The translations under genes and the position numbers were made by a program. A stretch of 64,000 bases of DNA from Heterotrichella gracilis (lineage: Eukaryota; Sar; Xanthophyceae; Tribonematales; Xanthonemataceae). This document shows, piece after piece, positions 1 to 64,000 of this stretch. Numbering within the stretch: the first letter of the stretch is position 1; every line of letters begins with the position of its first letter. The DNA lies in the NCBI GenBank assembly GCA_032358255.1, contig JAULBX010025275.1:186001-250000 (forward strand), written 5' to 3'. The notes under the pieces were generated by a model. The model did no database searches and was not told where the DNA came from. It was given only the letters and a program-made list of their open reading frames with translations.

Positions 1-113
1 CTTAACACTGTAGTTGCTTCCCTCTCGAGAGGGTTCTTATCTGTCTCCTACCCCAGTCCAGCGCTTGCACAAGTTGCTGTTGAGTGGGCTCTCCTCGCCA
101 GCCACCAGCCACC

Positions 114-2668
114 ATGTCGGCGTCCTTGCGGAACGCCTTTAAGCGGAAAACACACAAAGAAAGGGCGCAACCGTAAGTGGCGGATACTCAACCTTAATGC
201 TGGAGTCGGTGCCAGGCTTACATACGGCTTCCCAGCTGTGCCGTGCACCTAGTTACATATACCGCCATGGCGGGTGCAACCCTCTTTGTGCACACCGGGT
301 ACCAGTGAAAGGAACAAGCGCTATTTCAGTGGCTAACTACATACACTACTTAGCGTCAAGAGGGCTTGGGCGTCGCAGGCGGCGTTTTTTTTACTGCATG
401 CTTATATGCATGCATTGGCTGCTGCTGTGACTAAGCGTGCTCCCCGAATATTTGAGGCCAACCCACGCGGGCACCACTTAAGCGTAAAGGAAAAATTTAC
501 CTTCGCTCATTTCCCACCCCACCGTTGTATCCCTGTGCACCGCACACCCTGCATATGATTGTCCCCAAATATGCCTCACCTGCAGTTAGTAGTACCCCTG
601 TCCCATACCACAATAGGGCTTTTGACACTACTATAGCAGTAGCCAGCTCATTGGGTGACCTATTCTGTACCACGGGATGCAAGCACACGCCTGGACGAGG
701 TCCCTGGCCACCCGCAAACCCTAAACCCTAAACCCCATGTGCCCCGCCATGTAGTGCTGCCCGGAGGAAATATGGCCTCCTGGAGAAGAAGAAGGACTAC
801 CTGCTGCGTGCAAAGGACTTCCACAAGAAGGAGAAGACCATACAGGTGGGTGGCGCACCATGGCGTCGGCCATAAAACCCTAAACGCCAAACACCAAACC
901 CTAATCACTAGGACAGTTACAAGAACGAGAAGACCACATAGGTGGGTGGTGTAGGCCATGAAACCCCCAAAACTTAAACCAAGGACTTCCATAAGCAGAC
1001 CATATTGGTGGGTGGCATTGGCCATGGAACAGAGCTGAGTGAAGCTGGGAATCGCGCTCGCATGGAATCGCGTGCCTTTGGCAAGTGTGGAACCGCATGC
1101 AGCATGCCTCATGGCCATCGCTGCAGAGCCCATGATTTCGAGTGCCGTTCTGGAATGCATGTATCCTGGGGCGCTGGACGTATCCCATTTCCGGAGTGGG
1201 CGCTGGTAGCAGTCCTGTCTCTGCTTCACACACTATAGATTGTTTGTGACAAGTTAGCAGGGTAGGCCTTGCATGCACGCCTTGCGCTTGCATCCTCTTT
1301 CCTGAGACAACTTGCCACTGCAGACGCTGCGGCAAAAAGCAGAGGAGCGCAACCCCGATGAGTTCTACTTTGCTATGGAGAAGTCGCGGACGCGGGGAGG
1401 GGTGCACATTGGAGGGTAAGCATCAGCATTGTTTACCCTGTTTACTGTGGCACAACACCTTGTGGTTTAAGGTTTTGGGCCTGCCCCAGAGGGCTGGTGC
1501 TATTCAGGGTCTGTAGGGTTCACCTTTGACAGTGCTCCTGCACAGCTGTGGCCCATTTCAATGTTCACTTTGGGGTTCAGTTTAGGGTTCAGCCGTGATG
1601 TCTGTTCACGGTTGAGTATGTGAGGGCTGTAAGTAATTGACCCAGGTACATGCTTCTGTTTAGGGGAAAGCAATGACCTCCATGTAGGGTTCTGCTTTTG
1701 ACAGTGGTAAACCCCCTCCCCTTGCAGGCGAGACCACCAGGGAAAGTACACCCAGGACGAGCTGCGGCTAATGAAGACGCAGGACATAAAGTATGTGGCG
1801 CACAAAACGCAAACGGAGGCAAAGGTGTGAGGAAGATTTGGGGGGCAATCCTTGCCGCACCGGCTGCATGATAAAGGGGCAGCATGCATGACCCGTGCTT
1901 TTCCCTTGCCTAATTCCCGTCACAAGTCTCTGAGGTAGAGTATGTCTGCATGTCGCATACTACTGGCAGGTTTGTTGGTGCAAGGTGTCCGGGATGTTTA
2001 CTACCAGCGTACTATGATAAGGTGTTTAAACTCTAAAACCTAAACCCTAAGGTGTGTGCGCTCCATAACAGAAAGTGGACCGGTTTTAGGCGCAGCTCCA
2101 CCTTCTAGGTATTAAAATCCCAAACCCTAAACCCTAAACTCAAACCCTAAACCCTAATCTGCTCCATGGCAGAAAGGTGCGCAGCTCCAGTGGCTGGATG
2201 GTACAATCCAACGCCCTAAACCCTAAAACCCTATGTGCTCCATGGCAGAAAGTGGAGCGGCTACAGGCGCAGCTCCACCTGCTGGACGCCCCCCGCCAGA
2301 GCAAGCACACCGTCTTTGTGGACGACGCCACCGAGCTCAAAACCTTCTCACCCGAAGAGTACTTCGACACCCCCATGGAGCTTTTGGACCAAACCCACAA
2401 CCGCCTGCACACGGGCCAGCTACAAGACCCTGCACACATCAAGGCTGCTGCCAAGCTGGCCAAACAGGGTCCGAGCCTGGGTAGGAAGAGGGCGGCTGCC
2501 TATCGGGAGCTTGAGCAGCGGAGTGAGAGGCACCAGAAGCTGAGCTTGCTTGCGCAGAAGATGGACGTGGAGCGGCATGTGATGGGCAAGGGGCATAAAG
2601 TCAAGGTGGCGGAGGGGAGCGAGGGTTCTCCAGCGGTGTTCAAGTGGCGGCAGGAGAGGAAGAAATAG
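114..2668 (+). CDS. UTP11: U3 snoRNA-associated protein 11 (SSU processome, nucleolus)
   Basis: Exons 114-172, 755-845, 1324-1415, 1728-1824 and 2249-2668 sum to 759 nt, giving 252 residues; family members are about 250 long. Recognised by colinear match to UTP11: a basic start (MSASLRNAFKRKTHKERAQP), then YGLLEKKKDYLLRAKDF, NPDEFYFAM, GGVHIGG, LMKTQDIKYV, LHLLDAPRQSKHTVFVDDA, and a C-terminal AVFKWRQERKK. UTP11 belongs to the small-subunit processome and is needed for 18S pre-rRNA cleavage in the nucleolus. The ATG at 114 sits in ACCATG and is the only start that gives the conserved basic N terminus. Introns 2 and 4 hold decayed copies of the neighbouring exon edges and CCCTAAA heptamers. 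It lies head-to-tail with VPS53, about 1 kb upstream of it. Assignment is from remembered family sequence, not a search. Confidence 0.94.
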
Positions 2669-3699
2669 GAGCATGCCGTGAGACTTTGGCGGGTGGAAAA
2701 GGTTTTTTTTTGCAGTGCCAGACGGGCGAGTTGCGCAGTTGGGAGCACCAGTAGGTGGGTCTGGAGCGCCAGGCCATGAGAAAGAGGCACAGGGTCAAGG
2801 TGGGGTTGGGGGTGGGGTTTAAGCAGTGGTGTAGGTGTTATGCAATGTGGGTCTGGGCTGTTCAGTCGGTGTGTTGCCCATAGCATGTGCAGCCTCATGC
2901 AGCGCCAGCATATTTGCAGGATGTGCAAATAGGGTTTTCGTCGTTTCTCACGCTGGGGCTGGTGGTTTAAATTTTTTTTGTTCTAACGAATCAGAGTTAT
3001 TGAAATGAACCCAAGTCTGGGCCAGGGCGCCAAAGTGGAGGGTAGTCATAAGCCAATTGGAGACATGTGTGAGACATGTGTGAGGCATTCGGGAACCGTT
3101 CAGGGCAACAGCCGTTGGGATTGTAAGCTTTGTTATTCACATCCTAGGTTATGGTGAGCCGGCCCGCACTGCTTGTGACAGTGACTGGTGCAACCCAAGT
3201 CGTGGCATGTGTCACGCATGCCGCACAGCCCAATCGTAGGCACTTTTCTTCTTTAAAAATGACACCTCAGTCTGATACGCATCTCTTTCAACTTCACTGA
3301 CACATCGAATCCGCGAGCTTCTATCCACAACCTGGTCCACAACCACCCCATATGACCAGGGTTGCCTAAAATGATACAGGGTAGTGGGACCCACATGTAT
3401 ATGACGAGTATACATACTCGTTCAGTTTGCAGCAGCACGTTGATCTTGGCAAAGCACGGTACTGTTGATGCCGCATTTATGGCCCGATACGGCTTTTATT
3501 CAGCAGCTAAAAGCCTGAATCGCCGTTTCTTGTTCCAACGATGTGATGTGGTTGTGACCCATGGTCCACCAACCCAGTTCGTATGGTCCCTCATGGGGTC
3601 AGGACATGCTCGGAAAGCTGATACAGTAGACACCGCGCCGAGCAGGTAGCAGTTCATCCGCTGCATTGTTTCGAGGGACAGCCTCCCTCTGGGGGTGCG
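2669..3699. other. Intergenic spacer / UTP11 3' region
   Basis: No supported gene. Begins with a T-run near 2703-2710. A TGTAA motif at 3122-3126 could be the UTP11 poly(A) signal. The open frames here on either strand have no recognisable protein and overlap the 5' end of VPS53. Confidence 0.5.
3122..3126 (+). terminator. Candidate TGTAA polyadenylation signal for UTP11
   Basis: TGTAA is the usual poly(A) signal of chlorophyte algae. This one lies about 450 nt after the UTP11 stop. A five-base motif occurs often by chance, so this is only a candidate. Confidence 0.3.
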
Positions 3700-6600
3700 A
3701 TGGTCAGCATTGATTCGCCAGTCACAACAGCCGTGGAGGAGGTGGGCAGATCTGGCAGAAAGCTGGACCCATCGGTGGATGCTTTCGACAAAGATGGCTT
3801 CGATGCCGTGACGTTCATCAACGATACTTTCCCAACAGGTCTGGCCAGAGGGCCCCTTGGTCTTTGGACCAGCTGTAGTTGCATATGGATTCTTGTTATA
3901 ATTCGAAATATCCACAGTGTCTGATCCATGCAGTATCGTATGTGGATGAAAACTGCTGTAATTGCTTGCACCTGTGCAAAGAACCAGAAAGAAGAGTGCG
4001 CCACAAAGGCATGCCCATATGCATGCATATGAAAGGCATGTTGACATGTTACCTTGCAAACTGCAACGTAACGCTTGGAGTCTGGTGTCCTGTTGCAGAG
4101 ACGTCCCTCAATGGCCTCGAACCACTCATATCGAGCTTGAAACACAAGGTCAGTTGCCTGCTGCAGCACCAGTTGCCGCAACCTGTCACTTTCAAAGTTT
4201 GAATGCCACTATGTTTGGTCCTTTTCCTGTGTTGCTCAACAAGGATGCCATGGCCACAGTCCTCACCATGCCATCCACCATGCCACATTCAAATTTTGGT
4301 TTCTGCGCACAATTTCACCCCAGCATCTTGTGCCAACAGATCCGAAGGGTGGATGGGGAGATCCTGGGGGCCGTGCGGCAGCAAAGCCAGTCAGGAAGCC
4401 GAGCGAGGTGCGTTAAGCAGCTTTCCTGCGACAACCCATCCCTTGCCTGCGTATGAAATTGTGCACTATCCGTAGCCAATGGCCCTGCACCCACTCCTGA
4501 TAGTGCACCCCTCTCCTTCCGCAAGCAATCTGGCCCACCCCATATTACTGCACACCTTCCTAGCACCCTCACCCAGGGCCTCGAAGCAGCGCACCCTACG
4601 AGGGAAGGCGTTGCCAAAACTGGAACCCTAAACCCGCCTTGTTAGGGATGACCTGGCCAAACCCTAAATTTGAAACCCTAGTCCCTGCATCTCAAACTCT
4701 GAACCCCGTCCGTCCCAGAGGACCTGGCCATATCCTCAACCGTAAACCCCATCAACCCCAAAATCTAAACCCTGCATCCCGCCCATTCAGAGAGGACCTG
4801 GCGAAAGCCAAGGCAGCGATTGAAGAGCTTTTTGGCAAGATCAAGGAGATAAAGTCCAAGGCTGAGACCAGCGAGACCATGGTCCAGGAGATATGCCGTG
4901 ACATCAAGAAGCTGGACTATGCCAAGAAACACCTCACGCACGCAATCACGGTGTTGCGGCGGCTGGGCATGCTGGTCACGGCTGTGGGTGAGTGGCGTGG
5001 GTTTAGGGTTTAGGGTTGAAAAGCGTAATGATTTAGGGTTCAGGGCTTCCTTGCACCGACGCCTGCCCTACTGTATGCAAACCAACTTTCGTACATTGGT
5101 CGCAGCATTTTGTATTCTTAAACATGTATTGTAATTGTTTTTTATAAACAGCTTCAAACATTTTAACAACAGCCACATTTTTTTTATATGTTCCCTGCCT
5201 CTGACTCCTGCCACGCCGTGTGCAGACCAGCTTGAGTCTTGCGTTGAGCGCAGCGAGTATGGCGAGGCTGCTCAGCTGGTCGAGGCGGTGCAGCAGCTGT
5301 ACTCGCACTTCCAGACATTCAACCAGATACCAAAGGTGGGTCCTACAAGCAAGTGGCCGATTAGCTACTTATGAGGTAAGCAGCAGCGCACCACACCCAG
5401 GTCGCATCGCAAGCTCATGGGCGGCATGCCATGTGGCACGCCATCATGCCACGTGGGCATGCCGCCCATGAGCCAGGGCGGCATGCCCAAGGCGGTGCAG
5501 CAGGACCGCACCGGGTGCACCCTTCCACCTGCGTTGCACCACGCACCGCATGGCCAGTTCCCCCCCATCACACCCCCACCCCTACCACACACACACACCA
5601 AAACAACCCACCCCACATGGCGCAGGTTGCGGAGCTGGGCGGGCGGCTAACTACCCTCCAAAAGGCGCTGCAGATGAACGTCATGCGGGAATTCGAGCTG
5701 CTGGGCACCGGTGAGGACAGCCCCGACCCGCTGCTGCTCGAGAAGCTCAAGAGCTGCTGCGCGGTGGCGGAGGCGCTGGGGTACAAGGTGGGTAGGGTTT
5801 AGGGTTGGTGGTGAGGGGACCGGGTGTAAGGTACACTGCCGGAGGAGACAGGTGAGCACATGGTTGTACCAGGAGAGCACTAAGTTATATTTTATCTTTT
5901 GTAAAACTAATATGGTAATACATCCCCCTGTCAAACTATGTGTGCAGCAAGGAGATGGGCACACAGATTTTGCAAACACCACATGTCATGGCGTCCCTCT
6001 ACCCACCCCATTATCCCACCCGCAGGCACGCGACGACCTCATCGACTACGTGTGCCGCAAGGAGATGGGGGTGTACACCCAGATCTTTGCAACCACAGGC
6101 GACACAGCCCAGCTGGACCGCACCGAGCGCCGGTACGCGTGGCTGCGCAAGCGGCTGCGGGCGCGCGAGGCCATCTGGGGCCTGTTCCCGCCCGCCTGGC
6201 GCCTGCCGCAGCTGCTGTGCATGATGTTCTGCCAGATCACCAAGTCGCACCTGGCCGAGATCCTGGATACCAAGGTGGGTGGGCAAGGGGTGGGGTGGGT
6301 GTGGCTGTAAAGGGGCGGTGCGTTTGGCTGTGCAAGCGGCTGCTTACATGGTGGTCTGTCAGTGCATGATGTCGCAGGTGGCGGGGACACTTGATACCAA
6401 AGTGCAGTCTAGCGGCCAGCGCACGCAGCGTTGAGGTGCTAGTCCTAACGCCTAAACCACAAACGTATCCTGTGAGTTGTACAGCGTCAGCAGGAGGGGT
6501 CCTAAAACCCCTAGACAGGGTCCGCAGGAGGGACCGCACACCGTGGCTGGCCCTCGCATGTGCCGCGTGCAGCCTGGCGCTTGTGGCAGCTTGGGGGCCT

Positions 6601-9600
6601 GACCCCACACCTTGACCGACCACTCATCCTAAACCCTGAACCCTAAAACCCTTGCCTGCAGGCTGGCGACCTGGGCAGCAGCGTTGAGGGCCTGCTGCTG
6701 GCTGTGAAGTCCACCAACGACTTTGAAGGGGAGCTGGCGGCAAAGTATGGAGAGGACATGGGGGAGGGGGACGAGGTGGGTGCTGGGAGTTTGGGAAATG
6801 GGGGGGGTGGGGGGGAGCATAGTATGGAAAATATGGGGGAGGATGACCTTGGGTGGGTGTCATCTGCTGGGTTTCTTTGCTGCTGACCCCTTGAGGGTTT
6901 TGTAAATTCATTTCATCTTTTAGTGCCTTTGACAATAAAAATTGAAAACTATATTCATGCTAGAAAAAAACTTCGATATTAATATATTGCTCTTCCTTTT
7001 TCCCTCAGGACGACAGCGATGACGACGACCACATCTCCGCCTCCCGTGTGCGCCAGAAATATGAGCGCATGGCCAAAGAGCGGCAGCGGCAGGCGGAGGA
7101 GGAGGGGGGGCCGGGAGGGGCGGCTGCCAGGGAGGCCCGGGAGCGCCAGATGGGTGCCGCGGCTGCCACCATCACCTTCAGGGGGGCCATTGGATCGGTG
7201 TTCAACAAGCACCTGCGGTGGGTGGCGTGCCTGGGTGTTATGCGGCGTATATACGGGTATTTCCGTTGTATATATGGGCCACATGGACATCTTTATTTCC
7301 TATTCCAAACTTCAAATTTTCTTAAATCCAATATCATTGTATTTTTTCGCTGAGAACCTCAGCTGATGTGTTCCATGTTATCTTTGTTTCCAAACCTGCT
7401 CACATCTGTTTGGTAGTTTTTGCCTCCACCCCAGGCGCTACGTCGATGCCGAGGAAAAGGAGCCCTGGACTGGTTTGCCCTTTCTAAATAAACTTGCAAA
7501 GACAAGAGGTATTGATCATAGATTCAATCAGATGAACTCCATTCATTATCTGTTTTCCCCAGGCACTATGTTGATGCAGAAGAGAAGTCGCTGCTGGCCT
7601 CCCTGGACCAGCTGGTGAGGGAGGAGAAGTGGGTGGCGCTTGAGGGCGAGGGCAGGGCGGGGGTGCTGCACAGCGCCAACGAGCTGCTGGCCATGATCAA
7701 GAAGTCGCTCACGCGCTGCAGCAAGTTTGTCACGCGGGGGCAGGCAATGGTGGAGCTGTCCAAGGCGTTCCAGGTGGGTGGGTGGGGGGGGTGGAGGTGG
7801 CGGGGTAATGTTGTCCTTCACCAAGTACTCCTAAGGCTTTAGGTGGGGGGGTGGGGTGGAGGTGGGTAGCAGGCGGCGTTAACACACGCCTCCCTCCTCT
7901 GCAGCGCCTGCAGAAGCACACCCCAATGAGATCACCAGCCCATGCAGCGCGTGTCATAGAGTGGTTGCTGTAACTATACAGGCCGAACAAAGCACATTCC
8001 AATTCCCCCTTGCAGCATGTGCTAAAGGTGTATGCCAACAAGCTGACCAACCGCCTGCCCATGACCCAACTGGGCACAACCTCCGCAGCATCCCTGAACC
8101 CTAAACCCGCACGAGCAAGCTCGCCACGCCATGCAATCCTTGCGCGCATAATCAATATCAGTTTGTAACCTAACGTAATGGTTGCGGGATTATATATATG
8201 GGGCACATGATTACATTCAATTCCCCCTTGCAGCGCGTGCTCAAGGTGTATGCCAACAAGCTGACCAACCGCCTACCCAAGACCCAGCTTGGCACAACCA
8301 GTGGCACACCCTCAGCAGCCACATCCGAGTGGCACATACGGCTGCCTGAGGAGGAGGCGGGGGTGGTGGCCACGCTGGTGGCGACGTGCGACTACTGCAG
8401 GGCGGCGGTGGCGTCCCTGGGGCGGAGCGTGGCCAAGCAGGTGGGGGGTGGTGGGTGGATGGCCATGCGAGGGACGTGGTCAAACAGGAGGGAGGTTTGG
8501 GGTTGGGTATATACTTGTACACAAGATGTGAACAGGCTCTGAACACCATGCATGCATACTGAAGCGCTGTGCAATACCTGCCACTCCCCATCCACCCTCG
8601 CCTCTCAGCCCTGTCCCACCCACCCCCACCAGGTCGCCCCCGGCCTGTCCGGTCAAGTGGACATGTCGGAGCTTGAGGATGAGTTCCAGGCAGTGGTCAC
8701 GCAGTGCCTGGCGGTGCTGCTGCTGGGCACGGAAACCAGGCTGGATGGGGCGCTGGCGGCAATGACCAGGATCAACTGGGCGGCGGTGGAGACGGTGAGT
8801 GTGGCGGATGGTGGAGGTGGTGGTGGTGGTGTGTCAGTGTGGAGGTGCACCCCATGCTACGTCCGCAACTGCCCGCCAGGCTTCATGCGTGCACCCTTAG
8901 CTTCATGGACGTAAACCGAATTCTGGACCCCATGTGCACACCCATCCACTCACCTGCCTACCCGCAGGTGGGCGACCAATCAGACTTTGTCACAACATTT
9001 GGCCGAGCACTGGCGGAGTCCGGCGCCCGCCCGGGGCGAATGTTGGATGACAGCGCCTTCCGGTATTTGTGCGACAAGCTGGCGGCCTCGTTCGCGCCCA
9101 GGTACCTGGCAGCACATTACTTACCATGTATCCATGATCATGATCATCATTATCAATAACTGTTCCTGCAAATCACGATCATCATGAGTACTAGTATATG
9201 TAGTATACAAAAACTGAAAAATAGTGCTCTTCCTTCCTTCCAGGTACCTCGAGGACTCGTGTTCCTTGAATACGTGGTGTGGTTGCTCAAAGCTGAAATT
9301 TATTCTAATCATCATTTATTTATTATTGTGACTATGTTACTACCGTATTTGTTTTTATATGTTGTGACTACGTGGTATATCACTACGTTTTTTTATTTAT
9401 ACCTCCTTTCTTCCAGATACCTTGAGTACGTGGTGCGGTGCCGCAAGCTGACTGAGGCCGGCAGCCAGCAGCTTCTTCTGGATACACAGGCAATCAAGGC
9501 GGTCATGCTGGACTTCCCCGCTCTGGGTGAGTGGTTTTTGTGGGGGGTGAGGGAGGTTTATGTGTGAGTGGTCGTGGTGATGGATGGGTGTGCGGTGGGA

Positions 9601-10897
9601 TGCGCCCTTGAATGGGTTGACTTGTAACAATGCGCATGTATGCAGACCTGTAGAATCCAGCAGTGTTTTGAGCGGAATCACGGCATCAGTGGAACATATT
9701 GGACCATCACTTGCACTGACCCCCGCCTCATCCACCCACCCACCCACCCACCCACCCACCCACATCCCCCCCCCCGCAGTGCGCCCCTCCTGCCCCCCCC
9801 TCCCCTCCTACGCCGCCGCAGTCAGCCGAGAGCTTGGCAGGGCTGAGGCGCTGCTCAAGGTGGTGGGGGCCAGACCTGAGGCTCTGGTAGACTCCTTTTT
9901 TGCGCTCCTACCCAACGCATCGCACATGGACTTCCAGAGGGTGCTGGACCTGAAGGTGTGTGGGGAATTGGTGTGTAATGGTGATAGTCGTCTCCTGACG
10001 GCACTCCAATGGTACCAAGCCCAGGTTCAGCTCAGCAACGGCCGATCGTGTGTACAAAATCGCCATTCATACCAAACCCCTTTGCTGCCGGTACAGATCC
10101 TGAAGAAGGCGGAGCAGCAGGCAGTGATGGAGCCATACCCCACATGCTATCCAACTGGCAATTTATTTGCATGTTCAATTCTACCTTTACATCCTAATCA
10201 CAAATTTATTTCAACCCCCACATCCTAATTGCAATCTGAATTCTCCCCTGCGCATGCGCCCCTCGGCAATCTACGCAAAGCTTTGACCCCACCCCCCACC
10301 CACCTGTGCTACAGATCCTGAAGAAGGCGGAGCAGCAGGCTGTGATGGAGGCGTACCACACGCGCATGGGGAAGACGCCGGCTGCAGCAACGGCGGCGGC
10401 GGTGGCGGGCATGGCGCGGCAAGGGGGGGGCGCGGCGGGGGGTGGGGGGTTGGCTACGCGCCCACTCACTCGCCAGCTGACGCCCAACTCCATGCCCAAC
10501 ACACAGGACCTTGCCAACCGCTTTAGGTGGGTGGGGTGGGGTGTTTAGGGTTTAGGGTTGGTGGGTTGTGAGGCGGGTATGCAATTGGGCCGCAGGCATT
10601 TGCCTTGTGGCCTGGCATGGGATCAAGGGCATGTGATCATCTGCATGTGATCATGTGTGGTGATCATCCTGAGCATGAGATGTGAAGCATGTGGAGACGA
10701 TGCTGTGTGTTTGCATGTGCAGGGTGAATGCTGGCAGCGCCGCGGCCCGAGCGAGCGCAGCCGCCGGCACCGCCACTGAGCGCATGCGCGACACGTTTGA
10801 GGCCATGCGGGCGCTGTCCTTTGGGGGCATGCGGCGGGAGGGCGGCGGTCCAGGGGGCGCGAGCGGGGGCCCGCAGCAACCCCTGGGCAGGAGCTAG
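3700..10897 (+). CDS. VPS53: Vacuolar protein sorting protein 53 (GARP/EARP tethering complex)
   Basis: Seventeen exons: 3700-3838, 4099-4148, 4340-4407, 4791-4987, 5226-5335, 5626-5787, 6026-6274, 6662-6775, 7009-7217, 7563-7773, 8234-8440, 8633-8794, 8968-9101, 9417-9526, 9780-9955, 10315-10526, 10723-10897. The sum is 2685 nt, 894 residues. Colinear with plant VPS53: [144 protein letters not shown]53 is a rod-like subunit of the GARP tether that receives endosome-derived vesicles at the trans-Golgi. The N-terminal coiled coil is short and starts at the ATG at 3700. The last 70 or so residues are an Ala/Gly-rich extension. Many introns carry duplicated exon edges and TTTAGGG-like heptamers. 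Confidence 0.95.
5414..5472. repeat. Inverted repeat (about 25-bp arms) in a VPS53 intron
   Basis: Arms 5414-5438 and 5447-5472 pair along nearly their whole length with one bulged base and an 8-nt loop. The arm core GGGCGGCATGCC recurs at about 5477-5488. It could be a foldback element or an RNA hairpin; no expression evidence is available. Confidence 0.8.
8005..8108 (+). repeat. Decayed duplicate of a VPS53 exon start inside the preceding intron
   Basis: The segment from about 8005 repeats the acceptor and first 80 or so bases of the exon at 8234-8440 (both read TTGCAG, then [14 protein letters not shown] in frame). It then runs into CCCTAAACCC. It is the longest and best preserved of the exon-edge copies in VPS53. 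The copy is not needed for the conserved protein, so I treat it as intronic. Confidence 0.85.
9718..9770 (+). repeat. CCCA-type microsatellite at a VPS53 acceptor
   Basis: A run of CCCA tetramers, followed by a C-run, forms the pyrimidine-rich tract just before the acceptor of the exon at 9780. Confidence 0.85.
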
Positions 10898-12585
10898 TGC
10901 AGCCGATGTGTGACCCTGCGAGGCGCCTGCTGAGTGCTTAATGCTGCTTCATGGAGACTGGATACGTCAGAGCGGCATGACCGAGACCCTGGGCACCACT
11001 GGGCGCCTCCAGCTAAAGACCATACCAGCATCGTCATTTGGAGGAATGCAGGGGGAGGACGGCGGGGTTGGGGTTGGCGGGGCCTAGCAGCACCTTGGCA
11101 GCGCCTTGCACACGGACCTGGACACCTGCCGGTCACGGGGATGGAGTTGCCCCCTCAGGCGTGGTCGAGCAGGGTGCCATGGTGACCTCATGTGTGCACC
11201 AGCTATCAAATGACGCTGAGAAGCAGTTGCGCTGTTGTTCAGATAACAAGTCATCACTAAATGCTGGTTCAAGGCTGGCAATTCCTTTTGTGATTGTAGT
11301 TGTAACCACGAATGCCATCTCAAGTTGTGTACAGGCTTGATCAAACCCTGTGCTATCCAGTATATCAGGTGAGGGCTTAAGAATCTGATGGGTGCGCTAG
11401 GTCTGTAATTCCTGGCAGGATGCATTATATGATATAACGATTAGCTCCCTGCTGAACGTCAAGACTTCGCTAAAGAATGCCGTGAACACACTGAGTGTTG
11501 GATTCCCGCAGCAGCAACAATCTGGTTAGGACAGTGCCCTCTGCATGGCTGAACAGTTTGCAGTGTTGCAAAGCACTAACTGGCATGGTCACATGACAAG
11601 GACACGGGCCTTTGCCTATGGCGGGGGCATAGACATGGCTGGTTGCGCAGGGGCGTGCCCTACTAGGGTTTAGGGTAGGCCACAGGTGGCTAGGAAGGGA
11701 TTGTGCATAGCGTAAACTGCCACTATGATAGTGCATACAGGCCAACCTGGCCTTGCACAAGCCTATACGCGCCACCTGCGCGGTTCAGCCTTGTGTCTGC
11801 AAACGTATCTGAGAGTGGTGTTTCGTCTGGATTTACTGTGGACGGCCCCACCCACTTTAGGACTTGGCCAAGTGGGCATCTGCGGCTGGCTCAAAGGTAC
11901 GCGTACGTGGTGGATAGAGTTTATTACAGGGATGTGCGTCCGCGTGTCCTTCTATTGTGCGTACTGTTTGTATGAGCAAAACACAGATGAGCCCATGCAT
12001 GAGGGGGTGTGCATATGCATGCATTCGCAAGATAGCATGCTTGGCACGGTAACGCGTTTTTTGTTGGCACCAGTGTCACGGTGAATTTAAATAGAATGTT
12101 TCAAAGATTTATGCAAGCCACTTTTAGGTCAGAGTCTTGATCCCACGAATGCCCTCCCACGTTGAAAGCTGGTATAGCATTCAGGTTGACACCGTTGTAT
12201 GGTCCCCTATGTTCCACCGAAGAGTCCCTGCGTACTGCACCTGCAACCTGGCTGCCACGTGTTATGCACAGTAATAAGCACTCCATAGGTCGTCCACCCA
12301 CCAGTCAAGATTGTGAGTGCCTGTGCCACGTGCAGGATCAGCGCCTGTGTGCCTGTCGACTTGGCCAGCCATTCAACCAGCTGGAGAGGGCAACCTGTGT
12401 TGCAGGCGTGCAGTGCTAGGGTGCCAGGGAGCAGGGGGTGGTGACCAGGTGCACCCGAAGCCAGGCACTGGGCCACATTGGGGCGGCACCCCGGCAGAAA
12501 CCCCACGCTAGGGTCAATTAAGACGGCTAGGGTCAATTAGGACGACGCACACCCAAGCGGCAAGCTGTTTTGAGAATCCGCCACC
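10898..12585. other. Intergenic spacer after VPS53
   Basis: No gene supported. Open frames on both strands lack codon structure or family similarity. A TGTAA at 11301-11305 is a candidate VPS53 poly(A) signal. One TAGGGTTTAGGG tract lies near 11664. Confidence 0.5.
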
Positions 12586-14028
12586 ATGGGATCACCGCAG
12601 CAGCAGCAGCAAGAACTGGTAAAGCAACAGCACCAACCGCAGCAACACCAAAATCACCACCAACAACAGCAACAACAACCGAAGCAACAGCCACAACCAC
12701 AGAAGCAGCAACAGCAACAGCAACGCAAGCAAATGCAGCAACAACAACCGAAGCAGCAGCATCAACAACAGAACCATGCCCCGCAGCAGCAGCAGCAGCA
12801 GCAGCCCAAGTCAAAGAGGCTGCGCCGGGGTTTTGGGCGCGCACACGACGACCTCCCCTCCTACGCTTCCTTCTGCACGTCCCTACCTCCCTTGCCCCCT
12901 GGCGCCACCCAGCTGGTCGACTCGGCTGGACTCTACTCGACGCTTAACTCGCTGCTCTTCAGGTAGGGTGTAGGGTGTAAACTCTTTGGTTTAGGGTTTA
13001 GGGTTTGGGTACCCACCTGGGGCACCCATGTAGCTGAACGATAAACCCCCCCCCCGCCCAGAGGGTCAAACATGCCGGAAAAATTGGATCGCTTCCAAAT
13101 ATTGAAATATGGGGGTTAGTATGTTATTACATACTCAGGAACCCTACATGCGTGCCAAGTAACCCTATATGTAACCAAATTGTCTTATTTCAAACAATTG
13201 TCTTATTTCACCAGTACTTTTTGTTTTTTGTTTTCCCTCTATGAAGTAATATTGCCCACTGGACCCCCTGGTGCAGGTACCGCCAGGTGGCGCTTCAGGA
13301 GCCAATGGCTGTGGAGGGTGCGGGTGGGCAACCAATAGGGTTCATCTACTTCAGGGCGACTGGTCCCTTGAACATCCAGCCGCAACCAGATGCAGAGGGG
13401 GGCGCGGCTTTTGTGGGGACTGGCGGGGTCCCTGTACCGGAGCTGAGTGGTGGAAGTGATCCCAGGGATGGAGGAGCGGTAGCTTCAGGGGAGGACAACC
13501 AAGCAAGTAACCAGGAGGTAAGTGGATTCTTGCCCCGCTGCTAGCGCGCCTTTCTGTGCATGGACGGCGCTCGTTGCTCTTTGCATCTCTCTCCCCGGGA
13601 ACGGGAACGTTCCACCAGGGAGTTGCCTATGGTATCATCATTCAATTACAACTACAGGCATCATTCTGCAGTCACCTGCTGCTCCATCCCTGGGATTCCG
13701 CTGCCAGTGACGACTGCTGGCTGCAGCCATTGAAGTGTCATGAACCTACACCCCCACCCACCCACCCCTCACCGCTGCCTCCCAGGGCCCCTCCGCAGCC
13801 ACCACCACCCCACCATCGGCATCAGCGGTAGACGCGGTGGTTCCCCTTTCCGCCCGCGCCCCTCATGTATCCCCCCTGGTGCTGCGCAAGCTGACGGAAA
13901 CCCTAGGAGGGTTTGGCTCTGTGCTGCTGGCGCTGGTGGATGGGGATGGGCAGCTGACCTATGTGCGCATGTACCCAGGGGTGCAGCCGCCCACCGAGCA
14001 CAAGGGGTTGCAGCCACCGGCGGGGTGA
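12586..14028 (+). CDS. Probable tRNA-splicing endonuclease subunit Sen15-like protein with polyglutamine N terminus
   Basis: Exons 12586-12962, 13277-13517 and 13786-14028 sum to 861 nt, 286 residues. The ATG at 12586 is in a good Kozak context (CCACCATGG). Residues about 4-77 are dominated by Gln, with His, Lys and Pro; the CAG/CAA mix argues for a translated polyQ tract rather than a pure CAG repeat. The last 50 residues (VVPLSA, then SVLLALVDGDGQLTYVRMYP, GVQPP) fit the end of the Sen15 fold, in which a beta strand with an acidic turn is followed by a YY/TY motif and GxxxPP. Sen15 is a structural subunit of the heterotetramer that excises tRNA introns and has no catalytic residues. The middle is divergent, so the assignment is tentative; otherwise call it a polyQ protein of unknown function. 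Confidence 0.5.
12595..12810 (+). repeat. CAG/CAA-rich tract encoding polyglutamine
   Basis: Interrupted CAG, CAA, CCG and CAC codons translate to a Gln-rich segment in the reading frame that opens with the ATG at 12586. The opposite strand gives a Leu/Val-rich shadow frame that is not a gene. Confidence 0.9.
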
Positions 14029-15469
14029 ATGAACTTGATGCTGTATGTACTCCAGGACTGCAGCGTTGCGTTCCACGTTAGCAGTACAACGTCGCATCCC
14101 AGCAATACAACTAAACTTAGCAAGCTCTCTGTCTGGGCTGGCTGGTGCGGGTGGCAGACAGCGAGGCTAGTGTAGCCTTCTTTTTTGCCTGTTTCTCCTT
14201 TACAGAAGAGGCTACCGATAGGCTTTGGGCACTTGGAGTAGCGACTTTGCCCTGCTTGGGCCCTGCTTTTGCCCTTGCAAGGGCCTTGGTTGACACGGAC
14301 CAGATCACTGCGCGGATCAGTGGTTGATCATGTCAGATCGACATGACCAGCGGGTCCCGTATGACTAAAATGTTGGGACCATTTTCTTCCCACATGATCC
14401 ACATGCTTGGCCGCCGCCACGCAACGGCGGGTTTGTAAGGGGAAAGCTATGGCCGCGCCCGCTGACGGCGGCGGAATGACGTACAAGATCGCGAGCAAGT
14501 GGCGAATCAGCTTACTTTCGTGCCCGAATCGGCAAGATACAGGCCGCTATAAAAAAAGGACCAGCTGTGGCGAAAAAGTACAGGCCTTGTGTCGTTAAAG
14601 TGCGCAAGAACTTACCTTCCTGCACAAGTTCTCTAACGCATACACTATGGCATACCGCGGTAGAACTAGTGTACAAGACACGTAGAGCAACTATCACCTG
14701 CTGTATCATTAATCAAAGCCTCGCTCACGCAACCATCTCCCTCCAGAGACCACTGTATAGTAGACTCTCGTTATTTGAACACCCTGCAAACCAGCCCTCC
14801 AGGCAAGCAAAAAGGAGCGGTGCTGAACGTTTCGACACTTCAAAAGCCTTCACACTTGTGCACAAGGTCGCAGATACTGTGTTGGCCAAGACGGTGTGTT
14901 CGTGGTGGCCCACCTTGGTGTCGTGCGTTGGTGGAATCGCTGGAAACTGCGCAGTACCCAACGCGGCAGACGAAACCTTGCAGCTCAAAGGGCAAGCTTT
15001 GAACAGCGGCCCCTGCTCCAAACCTTGTCGATAGGTGAGCAACGCATCTGACGCACATTTTGAGAAATCAAGGAAACTGCACTTGCCCGCCTAAAAGTCG
15101 CCCATCCTTTTTGCTGAAAAAATGGCCAGGTGGTGGGTGGGTCGTGGCACACCGCAGTTCGTTTTGGGATCGTCACCGACAAGTGTCTGAACGTTGCAAC
15201 GGCCTGGGAAACAACAGCTTTCATCATTGTGGGTGCTTTTGGTGGGCAGCTGGTTGCGCTTGAACGTGGTTGGTGGTTATGTAGTTGCTGAGTTGGACAG
15301 CCATCCACATGCAGAGCGATGTGTCATTAAGAGGTTCTGACGCAATACCTATGCATGTCGCAATCACAGCACCTGGTTATACGCCTGCTGTCTTCAACCC
15401 TTGACACCTTGATACGAAAACCCCGCAGGAAGCAAATGTGCTGACGAGTCATACGGCAGTAGCTGCTCC
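14029..15469. other. Intergenic spacer between the Sen15-like gene and kinase 1
   Basis: TGTAA at 14434-14438 is a candidate poly(A) signal. A Lys/Ala-rich 63-residue frame on the minus strand (14117-14308) is the only protein-like feature and is not supported by splice sites or similarity. Confidence 0.45.
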
Positions 15470-18400
15470 ATGGCTCTACGTATTGCCGGTGCCAGCTGCA
15501 CCCACGGCTCCTGGGCCACTTTCAGCCTGGGCTTTGTCACTGGATGCCTGGCCTTGCTGCTTGTTGTCTTCGCCTACACAGTCCTATGCAGGCTCCTCGC
15601 TCCCCACACCACCTTGGGCGAGTTGCAAGCATGCTACGCAAGGCGCGGGTTCGACGCGGCGGTACCACCGGCACACCAGCGGCGGGTGCAGGACAGCTTT
15701 GACTCCGTCGCCCTTCGACCGGAGTGCAAACCCAGGGAAGATGCTGTAACGCCGCAGGTTCGACCTGCGATCCTGCAGCCTTTTACACGCCTGCCCAGCA
15801 CGTTGGAAGACTCGGCCCTCCAGGCTGTGGCTCCAGCTACTAGACAGGTTGTGAGGGCGTCCCCGCCAAACCCCGTCTTCGTGCGGAATGCGGCCGCGCA
15901 GCTCGTGAGCGAGAGCCACCTCCGCACCATCGAGCAGATGGGTGTGGTGCTGGAGGCTGCGGTGGCGAGCGGCGGGTTCGGGCACGTCTACCGAGGTGAG
16001 CGCACGCTGCAGGTCTTTGGCGGTTCTGAACCCTGAACGTTCAGGGTACCCTACAACATGGCAAGTCTAGCTGGGCCAATGCACCCCCCTTCCTGACCAG
16101 CCACTGCATCCACAGCTAGCTACCAGCTCTGAGCTCTAGGACAGTTCTGACCATGTCATGGCCACCTTGCAGCCCTAAACCTCCAACCCTAAGCACTTAA
16201 AACGCAAAGCACGCCTTGCAAGTGCAGCCCACCGCTGGGTCAACCCCCCCCCTTCCTCCACCCTCCACCCACACCCCTCATCCTCCTCCCCCGTCCCCTC
16301 CCACAGGCAAGTGGAACGGCGCCCTCGTGGCCGTCAAGGCAGTCCCCTGGCCCGCGTCGGGCGACCTGGAGCAGGTGCGCCAGGAGTGCGAGGTCAGCAT
16401 CTCAGTGACGCACCCCAACCTGCTCACCACCTACAAGGTCTTGAACGCACCCCCCGGGTGCGCCGCGGGCGCATTCACCAGCGAGGGCGCACGCACCAGG
16501 TGCTGCGCCGCGCGCCTGGCACCCCCACCGGCCGATGACAGCGCACAGCTAGCACAGGACGCTGGGCGGGGGTCATGCGCACAATCCCAGGGACAGGGGT
16601 CATGCGCGCCGTCCCAGGGGCAGCGACCTGCCGAAGGTGTGTCGGGAAGCGCTGCGGCGCAGGGACTGGGGACCAGCTGGCTTGTTGAGGATTTCTGTGA
16701 CCGGGGCAACCTGCTTGAGCTGCTGACCAGCGGGGGGCTGCACGCGCAAGGCGGGCAACCAGACACGGTGCGTGCGCGGGGGAGTTGGGTGGTGAACACC
16801 TTGCTTCAGGAATTGAACATAGCGTCTTTACCCATTCAAGCTATGAGAATCAAAACTCCAAAGGTATCAGTGGTTGAGTGCACTGAAACTGGTGCTTAGG
16901 CCACAGTGTTATGCATGCTGGGTTCAGCTCCCAATCAGCTGCCAACTATGACCCATTCTGTCGCGCCTGTGCGCATATATGTATATGTCCCCTCGCCCCG
17001 CACATCACACCTTCCTAACGCAACCCCCCCCCCCCTGCCCCTCCCCAGATAAGCATCCTCCGCTGCCTGGTGGACATCGCCCTAGGGTTGGAGCACCTCC
17101 ACAGCTGCGACATAGTCCACGCCGACCTCACCCCCTGCAACGTGGTGCTCAAGTCCACGGCAAAGAACCTACGCGGTTTCACCTGCCTGCTGGCCGACTT
17201 TGGGCTCTCTAGGGTGCTGCCACCTGGCAAGGACTCTGTGCTGCTGCAGGTAGGGCACCTTAAACCCTAAGCGCACAGTGTACAAGGTGGAATAGGGTTG
17301 GACATTTACATGCATTCCAACTATGCAACCAGAGTAACAGCCAGTCTTGCACATGTGGTGCCAAGTATGCCAAGCGGTGTGGCCATTGCACGGTTTATGC
17401 CATCTGTTGACCTTGGCGCGACAGGGGGAAAATGCTCTCTCTCTGTCAAGTGCTCTTAACAAATGCGCCTGTTCTGGGACAGGCTGCGCAGGGATGCTTT
17501 CTATCATGCATTTACTTATTTCTATATGTGTTTGCTGCTGCAGGAGGGCGAGGGCAAGGTTTCGCATATGGCCCCTGAGCTGCTGACAGCTGGCGTGCTC
17601 ATGAAGGCTGCAGACATATACTCATTTGGGATAATGAGTGAGTGCGGTTGGGGATTGGACAATGGCTGTGCGGTCCCTCATACAAGCAGTATTGTACGCC
17701 ATTGCGTGTATATGTTAAGTTCTGTGGCATCAGCATCCATGACCAGCATCCAGCCGCATCCAGCCACCGGCTGAGCACAACAACCAGACGGGAACCAACC
17801 GCACCTGTTTTCCCTCGCTGCAACCGGTGCCTTTCAATGCAAAATCTTGAATCACATGGGAAGCCTCCTAACCAAAGCCATGTGCCTGCCTGCAGTGTGG
17901 GAGATGCTCGCAGGGCAGCCCGCCTTTGCCGACCTCACTTCCTCCCCCGGGCAGCTGAAGTTCTACATCACGCACAACGATGCGCGGCCGCCGCTGCCGC
18001 CCAACACCCCCCCGGCTTTGGCACAGGTATGCTGCTTGTTCAGTGCATGTTATGTACAATCATCTGTGTTTTAGTCTGTGTCAATCACACATCCCCGTCA
18101 ATTAATCCTTGAATTAATTTATGTATTCACTCGCCTCTGCTTGCTTGGCGCAGGTCATGGCGGACTGCTGGCACACCGTCCCCAAACACGCCTGCAGTTT
18201 AATTGTGCATATATTGCATTCCCTCCCCTGAGAATTCGTCATATGTTCTTATACTAATTTATTTTCCTCCCCTGGCACAGCTCATGGCCGACTGCTGGCA
18301 CACCGTCCCCAAGCTGCGCCCCACCGCCACACAGCTGCGCAGCGCACTCCAAGAACTCATCCGCGTGCTCCGCCGCCAGCACGGGCCGGTACCCTCCACC

Positions 18401-18742
18401 ATGCGCAGCGGCGGCTGCTCCCGCGTCGCCCGCCCCGGCTGCCGACACTCGAGCGCCCCCCTTGGGGATCTCGCTGAGGCCTCCTGCGTACCTGCAAGCC
18501 AGGCGGCGCCCCACAGCCACAGCCAGGTTCGGAGGGGGAGCTTGGATAGCGGGAATTTCCCCCCCCGCACCCTGCGCCAGGCGTCGCCGTTTGCAACGCG
18601 CAGGGCCAGCATGTCGATCGACCTGCCCACCTCCTCCCCGTCTGCCTCCTTCACTGCGCTCTCCCTGCCTGAGGGGGCGCACAGGCCCGCGCCCTCGTCC
18701 TCGCCCACTTCCCGCCCCGCCGCCGCGGCGGCCGCGTTTTAG
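15470..18742 (+). CDS. Membrane-anchored TKL-type protein kinase with altered catalytic loop
   Basis: Exons 15470-15995, 16307-16767, 17049-17249, 17544-17637, 17896-18026 and 18281-18742 sum to 1875 nt, 624 residues. Residues about 16-40 form one hydrophobic segment followed by Arg, a signal anchor that places the kinase in the cytosol. The kinase runs from about residue 165: P-loop GGFGHVYRG, VAVKAV lysine, a 70-residue Ala/Gln/Ser-rich insertion in the N lobe, catalytic loop HADLTPCNVV, DFG (LADFGLSR), HMAPELL, and the final-lobe WHTVPKLRPTA. The loop keeps the catalytic Asp and Asn, but the HRD arginine is Ala and the usual Lys is Thr, so activity may be weak. A Ser/Pro-rich tail of about 120 residues ends in polyalanine. 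Substrate and ligand cannot be inferred. Confidence 0.85.
18148..18190 (+). repeat. Duplicate of kinase 1 last-exon start
   Basis: Copies the acceptor and first 37 or so bases of the exon at 18281 (MADCWHTVPK in both). It lies about 130 bp upstream inside the intron. Confidence 0.85.
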
Positions 18743-20873
18743 GCAGCGGTGCACGCGCAGGGAGGGGCCTCTGTGGGAGTATCACCGGCGGGACAAGGCG
18801 CGTGCGCACAGGCATGTACGCCGATGGCTGGCAATGCAGCGGGTGCCAAGAAGGCGGCGTCGTGCTTCATGTTGAGCAAGCGCAACTTCAACCCCTGCGA
18901 GGGAGCGGGGTGCAACCTAGAGCAGTAGGGGGGCAGAGGGGAACACCCTTGGGAAGGGTTTTATGGGCTGCAGCTTTAACCCTTATGAGGGTCCGGGGAC
19001 TTGCCCTGGCCTGAAGGGAAGTACGAGGTGCGGAGGGGACCCTTGGGGAGGGTTTAGGGTTTTTTTGCTGCCAATGAATTCCTTGGCAGGAGTGGTGTGA
19101 GGGCCTTCAGGGAGTTTTGAAAGTCACACTGGCAACCCTTTTGCGCCTCGAAATGTCTGTAGCTGCAGATTCCATACCCGCTCGGGTAGCAAGCAACGCA
19201 TGCGAACAGATTGTGTCCTTCTGTGTTTGAGAATTTCCAAGGGCATCATGGTCGCTGTGTAGCCGCACGAGCGCTTTTTTTATTATAACCTTCACCTGCA
19301 ATAAATTGCGGCATTTATTTTGGGTATGAACCCATCAGGGGTGCCGCACACCTGCCCCGCTGGCGCGGGTGCTGGATTAACCCACCTCCCTTATCAACTG
19401 GTGTTGACATTGGTCATCCCTGTTCATACTCCATAATTCTACTGGGCTAATACCTGTGATCCTGAGTTATTTTCCTTTTTTTGCGGGTTGTTTTGCCCCG
19501 CGTTAAATAAAAGCCTGTCAATTGGCAAACTGAGCGGTCTGCGAGAAGCACTTGATGTTGTAGGGGTTGCGCGAGTCGAGCGTGAGTTGGAGAATGTACG
19601 CTTGAGTATGTACTGTCGTTTCAGGAGTGCATGAGTGTGTGAGAGGTGGCATTGCAATGCTCTCTGGTATTACATCTGATTTAGTACTGGCGAGGCCCGG
19701 TTAGACTCTCCCAGTGGGTATCTTAAGGCCAGGGCCTGTTTCCTATTGAACTTTTATGTATCATTGATTGGTAAGGGGGGCATGTCGAGAACGGCTGCTG
19801 CCGGTACAGTTTTGGCGGTTTCGTTGCTTGATGTGCCTGGCCCAGTGGCCTTGCACAGATTTCAGTGGGCCATGTATCGGCAAATTTTGATATCAATTCT
19901 ATCTATAGTCTAGTGTAGAATCGGATCAAGATCACGGGGTCCACAATAAATTGCGTACTATCTTGGGCCTTAGCTACTAGCCAAGTAGGGAGGAGGAGGG
20001 TATCACACCGATAATAAATGGTATTTTGGAATAAGGCTACGCAGTGACTGCGTGAACTGAATTCAAATCAGTGACATTCATGACAACACATTGTGCGAGA
20101 AATCTGATTCATGAGACGATACACAATTATTGTCATTAATGTCATTTGTTAAATTGTTATATGAGCGAGTCGATCGAGCTGGTGACAACAATTGTTACAA
20201 CTTGACAATGTAACAGAAGGCTGGTGCAAGGCTTCAATCCAGCTTGCCACTCAGTCTGCCAGGGCCTGGCAGGTGCTGCACACTGTTGCCGCAAACTGGC
20301 AGCCAATCCCAAGGCTGCCGCGGCCGCTGAATCAGGGTAGTACCCATTGCAACCCGGGGTCGGACTCCATAAAGAAAGAAAGGAAGGGGACGCACAGAGG
20401 CGGAGTCACTCACCAACAGTAGCGGACACTGGCTCGCACAGGGCACTGTAACCAGCCCTAAGGGCTTTAGGAACCCAGCTGCACACTGCCTAAAGCTCTA
20501 AAGAGTGTATACAATTGGAGCCAGCTGGGTTTCACACCCCGGGTGCGTAGGGACTCTGGCCCCCTGCACCTGCTAGGCATGCCACCCCCACCAAGCTGAG
20601 GCACCCTCCCACATGACGCTGCGCTGCATACCCCACTGTCCAGGTTCCAACACCCTTGCGTAGGGTTCCTAGCTGCTGTACCAGTAGCCCCATGGCCTAA
20701 AGCATCTAGAACTGGGCTGGGTCTAAACCCTTGCGTAGGGTTTCTGTCCGCTGCACCTGCATGCCACCCCCAGCCGGCTGAGGCACCCCCCAAGGATCTC
20801 CGGCCGCCAGATCCGCAAACCCGCTGCCTAGTGTCTGCGCCAGCGTCCACGCCCTTAGGGTTCTAATTAGGAT
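18743..20873. other. Convergent intergenic spacer (kinase 1 / F-box gene)
   Basis: No gene seen. AT-rich around 19880-20200. AATAAA near 19300 could serve kinase 1. Around 20570-20800 there are two eroded copies of the end of the F-box gene's last exon (CCACCCCCA, then GCTGAGGCACC), each beside CCCTTGCGTAGGGTT-like sequence. Confidence 0.45.
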
Positions 20874-21125
20874 TCACCCCGCATAGGGTTTCTGCCCGCT
20901 GCATCTGCATGCCACCCCCAGGAGGCTGAGGCACCCCCCCAGGATGACGCTGCACCTGCGCTTGCATGTGTGGAGGCCGGGGTTGGCATCCAGTGCTGCC
21001 TGGACGGATGGCGCTCCCAGAGCCTGCAATGAGGGGTTTTAGGGTTGAGAATTTAGAGTACAGGGTTTAGGTTGGCGTCCAGTGCTGGCTGGACAGATGG
21101 CATTCCCAGGGCCTGGCCATGGGGG
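20570..21125 (-). repeat. Multiple eroded copies of the F-box gene last exon on both sides of it
   Basis: The real last exon is 20874-21023. An upstream copy of its start lies at about 21065-21115 (GCGTCCAGTGCTGGCTGGAC). Partial copies of its end lie at about 20578-20605 and 20752-20790. Each sits next to TTTAGGG/CCCTTGCG-type sequence. Confidence 0.8.
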
Positions 21126-24100
21126 ATTTTTAGGGTTAGGCTTTAGGGTTTAGGATTGTAGGGGAAGAGGTGAGGGTTGAACGCAGAGGAGAAGTGATGG
21201 CACTTGGTGCACATGATCTTGGTGATTCCAAAAGAAGAAGGAATCAATTGAGTCAAACACAACCACCCAGATCCAGGGGTGTGTTCATATGCTGCTCACC
21301 TTGCATCCACTGATGTTGAGTGATGTGAGCAGGCTCAGGTGGGCCGCCAGCGCTGCCATGCTGATGTCAGAAATGTGCCTCAAGCAGTGGAGACCCAGGA
21401 ATGTGAGGCCTGGACAGCTGGTCACCAGCGCAACCACCCCCTGGTCGCCCACCTAGGGAAGGGGGGGAGCGGTTAAGCTTGATTAGATTGGAATGCAGCA
21501 AGGTAAAATATTCAACTGCAACAAAGTAAAAAAAGTAAATGCAGCAAGGGAAGGCGGAGAGCGTGGTGATTTTTTCTGACCCTGCACCCCCCATCCCCAT
21601 CCCCATCCCCACCTTGATGCACCCACACAGGTCCACTGCTTGGAGTTGCTTGCAATGCTCCGCCAGGAGCGCCACCCCCCCACTGCTCAACTGCTCGCAC
21701 CACCCCAGGTTGACCTGTCTCAGCTGCCTGACAGGTGCACAGGGGGTGGCGGGTGAGCAGGGGAGGGTGGATGTGGGAGGGTGGGTGGATGCATGGGAAC
21801 AGGGGTGAGGGGGTGTTGGGCTTAGAAGCTTGTCTCGCGGTCCGTCTCGCGGTTGTGGAAGTAGACAAAGGTGAACAGAATGTGAACAGCAGAAGTTGTG
21901 GTTGTAAACAAGGGGGCTTGAGCATGAGAGGAGGGGGTGGGGGAATTGCAGAGTGAAGCCAAGAAGAAAGACGGGCGAGGACAGGGAATGTTGCACGTGC
22001 TGTTTGACGAGTCGATATACAGGTATACCTGCACATGTGGTAGCTATCAAATCCCTACCAAAACCCCACCAAAACCCTACCTGCACCCCGCCGCCACCGC
22101 CGCCACCCCCACATCCGTCACCCTTTCACAGCCACACACACTCAGGGCAGTCAGCTGCTGGCAGTGCGCCCCCAGGGACCCTAGCGCATCATCCGCCACC
22201 TGGCTGCAGCTGCTGAGGTTGATGGTCAGGAGGTGGGTGCAGGGGGAGAACGATAGCGCCAGGCCGGCGTCTGTAAGGGAGGTACAGCCTGCGCGGGGAG
22301 GACACAAGAGTGTTATATGGGCCTCTCAATGTAAGGGTTTGGGGGTTTATGGACATAGGGTTGAGGGTTTCATCAGCCACCAGGTTAACCGGGGGTGATG
22401 GCGGGGAGGTGGGTGCAGGGGGTGAGCGATAGCGCTACGCCAGCGTCTGTGAGGGAGGTACAACCTGTGCGGGGAGGATATAGGGTGAGATGACAGTGAA
22501 GGAAGCAGGTCTGGCGCTTTCACAACAAGGGTCTAGACTTAAGATACCGGACATGTCAGGTGCGCGAGGGTGCACACACACCCAACCAGCAAGGCAAAGA
22601 TTAGGGTTTAGGGTTTTCGCACCAGACAGGTTTAGATGCCTGAGGGTGCCCCCACATGCAGCCAGCAAGGTGGACAGGCTTGCAACATTCAGCGAGGGGC
22701 AGCGGGACAGGTTTGCTGCAGTGAGCCTGGTGAGCGTGCGGGCAGCACCCCGCACCACGGCATTCACCTGCATCAGGCAAGCAAAATCAATGCAAGGCAA
22801 TGTACAGTTTTGCCCTGCTACAGTTAAAATTTCTTTATTGTTTTTTCCATAACAAAATCTTGTACTTCATCTTGTAAAACGGCACGTTTCTGTCCCGAAA
22901 CAATGACGCCTAGCGCCACACCCCAACCTCGCACAGCTGCATACACATGCACAAGACACGTTGGGTGTAATGCGATGTGCGTTTCAGCTTCGAGGCAGGT
23001 AACAATCTCTTGGGACGGCATTTTGGGTTTAAGAATTTGGCTTAAGGTCTGCATCCTCACCTGCACCCCTGCTGGTCCACACCAGCCGAAAGATATGGAT
23101 GTGGTGAGGGAGGTGACAACCTCTTGCCAGGCCTTGCACACGCACGCCAGCAGTAGCACGTCCCGGTGGTGCAACCATTGCATCACGTTCTGCAGGGGAG
23201 GGTTTACTCCTTAGGGTTTAGGGTTTGGGGTTTGCACACGCACGCCAGCAGTAGCACGTCCCGATGGTGCAGCCAGTGCATCACGTTCTGCAGGCAAGGG
23301 TTGGGGTTCAGGGGTTGTGCACACTGCACCACATTGTGCAGGGCGACAGAGATTGGTGATGGGAATGGGCTGCTGGGGGGGTATTTGGCATCCATGGGTA
23401 TACAATTTGTCATGGTAAGGGACACAATTCGGCATGGCATGAGACTCAAAATTGCCAGGGTTCACTGCATGGCCTGCGTGCGTATAATATAACTTCCAGT
23501 GGGAAGCCCATGTGTTCCACATTCCAGAGGGGAACCCTCAATCTCAATCCTGGGAAATCACACCACATAGGGTTTTACAGCTAGGGTCCCCCTCTGGAAA
23601 TTGCTGGTCAGCAATCAACGGCGCACCTGCAGGACATCCGTGGGTAAGCTGTTCCAATCAGGCTGGGCAGAAATCTCAGGCTGGACCTCTCTTTTGCCAA
23701 TCCTTGCAAGTGCAATTTCAATCCCCAGGACAGAGGTTGGGGATGTTGACAATGGGGAGTCTTCCCCCTCCTCCTCACTTAGCAGAGACCAGGGGAGAAC
23801 AGCAACCTGTGCACACGGGAATGTCAGGCCCAGTCAGCTTGAAAGGTGTTACCCCCTCACCTAAAGTCCATATAACGGAAAGAAAATGGTGTGACATTAA
23901 CAGAAGTCCTAACTGCCGGTCACACCCATATATTTTCAGTTCCCCTCCCACCCACCCACCCTTGCTCTGCCTGGGCTGGTCCCGCTCGTGCCCCAGGCAG
24001 AACTAGGTCAAAAGAGAAATGTCAGACACAAGAAAGACACAAGCCCCCCAACCCACCCGCCACCCACTCCTTAACAACGCCTTCTCACGTTAAATATTGC

Positions 24101-25264
24101 GTGGCGAGGCACAACGACACACCCCTGTGCACCATTATCGCCCAGGCACATCAGCAACCCCTCATGTCCCCATATTGCCCCACCTTGACCTTTTGTTGGT
24201 ACCAGCAGAGGCACAGCAAGGTTAAAGGATAAACCCTAAACCCTAAAGCCTAAACCATAGCGGCCCACCTTGCTGTGCCTCTGCTGGTACCGCCTGCGCC
24301 TGAGAGCCTGCTTGGGGTGCATAGTGAGGGTGGCAGAGGAGGGTGCCATGGCTAGACCCAGCGCCCGCAGCCTGTGGGCTAGGGTCAGGGCGGCAGGCAG
24401 GTTGATGCCTGCACAGGGGAGGGTTTAGGGTTTGGGGTTTAGGGTTTAGGGTCAGGGCAGCTGGCAGGTTGAGATCTGCACAGGGAAGGGATTAGGAATT
24501 GTGGTTTAGGGTTTAGCGTCAGGGTGGCTGGCAGGTTGAAGCCTGCAGAGGGGAGTGGGGCAAGGGGTGAACAGGGGTGGATGGTGGTGGTGGGTGGTGG
24601 GTGGGTGGGGTGTGTGGAGGGCCAGGAGAACGATAGAGAGGTAAGGTCACAAACGTTTCTTTGACGTGATTGAAGCTGGGTTGTGCACCTGAGGTAGCAG
24701 AGCTACGCACCCACACACACCCATGGCGCGAAAGCTCCGGATCCCCCCACGTTTTGACTCCCTCGTGTTTCGGAGCGCAGGTAGAGGACAGCGAGAGTAC
24801 TAGCGGGGTATGAGCTGTGAAGGTAACAGGCCTCTAGTGCTTTGAGAGGCCGTGGATGCAAACACCCAGCAGAACTGTAGAGTATGTCTGTCACTGTGCC
24901 GAAAGGGTTTTGTTGGCTGTGCAAAAGACCTTGTCACCTACTGGACGTCGGCCCCTCCAGGCCTAGCCTCTGTAACCATCTGTTATTCGCAACACTGAGG
25001 CGAACCCTCGACCCGGAGACCTTGACCTTGGTGCAACCCTCTAGTCAGCATCCCACCCACATGGCCACATGCCCTAACTAGGAGGTCGACACCCCCCAGC
25101 GCGGCTGTAACGTGAAACGCACCGGCAACATGAGCACCTGTATCTTTAACTTAGTTGGAGTTCGTTACCGAGGCAAGCCGCGCAGCATGCATAGGCATTG
25201 CAGTGCCCCTGTGTCACTGCCACGCACCTGAGTAGTCGGCCAGAAAGTCGTCAATATCCGACAT
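20874..25264 (-). CDS. F-box/leucine-rich-repeat protein, SKP2A/SKP2B-like
   Basis: Exons in order on the minus strand: 25264-25228, 24408-24269, 23806-23627, 23189-23061, 22767-22623, 22288-22081, 21727-21613, 21452-21300, 21023-20874. The sum is 1257 nt, 418 residues. The start encodes MSDIDDFLADYSGINLPAAL, and its 1-nt phase fits exon 2 exactly. The F-box is split across exons 3 and 4: WNSLPTDVLQ, then NVMQWLHHRDVLLLACVCKA. Six or more Cys-containing LRRs follow (CTSLTDAGLAL, INLSSCSQVADDAL, VNLGWCEQLSSGGV, LDLCGC-type ends). The tail ANPGLHTCKRRCSVILGGCL matches the distinctive C terminus of plant SKP2A/B (FPALHTC, MSGCLNL). Such proteins are substrate receptors of SCF E3 ligases, and plant SKP2A targets cell-cycle factors. 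Here the substrate is unknown. Introns carry direct and inverted copies of exon edges. Confidence 0.9.
22370..22470 (-). repeat. Copy of an LRR exon start within the F-box gene
   Basis: About 90 bp repeats the start of the exon at 22288 (acceptor, CTSLTDAG coding, CCCTGCACCCACCTCC) with substitutions. It lies in the preceding intron on the minus strand. Confidence 0.85.
23130..23345 (-). repeat. Three tandem versions of the F-box exon acceptor region
   Basis: The real exon edge (23130-23195), a close copy (about 23226-23293, still encoding NVMHWLHHRDVLLLACVC) and a shorter relic (about 23310-23345) are separated by TTAGGGTTTAGGG. Confidence 0.9.
24198..24291 (-). repeat. Perfect 25-bp inverted repeat over the exon 2 donor of the F-box gene
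   Basis: 24198-24222 is the exact reverse complement of 24267-24291, which is the end of exon 2 plus its GT donor. The 44-nt loop contains CCCTAAACCCTAAA. In the pre-mRNA the donor could be locked in a hairpin. Confidence 0.93.
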
Positions 25265-26986
25265 CGTAACCCCAGCTGCTTGCCTGTCCCTCGTCAACCT
25301 CGCCAGTATCGGCCGCTATCTCGTCACTACAGAGTTGATAAGTACAGCTTACTTGAACGTCCGTCGTCACAAGGGTTATGTGGACTTTCCCCGAAACAAA
25401 TTTGCCTTCTCAGGGGCGAGGCCTAGGGTGGTGCACAATATTCACAGGCGGGGGTGTGCCGAGAGATGGAAGTGCAGCAGTCTTTTACACAGTGTTTTCA
25501 TAACTTTTGACGTTCGTCTTGGATCTGCGCAGTAATACGATGCATTGTGTGTGCTCAAAGATTGGGCTTTGGGCGCCCTAACGCATGCATGCATTCTCTC
25601 GACAGGGGAGTGTCCGCATGTGCAGCCACTAGCCTGTCAGTTCAGCAGCTCCTAACAACCTGCTTTGTGAGATTTTGCAAGGTTGTTTGACCATAGCGAC
25701 TGCATGCCAGCTGCAGTGTCCTTGCAGTGCTGCAACAGTGTCAGGCGGACATGCATGTAGCTGCAACCGGGTACCCAATTGAAACGGTGCTAAACAGGAG
25801 GTACGTGTAGTGGTACTCTTCACCTATTATTGCACTGGTCTCATGCAAACCATTTAGATTAGAAACCCCAGGCCTGCCTGCCCAAACCTGAGCGCATTCT
25901 TTCCACCAGTGAAGTGTGGCAACACCTTGGTTCTGCACCAGGGCAGCAGCAGCAGGGCAGGACTAGACGCCAACCCCTCCCACGGCCCCCAACCCTAACC
26001 CCAACCTCAATCCCTCACAAGGCCACAGGCAAACAACGCATTAGGCCTCAGACACAGTGAAGTGATAAACAGGCTCTCAAACTCTGGTTATGCTACTGAA
26101 ATCGAAGACCATAACCCTACTAGGTACACGGCCCTCACCGTAGTATGTGATGTACCTAGTAGGGTTATGGCATAGACCACACTGGGTGACCCTAGCGGCT
26201 GGCAAGCAATGCCGCCCGGGGCCCCATCCTCCGCAGACTGTCCCTCCTCATGAGGTGATCACCCAACACACACTACCCCACACACCAACCAGCTCGCCCC
26301 CAGCCTTCTAACACGCCTCTACACTTTCAACATTTCCAGCCCCACACCACTCCACAACCTCAACAGCCACTACCCCTCAGCTTGCATATGTTTCCCCACT
26401 GCAATTGCTATCCTGTTTTGGCCTTAGGTTTGGACCAAAGATGTTTTGTTGTCTTGTTTTTCTGACACAGTTGGTTACAGTCTCCGCGTTCCAAACCTGT
26501 TTTGTAGTAAAAAGGCACTGAGCCGCGTAGGCGTGGCCGCATTCAACCGGTGGGCAACAGCCTGGGCAAAAGCTTCTAGAAGCATCCAATTTTAACTGTC
26601 CATTCGCTCCTAGATTCGGACCACTTTTAAATTGGGGTGGATGACGCGACATGTCGCGATAATGACGTGGACCTCGGAGAGTGCCTGCTGACTCCGTGCG
26701 GATATGACTAAAAGTACACAACACCTGCACAACAGCTGCAAACGCAACAAAACTGCTGGCGGCCCTCGACTTGCACCCTGGGTGCTTGGTTCACCTCTTC
26801 AATAGCAGCAAGCTCAGCGGCTCATAGACCACCCACATGAACACCACACAGCTGTGCAAGGTCCCAATATCGATAGAGGCGTGCTTGGCAACCCCTATTG
26901 CACAGGGCTACGTCCACTCATTGTACATACCTCCAGTGCCCACAAGCTGTGTCGCCCCACCTTGCCGTGACTCATGAGGGCTTGCC
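25265..26986. other. Divergent spacer between the F-box gene and kinase 2
   Basis: Should hold the two promoters. No TATA box or other clear element was identified. It contains the 20-bp inverted repeat at 26109-26170 and no supported coding region. Confidence 0.5.
26109..26170. repeat. Perfect 20-bp inverted repeat with 22-nt loop
   Basis: 26109-26128 and 26151-26170 are exact reverse complements; arms contain ATAACCCTACTAGG. Located mid-spacer, about 820 bp upstream of kinase 2. It may be a foldback element, a small-RNA hairpin or a cruciform. Confidence 0.93.
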
Positions 26987-29900
26987 ATGGCTCCACCTAT
27001 TCGAGAGCCCAAGGGCCCCAACGCGCTGTTGCTCCACGCGCTGCTGGCGCTGCTTGTGGCGTCGATACTCCCTGCTTCTCGGTCGCAGGTAAGGCCTAGG
27101 CCTGTCAGCAACGTCGTGGACCGCCATAGTGCGACCACCACCGACCACGCAAAGGGCCTGCCAGATGGTACCATACTATGTGGTTGCATACGTTGCTCCC
27201 GGTCAAACTTCTGTTGCACCGCTGTATATACCCGCTGGTACCGGTGTGGACAATGTTGACAAACACTGTACCGAAGCGCATGTCCATGGTTTGAAAGTTC
27301 TGCGGTTTACAGCCCACGCAATATGCCCGGACCCACCGCCCGGCAGCAGACACTTCAGCGGGGCAAGAGCAACACTCGCTGCGTCTGTATCGCAGGAAGC
27401 CCAAGTAACCCCCGCAAGCTGTGCCAGTGGCAGTGCCCTTGAGCATGCCTTTCGACCAACCCCTCCAGATCCGGCGCACTGCCGGTCCAGAGTACCACCC
27501 AGGGACTGCCTCAACGAGAACGACTCCTTCTGCGGAGGCTTCACGCTACCACGGAATAACCCTTTAGGTGAGCGCCGGTGTCTGTGAACGGGGGTTAGCA
27601 GCCGGATCACGAAGTTCAAGCACGGCGAGCTTGACCGTTCGGGGCAGCAGCATGCACTAGGCGACACAGCTGAAACCCCGCAGTCTCATCGCTGCGGGTG
27701 TGGTCATTGTGTTACTGAGAGCGTGGCCAAGCAGGTAGAGTGCCTTGCAGCTGTGTGTGCATGCGCCACACTCTAGGGCTCCCATGCGGCATGGATATGC
27801 TTTTTTCCGGGTGTTGGTACAGTGTACCTGTCGTGAAAAGCAGCTGGGAAAGTACATGTACCAGCAGCCCCACCCCCTCCTACCCTTCACCCCCCCACCA
27901 CCCACTTCCCCCCCTTGCACTGTTCCACAACAGGTCTGCAGGACGGGCTTGCCAAGAATAGGCCGTTGGGGTTGCACCCATCACTTGGATCAAGACACAG
28001 CACGCAAGCTTGCACAATAATTTGCCTATTGCAGTTCCAATCCCTTGGAGTTGCCTTGCATCCACATGCGCACCCTGTTGCATGGTGATGGCACACGTAC
28101 AGAGCTAGGCCGTCACTAGCCACCGCCCAGTAGCACAGGGACCACAAACCTGCACACCTAGGTGGGCCTAGGCAGTCCACCTGAAAGCATAAAACCCTAA
28201 ACCATATACAGTGCACCTAGGGCTCAGGGTCACCCACCTGCACCAACGTTAGGGTTTTGCTGAGGGCCTGTGCTAGGGTAACCACTGCGTATACGGAGCC
28301 TACAAGGCAGTCTCGTGCACTCAACCTCCTGTCTTCATGACAGCGCAGACATACTCATAGCCCACACATATGTGCAGCCGTGACTGCAACCAGTGTGGCT
28401 GATCCCTCACCCCACGCCCGGTATCCACCACCACCTCCAATACCGCCACCACCACCACCACCGCCACCACAGTGAGAGTAACCACGACCCGTGCCCACGT
28501 GCAGAGCCCACCTCCACCCAGACCCAGCCACCCGGCGCAGCGACCCAGGACCCGCCACCAGCCGCCATGCACCCCACAGCCTCCCACCCCACCGATTGGC
28601 TCATGCTGGCAATGTCCACGTGGCATGCAGCCATGCTGCTGGCTGCGTCATGGATGTGTGTGGCGGCGGGGAAGCGGCTGGGGATGTGGCCCCAGTGGTT
28701 GGGGGCTGAGGCGGTCCCCAGGCCCCACTCCCGCCGCCACGCGCGCCTGCACGGCGGCGCACCTGCGCAAACTACACAATCCCAATACAGCAGGTGGGTG
28801 GAAGGAAGGAGGGGGGTGGTGGACTTGGAAGGAACAGTCCCATTCCAGGCAAGCCTGGTGTTGGATATGCACCCCTCATGGTGCGCCATGTGGGTCTGTT
28901 CCTGGTGACACTTTGTGCTGTAGCGCTGTTTTAGGGTTTAGAATTAGGGTTCTAAGGCGTCTTTTCGTGGCTGGTTGAATCTTCGAGCTGTAGCACTGCT
29001 GTCCTTGCCTAACGCGCAGCTCCGCAACATTATGAACCCTAAACCCTGAGCCCTAAACCCTTCATCCTGACAATCTGCAGGATGATCGCGTGGCGCAAAC
29101 CAGGCAAGAAAACAAACCCTACAATATAAAAACCCTACACCCTTAGCCCTTAACCCTGAACCCTAAACTACCTGCAGGATGACCACGTGGCGCAATCCGG
29201 GAAACAAAACAAACCCTACAATATATAAACCCTACACCCTTAGCCCTTAACCCTGAACCCTAAACTACCTGCAGGATGACCGCGTGGCGCAAACCAGGCA
29301 ACAAGTTAAACACCAAAGCCAACACACCCTCAGCCAGATATGTGATCAGCTCGGACAGCGCGCGCCTGCACCCACCCGTTTGCCGCAACAGCCAGCCAAA
29401 CCTGAGCGCCCTAAACCCTACACCCTCGGTGCGGCACCAACCCTCCAGCGCCCCCACCAGCTTTGGCAGCAGCGCCCCCGCACCCCCAACACCCGGCAGG
29501 CGCAACAGCGAGCAAAGCACCTGGGTCGAGCGGGGGGCGCAGGCCCGCGCCATCCCCTCTGGGGGAGCCCTCCCCCCGCGGCCATCTGCGCCAAAGCCCC
29601 CACCCGCCCCCTGCCAAGGGGAGCACACACCCAGCGCGCAGGGGAGGGAGCGGAATCCGCGCCCCACGGGGAGCGGCGTGGGTTGGGAGACGGGGGAGTT
29701 GTTTGCGCCTGGGGGCCAGCGGCCATCCCCTGGGATCAGGGTTTCCATGTCGGAGAGCGAGCTGCGGCCCCTGGCGCTGCCCCAGTTTAGGGACGAGGGC
29801 TTTGCGTGGGAGCTGAAGGCGCACCAGGTGGCCATCAGCAGGGATGCAAAGGGGAGGGACTGGCTGCTGGGCAGGGGAGGGTTTGCCACGGTACGGCGCG

Positions 29901-32465
29901 CGCTGCGCAGCGTTTGGGTTAGGGTGCATGGTAGGGTTTACTTTGGTAGGGCCTGCGCTCTGTAGGGTCAAGGGTAGGAGTTTTGCTACTGCTCCCCCCT
30001 CCTCACATGTTCCCTGAAGGCCCTTGCAGATTCCACTATATATGGGATTGATTAGGGGTCCAGGGCTTCATTGCCAGGAGACCTACACGTTGACACTAAA
30101 CCCCAAACCCTGAACCGGCAGGAGTAAACTGACCCTTCCCTCCCTTTCTCCCCCCAGGTGTACAGGGGCCTGCTGGACGGCTCAAGGGCCTGTGCCGTGA
30201 AGGTCCTTGCCGACCCCATTACAAGCAGCGCTGAGCGGCAAGCAGTGGAGCGGGAGGTGGCTCTGCTAGGGGGGTGCAGGAGTGAGCACATTGTGCAGGT
30301 GAGGAGGCAACCCTAAACCCTCATCTCAATATGAAGTTGGTTAATTCGTGTGTATTACTGATGCTGGGTGTGCAGGAGTGAGCGAATTGTGCAGGTGAGA
30401 GAGCAACCCTAAACCATAAACTACATACAAGAATGCTTATGTAGGACTGTATCAAATGATCCTGGGGGTGCAGGAGTGAGCACATTGTGCAGGCGAGGGG
30501 GCATTGCAATCTCCGCAATTCTCCCGCAGATTTCATCAATACGAATAAACCCTCAACCTCTTTGCCTGCATTTCCTTGGCGTGTGCTTCCAGAAACAGCG
30601 CAGCCTACAGCTCGCCACAAAGCCCTAAACCCGCATTTTTTGCGTGCAGTTTCTTGGCATGTGCTTCCAGAGGCAGTGCACCCCACATTGGAAACCCTAA
30701 GAGCTGGCCACAAAACCCTAAATCCCGCCCTTTGCCTGCAGTTTCTGGGCGTGTGCTTCCAGAAGCAGTGTACCCTGATCGTGACTGAGCTCATGGAGGG
30801 GGGGAACCTGTACTGCGCAATAGGGGAGGGAACCAGGGAGGTCATGGGGTGGTATAACAGGTGAGGGCGGAGGGGGTGGGCGCGCACCCTTTGGAGGTTG
30901 TTCATGTGCGTGAAGTTTGCAATCTGCAAAGTTTTCTTCATGGGTGCACACATTTGCCTGATAGGTTACCCGTTTGCGCACATATCTCGCTTCAACTGTG
31001 GGACGCGGGCGAGGTCATGCACCGACTGCGCCTAATCTTGTCAGGGTCCCTACTGAGATAATCCAACCACCCATCCACTAACTGCACACATGTTGCAACC
31101 GTTGGACCCCATGCCCTGTTGTGAGATGTGGCCCTGGTGTGCTTGCAGGGGGTGGCGCATTGCGTTGGATGTGGCTCGGGGCCTGCACTACCTCCACCAG
31201 CGAAATGTGGCGCATTTGGACGTTAAGAGCCCAAATGTGCTACTAGGAGCCAACGGGGAAGCCAAGGTAAGGGCACAATTCGTTGCGCAAAAGGCCAGAT
31301 GCTGTACTTTCCCTTGATACCTCAGTTGATAGAGGCAGTGACCATATGCCAGGCTGCAGTGCTCACCTCTTTACCCAAATATTGATGCTTGAAACCCCAC
31401 AAAACCCCAAACAAAACCCTACCCGCAGTTCGCCAAGGTGGGCGGGCGCGTGTGCAGCACACCCTCAGGGCTGTCAAATACCCTAATTCAAACCCTGACC
31501 AGAACCCTAATTGCAGGTCGCCGACGTTGGCGTCGCGCGCGTGCTGCACACCCTATCCGAGACGGGGTCCGCCGCCAGCTCAAACAGCCCGGCAGGCACA
31601 TGGGCGTGGATGGCACCCGAGATGGTGTTGGGCACCGGAGTTACCTGCAAGGCTGACGTGTACAGCTACGGGGTGCTGCTGTGGGAGATTGTGACGGGGG
31701 AGCGGCCGCGCAGGGGCCAGCTGCGGATGCCCAGGTGGGTGCTGGTGTTTTTAGGGGGTATTTGGGAGGGTTTTGGGAGGGTTTTGCTGCTGTGGGAGAT
31801 TGTGACGGGGGAGGTGTAGGGGGCATGCTGAAAGTGCCATCCTGAGATGACCACCCACTCAACATATTCAACATGCCACTGACACCCTACCCTTGCCTGT
31901 TTGCCACCGCTTGCAGCACCCCTTTGTGAGAATTTCCCTTGCGCTTTGCCATGATTGCTGCCCACCCTCCGTTGCCAACGCATTGTGACCCCCTTTGCAG
32001 CGCCCCCTTTGAGTGCCCCCGCTTGCCGTGCCGTTGCCGCACCCTCCCCTGTTTTCCCCCTTGCAATATCCTGCTCTGAACCCATCCCCTCCCCCCCTTT
32101 GCAGTGCGCCATTTGAGTGCCCTTTGGCCATCGCCAGCCTCATCACGCGGTGCATGAAGGGTGACCCCACCCAGCGCCCCTCCATGGATGACGTCATCGC
32201 AACCCTACGGGAGGAGCAGCCACAGCCGGAACAGCACCTCGACCATCCCAGGGAGTCGGGAGAGTGGGATGTCGCCATAGTTGCCGACCCTCAGCAGGTT
32301 TTTTTGGACCTGGTGCAGCAGGGGCCGAGCTCTGCGGATTTTCAGCCGATTGAGGAGAGCCTGCGCGTGTACTCCATGGATGACAGTCTGCTGAGCCTTG
32401 GGGACTCGGTGGCGTTCAGCGGGTATGGGCCGGGGCAGGACTGGGTGGACGAGCAGTGGAGCTGA
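26987..32465 (+). CDS. Receptor-like TKL protein kinase (signal peptide, ectodomain, TM, kinase)
   Basis: Exons 26987-27088, 27165-27567, 28505-28793, 29275-29890, 30158-30298, 30742-30860, 31149-31266, 31517-31734 and 32105-32465 sum to 2367 nt, 788 residues; every junction keeps frame. Residues 1-34 are a signal peptide (core ALLLHALLALLVASILPA). About 134 ectodomain residues follow, with six cysteines and no recognised fold. A hydrophobic segment lies at about 200-223 (WLMLAMSTWHAAMLLAASW). A long Pro/Ser juxtamembrane region leads to the kinase from about 460: GRGGFATVYRG, CAVKVL, VTELMEGGNL, catalytic loop HLDVKSPNVLL, ADVGVAR (DVG for DFG), WMAPEMV, YSYGVLLWEIVTGE, DPTQRPSMDDV. The HxD and DVG variants recur in algal TKL kinases (from memory) and in the globin kinase next door. 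The borders of the second and third exons are the least certain part. Confidence 0.85.
29081..29274 (+). repeat. Two tandem 97-bp copies of the exon 4 start in kinase 2
   Basis: 29081-29177 and 29178-29274 are equal-length direct repeats. Each begins with a copy of the exon start (GATGAYCRCGTGGCGCAA) after CTGCAG and ends in CCCTTAGCCC and CCTGAACCCTAAAC. The real exon follows directly at 29275. Confidence 0.93.
30275..30500 (+). repeat. Three copies of the exon 5 donor region in kinase 2
   Basis: GGTGCAGGAGTGAGCACATT plus a GT/GC donor occurs at the real exon end (to 30298) and again ending near 30393 and 30492. CCCTAAACC lies after the first two. Confidence 0.88.
30575..30765 (+). repeat. 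Three copies of the exon 6 acceptor region in kinase 2
   Basis: TTTGCCTGCAG-type acceptors followed by FLGVCFQ-coding sequence occur near 30567-30605 and 30640-30685, then at the true exon (30742). AAACCCTAAA lies between copies. Confidence 0.88.
31905..32130 (+). repeat. Copies of the last-exon acceptor in kinase 2
   Basis: CTTTGCAGCGCCCCCTTTGAG (about 31995) and a shorter CTTGCAGCACCCCTTT (about 31912) precede the true acceptor and SAPFECPLA-coding start at 32105. Confidence 0.82.
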
Positions 32466-35078
32466 CCCTTGAGGGTGTTTGATCAGGGCTGATCAAACAT
32501 GATCATATTCGATCAGGGCAGTAACACATGAACATGGCGGTGTTATTTACCTGGTGGGGGAGTAGGCGGAGGGCAGGGGGACATATTCTGCTTGCTGAAG
32601 GCAGTGGTGGGGGGCTCCTGCAATTGCCCATTGGCCACCTATGGGTTGTGGTTGCCAGGTGCGTGGGCGCCCTAACTGGCATTTTCACAGTGGACTGTGC
32701 CATGGTTGTCCTCTTCTGATTGGGGTTTCCATGGTATGGTTCTCTGGGTGCGACACATCGGCAGCCAATGTCGCCACAGTATTCTCTGCGTTCGAGCACA
32801 GCAGACAGTCCGGAGACCGAGTCTCTCCAGTGTGCAGTGTCACTTTGCAATGTTGCGTATGCTTATCTTTTGGAAATAAATGTTGCCGCCATTTTGAATG
32901 GCAAGAAGCTAGTCCATTCTTGAGCCTGCAGTATTTCAAGGACCGCCCCCCAAGTGATGAGGGAGCTCAAGGCCATATGGATATTTTAATGTTTGGCAAC
33001 CATTGTTCGGCACTTTTTTAGCTGGTTTATCTCTTTTATACTGCATTCAATTATCATTGCACCTGGCCATGTGTTTTCCTTCAGCGTGTCCTTAAAACAG
33101 TGTTTTCCTTCGAAGGTGATCACTTGTTGCCACAGGTCAACCCTGGCATCCACACCATCAATCATGATGGGTCCACAAGTCACGTTTTTCCGCCGCGGTA
33201 ACGTTTCCACTGCTTGTTGTTTTCCAGTACGCCCTTCCATTTTGGCTCCAGTGCTGTCCGAGTGAACCTTTCTGAAGCGAGAGCATGATTTCTTTCATGA
33301 TAAGGCATTCAATTTGGCCCGCCAGCATCTTCTTCTACGCCGTGACGGGCCATCATGCGCATTAAATTTACCAGGCCCGGGGGTTACACGTGCACCCCGT
33401 GCCAGAATCTGGACGGGCTACCACGGCGGCCCGGGCCATGGCCAATTGCAATTAGTCCTCCAGTGGACCACCCAAGCTTGATATGAGAGAAATGTTTCAG
33501 TTCTGAATGGCCTTTGAGTGGGACTCCCTTAGGGTCTATGAACGAATGATTTAGCTCGACTTGATCAATGGTACAACGTGACTCCAATCATTGAAAAGTC
33601 AATGGTGACATGTCATTGATGATCATTTGATTCAGCTGTAACATTACAACTTGCCAGAAGTTTCCTATCCCATCATTGGAAATCTATCCAACAGTTGCTG
33701 AATGGTCATGTCACCAACAGTTTACTTGGAAGACTTGAAATTACTGGAAGTCTTAGACCTGGCCCAGTCCTGGGCCACCGTGCGACACCATATACCGATT
33801 CCCACCCGGGGGGGGGATCGGTAGGGGCCCTGGAGCTGTACGGTAAGTACAAAAAATATGCCATTGGCGCCGTTCCGAAAACATACCCACACCTTCAACC
33901 TGGAGGGATTATTGCAACTTGCTTGATTGGAAATGGTGCTCAGAGCACTAAACATGTGACAAACGCAAAACGCTGCTGGACTTGAGGACAGCGTCATGGC
34001 AACTACTCTCAATAAAACTTGTGCATATCCATACTTGAAAACTAGGTTATGCATACTATTAGTCTAATGTAACTGCAGTACGTACACACAACAATTTTAA
34101 AGCAAAGGCCTATCACTACATAGGTGCAACAGGCCACCCAAAACGGGGGGAACAAGGTATATGTAATGGGATGCTACGTAGCATGTACATGTAATGGGAT
34201 GCTACTGGGGACGCATATCTGTGGTGTATTGCTAACCACACACTCAACATGCCATACATTCCGCAAGATCACACTACACCTTGAATCAAATTGTGGCAGT
34301 GCATTGCATTGTCATTGTATGCCATATGTACGCTCACGCCTCCGCTAGCATTTGGATATAACTAAGCGTCATTTTGCAAGCAATCCAGAATCTTGAGCTG
34401 GATTCCATTCTGGCAGCGCACACCCCATGGCACCCATGCAGCCCCAACAGAGCTGAATCAGAAACACAAATAGCAAACTGGGATGTGACTAGCACCTGAT
34501 GGGTTCTGCTAGCAGCCATACAAAAGGGCTGCTGCTACAATGGCTGTTGATAGCATTGGTACTGAGGATCCGTACTGAAAGCAACTGAAAGCAACCCACA
34601 CGCTGGCAAATGCACCCCCCAAAACAATGACGATAGTTATTCAGTAAAACGCTGGTCGCTCAGTAAAACGTAGGAGCTCGCGCCCGGCTGCGGCCCAGTA
34701 GCCACAGCTGATACACTCAAACCTAAACCCTAAAACCCCGCCACCAGTCCTCTCCAATTTGCTGATGCACTGCTGTATCCTCACACCCGGTCATTGCTGC
34801 GAGGCACTCCGAAAAGTGGGAAGTGCCACCTCCCCGAATAGAGTTATGGAGACGGACCCCATGGTTCATCATCAATCATTCGTCAGTCGCGAAATCCGCC
34901 TGCTCCTGGTCTGTTGGTCCACTCCCCTTGGGCGCCCCCAGGCTGGATTATGAACACCCTAAACCCTAACCCCAACCCATCAAGAGTGGATTCACAGCCG
35001 CACTTTGTTCTCCTTGGCAACCTCCAGGCTGGATGAATAATACCCTAAAACCCTAACCCCCAAACCCTGAGCGAGGGT
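32466..35078. other. Convergent spacer between kinase 2 and the globin kinase
   Basis: Tail-to-tail spacer. AATAAA at about 32875 is a candidate poly(A) signal for kinase 2. Around 34990-35040 is an eroded copy of the globin kinase's final codons (EVAKENKVRL-like on the minus strand) beside CCCTAAAACCCTAACCCC. No gene is supported. Confidence 0.5.
32477..32498. repeat. Near-palindrome 12 nt after the kinase 2 stop
   Basis: Ten-base arms (GTTTGATCAG / CTGATCAAAC) are separated by GG. It lies in the presumed 3' UTR, and a third GATCA cluster follows at about 32499-32516. It may form a 3'-end hairpin. Confidence 0.75.
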
Positions 35079-35110
35079 TCACAGCCGCACTTCGTTCTCC
35101 TTGGCAAACT
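34900..35110 (-). repeat. Decayed copies of the globin kinase last-exon end
   Basis: The true end (35079-35110) is followed downstream on the minus strand by a copy at about 34990-35035, and a shorter relic near 34950. Each is attached to CCCTAAACCCTAACCCC. Confidence 0.82.
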
Positions 35111-38100
35111 CCAGGCTAGTCGAAACCTCCTGGAGGTAGCCCAGCCACTCCTTGGGTGAGGACCCATTGGCGCCATATAACTGGTCCCCATCCCCGGCGC
35201 TGTCGGTCCCTGGGACCGCCCGCGGGGTGGACGGGGATGGCCCGGTGTTGGCGCCTGGTGCGACCGAATCAGCGTCTGGGGGGTTTAAGCTCCCCACCGG
35301 GCTGGAATTTCCTGATAGGAAGGGCGAGGGGTGGCGGCTGGTGACGGTGGGGCGCCCTGTGGGGTGGGGGGGATGGTTGGCGTCAGATGGTGGATGGATA
35401 CTTTGAGCGCCCCTGTGGGAGCCTTGGGGATAAGCTAGGGTTTGCGTAGATTTTGGGTCATGGCCATGGGTTGGCAACGCAGGCTGAGCAAGTGTACAGG
35501 AGTGGTCAGCTGATGGAGCAGAAATGAACAGGGTCCAGGGTTTAGGGTTTTGAGGGTCAAAAGCGGGGTACCAGGTTCACAGTAGCACCTGCCGGTCTTA
35601 GATGCAGATTTAAGGCTCGCCCACCCAGCAGAATTTTAAGGTTTAGGGTTAAGGGTCTATGGATAGGGGTTTTATGTCAATGTTTAGGGTTTTGGGATGT
35701 CCATGCGGGCGCCTCAGAGCCAGCTTCCTGGCTGGCAGTCGCCACACAAACGGGGTTTAGGGTCAGGCATAGGGTTTCAAATAATTGTTTAGGGTTTAGG
35801 GTTTGAGAAGTACCTCCTCCTGGTGTCTCATGTCCAGCTTCCTTGCTGCCAGCTGGACCCAGCCCAGGGAGAGCTACCCTGTTGGCTGAGCTGGCAGGTT
35901 CCCCCCCTTCCACCCTCGCACGCCGAGCCTTACTCCCCTTGGCCCCCCCTCCCCTCCCCTTGCGCTGCACGTTATCCCCTCCCCTCCCCTCCCCACTACC
36001 GCTCCCCTCCCCCCTGCGGCGGGTCTGCAGGGTGGTTGCAAAGGGCGAGGGCAGGAGGGGAGGGAAGCTCCCCGCCACCTCCTCCACCTTCCCCCCCTTG
36101 CTGCCCCACAGCTCCGAGCAGTTCCTCAGGCTCTCCGCGTATTGTGCTGCCACCTTTCTCAAATCCCCGCCCCCGGCGTGGCTGTCCCCGGTGTTGTCTT
36201 CGGAGACGGTTTCCAGGGACAGGGAGGTGTTTCCCGCAATCCCCGTGGAGAAAAGCGAGTCCCCGGTGTTGCTCTCCCCCTCCCAGGGATTGACATTCGG
36301 CCCTCCCCCCTTGGCCACGGATTCAGCGACCAAAGCAGCCTGAGCCCGCATGGCCTCCAAGTACCCCTCTGTACTCTCGGTGCTTCGGCGGCTGTGGGCG
36401 GCTGTGGGCGGGGCGGTGGGGGAGGGGGCGGGGGGAGGGGGCAAGCTTTCCCACCCCCCGTTCCCATAGGGGCTGACTGTGAACGACGCCACTGGCGGCA
36501 TGGCTGTGGCTCTGGTTGTTGCTGTGGGTGGGGACGGGGGTGGCGCCGACACCGGTGGGGGTTTGCTGTTTGCGCGCGAAAACGTGCAGCTTGATGCCGG
36601 CAGTTCCATGGAGGCTGCAGCGCCCGCTCCGGAGAACATGCAGCCCCCGGCTTGTGGTGGGGGGCCCACGGGTGCGGAGTCCGCACGCGCAAACATGCAC
36701 CCGCCGGACGGTGCTGCAGCTGTGGGTGGGGCTGTGGGTGGTGGCGCCACATCCAGGGGGGGTGGGAAGGTGGTGTCTGAAAAGGGGCACGCGGCAGCCG
36801 CAGTAAAGGGGGTGAACCCTGCGCTAGGCGAACCACTGCGCTGCTGGTCCAAGGGGCGGTATTCCCCGCCCCCTTGACGAGGGGAGAAAAAGCCCGCTCC
36901 ATCGGTGGGGGTGGAGGGGGGTGGGGGGTAGGGTGCGGGCCCCCGCCCCCACTCATCCGCATTCTGGCTGTTGGTCCGGCTGGTGAGGGGTGGCGAGGGT
37001 GGCGGGTTGGGGGTGGGGGTGCCCGGCGGCGGGGCTTGGGGGAATGCGCCCTTGAGGGTGCGCACATTTTCCAGCACCTTTTCGATCAGGTCCTCCGGGG
37101 CCTGGTGCGTCCTGTGAGTAGGGAGGGAAGGGGGTAAATAGATCGGTATATTGGAGGGAAAATGCCTGGTAGTGACTACCAACCCTGTAGGGTTTCACTC
37201 ATGTCAGCTACAGCCGCCCCACGCCCTGTTTTAGGGTTTAGGCTCCATATAATAGAGTTTTGTAATTTGTACCCTGAACATACCTGAGCGCCTTCTCCAG
37301 GTGCTGCTCGAATGCCTGGTTTAGGGTTTATGATTCACACAGTAGGGTTTGTATGTACCCCAAACCACCTCAGCGCCTTTTCCAGGTGCCTCTCGAATGC
37401 CTGGCAGTGCGTCACGTTGAGCCCCTTACGGTTAAGGGTTCACACACTAGGATTTTGGATTTTGTACCTGAGCGCCTTCTCCAGATGCCTCTCGAATGCC
37501 TGGCAGTGCGTCACGTTGAGCCCCTTAGGGTTTAGGGTTCATACACTAGGGTTTTGTATTTTGTACCTGAGCGCCTTCTCCAGGTGCCTCTCGAATGCCT
37601 GGCAGTGCGTCACGTTGAGCCCCTTAGGGTTTAGGGTTCATACACTAGGGTTTTGTATTTTGTACCTGAGCGCCTTCTCCAGGTGCCTCTCGAATGCCTG
37701 GTAGTGCGTCACATGAAGCGCCTTTGCCCTGATGATGGGGCAGTGCAGCTGCGCAACATCCTTGGCCCCGTTGTACAGACCCGGGCCCTCAAAGAGGTAG
37801 CCAAGCAGCTCCGTCTGCAGGGGTATAACGTGGTTGGGGTTTAGGGTTTGCATTGCGGGGTGAGGGGATTCGTGCAAAAGTCATATGCAGGAATGTTGGT
37901 GTAAAACATTGTGTGGCCATACGAAAGCAAAATTCGTTCATTATTCAGGTAGACTTGCACCGCACTCCGTTTGGATGCACAAGTATGCACACACACATTG
38001 ATATGTGCATTCAAAACACGGAAGCTGAACCCCTTGGTACTACATGCATCATGACACATGATGTATGCCGATGACACCATCTCTCCCCCATATATATACC

Positions 38101-41100
38101 CATCGCCAATGCACCCACCCGCATCGCCGTGAATTTGCCCAGGTCCTCGCTCTTGGAGGCCTGGAAAAAGGCCCCCAGGTGGGGGTCCGCCCAGATGTAG
38201 TCGTACAGGGTGTCGATAATGCGCCCCACCGCTGGCATGCCCCCCAATCTGTGGATGATGTTGGTGTCCTCTGGGAAAATGTGCTCCATGGTGGCCAGAT
38301 TCGCCAGCACCTCCCGCATGACCCCTGGGTCCACGTTGTACGACCTGGGGATAGAAAAAACGCCACTAATGATTCTGTAAAAAATGTGCTCCATAGTTGC
38401 CAGATTGGCAAGCACCTCCCACATCGCCCCCGGGTCCACGTTGTACGACCTGGGGATGGCACACCATCATCTTTGGGATTTATGAAAATCTGTTGGTTTG
38501 GTGTATCGCCTGAGAATAGTTGCAGCGTGCCCAGGGTGTGGCATTGCCAGGCGGGAGTGCAGACTGTGACCGGCAACCCTAAACCCAAGATGGGGCCTTA
38601 CTGGAGGTCCACGACTCATAAACCTTGAGCCCTAAATCCTAGATGAGGCCTCACAGGAAATCAACACTTCATACCCTACCCCACCTCACCCCACCCCACC
38701 CCACTCCCCACCTGAGCGCCCCCTCCAGGTGCCCCGCAAAGGCCCTGTAGTGCCTGCGGTTGAGCCCCCTTGCCTTGATGATGGGCTGGTGCAGCTTCAC
38801 CACGTCCTTGGCACCAAGGTAGTTCTGGGGCCCCTCAAAGAGGTAGCCAACCAGCTCGCTCTGCAGCAGGAGGGGAGGGTTTTAGGGTTCAGGGTTTAGG
38901 GACTAGGGATATGATGTTAGGGTTTTGGGCCCCTCAAAAGAGGTAGCCAACCAGCTCGCTCTGCAGCAGGAGGGAGGGTTTAGGTTCGTAGGCATTAGGG
39001 TTTTTGCGGTAGGGGTTTCGGTTCGTAGCCAACCAGCTCGCTCTGCAGTAGGGGGGATGGGTCGCGGGAGCAAGGTCTAGGGATATGGTCTTAGGGTTTT
39101 AAATCCCTCGAAGAAGAAGCCAACCAGCTGGCTCTGCAGCAGGAGGGGAGGGTGTAGGGTGCAGGGACTAGGGATGTGGTCTTAGAATTTTGGGTCCCTC
39201 AAAAGTATTAGTCCCTCTGCAGCACTGCTGTTGGTCAGGGCTAGGTTTGCTCAGGGTTAATTAGGCTGGGTTACAAGTGTGCGGATAGGCTTGAGGCCCT
39301 TCACAGCTCACCCAGTCGCTGCACTTGCCACAACCCACAGGAATGGACCTACCCGCATGGCCAGGAACTGCCTGCGGTTTGTGGTTGTGAAGAAGTGCGC
39401 AATGATGGCATCGTCCCAAATGCGGTGGTCCATTGCGTCGGTCACGTGCGAGGCATGTGTGCTCAACTCAAGGGTTTTGGGTGTAGGCAATGTGTTCACA
39501 ACCATGCACTTGCCACAACCTTAGGACTGCACCTACCCGCATGGCCAGAAACTGCTTAGGGTTGGTGGTCGTGAAGAAGTGTGCGATGGTGGGGTCCTCC
39601 CAAATGCGGTCGTACATGGCGTTGACCACGTGGGAGGCGTCGATGGGCGAGTTGAGGCGGGTGAGTAGGCCAGCCTCCTCTGAAACCACGGGGAAAAGCT
39701 CCTCCAGGGTTGACATGTTGTCGATCACTGTGGCGATCACGTCATCCGAGGTGTCGTAGTCCCTGGAAGCAAGCAGGAAATGGGTGGGGATTAGAAATGG
39801 CCCTGGGATAGACCCCAGGGAACAGCTCCTCCAGGGTGGACATGTTATTGATCACTGTGGCGATCACGTCATCCGAGGTGTCGTAGTCCCTGGGAGAATG
39901 ATACAACAAAGTGATCAGTTTTTGAATTTGATCAGTTTTCACCCAATTACCCTAGACCCTACACGTACCTCAGCGCCGACTCCAGGTGCAGCGTGAACGC
40001 ACACCCTGCGTAGGGTTTCACCCACATAAACCCTAACCCTAGCCGCACCTCAGCGCCTCCTCCAGGTGCTGCGTGAACGCCTTGTAGTGGCTCCTGTTCA
40101 ACCCCTTGGCTTTGATGATGCGCGCATGGATTTGGGCCACATCCTTGGCGCCCGAGTAGCTCTGGGGCCCCTCAAAGAGGTAGCCAATCAGCTCCGTCTG
40201 CAGCAAGAGGGTGTTCGATTAGGGTTTAGGGTCCCTCCAAAGTGGCAGCCAATCAGCTCCGCATGCAGCAAGAGGGGGTGGTGGGTTTTGGGTGCAGGGA
40301 CCAGGGATGTGGTCTGAGGGTTTAGGGTCCCTCTAATGGGTAGCCAATCAGCTGACCAGCCTGCAGGTAGCCGAGTAGTATGTGAGGTTTAGGGTTTAGG
40401 GTTGGCTGTGTGTGGTGTGCAGGGTTTACAATGGGATGTGACAAGGGTTCCAATCACGGCAAACCAAGGTGCTTGCAGACCCTAGAATGTGGACGTACCC
40501 CAGAATCACATAACCAAGGTGTACCACATTATAGGGTCTACACCTGGCTCAGAATCAAGGGCATGCACAGGCAAGTGGTTGTTTTAGGGTTTAGGGTTTA
40601 GGCTAACCGCACCCGATTGTACTAACAAGCATACCCAGCTATACCCTAGATCGTTTTATCATTTTACGCACCTACAATAGTTACTACCTTACTCACCCGC
40701 ATGGCCATGAACTTCCTGGGGTCCGCCGAGATGGATGTCAGGAAGAAATTCCCCAGCAGGGGGTCGGCCCAAATGTGGTCGTAGAGGGAGTCGATGATGC
40801 GCCCCGCGCCCACCATGCCCCCCACCTTGACAAGGGGTAGCAGCTCCTTGGGGCACTCAGGAAAGATGGCCTCCAAGGCCTGGATGTTGGTGAGCACGGT
40901 GTCGCAAATGTCCTCCTCAGCCCCCTCCGACCTGCAAAAGGGGAGTAACTTGTCGGTCAGTCAATTAATGGTCTTGCAGGGGGTGTAAAGTGAGTGATCC
41001 GGGGGTTGTACGTGTGCGACAAGGGGTAAAAGCTCCTTGGCGGGCTCCGTGAAAATGGCCTAAACCTTAAACCCTAAACCTCCAGGGCCTGGATGTTGGT

Positions 41101-44100
41101 GAGCACGGTGTCGCAAATGTCCTCCTCAGCACCCTCCGACCTGCAAGGGGGTGTAATTAGCCGTTCAGTCAATGAATGGTCTTGCGGGGAGTGTAAAGTG
41201 AGTATTCCACCCTACACCATGAATCCCACACCCTTGGACCTTGCAACGCACACCCTAGACCCTGCATTTAAACCCTAGACCTTAAACCCCGAAACACCTA
41301 CTTGAGGGCCTCCTTGAGGTGCTTGACCACCAGCCAGCACTGGTAAACCCTAGACCCTGAACCCTAGACCCCGAACCCCACACCACCTACTTGAGCGCCT
41401 CCTTGAGGTGCTTGACGACCAGGCGGTAGTGCGAGCGGTTGAGGCCGTGCTTTGCCACCAGTGGCGCGTGGATGGCCTCCATGCTCAGCCCCTTCCAGAA
41501 CTGGGGGCCCTCAAGAAGGAAGGCCATCACGTCGGACTGCAAAAGACACAGGCAGGAACACAGTCGAAAACCCCAACTTGAAGGATTAGATGACTCCATG
41601 CAGTTTACTTAAACTACAAAATGAGCAACGGGCGCCACACTGGGGCCCTTCCAGAGCTGGGGCCACTCAGAGAGGAAGGCCATCACATCAAACTGCACAC
41701 GCACTGAATCCATTCAAAAACCTGTCCTTGGCCCATTAAGAGCCCCAGCCTACATCGCAAGTACTCTATCCACCCCCATTTTGAAGCTTTTCAAGGTGTG
41801 TGGTCATGGTGCTATAATGCATATTTGGAATCCCAGCATACATGTTTGGAACCCCCAGCATACATGTAGGTTTCACGCTCCCCAAAGTGAAACCCCAGCA
41901 CTCCACATACCCACATGGTAAGGTATTTGTCGGGTCCTGTGGCCATGGAAGTAGGGCGCCAGCGGGGGTCATTGTGTATTGCCCGGTACATGCATCGGGT
42001 TGAAAATTCTCCTTTACACCCCAACCGACAAGCAAGGTTTAGCACACCAGCCCTTTCCAAGCTAAACCTCCCAGCCCACTTCCACCCACCCGCATGGTGA
42101 GGTATTTCTCGGGGTCGGTGGTCATGGTGGCATGAAAGTAGGGCGCCAAGCGGGGGTCGTTGTGGATCGCCCGGTACATGGTGTCGATCACCCTCCCGGC
42201 CTCAGCCAGGCTCCCCGCTCGCCGCAGGGTGGCGCTGGGTGGGGGCTGCAGGGCGTCGCCGAGGGTGGGCTCTGGGAATGTGTACGCGCAGGCCTGCAGG
42301 TTGGCGAGCGTGGCGCGGATGCTGGCCTGCGGGCAGGGTCGCAGGGTTTGTTAGGGTATTTTCTTTGAATTTCAAGGCAATTTTGGGGTCTGCACCAGAC
42401 ACATCCCTGCACCAGATACATCTGCACTCAAGCCTCAGCCCACCACCACCGCCACCACCGCCGTCGCCACCACCACCACCACCACCGCCGCCGCCACCGC
42501 CACCCCGCCACCACCACCACGCCACACGCACCTCGCTGCACTTGTGGGTGAGCATAGACTCCTCCAGCAGGCCCGCAAACACCTCAAAGTGCCTGCGGTT
42601 CATGCCCCGGGACCTCACCAGCCCTGCGTGCACCTGCTCCATGGCCACCCGCTTGGTGTTGCCCTGGCCAGGGCCCTCAAAGAGCCACGACATGATCTCG
42701 GTCTGGGGAGGGGAGCAAAGGGGTCGGAAAATGGTGTGATCTTGGTGTGGGAGGGGTGTAAGCCAATTACTTTGATTCTCTAACGGGCTGTGTGCAATAT
42801 GTGTAACATGTGGGGAAGGAGCGGGACCACGTGTTCAGGTTTTCATTCATTGTTCGGGAGCACACAGCCCTGCATGCAACCTATTAGATAGCACCGCCGG
42901 CTTGGTGCTGCCCTGGCCGGGGCCCTCAAAGAGCCACGACATGATTTTGGTCTGGGGAGGGGAGCAGAGGAGCCGGAAGAAGGGGGTCAGAGATATATTT
43001 TGGAAAGGGAGCAAAGGGGTTGGAAGAAGGTTCTGGCACATGTGCGGTGAACGTTTCTCCCTTGTAACTCTTCTACTACACTGCACATGCTGTGGTGCCT
43101 GTGGTCCAAGTTTAATGCTGGAGGATGACATCCTTCATGTTCACAAGGAAATTTGTGCAAGAAACAAGCTTATGGATAGGGCCTCATTCGTCCCCAAAAC
43201 CCACTGAACAACAACAATCCTTGTCTGAACTTCAAACCCAGGACAGCAGCCCTGCAGTGCGCATCCCCACCTTAAGGCACAGGAACATGCATGGATCGGA
43301 CTACGGGTTTAGGGTTCCAAGTACGGGGTCACAATGCCATCCCCACCTTTTGCCGCAGGAAGATGCGGGGGTCGGACTTCGACTTTTTGAAGAACTTTGC
43401 AAGGCTTGCGTCTGACCAGATGAGGTCATAGAGGGTGTCCATGATGCGGCTGGCCTCAACAAAGCCGCCAACCTGCAACCACAAAAACACACATGGTTTG
43501 CTTTTGCCTAAGCAGGACCCTGAAACCCTAATGAAGGGTTTATAATGCATGCCCATGATGCGGCTGGCCTCAACAAAGCCGCCAACCTGCAGAAAAACAC
43601 GTCACACACGGATTATACCAGCCTTAGCAGGACCCTGAAACCCTGTATAAGGGTTCATACAGCTGGCCTGGCCTCCCACAAAGCTGCCTCCTGCGATACA
43701 ACAGCACAGGTAAGCCCTAGCACTACCCTAAAACCCTACCCAAGGTTGTACGCAGCGTCTCATCCATGCTCAACTCTGCATTGCACGCCTTGGCTAACTC
43801 CTAGTGTCCACATTACTCCTAGTGTCCAAAGTTAGGCAGGCCGCAGTACAACCAACGCAAGGTGTTGTAGTATGTCAGTAGACGTTATCACCTGGCCTCA
43901 TCTCCCCATCACCGCCACTCCACCCACCCACCCACCCCCTACCTGCTCCATGAGTATTGGCACCCCCTTGCGCGTCGACCCATCCATGTCTGCCTGCATT
44001 GCCCTAGGGAACATGGACTTGAGGGTGGACATGTTATGAAGGACCTTGGAGGAGACGTCCTGCAGGGGAGGAAACCATGATTAAGGGTATGCACAGTGTC

Positions 44101-47100
44101 CATTGCACGTCATTTACACATATAATGTTCCCCTTGAGGCCAAAATGCACATTGAGGCCAAGATGCACCCCCCTTTCCCCCTCCCCCACCCCTCACCTCT
44201 GGCACGTCGCTCTCCCCAAGCACCCTCGCCACATGCCCCGCGCACACGTCAAAGTGGCGGCGCGTAAGCCCAAAGCGTGCGATGGTCTCAGTCACCCGAT
44301 CCACGATGTCGCGCCGCTGCAGCAGGTGAGAAAGGTGCCTAATTAGGGTCTACTGCTAGAGCAAAACTCTGATAGGGTTTTCTGTTGGCCTGAACTTCCC
44401 CAAAGGGAAAGTAAGGGGCGAAGGGGTAGATTTGTTTTGGTCAGTTCCCCTTCAGACTTGGTCAGACCCCTTCAACCAGCCACACCGCACACTCCAGCCA
44501 GGAAAGAGCAGCCAGGTATGGGGGCGTGCACAAGAGAGGGGGGACACACAAAAGAGGGGATGGGTATTCCGCGCACCTGGAAGGCATGCGGCCCCTTACA
44601 ACAGGTACACCCCACACTATAACCTGAGAAAGGGCAACGTGCCCAAATGAAGGGTAAAACATGCAGGCAAAGGTGGGTGGGCGGGTATTGCACCCACCTG
44701 GAAGGCATGCGGCCCCTCAAACAGGTATGCCGCGCACTCCAGCTTGAGACTGGACAGGGTGAGCGGGTCAATGTCGTCAAACAGGCGGGTCAGCTCGGGA
44801 TCCCCAACCACCATGCGCACCACCGAGTCCATGAGGAAGTGGCGCCAGTGCTGGGTGCGGCCGGTGTTGGTGGTGCGCCACACGTCGGCCTGTGTTGGGG
44901 ATACATTAGCTTTGAGCGAGGGTCAGCGGAGAATGCGTGGAAGGGCAAGTGTGTGGAACCCCACAGTAGGGTGAGGCGCTGGCTACAATGCCTAGGACAG
45001 GGCGATGGCATGCCCAGCTATTGTTGTTGGTTACTCACCATGTATTCTTGTGAAACCACGTGGCAGGGCACCACATGTAAACCCATCGTAAGGTAAGACC
45101 ATCCCGCCAAGCGCACCTGGTTCGACTGGGGATGCCTGGGGACCCCGCTGCCCTTCCTCGACATCTCCCCCGAGGACCCCGGCCTGGTCCCCGGGGATGC
45201 CGACCCCGCTGGGCTCTTCCCCGTGTGAAAAGATATGGTCGTTGCCCCCAAGCTTGGGGTTGAGCTCAGGGTCGAGGTGCCCTGCACGTGCGCACGCAGC
45301 CTGCCACTTGTCGTGATGCGGAGGCCGCCAGGTGGCGGCGCCTCTCCGGGCCCACGGTTGGTCTGCAGGTGGGAAGATGGGATGAAGTCTTGTCCAGAAC
45401 TGTATGATGGGGAGTGGCACAGGCATCTGTAGCCCTCCCCCCCCACGGCAAATAGGCAAATGGTGATCAAGGCTTTCAAGAGCTCCTTGAAGTGAACGCC
45501 CAACCGGAGCCAGCAAGCGCACGCTTGCGAATGCAGACATGGGATCCTAAACCTAGACCCTCAAAACCCTAAACCCTCGAAACCCACCTGCAGGAATGGC
45601 TTGATGACGTCCATGATAGCGGCTGCGCAGGGGCGCTTGGTGGGGTCCGAGGACATGCATGAAGCTACCAGGAAGGCGATCTCGGCGGGGCAGTCCTGAG
45701 GGACCCTGCGGAGTGGGGTGTTGTACACATGAGTGACGGGTGGACCTATTCTAGTCCCCCTGGCGCATGCCCTGGTCCCTTCCTGTTTCACCAAATTGCC
45801 ATGCTCACCCCCCTGGGCCCCACACGCATGCATATGCACCATCATACAATACCCCAGGAATGCCAATTGGGCAAACCATCCTGACTCGGTTTATTCTGCC
45901 ATGTTAAACCCCCACCTGAGCGGCCGCATCGCCCCCCTGCGCGCCACCTCGGCGGTGCAAATCTCCCACAGCAGCACCCCATAGGAGTAGATGTCAACCT
46001 TTTCCGACACGCGCTTGCCCTGCACGATCTCGGGGGCCATGTAGGCAAAGGTGCCAACCTTGCCCGTCACCTGCAAGGGGGGGAAGAGGACCACTGATGG
46101 TGAACTAGGGGGGAAGCGATGGTCACATGCATGAAAAAGCACATGGTACAGCCCCCCGCATGTGCCACATGGCGTTGCCTACAGGTGCATGTCTCCGTAA
46201 GATACAGCACCGCTTTGCCTGGGAGATTCGCACGACTTTACCCAACCTGAGTCGGCCCATAGGTTACCGTGACATCGGCCATTCTGCCCACTACCCTCCG
46301 GTGCAAACCACATCTACCCCTGCCAAGTGCAGCCACAGCACCCCCAGGGCTGTCACAAAACACACAGCACCAACGCATCTCTGAAAGTGTTGCTGATTTG
46401 GTATCTGCGGTTGCTGCCTGCAGTAGGGTCCCATGGGAATCCCGGGATGGGGGTTTCCATACCTGTGACATCTGCACCATTTGGGCCAGGCCCACGTCCG
46501 CGATTTTGGCCCCGTTGGCGGCAGAGAGGAGCACATTTGCGGTCTTGAGGTCGAAATGTATGACCCTCCTGGTGTGCAGGAAATGTAGGCCCAGCGCCAC
46601 CTCCAGCGCAATGCGGCTGCCCCTGCAATTAGGGTTAGTTGCAGGGTCAGCGTTTGCAGCAGGGTTTAGGGTTAGTTGCAGGGTCAGCGTTTGCAGCAGG
46701 GTTTAGGGTTAGTTGCAGGGTCAGCGTCTGCAGCAGGGTTTAGGGTTTGTGGCAGGGCGTAGGGTGTGTTGCAAGGGTGCATTGCAGGGTCTAGGGTTTG
46801 CAGCAGGATTTAGGGCTTGTCGTTGCAAGGATTATGGATAGGTGCAGAAGTGGGGCCTGGCACAATGCTAATATTTCACCCCGTCGTTCAATAACCTGAC
46901 TTGACATTGCAAGTACACAAAGTACTTGGTTTGTACCAGGTTACCACTGCATCAACACCTCTTGAGCACTCCTCTTAACTAGTGAACCACTGCCCCTTCA
47001 TTTGAAACCCTGAACCTTAACACTAAATCCTGGCTTAGGGTGATCCTGTCAACCGATATAGGATAGAGTCCTTCCCTAAACCCCAACCCCAACCCCTAAA

Positions 47101-48921
47101 CCCCAGATCCCCAACCCTACCTGTTGAACCACTGCCCCTCGCCCCCAGCCAGCGCCTTCCTCAAATCCCCACTCTCCATAAGCTCGGTCACCATCATCAC
47201 ACTGCCATCGTCCGCCACCGCCGCACCCAGAAACTGCACGATGTAGGGGCTCTGCAGGGTCCTCAGGAATGCAATCTCCCTGACCGCGCTCAGGTCGATG
47301 CCGGAGGCGCTGGCTGAGTTTATGACTTTCACAGCGCAGGGGGTTTCGCCGTAGAGGCGGGCGTAGTACACCTGGAGAAAATGGGGTGGTGAGGGGCGGT
47401 GGTGCACACAGCCACTTGCCTCCCAAATCCCCCCTTCCCTCCTGCGTTCACTGTGCCGTACTCTCCAACACACACTCGCTCCCACATCAGCATATAACGA
47501 CCTCAATGTCGCATGCGACAAGCATAAAACACATTGGCCCCCACCCCCACCCACCCACCCAGGAAAGTACCCTAAACCCTTTTAACCCTAAACAGGGTTC
47601 CCCTCCCCTCCTGCGCTCACCGTGCCGTACGCCCCCTCCCCCAGCACAAACTCGCTCCCATCAGGGTGCTTGATGAACTCAATGTCGCATGGGTCAAGCA
47701 CCGCCTGCTGGGACCAATCAAGGGCAGCACTGGCCTTGCGCAGCTCCTGCAGGTCGGGAAGGGAAACCCTAGTGAGACCATAGTAGAACCCTAGTGGAAA
47801 CACAGCGATACCCTAATACAACCCTGGTAACACCCTAGTCGACCCTATCAAGGGCAGCGCAGGCCTTGCACAGCTCGTGCAGGCCAGGAAATGAACGTAG
47901 CGAGAAACCCCCTAAAGCTAGCCTGCATGCCCGACCACCCTAGAATCTCCACCTGTAACGTTGACAGCTTCTTTTTGGAACCCCTCCCCCACCCACCCGC
48001 CCATGTTGCTCCCAATGCCCACCTCACCCAGGTTCTGGCACATGGTGATCCCTCTTCCCCTGCGCACGCTGTCCCCATGGTACCCTAAACCCTAAATCCC
48101 AAACCCTACACCCACCTCACTCAGGCGCTGCGACATGGCGTTGCCCCTCCCCCTGCGCGTGCTGGGCCCCATGATACCCCCCCCTGCATGCTCCACACCA
48201 GCCATCCCCACGGATTCAGGCCCAGATACATGGGAGCCGTGGGAGACGCCCCCCGAGCTGCCCACTGAGCCCCCGCCATCCCCATCCCGGTCCGCAAGGT
48301 ACCCCCGCCGCGAGCCGCCACTTGTCACGCTGGGGCCGCTCGGGTGGTTCTGGCTGTGGGAGCGGTGCGAGTGGTCGAGGATGGGTGGGAAGAGGTCATC
48401 TGGGTCTCCGTCTAGGGTATTCGCCGCACGCCGACCTGCATGGTGAAGGGTTGTTTGCGTCAGCGGGTACGCTATTGGATGAAAGCGGGTTGGCGCAAGG
48501 TATGGCCACCCTGTCCTTGGGTTCTGCAACACTCTGTTCAGCGTCTCAAGAAATCCATTTCCTTGCTTGACCACCACTGCAAATCCCAGCTTGTGCCCTT
48601 ATCAGAGCGCCAACGCGCACCCAAATTTGGTGCATTTCCTCACAGAATCCGGCGCATCACCATGTCCATTATGCACATTAGTAAGTTCAAATTCGTTGGA
48701 GGTAACCATTCACTTGTTGGTGTTTAAAATCCAGAATTCAGAATCCAGAATTTTGAAAGGTAGTAATGTGCCTCACCTTGCAATCCCCTCCTCCGCCCCT
48801 GTGGCCTGCTTCTTGACCACACCACACATGCAGCGGCTGTGGATGCCACCACCACCCCCGCCGCAATCACGCCTCCGATGAAAAACGAGGAGTGGGAGTG
48901 TTGCTGGGCTGGGGAAGTCAT
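35079..48921 (-). CDS. Membrane-anchored TKL kinase fused to six tandem truncated-hemoglobin domains
   Basis: Twenty-three minus-strand exons: 48921-48777, 48435-48116, 47746-47621, 47371-47121, 46622-46463, 46070-45916, 45705-45588, 45362-45039, 44889-44698, 44316-44197, 44059-43943, 43472-43347, 42702-42532, 42326-42090, 41536-41391, 40931-40697, 40197-40049, 39762-39537, 38860-38712, 38344-38119, 37814-37666, 37111-35814, 35356-35079. The sum is 5418 nt, 1805 residues. A short N terminus and TM (about 14-37, FFIGGVIAAGVVVAS) are followed by Arg-rich residues, so the rest faces the cytosol. The kinase (about 175-425) has GEGAYGTVY, CAVKV, HFDLKTANVLL, ADVGLAQ and YMAPEI. Six globin units span about 534-1281. 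A 520-residue Pro/Ser/Gly-rich tail ends in EFAKENEVRL. Predicted role is haem-based gas or redox sensing coupled to phosphorylation (inference). The 5' start and the exon 8 donor are the softest points. Confidence 0.88.
35676..35840 (-). repeat. Duplicate of the exon 22 donor region
   Basis: The true exon end encodes SKEAGHETPGGG. About 100 bp further on, an in-frame copy encodes SQEAGSEAPAW. The two are separated by CCCTAAACCCTAAAC. Confidence 0.8.
37282..37735 (-). repeat. Five-copy array of the unit 6 donor exon edge
   Basis: Copies begin near 37282, 37366, 37464, 37563 and 37662 (real). The last three are 99 bp apart. Each holds the donor, ALR/EKAL-coding sequence and CACGTTGAGCCCC, and most are followed by CCTTAGGGTTTAGGG. 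Confidence 0.93.
37666..38344 (-). other. Globin unit 6
   Basis: Exons 38344-38119 (VLANLATMEHIFPE, RLGGMPAVGRIIDTLYDYIW) and 37814-37666 (GYLFEGPGLYNGAKD, QLHCPII, THYQAF). It carries the canonical LGG...AV start of truncated hemoglobins and is the clearest unit. Confidence 0.9.
38376..38460 (-). repeat. Near-intact copy of the unit 6 exon start
   Basis: Repeats the first 70 or so bases of the exon at 38344, acceptor included, and still reads in frame (LANLATMEHIF). It could act as an alternative acceptor. Confidence 0.88.
38700..39225 (-). repeat. Five versions of the unit 5 second-exon acceptor
   Basis: AGCCAACCAGCTCGCTCTGC occurs at the true edge (about 38846-38862) and near 38945 and 39022. 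More eroded copies lie near 39120 and 39215, with TTTAGGG-type tracts between. Confidence 0.88.
38712..39762 (-). other. Globin unit 5
   Basis: Exons 39762-39537 (VIDNMSTLEELFP, VVNAMYDRIWEDPTIAHFF) and 38860-38712 (GYLFEGPQNYLGAKD, KLHQPII, GLNRRHYRAF). Proximal His candidate present. Confidence 0.88.
39340..39460 (-). repeat. Half-exon duplicate of globin unit 5
   Basis: On the minus strand it encodes ASHVTDAMDHRIWDDAIIAH, then FF, TTTNRRQFLAMR and a GT donor. It parallels the true exon 39762-39537, and the frame is open over the whole copy. Confidence 0.9.
39795..39900 (-). repeat. Upstream copy of the unit 5 first-exon start
   Basis: About 85 bp matches the first part of the exon at 39762 (acceptor, DYDTSDDVIATVI and NNMSTLEELFP on the minus strand). 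It lies just upstream of the true acceptor. Confidence 0.9.
40049..40931 (-). other. Globin unit 4
   Basis: Exons 40931-40697 (VLTNIQALEAIFPE, IIDSLYDHIWADPLLGNFF) and 40197-40049 (GYLFEGPQSYSGAKD, QIHARII, GLNRSHYKAF). Tyr/Phe at the B10 and CD1 positions and a proximal His candidate are all present. Confidence 0.88.
40980..41150 (-). repeat. Copy of the unit 4 first-exon start
   Basis: Near-identical ATGTTGGTGAGCACGGTGTC block and acceptor. The copy is interrupted by CCTTAAACCCTAAACC at about 41063, showing a heptamer insertion inside a duplicate. Confidence 0.9.
41391..42326 (-). other. Globin unit 3
   Basis: Exons 42326-42090 (LANLQACAYTFPEP, VIDTMYRAIHNDPRLAPYF) and 41536-41391 (AFLLEGPQFWKG, EAIHAPLV, GLNRSHYRLV). 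Candidate proximal His in AIHAPLV. Confidence 0.85.
41895..41995 (-). repeat. Copy of the unit 3 first-exon end
   Basis: About 95 bp repeats the exon end at 42090-42190, including the donor, with deletions that break the frame. Confidence 0.88.
42428..42525 (-). repeat. CCACCG/CCACCA microsatellite in a globin kinase intron
   Basis: Imperfect CCACCN repeats about 95 bp long. Sense-strand reading is (GGTGGN)n directly after the donor of exon 13. Confidence 0.9.
42890..42975 (-). repeat. Copy of the unit 2 last-exon start
   Basis: Repeats MSWLFEGPGQG-coding sequence and the acceptor of the exon at 42702, about 250 bp upstream of it in the sense direction. Confidence 0.88.
43240..43700 (-). 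repeat. Copies flanking both ends of the unit 2 middle exon
   Basis: The acceptor side of the exon 43472-43347 recurs at about 43550-43592 and, eroded, at about 43658-43690. The donor side recurs at about 43262-43305. Confidence 0.85.
44197..44889 (-). other. Globin unit 1 (degenerate, no proximal His)
   Basis: Exons 44889-44698 and 44316-44197. Globin-like pattern VVGDPELTRLFDDID, then AAYLFEGPHAF, then GLTRRHFDVCAGHV. The position expected for the proximal His (H in the AHxxL motif of truncated hemoglobins) reads Val in DRVTETI. Probably a non-haem, structural copy. Confidence 0.7.
44470..44760 (-). repeat. Copies of the unit 1 first-exon end
   Basis: The true edge at 44698 (CACCTGGAAGGCATGCGGCC on the plus strand) recurs at 44573-44630. 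A relic lies at about 44478-44505. Confidence 0.85.
45588..47746 (-). other. Kinase domain of the globin kinase
   Basis: Exons 3-7. The P-loop, VAIK-type lysine (CAVKV), HxDLKxxN loop and APE are all intact. HRD arginine is Phe (HFD) and DFG is DVG. The Asp residues required for catalysis and Mg binding are kept, so activity is plausible. Closest in this window is kinase 2 (HLD, DVG). Confidence 0.88.
47440..47900 (-). repeat. Copies flanking both ends of the P-loop exon
   Basis: A donor-side copy lies at about 47448-47522 and an acceptor-side copy at about 47847-47892, around the true exon 47746-47621. The P-loop frame is lost in the copies. Confidence 0.85.
48020..48180 (-). repeat. Copy of the exon 2 donor region
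   Basis: About 60 bp at 48020-48080 repeats the exon end at 48116-48178 (CTGCGACATGG... against CTGGCACATGG...). CCCTAAACCCTAAATCCC lies between. Confidence 0.85.
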
Positions 48922-51372
48922 GACTGCCGCCCCACCCTGCTCAACGGTTGGCTCCCCGCTGCTGAAACCCTACTCAAGGGTTGGTGGCCCCCCGCTGAAA
49001 ACCTGCTCTAGGGTTGGCTCCCGCCGTCGAGTCCAACGGGCTGCCTCCCCTGCCTATCCTTGGCTTCCAATACAGGCTCCAGGCTTTGAGTCCAGATACT
49101 GGCCAGGGATGCCTGCTGCTGCTTGCCGCCCTGGTTGTCAAAATGGACCCCGGATGTTGGATGATGAAACCCTAAACTCTAGGGTGGTTGGCTGTCGTGG
49201 TTGCTGAGCCTGCGAGTATGCTGTGTCCCGTGTTTGGTTCAGTAAGCTTATCCACTAGTGCCAGTGTCGCGCTTTGGATGCTGGTGCTGGGCTGCTCCAA
49301 AAGGGGTTACCTGGAAGCAGGAACAAAGGAGGTCACGCCATGGCTTGACCCATGCATATGTACACAGCTGCAGGTGTGGGCCCACAAGGGTCTTGGGCGG
49401 TGCCACTGGAACAAGTAGGGTCTCACCACACACACACCACACCCCAGGCACACAATGAGCCATGGCAGGGAGTGTAGTTGCCCAGTGCTAGGCACAATTG
49501 GGCAGAAAGGCGCAGGGCAGGCAGCAGGTGTCTGGACAGTGCAAGGCAAGGGCGCAAGAGTGGGTATGTGGGTGGGGAGCCATTGACCACTAATTCCCAG
49601 TGTAGACAAGCGCAGTGGAACGTGGGTGCTCCCACAACCAACCTCTGAATCGGAAAAGATACCTTATCTGGTGTACGCAACGTCAAAGCCCGGCGGCTCG
49701 CGGGCTAGCTAATAACCTCCCCCATGTGCATGGACTGCACCCGCACCCCTATCCCGTGACTTGCACAGCACCACAGTCCTCTCAAACACCCACCAGGCCC
49801 TCTAGGTTTAACTCCAGTACAAAAGACTATGGTCTTGTGAGGAAAAAGCGTGCTTCGAAAGGAGTTTCGCTGTTGTTCGCATCCTTGTCAGACCCAAAAT
49901 TAACACACTACATCTGTACACCTACAGATGTGCACCGGGTCGCCTACGGTAGCCTGCGGCACTGAAGGGCAATGTTCGCTGCGTGGGTCCTAGACGATTC
50001 AACGTCAGAGCTGCCTCGGGAACTTGTGCACCTACAGTTTGCTATTGCAGGGCGTAGCCTTGTGTGGCCCAGGTTGTGCGTGCCACGGCACTTGTCGAGC
50101 TGCAGACCTCGCCTTGTTTCAAACAGGGAGCGGGTGAGGTGGGTACCTTACGTCACAGGCAGGTCTAACGGGGGGACACTCGATTGCCGCTGCACCGCGA
50201 ACTGCCTTCCGCCACCCACCAGCCATCGATAGCGCAAGCCCGTTGCGCGCCATGCCTATTGTGCAGCCCGTGCCAGGTCTGCTAGAATGTTCTTCCAACT
50301 TCACGTTGTGACGTGCACTCCCAGTTGAGCTTTTTGGGGAAAGGACAACCTTCCTTCGAGACTAAACCCTGCTCAGAGAACAGCTCTGCTCTAACTACAA
50401 CTTTGCTATGGAGACGAGCTTTTTCGAAAACAACTGCTGAGAAAAAGGCCAAAAAGTATCTCCCCGTTGCGCATGTGACAGCCCAAAAGTTCCAATTGGG
50501 CCATATGATGACGTAAATTGCAGACGTGGCTGTTGTATTGCACGCCAATTGGCCACTTGATCACATGGCAAGCACATGGCTTTATAATCTATTTAATTTC
50601 ACGGAAGAAAGGTACGAAATATATTTTAATTAATCGTGAGATCATCTTATGACGCCACCTGTACAGCTACTCATTGGTTTACTGTACTTGTCACTTTATG
50701 ACAAGGCTTGAGCGGGACGTCCAGGCTGGTTGACTACTCTATATGACGTGATTTGTGGAAATTGTGACGTCATTGGATCATGATCACGATCATCGGATGG
50801 CGGTATTTAGGCGCATTTTTTGCGAATAGAGAACCCTGTTCGCAATTTAATTTGGCCTCTATCTGCATTACCCCAAACGCTAATGTTCCCAAATGTAAGG
50901 TGGTGTAATGTTGGATTAACCCAAACTGCAGGATGCAGTCTGCATCCCATGCCCCTCGTAAACCTGTGGCCCCGCCGCATGTGGGTACCGGCTAAATATG
51001 CCCGTGATCCTATGGTCCGAATAAAATGCGCATTTCGACCGTCACGAAGCTGCCCTTCGGCGCCATCAGGGTTACGTGGCACTCCGCGCAAAAACACCAG
51101 CCACAAAGGTTTTGACCTGTGCGGAAGTGTGATGCAACCTCTTCAAGCAGACCCCCGTCTCGCAAGGAGTGAACGCATGCAACTGCTAAGGCAACAAAAT
51201 CCGTACCACCGTTGGCCGTAGTCTACAACCTTACAACGTCATTGCCCTGCTACACACCTGCCTGGTACCAGCGACCCTGCAGGTGCATACAGGAGTGGGC
51301 GCCATGTGGGCAACTGCCTCTTGGGAAAGTGCGCACACACGGGTTGCAGGCGTGACCGCTTGAAGGCAGCAC
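48922..51372. other. Divergent spacer between the globin kinase and RB genes
   Basis: Presumed promoter region for both genes. At about 48937-49030 a GGTTGGCTCCCCGCTG block occurs three times with CCCTACTCAAGGG-type sequence between. Elsewhere in the window that pattern marks an exon edge, so a 5' exon of the kinase may lie upstream. The AT-rich stretch at 50500-50830 contains GATCATGATCACGATC-type palindromic clusters. No gene is supported. Confidence 0.45.
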
Positions 51373-54300
51373 ATGCATATGGCGCAGCAGGGCCCAGCCA
51401 TGGGGTGCGACGACGATATTCTCACGTTCTATTCCAAGGAGCTCCAGCTCCCTCCCTCAGTGCAGGCTGCAGCCTCGCTGTTGGCAGGGTCATACCACTC
51501 ATTCCCTACCGAGTCTGGGGCCTCCTCCAGCCAAGTAGGCGACTGGAAGGTACGCACCGGTTGCCCAGTTCACCCAACCAGCGTTTCCCAGCAGTGCTTT
51601 GGCAGGCCGTGGTATAATTGGCGGGGTCCACCTTTGCAGAATGAGCCATCCAAGCGCACGTGGTGTGCTTGCCTCATCTTCCTTGGATGGGCTATGGTGG
51701 AGAAGGAGGAAGCGCCCGAGCACCAACGAGAGTTGAGCACAACGGGGAGCTTGCTGCCTGACCTGCTGGGTCGCCTTAAAGTCAGGTAGGTGGCAGGTAC
51801 AGGAGGTACTGGGAATCTTACGAGGCCATGATGCATGGCGTAGTCAACCAGACCACCCATGCGCAGTTCTGGCGGGCACCAGGCCCCCCACACCCACGCT
51901 GCTGCATCCCACCTCCCTCGACAACATCCTTCTCGGGGCTGTGCTTGGGCTCCGTCTTGGTGCCCTATTGACTGGTTGCGTATACATGTGACTGCAGTCT
52001 GACCGACTTCATGCGGGAGCTGCCGGTGGCCATCAGCAGGTCCGAGCCCTGCCTGGCAGCCAAGTACGGCAAACACACACGCGTGGACCACTTCCTGCGC
52101 CTGAGGGACCTCAAGACCCAGTTCATGTACACGTCGCTGCTGAGGGCAAAGTGCCAGGTACGTGTGGGTGCGTTCTGGCGGGATGTCATAGTTGGCAGCC
52201 TGGAATGCACCGCACGGGGGGCACCGGGCAATCCGCACCAGGGTGCACCTTGCCAGATGCGTTACTGCACATCACAAGCCGGGGTTCCTGCACGCGCGGC
52301 GATGTGGGATTTGCCGCCGAGGTGCCGCGGGACTTCGCAGTAAGGCAGTACAGCCAGCCTCGGGCACCCCCGCCCTCAAACAATGGGCAGGCATCTTCAC
52401 GCTTTACGCGCCCTTCGTGACACACCTCGGTTTGCACTTGATGTCATTCGCACCCTCGTGGCGCCTCGCGGTACCTCGCGGCACCCTCGCGGCACCCCGG
52501 GTAATACAGAATGCGGGGGCTGGGGGCGTACACCCACACCACTTCCTCACCTGCTTGCGCGACAAGGATCTGGTGGGGCAGTGCGCATACTCCATCGATC
52601 AACTAGCCACCATAAGTTCAACCGTGGTGGTTGCATGATGCACTGGGGGACATCCACCTCTCTACGCACCATCAGCAAGCGCGCACATACACAACTACCC
52701 ACTCCAGACCCAGAAACCAGGTCATACCAGCTGTCAAACCCTGCTGTAAAACCCTAAACCCTGCTGCCCAACCCCGGTGGTGCAGGACGCGCTGGGGGCG
52801 TACACCTCCACCTCCACCACCTCAGCCAGCAGCACCAGCCCCAGCGCCAACCTGGCCTTCACCTGGAACCTCTACCTGCTGGCCAAGCACCGCCTGCTGG
52901 GCGACAACCCCGACCTGGTCACCTGCTTCAACCTCCTGGTGGCAGCCACGGGCTTCACCATCTGCCAGCTGGCGCCGCGCCACTGGGCGCGCGACCCCGC
53001 AGAGTTCCACGCCAGCGAGCGGCGCGGCGCCAAGGCGCACATCGTCCTCTCACTGACCAACGCCTTTGGTGCGGAGCTGAGCCAGGTCGAGGCGCTGGCC
53101 GCGCTCCTCACACCCCTCGTGGAGTCCACCCTGTCGTGCGCATCGGCGTCCACCAGCGCAGAACACCCAGGCGCAGCCACCGGCGCCCTGCGGTACTACC
53201 CACCGCTTATGACCCCCGCCGGGGAGGCCTCGCAGCAGGCGACCGAGGAGCTGAGCGCAGCCCTTGCCAGCAGCAGCAGCATCGGTCCCTTTGAGCTGGA
53301 CGAGCGCCTGTTTCTGGACGGGCGGGTGCCAGTGGTGCAGGACGTGGTGCAGGCAGCCTCCTCGCTGCAGCTCAGCAGGTAGATACCCTAAAAACCCTGT
53401 AAAAACCCTTATCAGATTGCTGGCTCCACCCGTGTATGCATCTGCACAGTCTGGCGGCAGCAAGTCTTGATACGCTAAATTGCTGCCGACGTGCTTTGGG
53501 TGTCTACGGTGAAAGGGTTTGGGTTATTGCTGCCCTTGGAGCGGTATCTGCCTACACCGCCATGCGCCATTGTGCATTGACCTAGCAACCACCAGGTTCT
53601 CTATCAGGTGCCTTTATCGCCCTTTTGCTCCTCCTCTGCTCTTATTTAACCCTCCCTCCTGCTGCCCTGTAGCACCACGCAGGCCAGCTCGGAACCCCAG
53701 CAAGGGTTTGTCAACCTGTCCACTCCAGCGCTCACCGCCGCGCTGGACTCGCGGAAATGGCTGGAGGACGCGCTGCACGGCGCCAACGAACAGGTAAGCA
53801 CGTGTGTCGATGGCGCTATGTGTTGACGCATGCATGGCTGGGCTGCGTGTGGGGCGCTACCTGTCTACAGGCTATGCGATTTCCCAAATTTCAGGCGTTG
53901 CAATTTTGGAATCCCAGGGTAAATGCACCGCTGGTGTAAACACTCCTATCCAATCCAACCTAATCGCGCACTCCGACCCACATCACAGCGCTTACCGACC
54001 TAAACCCTCCCAAAACCCTTGCCGCAGCCCGGGCCAGAGCTGCGCGCCCTGTTGGATAGCTGTGAAGTGGGCACAGCCGACGGGGTTGTGGAGCGCATCC
54101 AGGAGTGTGCCAGCGCGGTGTTTGGGGGAGATGCGCCAGAGGCAATGGCCACTGATGATGATGTGGCGGCGGCGCAGCAAGGGGTGGTGAAGTATGATCA
54201 GGAGGCCACGCGGCGGCGGCGGGTGCAGGTGGGTGCAAGCAACGCATCACAGGGTGTGTGCAATCCCTGTACCTGTGCCCCGCATCACACTGTACATATG

Positions 54301-57300
54301 GCCCCTATCAGTCATGCATACATGTGCGCATTGGGGCCCCCATTGCCTATGCACAGGAACGTCCCCACGCGCAAAACCCCTCGCCCACGCCGCGTGTGTG
54401 TATCAACCCCTGTAGGCGGTCCAGCTGTATTACCATGCGCTGGAGCTGGTGCTGGATGATGAGTTGGCAAAGCGCGGCCTAGACGCCATGCGGGCGGTGG
54501 CGGCGTCCCCCGCCTTCCACAAGTGCCTGGCAGCATGCGCGTTGGAGACGGTGGCGGCGGTGTATCGACTGGTGAGTGGGTGGCGCGGGCGCACGCATGC
54601 GGATGTCGACAGGGAATGTGCTTTGTGTGTTGTATGGGGTGGGGTGCGTGTGCAGGCATCATCTGCACTTTTCTCAGAGGCATGTGGGGCACTTGTACTC
54701 AATCTGGAGGCACTTTTGTATGTGGAAGTGTGTAAAGTACTTTTTTTCCATCCTGCATGCATCTGGGTATTAACCGAACGCACCTTTGTGCGGGTGGCCC
54801 ATGCCCTACCATATCACCCACCACATCCCCTCCCGTGCAGGCGAACCTCTCCTTCCCGGCTGTACTCGAACGCCTGGCCCTGGAGCCCTTTGACTACGTC
54901 AAGATCGTGGACATTTTTGTACGCCACATGGCCAAGGCGGGGATCCCCGCGCAGCTCAAGCGCCACCTTTTCAACTCCCAGGAAAAGGTGTTTGAATCCC
55001 TGGCGTGGGCCCGGGGATCCTCGCTGTATGTCGCTCTCACGTCGGCAGCGGGCGACGCACCCACCTCCCCGCCTGCGCCCTCGGCGCCGAGTGCGTGTGA
55101 CAAAATCAGTCCTTTCAGCGCCCTGTCGGGGAAGCGGGACAGGGAAGGGCAGAGCAAAGGTGCGTGGGGGGCGTAACATGAGTGTTGGCCGTGAGGAGGC
55201 GTGCATGGGACACAGCTGTAGTGCTGCATGCTGTGTTACCTGCATGGAATGTACCAGCAAGATTACCTGCATCCGCGGGGGAAAATGTAATAATATAATA
55301 ATCTCCCCTGCTGGCAACGGTCCATATACTAACCATTTGCTTATTTCCTGCTGCGCCTCTCGCCAGCATTTGCTCCTGCCTAGTCCATGGCCTCCCCTAG
55401 CGCACCCCTCCTGTTCCCATCCCCCTTGGTACTGATCATAACACCCACCCCGCTGTTCCCCTCCTAGTTTTTAACACACACTCCCCCTGTTTCCCTCCTA
55501 GTTGCAGCCGAGTTCTGCATCCTCCCTGAGGCCTTCGGCACCCCAACCCCGGTGGGCGGCGACCCCGCGCAGCCCACCCGCTCAATACTGTCAGACTTTC
55601 TGCGCAAGCAGCTGAAGCTGGCCGCGCTGCGCATCCAGCCCATCGTGCAGCACCTGTCTGTTGGGCCGGAGACCAACCAGGACGTGATGAACCAGGTGGG
55701 TGTGGGCAGGGTTTAGGGACAAATACTAAGGTGAAGGGGTCACCGTCTCAACCTAGACCATTGCGATCTGCAGCACATGTCTGTGCCATCAACCAGGGCG
55801 TGGTGGACCAGGTGGGGGTGCTCAGGGTTTGTGGCTAGGGTGGGGGGATGAAGCAGTTGTGGTTTCTAACACCTGTCTGTGGCGGAGGGCACGTTTGGTG
55901 ACACTGCTTGCCCTTCTATCAGAACCTACCAAGTATTCTCAACCCTGACCGATACCCCCTGTGCTCGCAGGCGTACACCCTTGTGCACTACGTGGCCTTC
56001 TACCAGACCCACCTGCTGTACAACCGCCACCTGGACCAAATAATCCTGGCAGCAATCTTCGGGGTGTGCAAGTTGCACGACCTGAGGAACGTCACCTTCC
56101 GAGCGCTCATCTCCCTGTACCGCACCCAGCCCCAGGCAACCTCGGAGGTGTTCCGCGCTGCCATCCTGCACCAGACGCGCAACACGCTGGAGGTGCGCAC
56201 TCTGAACCGCGCTACATCGCTGGGTTAAGGGTTTGGGGTGTCACCTGGTAAAGCTGATACGCCTGTCACAGTGTATATGTCAGTCCATCGCAGGACTTTT
56301 GCCTGGAGCAGGGGGCAGTCTGAGCGGACCTTCAATCCCACCATGGTGGGCCATGATGCCACCAATCTCCACCCAACTAACCCTCCCCCCCGCTTCTGCA
56401 GGTGATCAACAAGGGGGACATCATAGCCTTCTACAACGAGGTGTTCCTCCCCTGCGTCAGGCCCTTCATGCTGTCCAGGCCCCCCTCTGAGTGGACGCTG
56501 GGGCCCTACCAGCCCCCCACCCCTTCCCTTTCCCCGGTGCACAACTTGGGGCCATCCATTGGCCCTGCCATCTTTGCAGGTATGCCAGGCGATGGAAAAC
56601 AAGGGCCTTCTAGGGTTAATCACTGAAATCTAGGGTTGTTCACTGCAAGCTTGGGGTGGCCTGGTATGGTGTCAAGGGCACAGCACAGTAGTGGTTTAAT
56701 TCATGCACATATTGGGGCGCATGGGCGTCTTGGGTCAACATTCACCAAATAGTCATGCTAGCCCGCCGCACATATCACACACCCCATCCACCCCCGCACC
56801 CACCACCACCCCATCCCTCCCACCGCAGCCGTGGGGTCCGCCGAAGTTAAGGCGGACGAGGAGATTTCCTCCCCTGCCGAGAAGCACCATCACTCTGGCG
56901 TGTTCTCCCCCTTCCACCCGCGGCCCCTGTCTGAACCCACCTCGGGCCCCGCGGTGCGCTCCAGCTCGCGGGTACTGGTGGGGCACAAGCTGAGCCTGGG
57001 GATGAGTGGGGGCGCCAGGGGGCCCGTGGCGCAGCAGCGCACGTCTTCTGCAGAGGTACGGCCCTTATTTCTCACCTGTCTCGCTTGTTGTGTCTGGGTA
57101 CCAGCTGGCAGCCAATCGCCAGCGTCCTCCCTTGGCCCTACCAGAGCCCTGAGCTTTGAAGCCAGCATCAGGTCCACCAACTGCCTCCACCTGTCAGTGC
57201 CACCAAGCACCCCCCCAAACCCTGCTCAGTACCCTAACGCAAAACCCTGACTTCCACCCCCCCCCCAGGCCGCCCTCCAGAAGCGCACCCCCAGCCTCCT

Positions 57301-58623
57301 CACCACCCTGGGTGCCAGCGTCCGGCCCTACACCAGCGCCTCCCTCGACCTCCAGGCCATCAACGACGCCATCAACGCATCCAGCCGCCACACGCACCCC
57401 GCCCCCGCGGCGCCCGCGCTGCGGCGTCAGCTGTCAGGTCAGGCGCAAGGGGTGGATGAGAGCATCGGGGCGGCGAGCGCGCCACTGCCGGTCGCCCGTG
57501 GGCCTGTCTCAAGTGCGTGGCCCCTTTACCTTGGTCCGAACCTTTGCTGTTGGCCAGAATCTATTTATCTATCTATCTATCTATCATTTGTTATAGATAG
57601 AAATTAATATAATCTAATTAGTATACAGATCAATTAATGTGGATATGATCCTGCTTGCGCTGCCACCCATGGTGCGCCGATCACCCTACATTGGGGTGAA
57701 CCTCCCCTCTCCATTCACAACCGCTGACACCCCCTCGCACCCCACCCGCAGTACGCTCGGACCCCGTGCCAGCCACCACCGCCACATCCCCCGCCACCCG
57801 CCCCGCAACCGCCACCTCGGCCCCCGCCGCCGACTTTGCATGGCCAGGTGTCACGCGCGCAGCCAAGCAGGGCTTTGCGCATCACCCCAGCCCCTTTGCG
57901 GTGCAGCTGGCCACCAAATCCCAGCCACAGGAGCCCCATCCCCAGCGCTTGTTGAAACACTTACCCTCCCTGAGGGCGCACGAGGGGGCGCTGAGCGCAT
58001 CAGGCAGTTTGCGGTTTTCATCGCATTCGTTTGCCTGCCCTGTGGACATGCGCCCGGGGCACCCCGCCGGCAGCCTGGAGGGCCCCGCGGCGGCGGCCGC
58101 CAGCATCGAGAACCCTAAGGAGGGTCTCGGCGGGGGCGGGGATATTCCGGAGGAAGGCGGCGGGTCGCTGGAGGCGCATGGGGTGGCGTCTCGGGACCAT
58201 TTGAGGCCGATGATGGGTAGCTACGTCTCGTCTGAGCGCAGCTCGGTGTCCCTGGATGGGCAGCGGGTGGGGTCAGTCATCTCGGACCATGTTGAAGCGT
58301 ATGTCAGCAGCCTGCAATCCGAGTATGGGTCCCTGGCTGCTCCCGGGGACATGCAGGCCTACAAGGTTGACCTGATGCGGGGGGTGGTGGAGGAGGATGA
58401 GGATGAGGACGAAGGGGGGCCGTCGCCGATGGAGGGCGAAGGGGGGGTTGAGCGCAGCCTGGGGTTCATGAAGCGGTTCAAGGACAGCGACCTGTCTGAG
58501 GGGAGCGCCCAAGGGGTGCACATTCCTCGGGGGGAATCAGGGGAGCAGTCCAAGGTGGCTGGTGGCACAGGGCACCAAGGGGAGGAAAGCCTGCAGCTGT
58601 CATCGGGACTGGGCCAGCCTTGA
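51373..58623 (+). CDS. MAT3: Retinoblastoma-related protein (MAT3/RBR family)
   Basis: Fourteen exons: 51373-51549, 51640-51785, 51998-52157, 52786-53378, 53673-53793, 54028-54228, 54416-54571, 54841-55159, 55502-55695, 55971-56192, 56402-56579, 56829-57055, 57269-57512, 57752-58623. The sum is 3810 nt, 1269 residues. The N-terminal cyclin-like domain shows TWCACLIFLGWAMVEKEE, LTDFMRELP and FTWNLYLLAKHRLLGDNPDL, then VTCFNLLV. Pocket A starts near STPALTAALDSRKWLEDAL and includes LFNSQEKVFESLAWARGSSL. Pocket B contains LLYNRHLDQIILAAIFGVCK and GDIIAFYNEVFLPCVR. RB proteins bind E2F/DP and gate the cell cycle; in Chlamydomonas MAT3 sets the size threshold for division. The C terminus is long, with many Ser/Pro sites, and ends in an acidic stretch. 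Start codons at 51373, 51379 and 51400 are all in frame; I took the first. Confidence 0.95.
57555..57600 (+). repeat. TATC microsatellite in an RB intron
   Basis: About five tandem TATC units, followed by an AT-rich block with a short inverted match (TATCTATC / GATAG). It lies in the last intron of the RB gene. Confidence 0.9.
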
Positions 58624-60425
58624 CCACAACCGTGGTTCTTTTGAAGCCGTGGTGGGCTTATTATTATTATTATGTTATCCAGCAAGGGTCGGGCACGGGT
58701 CGGGGGGAGGGTGGAGGGGGCAGTAAAGCATGGACAGGGTGTGGGTGGGGGGCAAGGATGATTGAGGGCTGCATTTGCAGCAGTAGTTTGTGTTGTTCCT
58801 AGTTTACTTTGTGGAGAGAAAAAGCATGTCCCCCTTTTTTTCTTTCCAGTAGTGGTGAATGACCAGGGCCCAAGCCCATGCCCCAGTGTTCAATAAATGG
58901 CGTTCACCAGCTAAGCGCTTTGGCCAGCTTTATGATGGCTGGGCAGGGCCGTACCCCCTATGTTCCACTTGAATTTGATGGTTTGAAGTGCTTAGTGCCA
59001 ATGATTTCCGCAGCATCCATACTCTACTCAGTGGGCAATTCCTAGCCATCATCGGCGTTTTGCCTAGTATCTACTCTGTTTACTACCGGTATAGCCTGAG
59101 AATACCCTTTGCAAACGGTTGTGCCTATAGGTAAGGGTGACGTCCCATATAAGACCATATATGCCTACTCCATATTCTAAGCCAACAGGACATTTCCGCA
59201 CGGCTACGTATTCGCTATTTTACATATATGCTTACGAAATTGATAGTATCCGGCAGACTGCAGTCTGAATTCCATGGGCTGTCTGGTAGCTTGCCCTGCC
59301 TCTGTTTATTAGTCTGTGCGCCTTGCGCACTACCCTGGTGTTTAGCAGGGTTTTTTGTGCGCAGCTTGTTTCGTACAGTATGCAGCCACCTCAGGTGTCG
59401 GTCAGGGCTGCATTGATGTAGTACATTACAGAACCTCACTGCGACGGGCTCATGTGATGCATCCGTTTCTCAACGGGTTCCGCTAAAAGTGAAGCAGGCC
59501 TCCTGGCAGATTCTGGGTCCTTAGGTATCAACACCTCAGAGAGTCTCCGGTAGTCCATGTCTAATCCAATCAGTCTGAGAGACCTTGGTAGTTGACATTA
59601 AAATATTCGTTAGCCGTTCTGAAATCGTCTACTTTGAGCCTGACTTGGTTGTCGCAGTGTGTTGGCGTCCCTCGAGTGATAGGTTTCAGGCCCATTTGGC
59701 ACATTTGGTTGAGGTCCGTGATCTACAAGAGTCTTCAATAGTTTATGAGGTTGGAATTCTTTGCTGCTACAGTACAGTGCCTGTCATGTCCACTGGAGCT
59801 GGCAGCTCTGACAGTGTAACATTGTATCTGATTCACTGACATGACCACTCTTGGTACCACGTGGGATGTCTACAAAGTAGACGTGGCACGTCGGACATCA
59901 ACTTTTGCTTCTGTCAGAGGACTGTGTGCCCTGTTCTTTCTGAATCAGCGTTTGGCGTTGCACAGAGCATCAAGGTAGAGGAACAGGATAATTTATTGGC
60001 GAGAAGCCTGCATATGTCAACAGGTTAAATGCAGCATGTTGACAAATTTGACGAATTATTTAAACCGACTGCACGCTATTGGCTGTCTCAAGCCTCCTTC
60101 GCCTACATATGTCCGTCCAGATGTACACCTGGAAGTACATACTTCCACAACAAGACTGCAAGAACTATTATACATATGCCACTAAGGACTAGTCAACAAG
60201 CCTCAATGGCAATACTTTGACTGAGGCTCTGCCTGGCCCTGGGCCAGGCTAGAGAAACACAAACACAATAGCCTAGAGTCAAGGAGGCAATTTTGTGAAA
60301 ACATTGCATCTTCAACTGTCGGGATATGGCATTATCACGGCGGTGATCAGTGATACGGCGGGCTGCTTGACTTGCAACACTGGTGTTGGAGCTTGGGTGA
60401 AGGGCGGTACATCTGTGCCCTTCCC
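58624..60425. other. Convergent spacer between RB and VAMP genes
   Basis: A TTA trinucleotide run (about 58659-58671), AATAAA at about 58890 (possible RB poly(A) signal) and AT-rich sequence. No gene is supported on either strand. Confidence 0.5.
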
Positions 60426-62227
60426 TCAGCACTTGAAGGTTGGGCTGCAGGCGATGCAGATGATGATATACAGAATGAGGAGCGCCCCCATCACGATGAA
60501 CAGCCACAGCCGCATGTTGCGCCACCACATTTTGTTCTTGAGCTGGCGTGCCCCCCGCCTGAAGTTGAAGGCCTCATCTTGCAGGTGGTCGGTCTTGTCC
60601 ACCAGCAGCTCAATCCTCTCCCCGCGTTCAAGAATCTGGGACAGACGGCAGTTGTGAGACCATGATACATATTCAGTCCACGTGAGTTACTGTAAGCAGC
60701 CCACAAGCATGCTGCGTGTCGGACGGGATTCAGTATGCAGCCAACACATGGGGTGTCAAGGACCCACAGGGTGTGACAACGAGGTGGACTAGGCAGAGCT
60801 GATGCAGTGGCTTTCTGCTGCCCACAGGATCTGTATGTTTTAACTCAACTTTGTTAAATCCTTCCATCTCCTTTAATTCACTTCAATTAAATGTCATTTA
60901 ATTATCCATAAAACTCGTCTGCATTCAGCGATGATGACGCAGCTCCACACATATACAAATGGTTTATCCCGACCATATAGGAACTCGCCTTTTCAATATT
61001 GTCGATCATTACATTCTTCACTTCAGCAATCTCCCCCCGGACCCTGTTGATGGAATCCGCCCGGGGGTCGTTGTTGAAGAACTCCAGGCGCTGCTGGATC
61101 ACCCTGGAAAACTCTGTGTTGTACTCATACGCAACTGCACTCTCAGCAGTGTGTCCATACGCGCTGATGAAGCGCTCTTTCAGGTCATCCAGGAATGCAA
61201 AGGGCACCCGCCTGCCCACTGCCTGCACCCAGTGACACAAAGGTGATATATAACAGTATGATCAACTGTAATGCGAGAGGCTCTAAAGGCTCCTTCGTTT
61301 CGCCGAAGTATCAGCGTTCGAAGGTTTGTGCAAGCTCTGAACGTGGGTTTGATGTGGACCGTCCGTGTGCATCCACCCTCAAGGATGTGGAGCCATACGT
61401 GTACTGAATTACTTTCAACCATTTACCGAACCCTAAGCAAGGGTTGCAACCAGGCAGGCAATCAAGGACTGCAGCTGCAGGTTGTAAGGACTACAGGTAC
61501 GCAGGAACGGGTGTGAACCCTTGAGGGCATGCGCGCTGCTACAGAGCAGACGCGACAGCAGCGTTGCTGCTACCAAAACCTCTAATGCTTTGGTGCCTCA
61601 CAAACCCGGTGTTCCTTAACACCGCCACTGACTGGGAATAGATTACACTGAACATTCTGCTGCATTTGCATACTCCTGTTACAAGAGATCTCCTGCCACT
61701 GCTCCAGTTGACAGCAATTGGGCAGGTAGGGCCAGTAGGCCAAGTTGTGCTTACCTCATCTGCCATGCACAAGTAAGTGAAGCCTCCTGTTGTGTACACA
61801 TGGAATAAGTGCCGGTCTTGGGCGTAAGAGTGCCGGCTACCAAGGAGAAATGAGTGTCAGTTTGGGACAAGGAACCAAAACACTTCAGCGTTGCCAACCC
61901 ACCCAAAAGAAAACCCGCGCACCTTTCCTCAGATGGGTTGATTTTCTCCAGCATGCGAACCGCCACCAGGTTTGCATTGCCACTGACGAGACTAGGAAAA
62001 ATAATTGAGCAGTCAGTGAGCATCCAAGGCGCAAAAAAGTGCTCCTAGTCAGTTTTGGATCAGGCAGGCATGCAGCCATGGACGGGCCACACGGTATATG
62101 CATGCGTTGTCCAAACGGCACTGAAAGGCCCTTAGACGGGTCGACTTTGCAACTATCACACTCACCTGTACTCGGCCAGTACAACGGTTCCCCTTGCAAC
62201 CACCCCGTACAGCAGCTGTGGTGCCAT
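60426..62227 (-). CDS. VAMP7-type longin R-SNARE
   Basis: Minus-strand exons 62227-62166, 61991-61923, 61836-61755, 61222-60989 and 60635-60426 sum to 657 nt, 218 residues, typical of plant VAMP71/72. The longin domain begins MAPQLLYGVVARGTTVLAEY and includes HLFHVYTTGGFTYLCMADE, RRVPFAFLDDLKERF and FNNDPRADSINRVRGEI. The SNARE motif runs EVKNVMIDNIEKILERGERI, with the Arg of the zero layer in ERGERIE. One TM (LWLFIVIGALLILYIIICIA) anchors the C terminus. R-SNAREs pair with Q-SNAREs in endomembrane or plasma-membrane fusion; I cannot separate the VAMP71 and VAMP72 classes with certainty. The fourth intron uses a GC donor (AAG|GCGAGT), because the next GT would add five residues inside the SNARE heptads. 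Confidence 0.95.
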
Positions 62228-63073
62228 GGTGGGCGATTGGCGGATTTACTTTCGGAACCTGGCGCTGGGTCACTGGCCGGTAAACGCTCTGCAGCTCGGC
62301 TCCAAGCTGATGCTTACGCAAGGTTTCAGATACCCGACCTCTTGTGTGGGCTAACAAGCGTCAACAAGGGTTGGTTTGGCGTGAAAGGAACTTGCTCAGC
62401 GGTTCCGAAAGCAACCCAGAAGCAACCCTTGAATAGCAACGTTTCCTCGTACGACTACAACACCGTGCTTCACCAATGGCTGTTCAATGCCAGTCCGATT
62501 GACTGCGTTTTGTAGGGTTTGGCCACACAAATAGGTGCATGCACACATGGTTACCCCCCACTTACCCGTATTTCAAATACCACCGCACCCCCAGATGCTG
62601 CGAATGCTTTGAATTGATGTCAACACATATTGGTGCAGTTCCTAGTTATTAAATAAGCCTGGAAATACTTCACCTTTGATATTAAAGGTTACAACGCTGC
62701 TGTACAGTTGTATTTTCATGAAACGTTGCAATTGGGTTCACAGTAAATGCATGCATATTGAATGCCATGCCTTGCCTTTGAGCCTCAGTGATTGTGGCAT
62801 AGCTGAAGCCTCTCCTTAAACTGATAGCATCGCTACCTGTCACAAGTGACACGACTGGCTGTCTGATATGCCTTTTCTTTAGTTACGTGCCCAGCACCCA
62901 GCGGGGGTAAAGAATCGCATGACCACTATAAAGACATGTTGGTTGAGTTCAAAAGAGCGATTGCGGGAGCGCTTGACAGGCGTGATTTTGAGCACAAATA
63001 GCCCAAACACCTTGCTGCATTTCTGATGTGAGCAGGATACAGCTGTCTACTCGCCAGACAACTAGACAACAAG
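62228..63073. other. Divergent spacer between VAMP and exonuclease genes
   Basis: About 850 bp, probably a shared promoter region. The open frame across 62039-62515 on the plus strand is antisense to the VAMP first exon and is not believed. No other feature is seen. Confidence 0.5.
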
Positions 63074-64000
63074 ATGCCAGTGGAGGTCGAGCATGTGAGT
63101 GTGGTTTCAGTGACTATCACGTGATAGTGGCCCAGTAGTGTTCCCTCATTTCCCCAGTTCTACTGGCTGCACTGGTCACTAGCATAATTTATCAAATGGC
63201 CAGTACTGATCATGTGTCGCATGATTTTCTTCACCAGCAGAAAACGTTTCACCTGCAGGTGACTGAGGAGGAGTTCCGGCTTATTGAGGAAGCAGTGCTT
63301 GCTGCTGAGCAGCAGAGCAGGAAGAGAAGAGGTGCGCTGGCTCTTCCCAGTACTTGCACGATGCCCACTGAACTGCTGTGACAGCCTCCTATTGCAAGAT
63401 GCATATCAAGACTTGGGATGACCGAGTGTGCCAGCCTCCAACTTGGTGCCCAAGTCCATCGCAAGGTGCATATCTAGGCTTGGCATGGGTTGATCAACTG
63501 TAAACTCCCACCATGCACAGGGCTGGAGACCGTAGCCTGTCCTCCGCACAAGCGGGCATTGCCCAGCAGCTTCACCTCCAGCGCCACCGCCGGCGCTCCT
63601 GCAGCAGTCCCCGCAGTGCCAGCAATAGCCACCCAACAGACTCTTAGCTTGCAAGTAAGGCCACTCCCGCACGAGCGCCGTCCTTGCTACCATCTCAGCG
63701 CCATGCAGCACCCGCCAGTGCTTAAAATCAGAGCAGCTGGAAGCAGTTCCATCCAGTGCAGTCACCACCCACCCCACCCCACCCCACCACCCTTCCGGCA
63801 TAGCATAAGCAGCCAGCAGGCGCTAACCCAACATGCTGGGTATTGACTGGACGACCTGTTTTGTGCCTGCAGGGGGAGGTACGGTATGCGTTCACTCCGC
63901 AAGACGTGGAGTGGCTCTGCCAATCCCTGCTGGACACTGGCGTGGAGGTGGTTGGATTTGACACAGAGTGGCACGTCACCTACCAGAAGGGAGCCCAGCC
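63074..64000 (+). CDS. WRN/WEX-like 3'-5' exonuclease, N-terminal part (runs off the window)
   Basis: Exons 63074-63094 (MPVEVEH), 63259-63331 (VTEEEFRLIEEAVLAAEQQS...), 63521-63654 (Ser/Thr/Ala/Pro-rich linker) and 63873 to beyond 64000 keep frame. The last exon has TPQDVEWLCQSLLDTGVEVV, then GFDTEWH, the first DEDD-exonuclease motif (D-x-E) in the context typical of the Werner-type exonuclease. Such enzymes degrade DNA 3'-5' in repair or, in plants, support gene silencing. Remaining motifs lie outside the window. A start at 63196 that reads through into the second exon is the alternative; I prefer the spliced start because of the CAT|GTGAGT donor and CTGCAG acceptor. No helicase domain can be judged here. 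Confidence 0.78.

Follow-up and report, generated by a model that had tools for sequence, protein, structure and literature searches.

A kinase and six truncated globins in one reading frame

Does a locus in a 64,000-nucleotide stretch of Heterotrichella gracilis DNA (the window, as analysed here) encode a protein kinase and a row of truncated haemoglobins in a single chain, and may such a protein let the cell use oxygen, nitric oxide or another gas to switch the kinase on or off? An independent rebuild of the gene model yielded 23 exons on the minus strand (48921-35079; all features below are on this strand), running from an ATG at 48919-48921 in exon 1 to a stop codon at 35079-35081 in exon 23. 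GT-AG borders are found in 22/22 introns and a single frame is open throughout. The predicted protein opens with a membrane anchor at its N-terminus, which is followed by a TKL kinase, six truncated-globin units and a low-complexity tail. The first-pass annotation had proposed one frame joining a transmembrane segment, a TKL kinase and six truncated-globin units, and this arrangement is borne out by the rebuild and by matches to the Pfam family PF01152 (Bac_globin); its count of 23 exons stands, and its length of 5418 nt is replaced by 5406 nt including the stop. The model is least secure in its last exon and at the exact N-terminus.

Exon 1 (48777..48921) encodes a predicted membrane anchor (about residues 13-35, 48817-48885; 19-aa hydropathy of 2.14 at residue 15) and, after it, a basic stretch, and exon 2 (48116..48435), with GT-AG borders and the frame kept, encodes a low-complexity juxtamembrane linker. 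A similar short N-terminus with a hydrophobic stretch, judged by eye, is seen in array paralog B, and hydrophobic stretches lie upstream of the kinase in two smaller family members (C150 and C427, described below). At the other end of the protein, the rest of exon 22 (T1, 35814..37023) is an open frame for a low-complexity, proline-rich tail in which a Pfam scan of the window protein matched no family, and exon 23 (T2, 35079..35422), placed from GT-AG borders and frame only, supplies the tail end and the stop. CP motifs, which are of the haem-regulatory type, were searched for in tails and linkers and dropped as inconsistent between family members; a C-x-F tail motif was dropped as well; the window gene has four copies and C427 one, and the tails of paralogs A and B lack it.

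The TKL kinase domain (aa 156-425) is encoded by exons 3-7 (45588..47746) and has an HFD-type catalytic loop, a DVG and an APE motif. A search of the translated exons with kinase and globin models had been proposed with the first-pass annotation, and both are found. The Pfam kinase match spans aa 189-418 (PF07714 PK_Tyr_Ser-Thr, 1.6e-45; PF00069, 2e-44), and the motifs GEGAYGTV, AVKV, HFDLKTANVL, ADVG and MAPE are present, with the catalytic Lys, Asp and Asn and the Mg-binding Asp all in place. TKL kinases are among the best PDB matches: plant CTR1 (2.3e-33), MAP3K12, MLK and TAK1. An EGFR chain is the top PDB match by E-value, its two kinase copies scoring 62.7 and 62.8 bits versus 119.1 for CTR1. 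The window kinase thus matches CTR1/Raf-like and MLK kinases, but has HFD and DVG where these have HRD and DFG; to our knowledge, no globin occurs in kinases of these groups. Exon 8 (45117..45362) encodes an 82-residue linker that connects the kinase to the globin array in frame.

Six units match the truncated-globin family

The array comprises U1 (43979..44889), U2 (42258..43978), U3 (40844..42257), U4 (39675..40843), U5 (38260..39674) and U6 (37024..38259). Over the whole chain PF01152 scores 98.9 bits (3e-28) in five stretches. Taken singly, the units from U1 to U6 score 18.2, 13.6, 22.0, 21.7, 24.0 and 32.0 bits, so that four of the six (U3-U6) pass the cut-off of 21 bits and U1 and U2 fall below it. 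The solved structures nearest to U6 are THB1 (4xdi, 6.7e-10), THB4 (6bme, 3.4e-8) and THB11 (6td7, 7.3e-6) of Chlamydomonas reinhardtii. A chance resemblance to globins was rejected on the PF01152 scores and these structure matches.

In the Pfam scan all six window units match PF01152 and none matches Protoglobin at E<=1. One globin at another locus (C749) touches Protoglobin at 0.042, below the cut-off. NCBIfam gave no family for the three globin units scanned (3/3), and one search each of phage and of viral-contig sequences with a globin unit gave no match.

A haem histidine in five units, as the first-pass annotation had noted, is found on inspection of position F8: U2-U6 carry HisF8 and TyrB10, with Lys at E11 in U2 and Arg at E11 in U3, U4, U5 and U6, and U1 is degenerate, with Val at both F8 and B10.

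The kinase-globin join recurs in the genome

Of the 14 truncated-globin loci that we found in the genome, 10 lie 0.39-1.45 kb downstream of a TKL kinase on the same strand. Besides the window gene, two genes on contig C376 encode a kinase and six units, the first unit being degenerate, and seven more loci carry a kinase with one or two globins (C150, C749, C272, C413, C427, C106, C270). On these sequences the window gene belongs to a kinase-globin gene family with about ten members. This extends the first-pass annotation, adding the six-unit layout in two other genes and the kinase-globin join in about ten.

This recurrence bears on whether the gene model has wrongly joined a kinase gene to a neighbouring globin-array gene. 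The frame and phases run on through the linker exon, and the U1 reading frame contains no Met from the preceding stop to the start of U1. The kinase-globin order at 10/14 loci compares with a rough chance rate of 0.0015 per locus, and the two C376 genes repeat the kinase with six units. Such a mis-join is scarcely credible on the frame, the phases and this recurrence, and we rejected it.

Haem-pocket residues and what the array may do

Conservation was assessed in 15 units, U2-U6 of the three six-unit arrays (mean identity 42%, 121 columns). Six of the 121 columns are invariant, two of them being HisF8, the proximal ligand of the haem, and the distal TyrB10. HisF8 is present in 15/15 U2-U6 units and in 0/3 U1 units. 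In all three array genes U1 lacks both HisF8 and TyrB10 and retains an Asp (BC), a His (G) and the Phe of a closing FP motif.

Elsewhere the distal pocket of the array units is changed. E11 is Arg in 12/12 U3-U6 units and Lys in 3/3 U2 units, polar residues other than Gln; E7 is occupied by Phe, Tyr or Ile; LysE10 is gone from all 15 units, PheE14 is substituted in 13 of 15, and the CD-corner Phe is also substituted in some. In 2/2 haemoglobins the polar distal network consists of TyrB10 with a polar E7 and/or E11 (passages of PMC7082302). Because the distal pocket is changed, the ligand behaviour of the array units is not transferable from THB1, and the residues suggest that haem binding could be altered or lost.

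At roughly even odds (about 0.5), we read the protein as a sensor kinase that detects a gas or redox state by means of haem: units 2-6 would bind the haem, and the haem-less unit 1 would couple the array to the kinase. It would be a membrane-anchored TKL kinase (Raf/MLK/CTR1-like) with a putative cytosolic tail of six group I-like truncated globins in a row. Haem would be held by units 2-6 via HisF8, and the array would be altered when a gas (O2, NO or CO) binds or when the haem shifts its redox state. This change would pass via unit 1, which lies between the array and the kinase, to change kinase activity. We counted for this reading the Pfam kinase and globin families, the same six-unit architecture in the C376 genes, the seven loci that join a kinase to one or two globins, the retention of HisF8 and TyrB10, and the pocket residues and PF01152 scores of the C150, C749 and C272 globins (given below). 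Against it we counted the changed array pocket, the weak PF01152 matches and the pocket deviations in four of the seven one- or two-globin members (C413, C427, C106, C270).

The array might instead be a protein-interaction or structural scaffold of globin folds without useful haem, the kinase being controlled otherwise. We hold this to be rather unlikely. It would suit the absence of haem residues from unit 1 in all three array genes, the odd distal pocket (Arg/Lys at E11, PheE14 mostly absent), the low single-unit scores, the paralog unit B_U2, for which the Pfam scan gave no PF01152 match, and the Tyr at F8 of the C106 member. However, HisF8 and TyrB10 are among the few columns held invariant across the arrays, and they are the residues lost when a unit degenerates. 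The same two residues belong to a haem pocket and argue against a globin fold whose ligand is something else, for example a small metabolite or a linear tetrapyrrole, and whose new pocket includes ArgE11/LysE11. The uniform Arg/Lys E11 in the array units of three genes, together with their loss of LysE10, points towards such a fold, which we consider very improbable.

The globins could also be enzymes instead of sensors. Tethered NO dioxygenases or nitrite reductases, or a membrane store of O2 or NO, with the kinase serving another input, are quite improbable in our estimate. The algal 2/2 haemoglobins THB1, THB2 and THB11 are able to reduce nitrite in vitro, and a reference title presents THB1 as a modulator of NO levels and of nitrate reductase activity (both from passages of PMC7082302), but the Pfam scan found no reductase family in the window chain, and the kinase join at 10/14 globin loci suggests a signalling role.

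The sensor-kinase reading is directly testable, since most truncated-globin loci found adjoin a kinase: input and output lie in one protein, which brings its own control in the haem-less unit, and members with one, two and six globins can be compared. A wider version is tentative. About ten membrane-anchored kinases may sense gases via 2/2 globins fused to them. In three of these kinases the sensor may have expanded into an array of six globins, one a coupler without haem and the other five haem units with a distal pocket re-tuned in concert (Arg/Lys E11); the TKL kinase would then receive a graded or threshold input from several haems.

Comparison with known globin systems

Bacterial globin-coupled sensors carry an N-terminal, usually single globin, whereas the window globins are C-terminal and number six. 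Like the window protein, these sensors combine a globin with a signalling output domain; their globins are of the S family and their outputs bacterial (passages of PMC3287990), in contrast to the 2/2 globins and eukaryotic TKL kinase of the window. We therefore liken the window protein to them in its putative way of working only, as its globins are not of the S family. If the sensor-kinase reading is true, the protein would be a eukaryotic counterpart of these sensors, from a different globin class. In Allomyces macrogynus a large chimeric protein ends in a eukaryotic group 1 T globin as its C-terminal domain, with an N-terminus resembling leucine-rich repeats and ribonuclease inhibitor, one globin and no kinase mentioned in the passages of PMC3287990 cited here.

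The window protein fits the multidomain truncated haemoglobins, with several units and a fusion to another domain in one chain. According to a 2020 paper, fusions of 2/2 haemoglobins to a protein kinase or nitrate reductase were already known, as were several 2/2 domains per polypeptide (PMC7082302, with Hade et al. 2017 among the works it cites); our comparison with the published kinase fusions is based on their mention in that paper. The first-pass annotation knew of no kinase with a globin array, and the novelty so implied is narrowed, as the kinase fusion and the tandem array, each alone, are published (passages of PMC7082302). Chlamydomonas THB5 is a tandem array of four consecutive 2/2 domains in one polypeptide, likened to the window array by description alone and not described as a kinase in those passages. 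Class I 2/2 haemoglobins number at least 12 in Chlamydomonas, and efforts to characterize them are still in an early phase (PMC7082302, same passages).

THB1, THB4 and THB11 (group I 2/2) have TyrB10 and HisF8 in common with window units U2-U6. They are without a kinase, and THB1 and THB4 are single-domain proteins (passages of PMC7082302), whereas the window protein has six units, of which U2-U6 lack LysE10 and carry Arg or Lys at E11. Closer to these haemoglobins are the globins of C150, C749 and C272 (5 units), which have TyrB10, LysE10, GlnE11 and HisF8, a Chlamydomonas-like pocket; two of them were scanned with PF01152 and reach 56.4 and 55.4 bits.

Structure of the kinase-globin gene

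Splicing the minus-strand frames exon by exon from 48921 to 35079 yielded a gene model of 23 exons with a single open frame and GT-AG borders at all introns (22/22); exon 23 was placed on frame and splice signals alone. The exon number and single frame of the first-pass annotation are thereby re-derived, and its length of 5418 nt is replaced by a coding length of 5406 nt with the stop (12 nt apart), encoding 1,801 residues. The product begins with a hydrophobic anchor (residues ~13–35) followed by a basic stretch, so that the kinase and globins should lie on the cytosolic side. An ectodomain may be encoded 5′ of the ATG at 48921.

The kinase domain is recognised by PF07714 (1.6e-45) and PF00069 (2e-44), and the spliced frame contains the motifs GEGAYGTV, AVKV, HFDLKTANVL, ADVG and MAPE, in agreement with the earlier reading of a transmembrane kinase with its key residues. 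Phe instead of Arg precedes the catalytic Asp, a kinase type that we take to be non-RD. Solved relatives include the plant CTR1, MAP3K12, MLK and TAK1 kinases; an EGFR chain tops the structure matches by summing two kinase copies of ~63 bits each, and CTR1 scores 119 bits.

An 82-residue linker separates the kinase from six globin units (U1–U6) of 124–134 residues each. Taken together, the array reaches 98.9 bits with the truncated (2/2) globin model PF01152, which upholds the globin units first proposed from the sequence alone. Scored singly against a cut-off of 21 bits, U3–U6 pass (22.0, 21.7, 24.0 and 32.0) and U1 and U2 fall below (18.2 and 13.6). The C-terminal 546 residues match no Pfam family at E≤1.

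Kinase-globin genes in the genome

A search of the 68.5 Mb genome (903 contigs) with PF01152, U4, the C150 globin and Chlamydomonas THB1 revealed at least 14 truncated-globin loci: the window gene (C277), its two paralogs A and B on contig C376, C150, C749, C272, C413, C427, C106, C270, C161, C141, C556 and C306, the last matching PF01152 yet none of the globin queries. TKL kinase exons lie upstream on the same strand at 10 of the 14, with 393–1450 bp between the kinase end and the first globin exon; the count is 9/13 without C270, a weak globin match (0.035) accepted partly for its adjoining kinase. A rough estimate, counting 141 kinase exon matches as separate loci, puts the chance of a same-strand kinase no more than 1.5 kb away at ~0.0015 per globin locus. 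No kinase match was found within ~5 kb upstream of each of C141, C556 and C306. C161 (L038 4810-5846) encodes a truncated globin whose pocket is canonical, and the 9.8 kb upstream gave no kinase match.

A and B each encode a kinase and six units with a degenerate U1. Among six of their 12 units scanned with PF01152, three exceed the cut-off, two fall slightly under it and B_U2 has no match; C150_1 and C749_2, both scanned, match strongly (56.4 and 55.4 bits). Paralog B has a hydrophobic stretch close to its N-terminus, as judged by eye. Of the eight other loci scanned for hydropathy 5′ of the kinase, often over short upstream sequence, C150 and C427 show a clear anchor candidate and C272, C413 and C106 a doubtful one; C749, A and C270 show none.

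Haem residues and a proposed sensor

We aligned U2–U6 of the window gene, A and B (n = 15) and counted the 121 columns occupied in 13 or more units. Pairs of units are on average 41.5% identical, and only six columns are invariant: TyrB10, Asp (BC), the proximal haem ligand HisF8, His (G), and the Phe-Pro that follows helix H. The five window units credited earlier with a histidine are U2–U6. In the three U1 units F8 is Val throughout and B10 is Val, Cys or Phe; they still keep Asp (BC), His (G) and Phe (3/3) and Pro (2/3). This residue pattern is what selection for haem in U2–U6, with haem loss in U1, would give.

We place at about 0.5 the probability that the window protein is a membrane-anchored haem-based sensor kinase, in which U2–U6 would load haem, a ligand would act on these units, U1 would couple the array to the kinase, and the kinase would be under control of the array. 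The strongest rival is that the array is a haem-poor scaffold. E11 is Gln in THB1, THB4, C141, C272, C749, C150, C161 and C427; in the array it is Arg in all U3–U6 units (12/12) and Lys in every U2 and U1 (3/3 each). LysE10 is missing from 15/15 U2–U6 units, and PheE14, highly conserved and shielding the haem according to the THB11 paper (PMC7082302), is substituted in 13/15. These three changes count against selection for haem in U2–U6, for which the invariant TyrB10 and HisF8 speak. The first of two CD-corner Phe columns is non-Phe in W_U3 (window gene), A_U2, A_U4, A_U6 and B_U6.

Seven members carry one or two globins. Of these, C150, C749 and C272 retain TyrB10, LysE10, GlnE11 and HisF8. 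E10 is Gln in C427, B10 is Leu and E11 is Lys in C413, Tyr replaces HisF8 in C106 (L041 5401-5568), and the C270 globin is divergent.

According to PMC7082302, which cites Hade et al. 2017, 2/2Hb domains are known both as fusions to protein kinase or nitrate reductase and as multiple copies on one chain, with four consecutive ones in Chlamydomonas THB5, and HisF8 is absent from THB3. PMC5745447 cites Hade et al. 2017 for globin fusions and repeats, and PMC3287990 mentions bacterial globin-coupled sensors and an Allomyces macrogynus leucine-rich-repeat protein with a group 1 T globin on its C-terminal side. Both halves, the kinase-2/2Hb fusion and tandem 2/2Hb domains, are thus already in print. 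No kinase bearing a truncated-globin array was found among the matches listed, at the level of titles and abstract openings and mostly outside subscription papers; nor did the literature searched contain the combination of an anchor, six units, a haem-less U1 and a common distal change.

Origin of the array

A phase 0 intron directly follows E11 in U2–U6 of the window gene (5/5), and the U1 intron sits later. The same post-E11 border was read in C150 and C749 (2 units each) and in U2–U6 of A and B; A_U4 and B_U5 carry an extra intron. Between helices G and H, the intron phase is 0 for C150_1, the two C749 units, window U1 and U2, A U2, and B U1 and U2, and 2 for window U3–U6 and the readable U3–U6 of A and B (left out: the A U5-U6 acceptor, B U4-U5 donor and C150_2 acceptor). 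In the unit tree, U1 (100/98) and U2 (100/99) form single clades, as do U5 (93/91) and U4 (86/77) with less support; U3 and U6 each form no single clade. Together, intron phases and tree suggest that the array most likely predates the split of the three genes, at least in large part, and that U3–U6 are probably copies of one two-exon module.

Introns of the window gene

Near-copies of the gene's own exon ends, mostly from the flanking exon, occur in 12/22 introns (30–102 nt, 77–97% identical, same strand, E≤1e-5), for example at 37367-37712, 38381-38449, 39353-39454 and 41018-41140. The first contains a 99-nt unit (exon end plus intron) repeated 3.5 times, and the introns appear to expand via tandem duplication spanning exon borders. 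In the copy at 39353-39454, the end of exon G5a recurs in degenerate form within the next intron; its open frame still ends in AMR then GT, and it could be an alternative exon. Telomere-type CCCTAAA/TTTAGGG strings, noted by eye, are scattered through introns and flanks (34000-49200). Such TTTAGGG-like repeats, taken with the relatives of the globins, would suggest a kinship with green algae. On the opposite strand, ~3.4 kb past the 3′ end of the gene, lies a kinase-like exon (31514-31729, plus strand; E 1.1e-11 to the window kinase).
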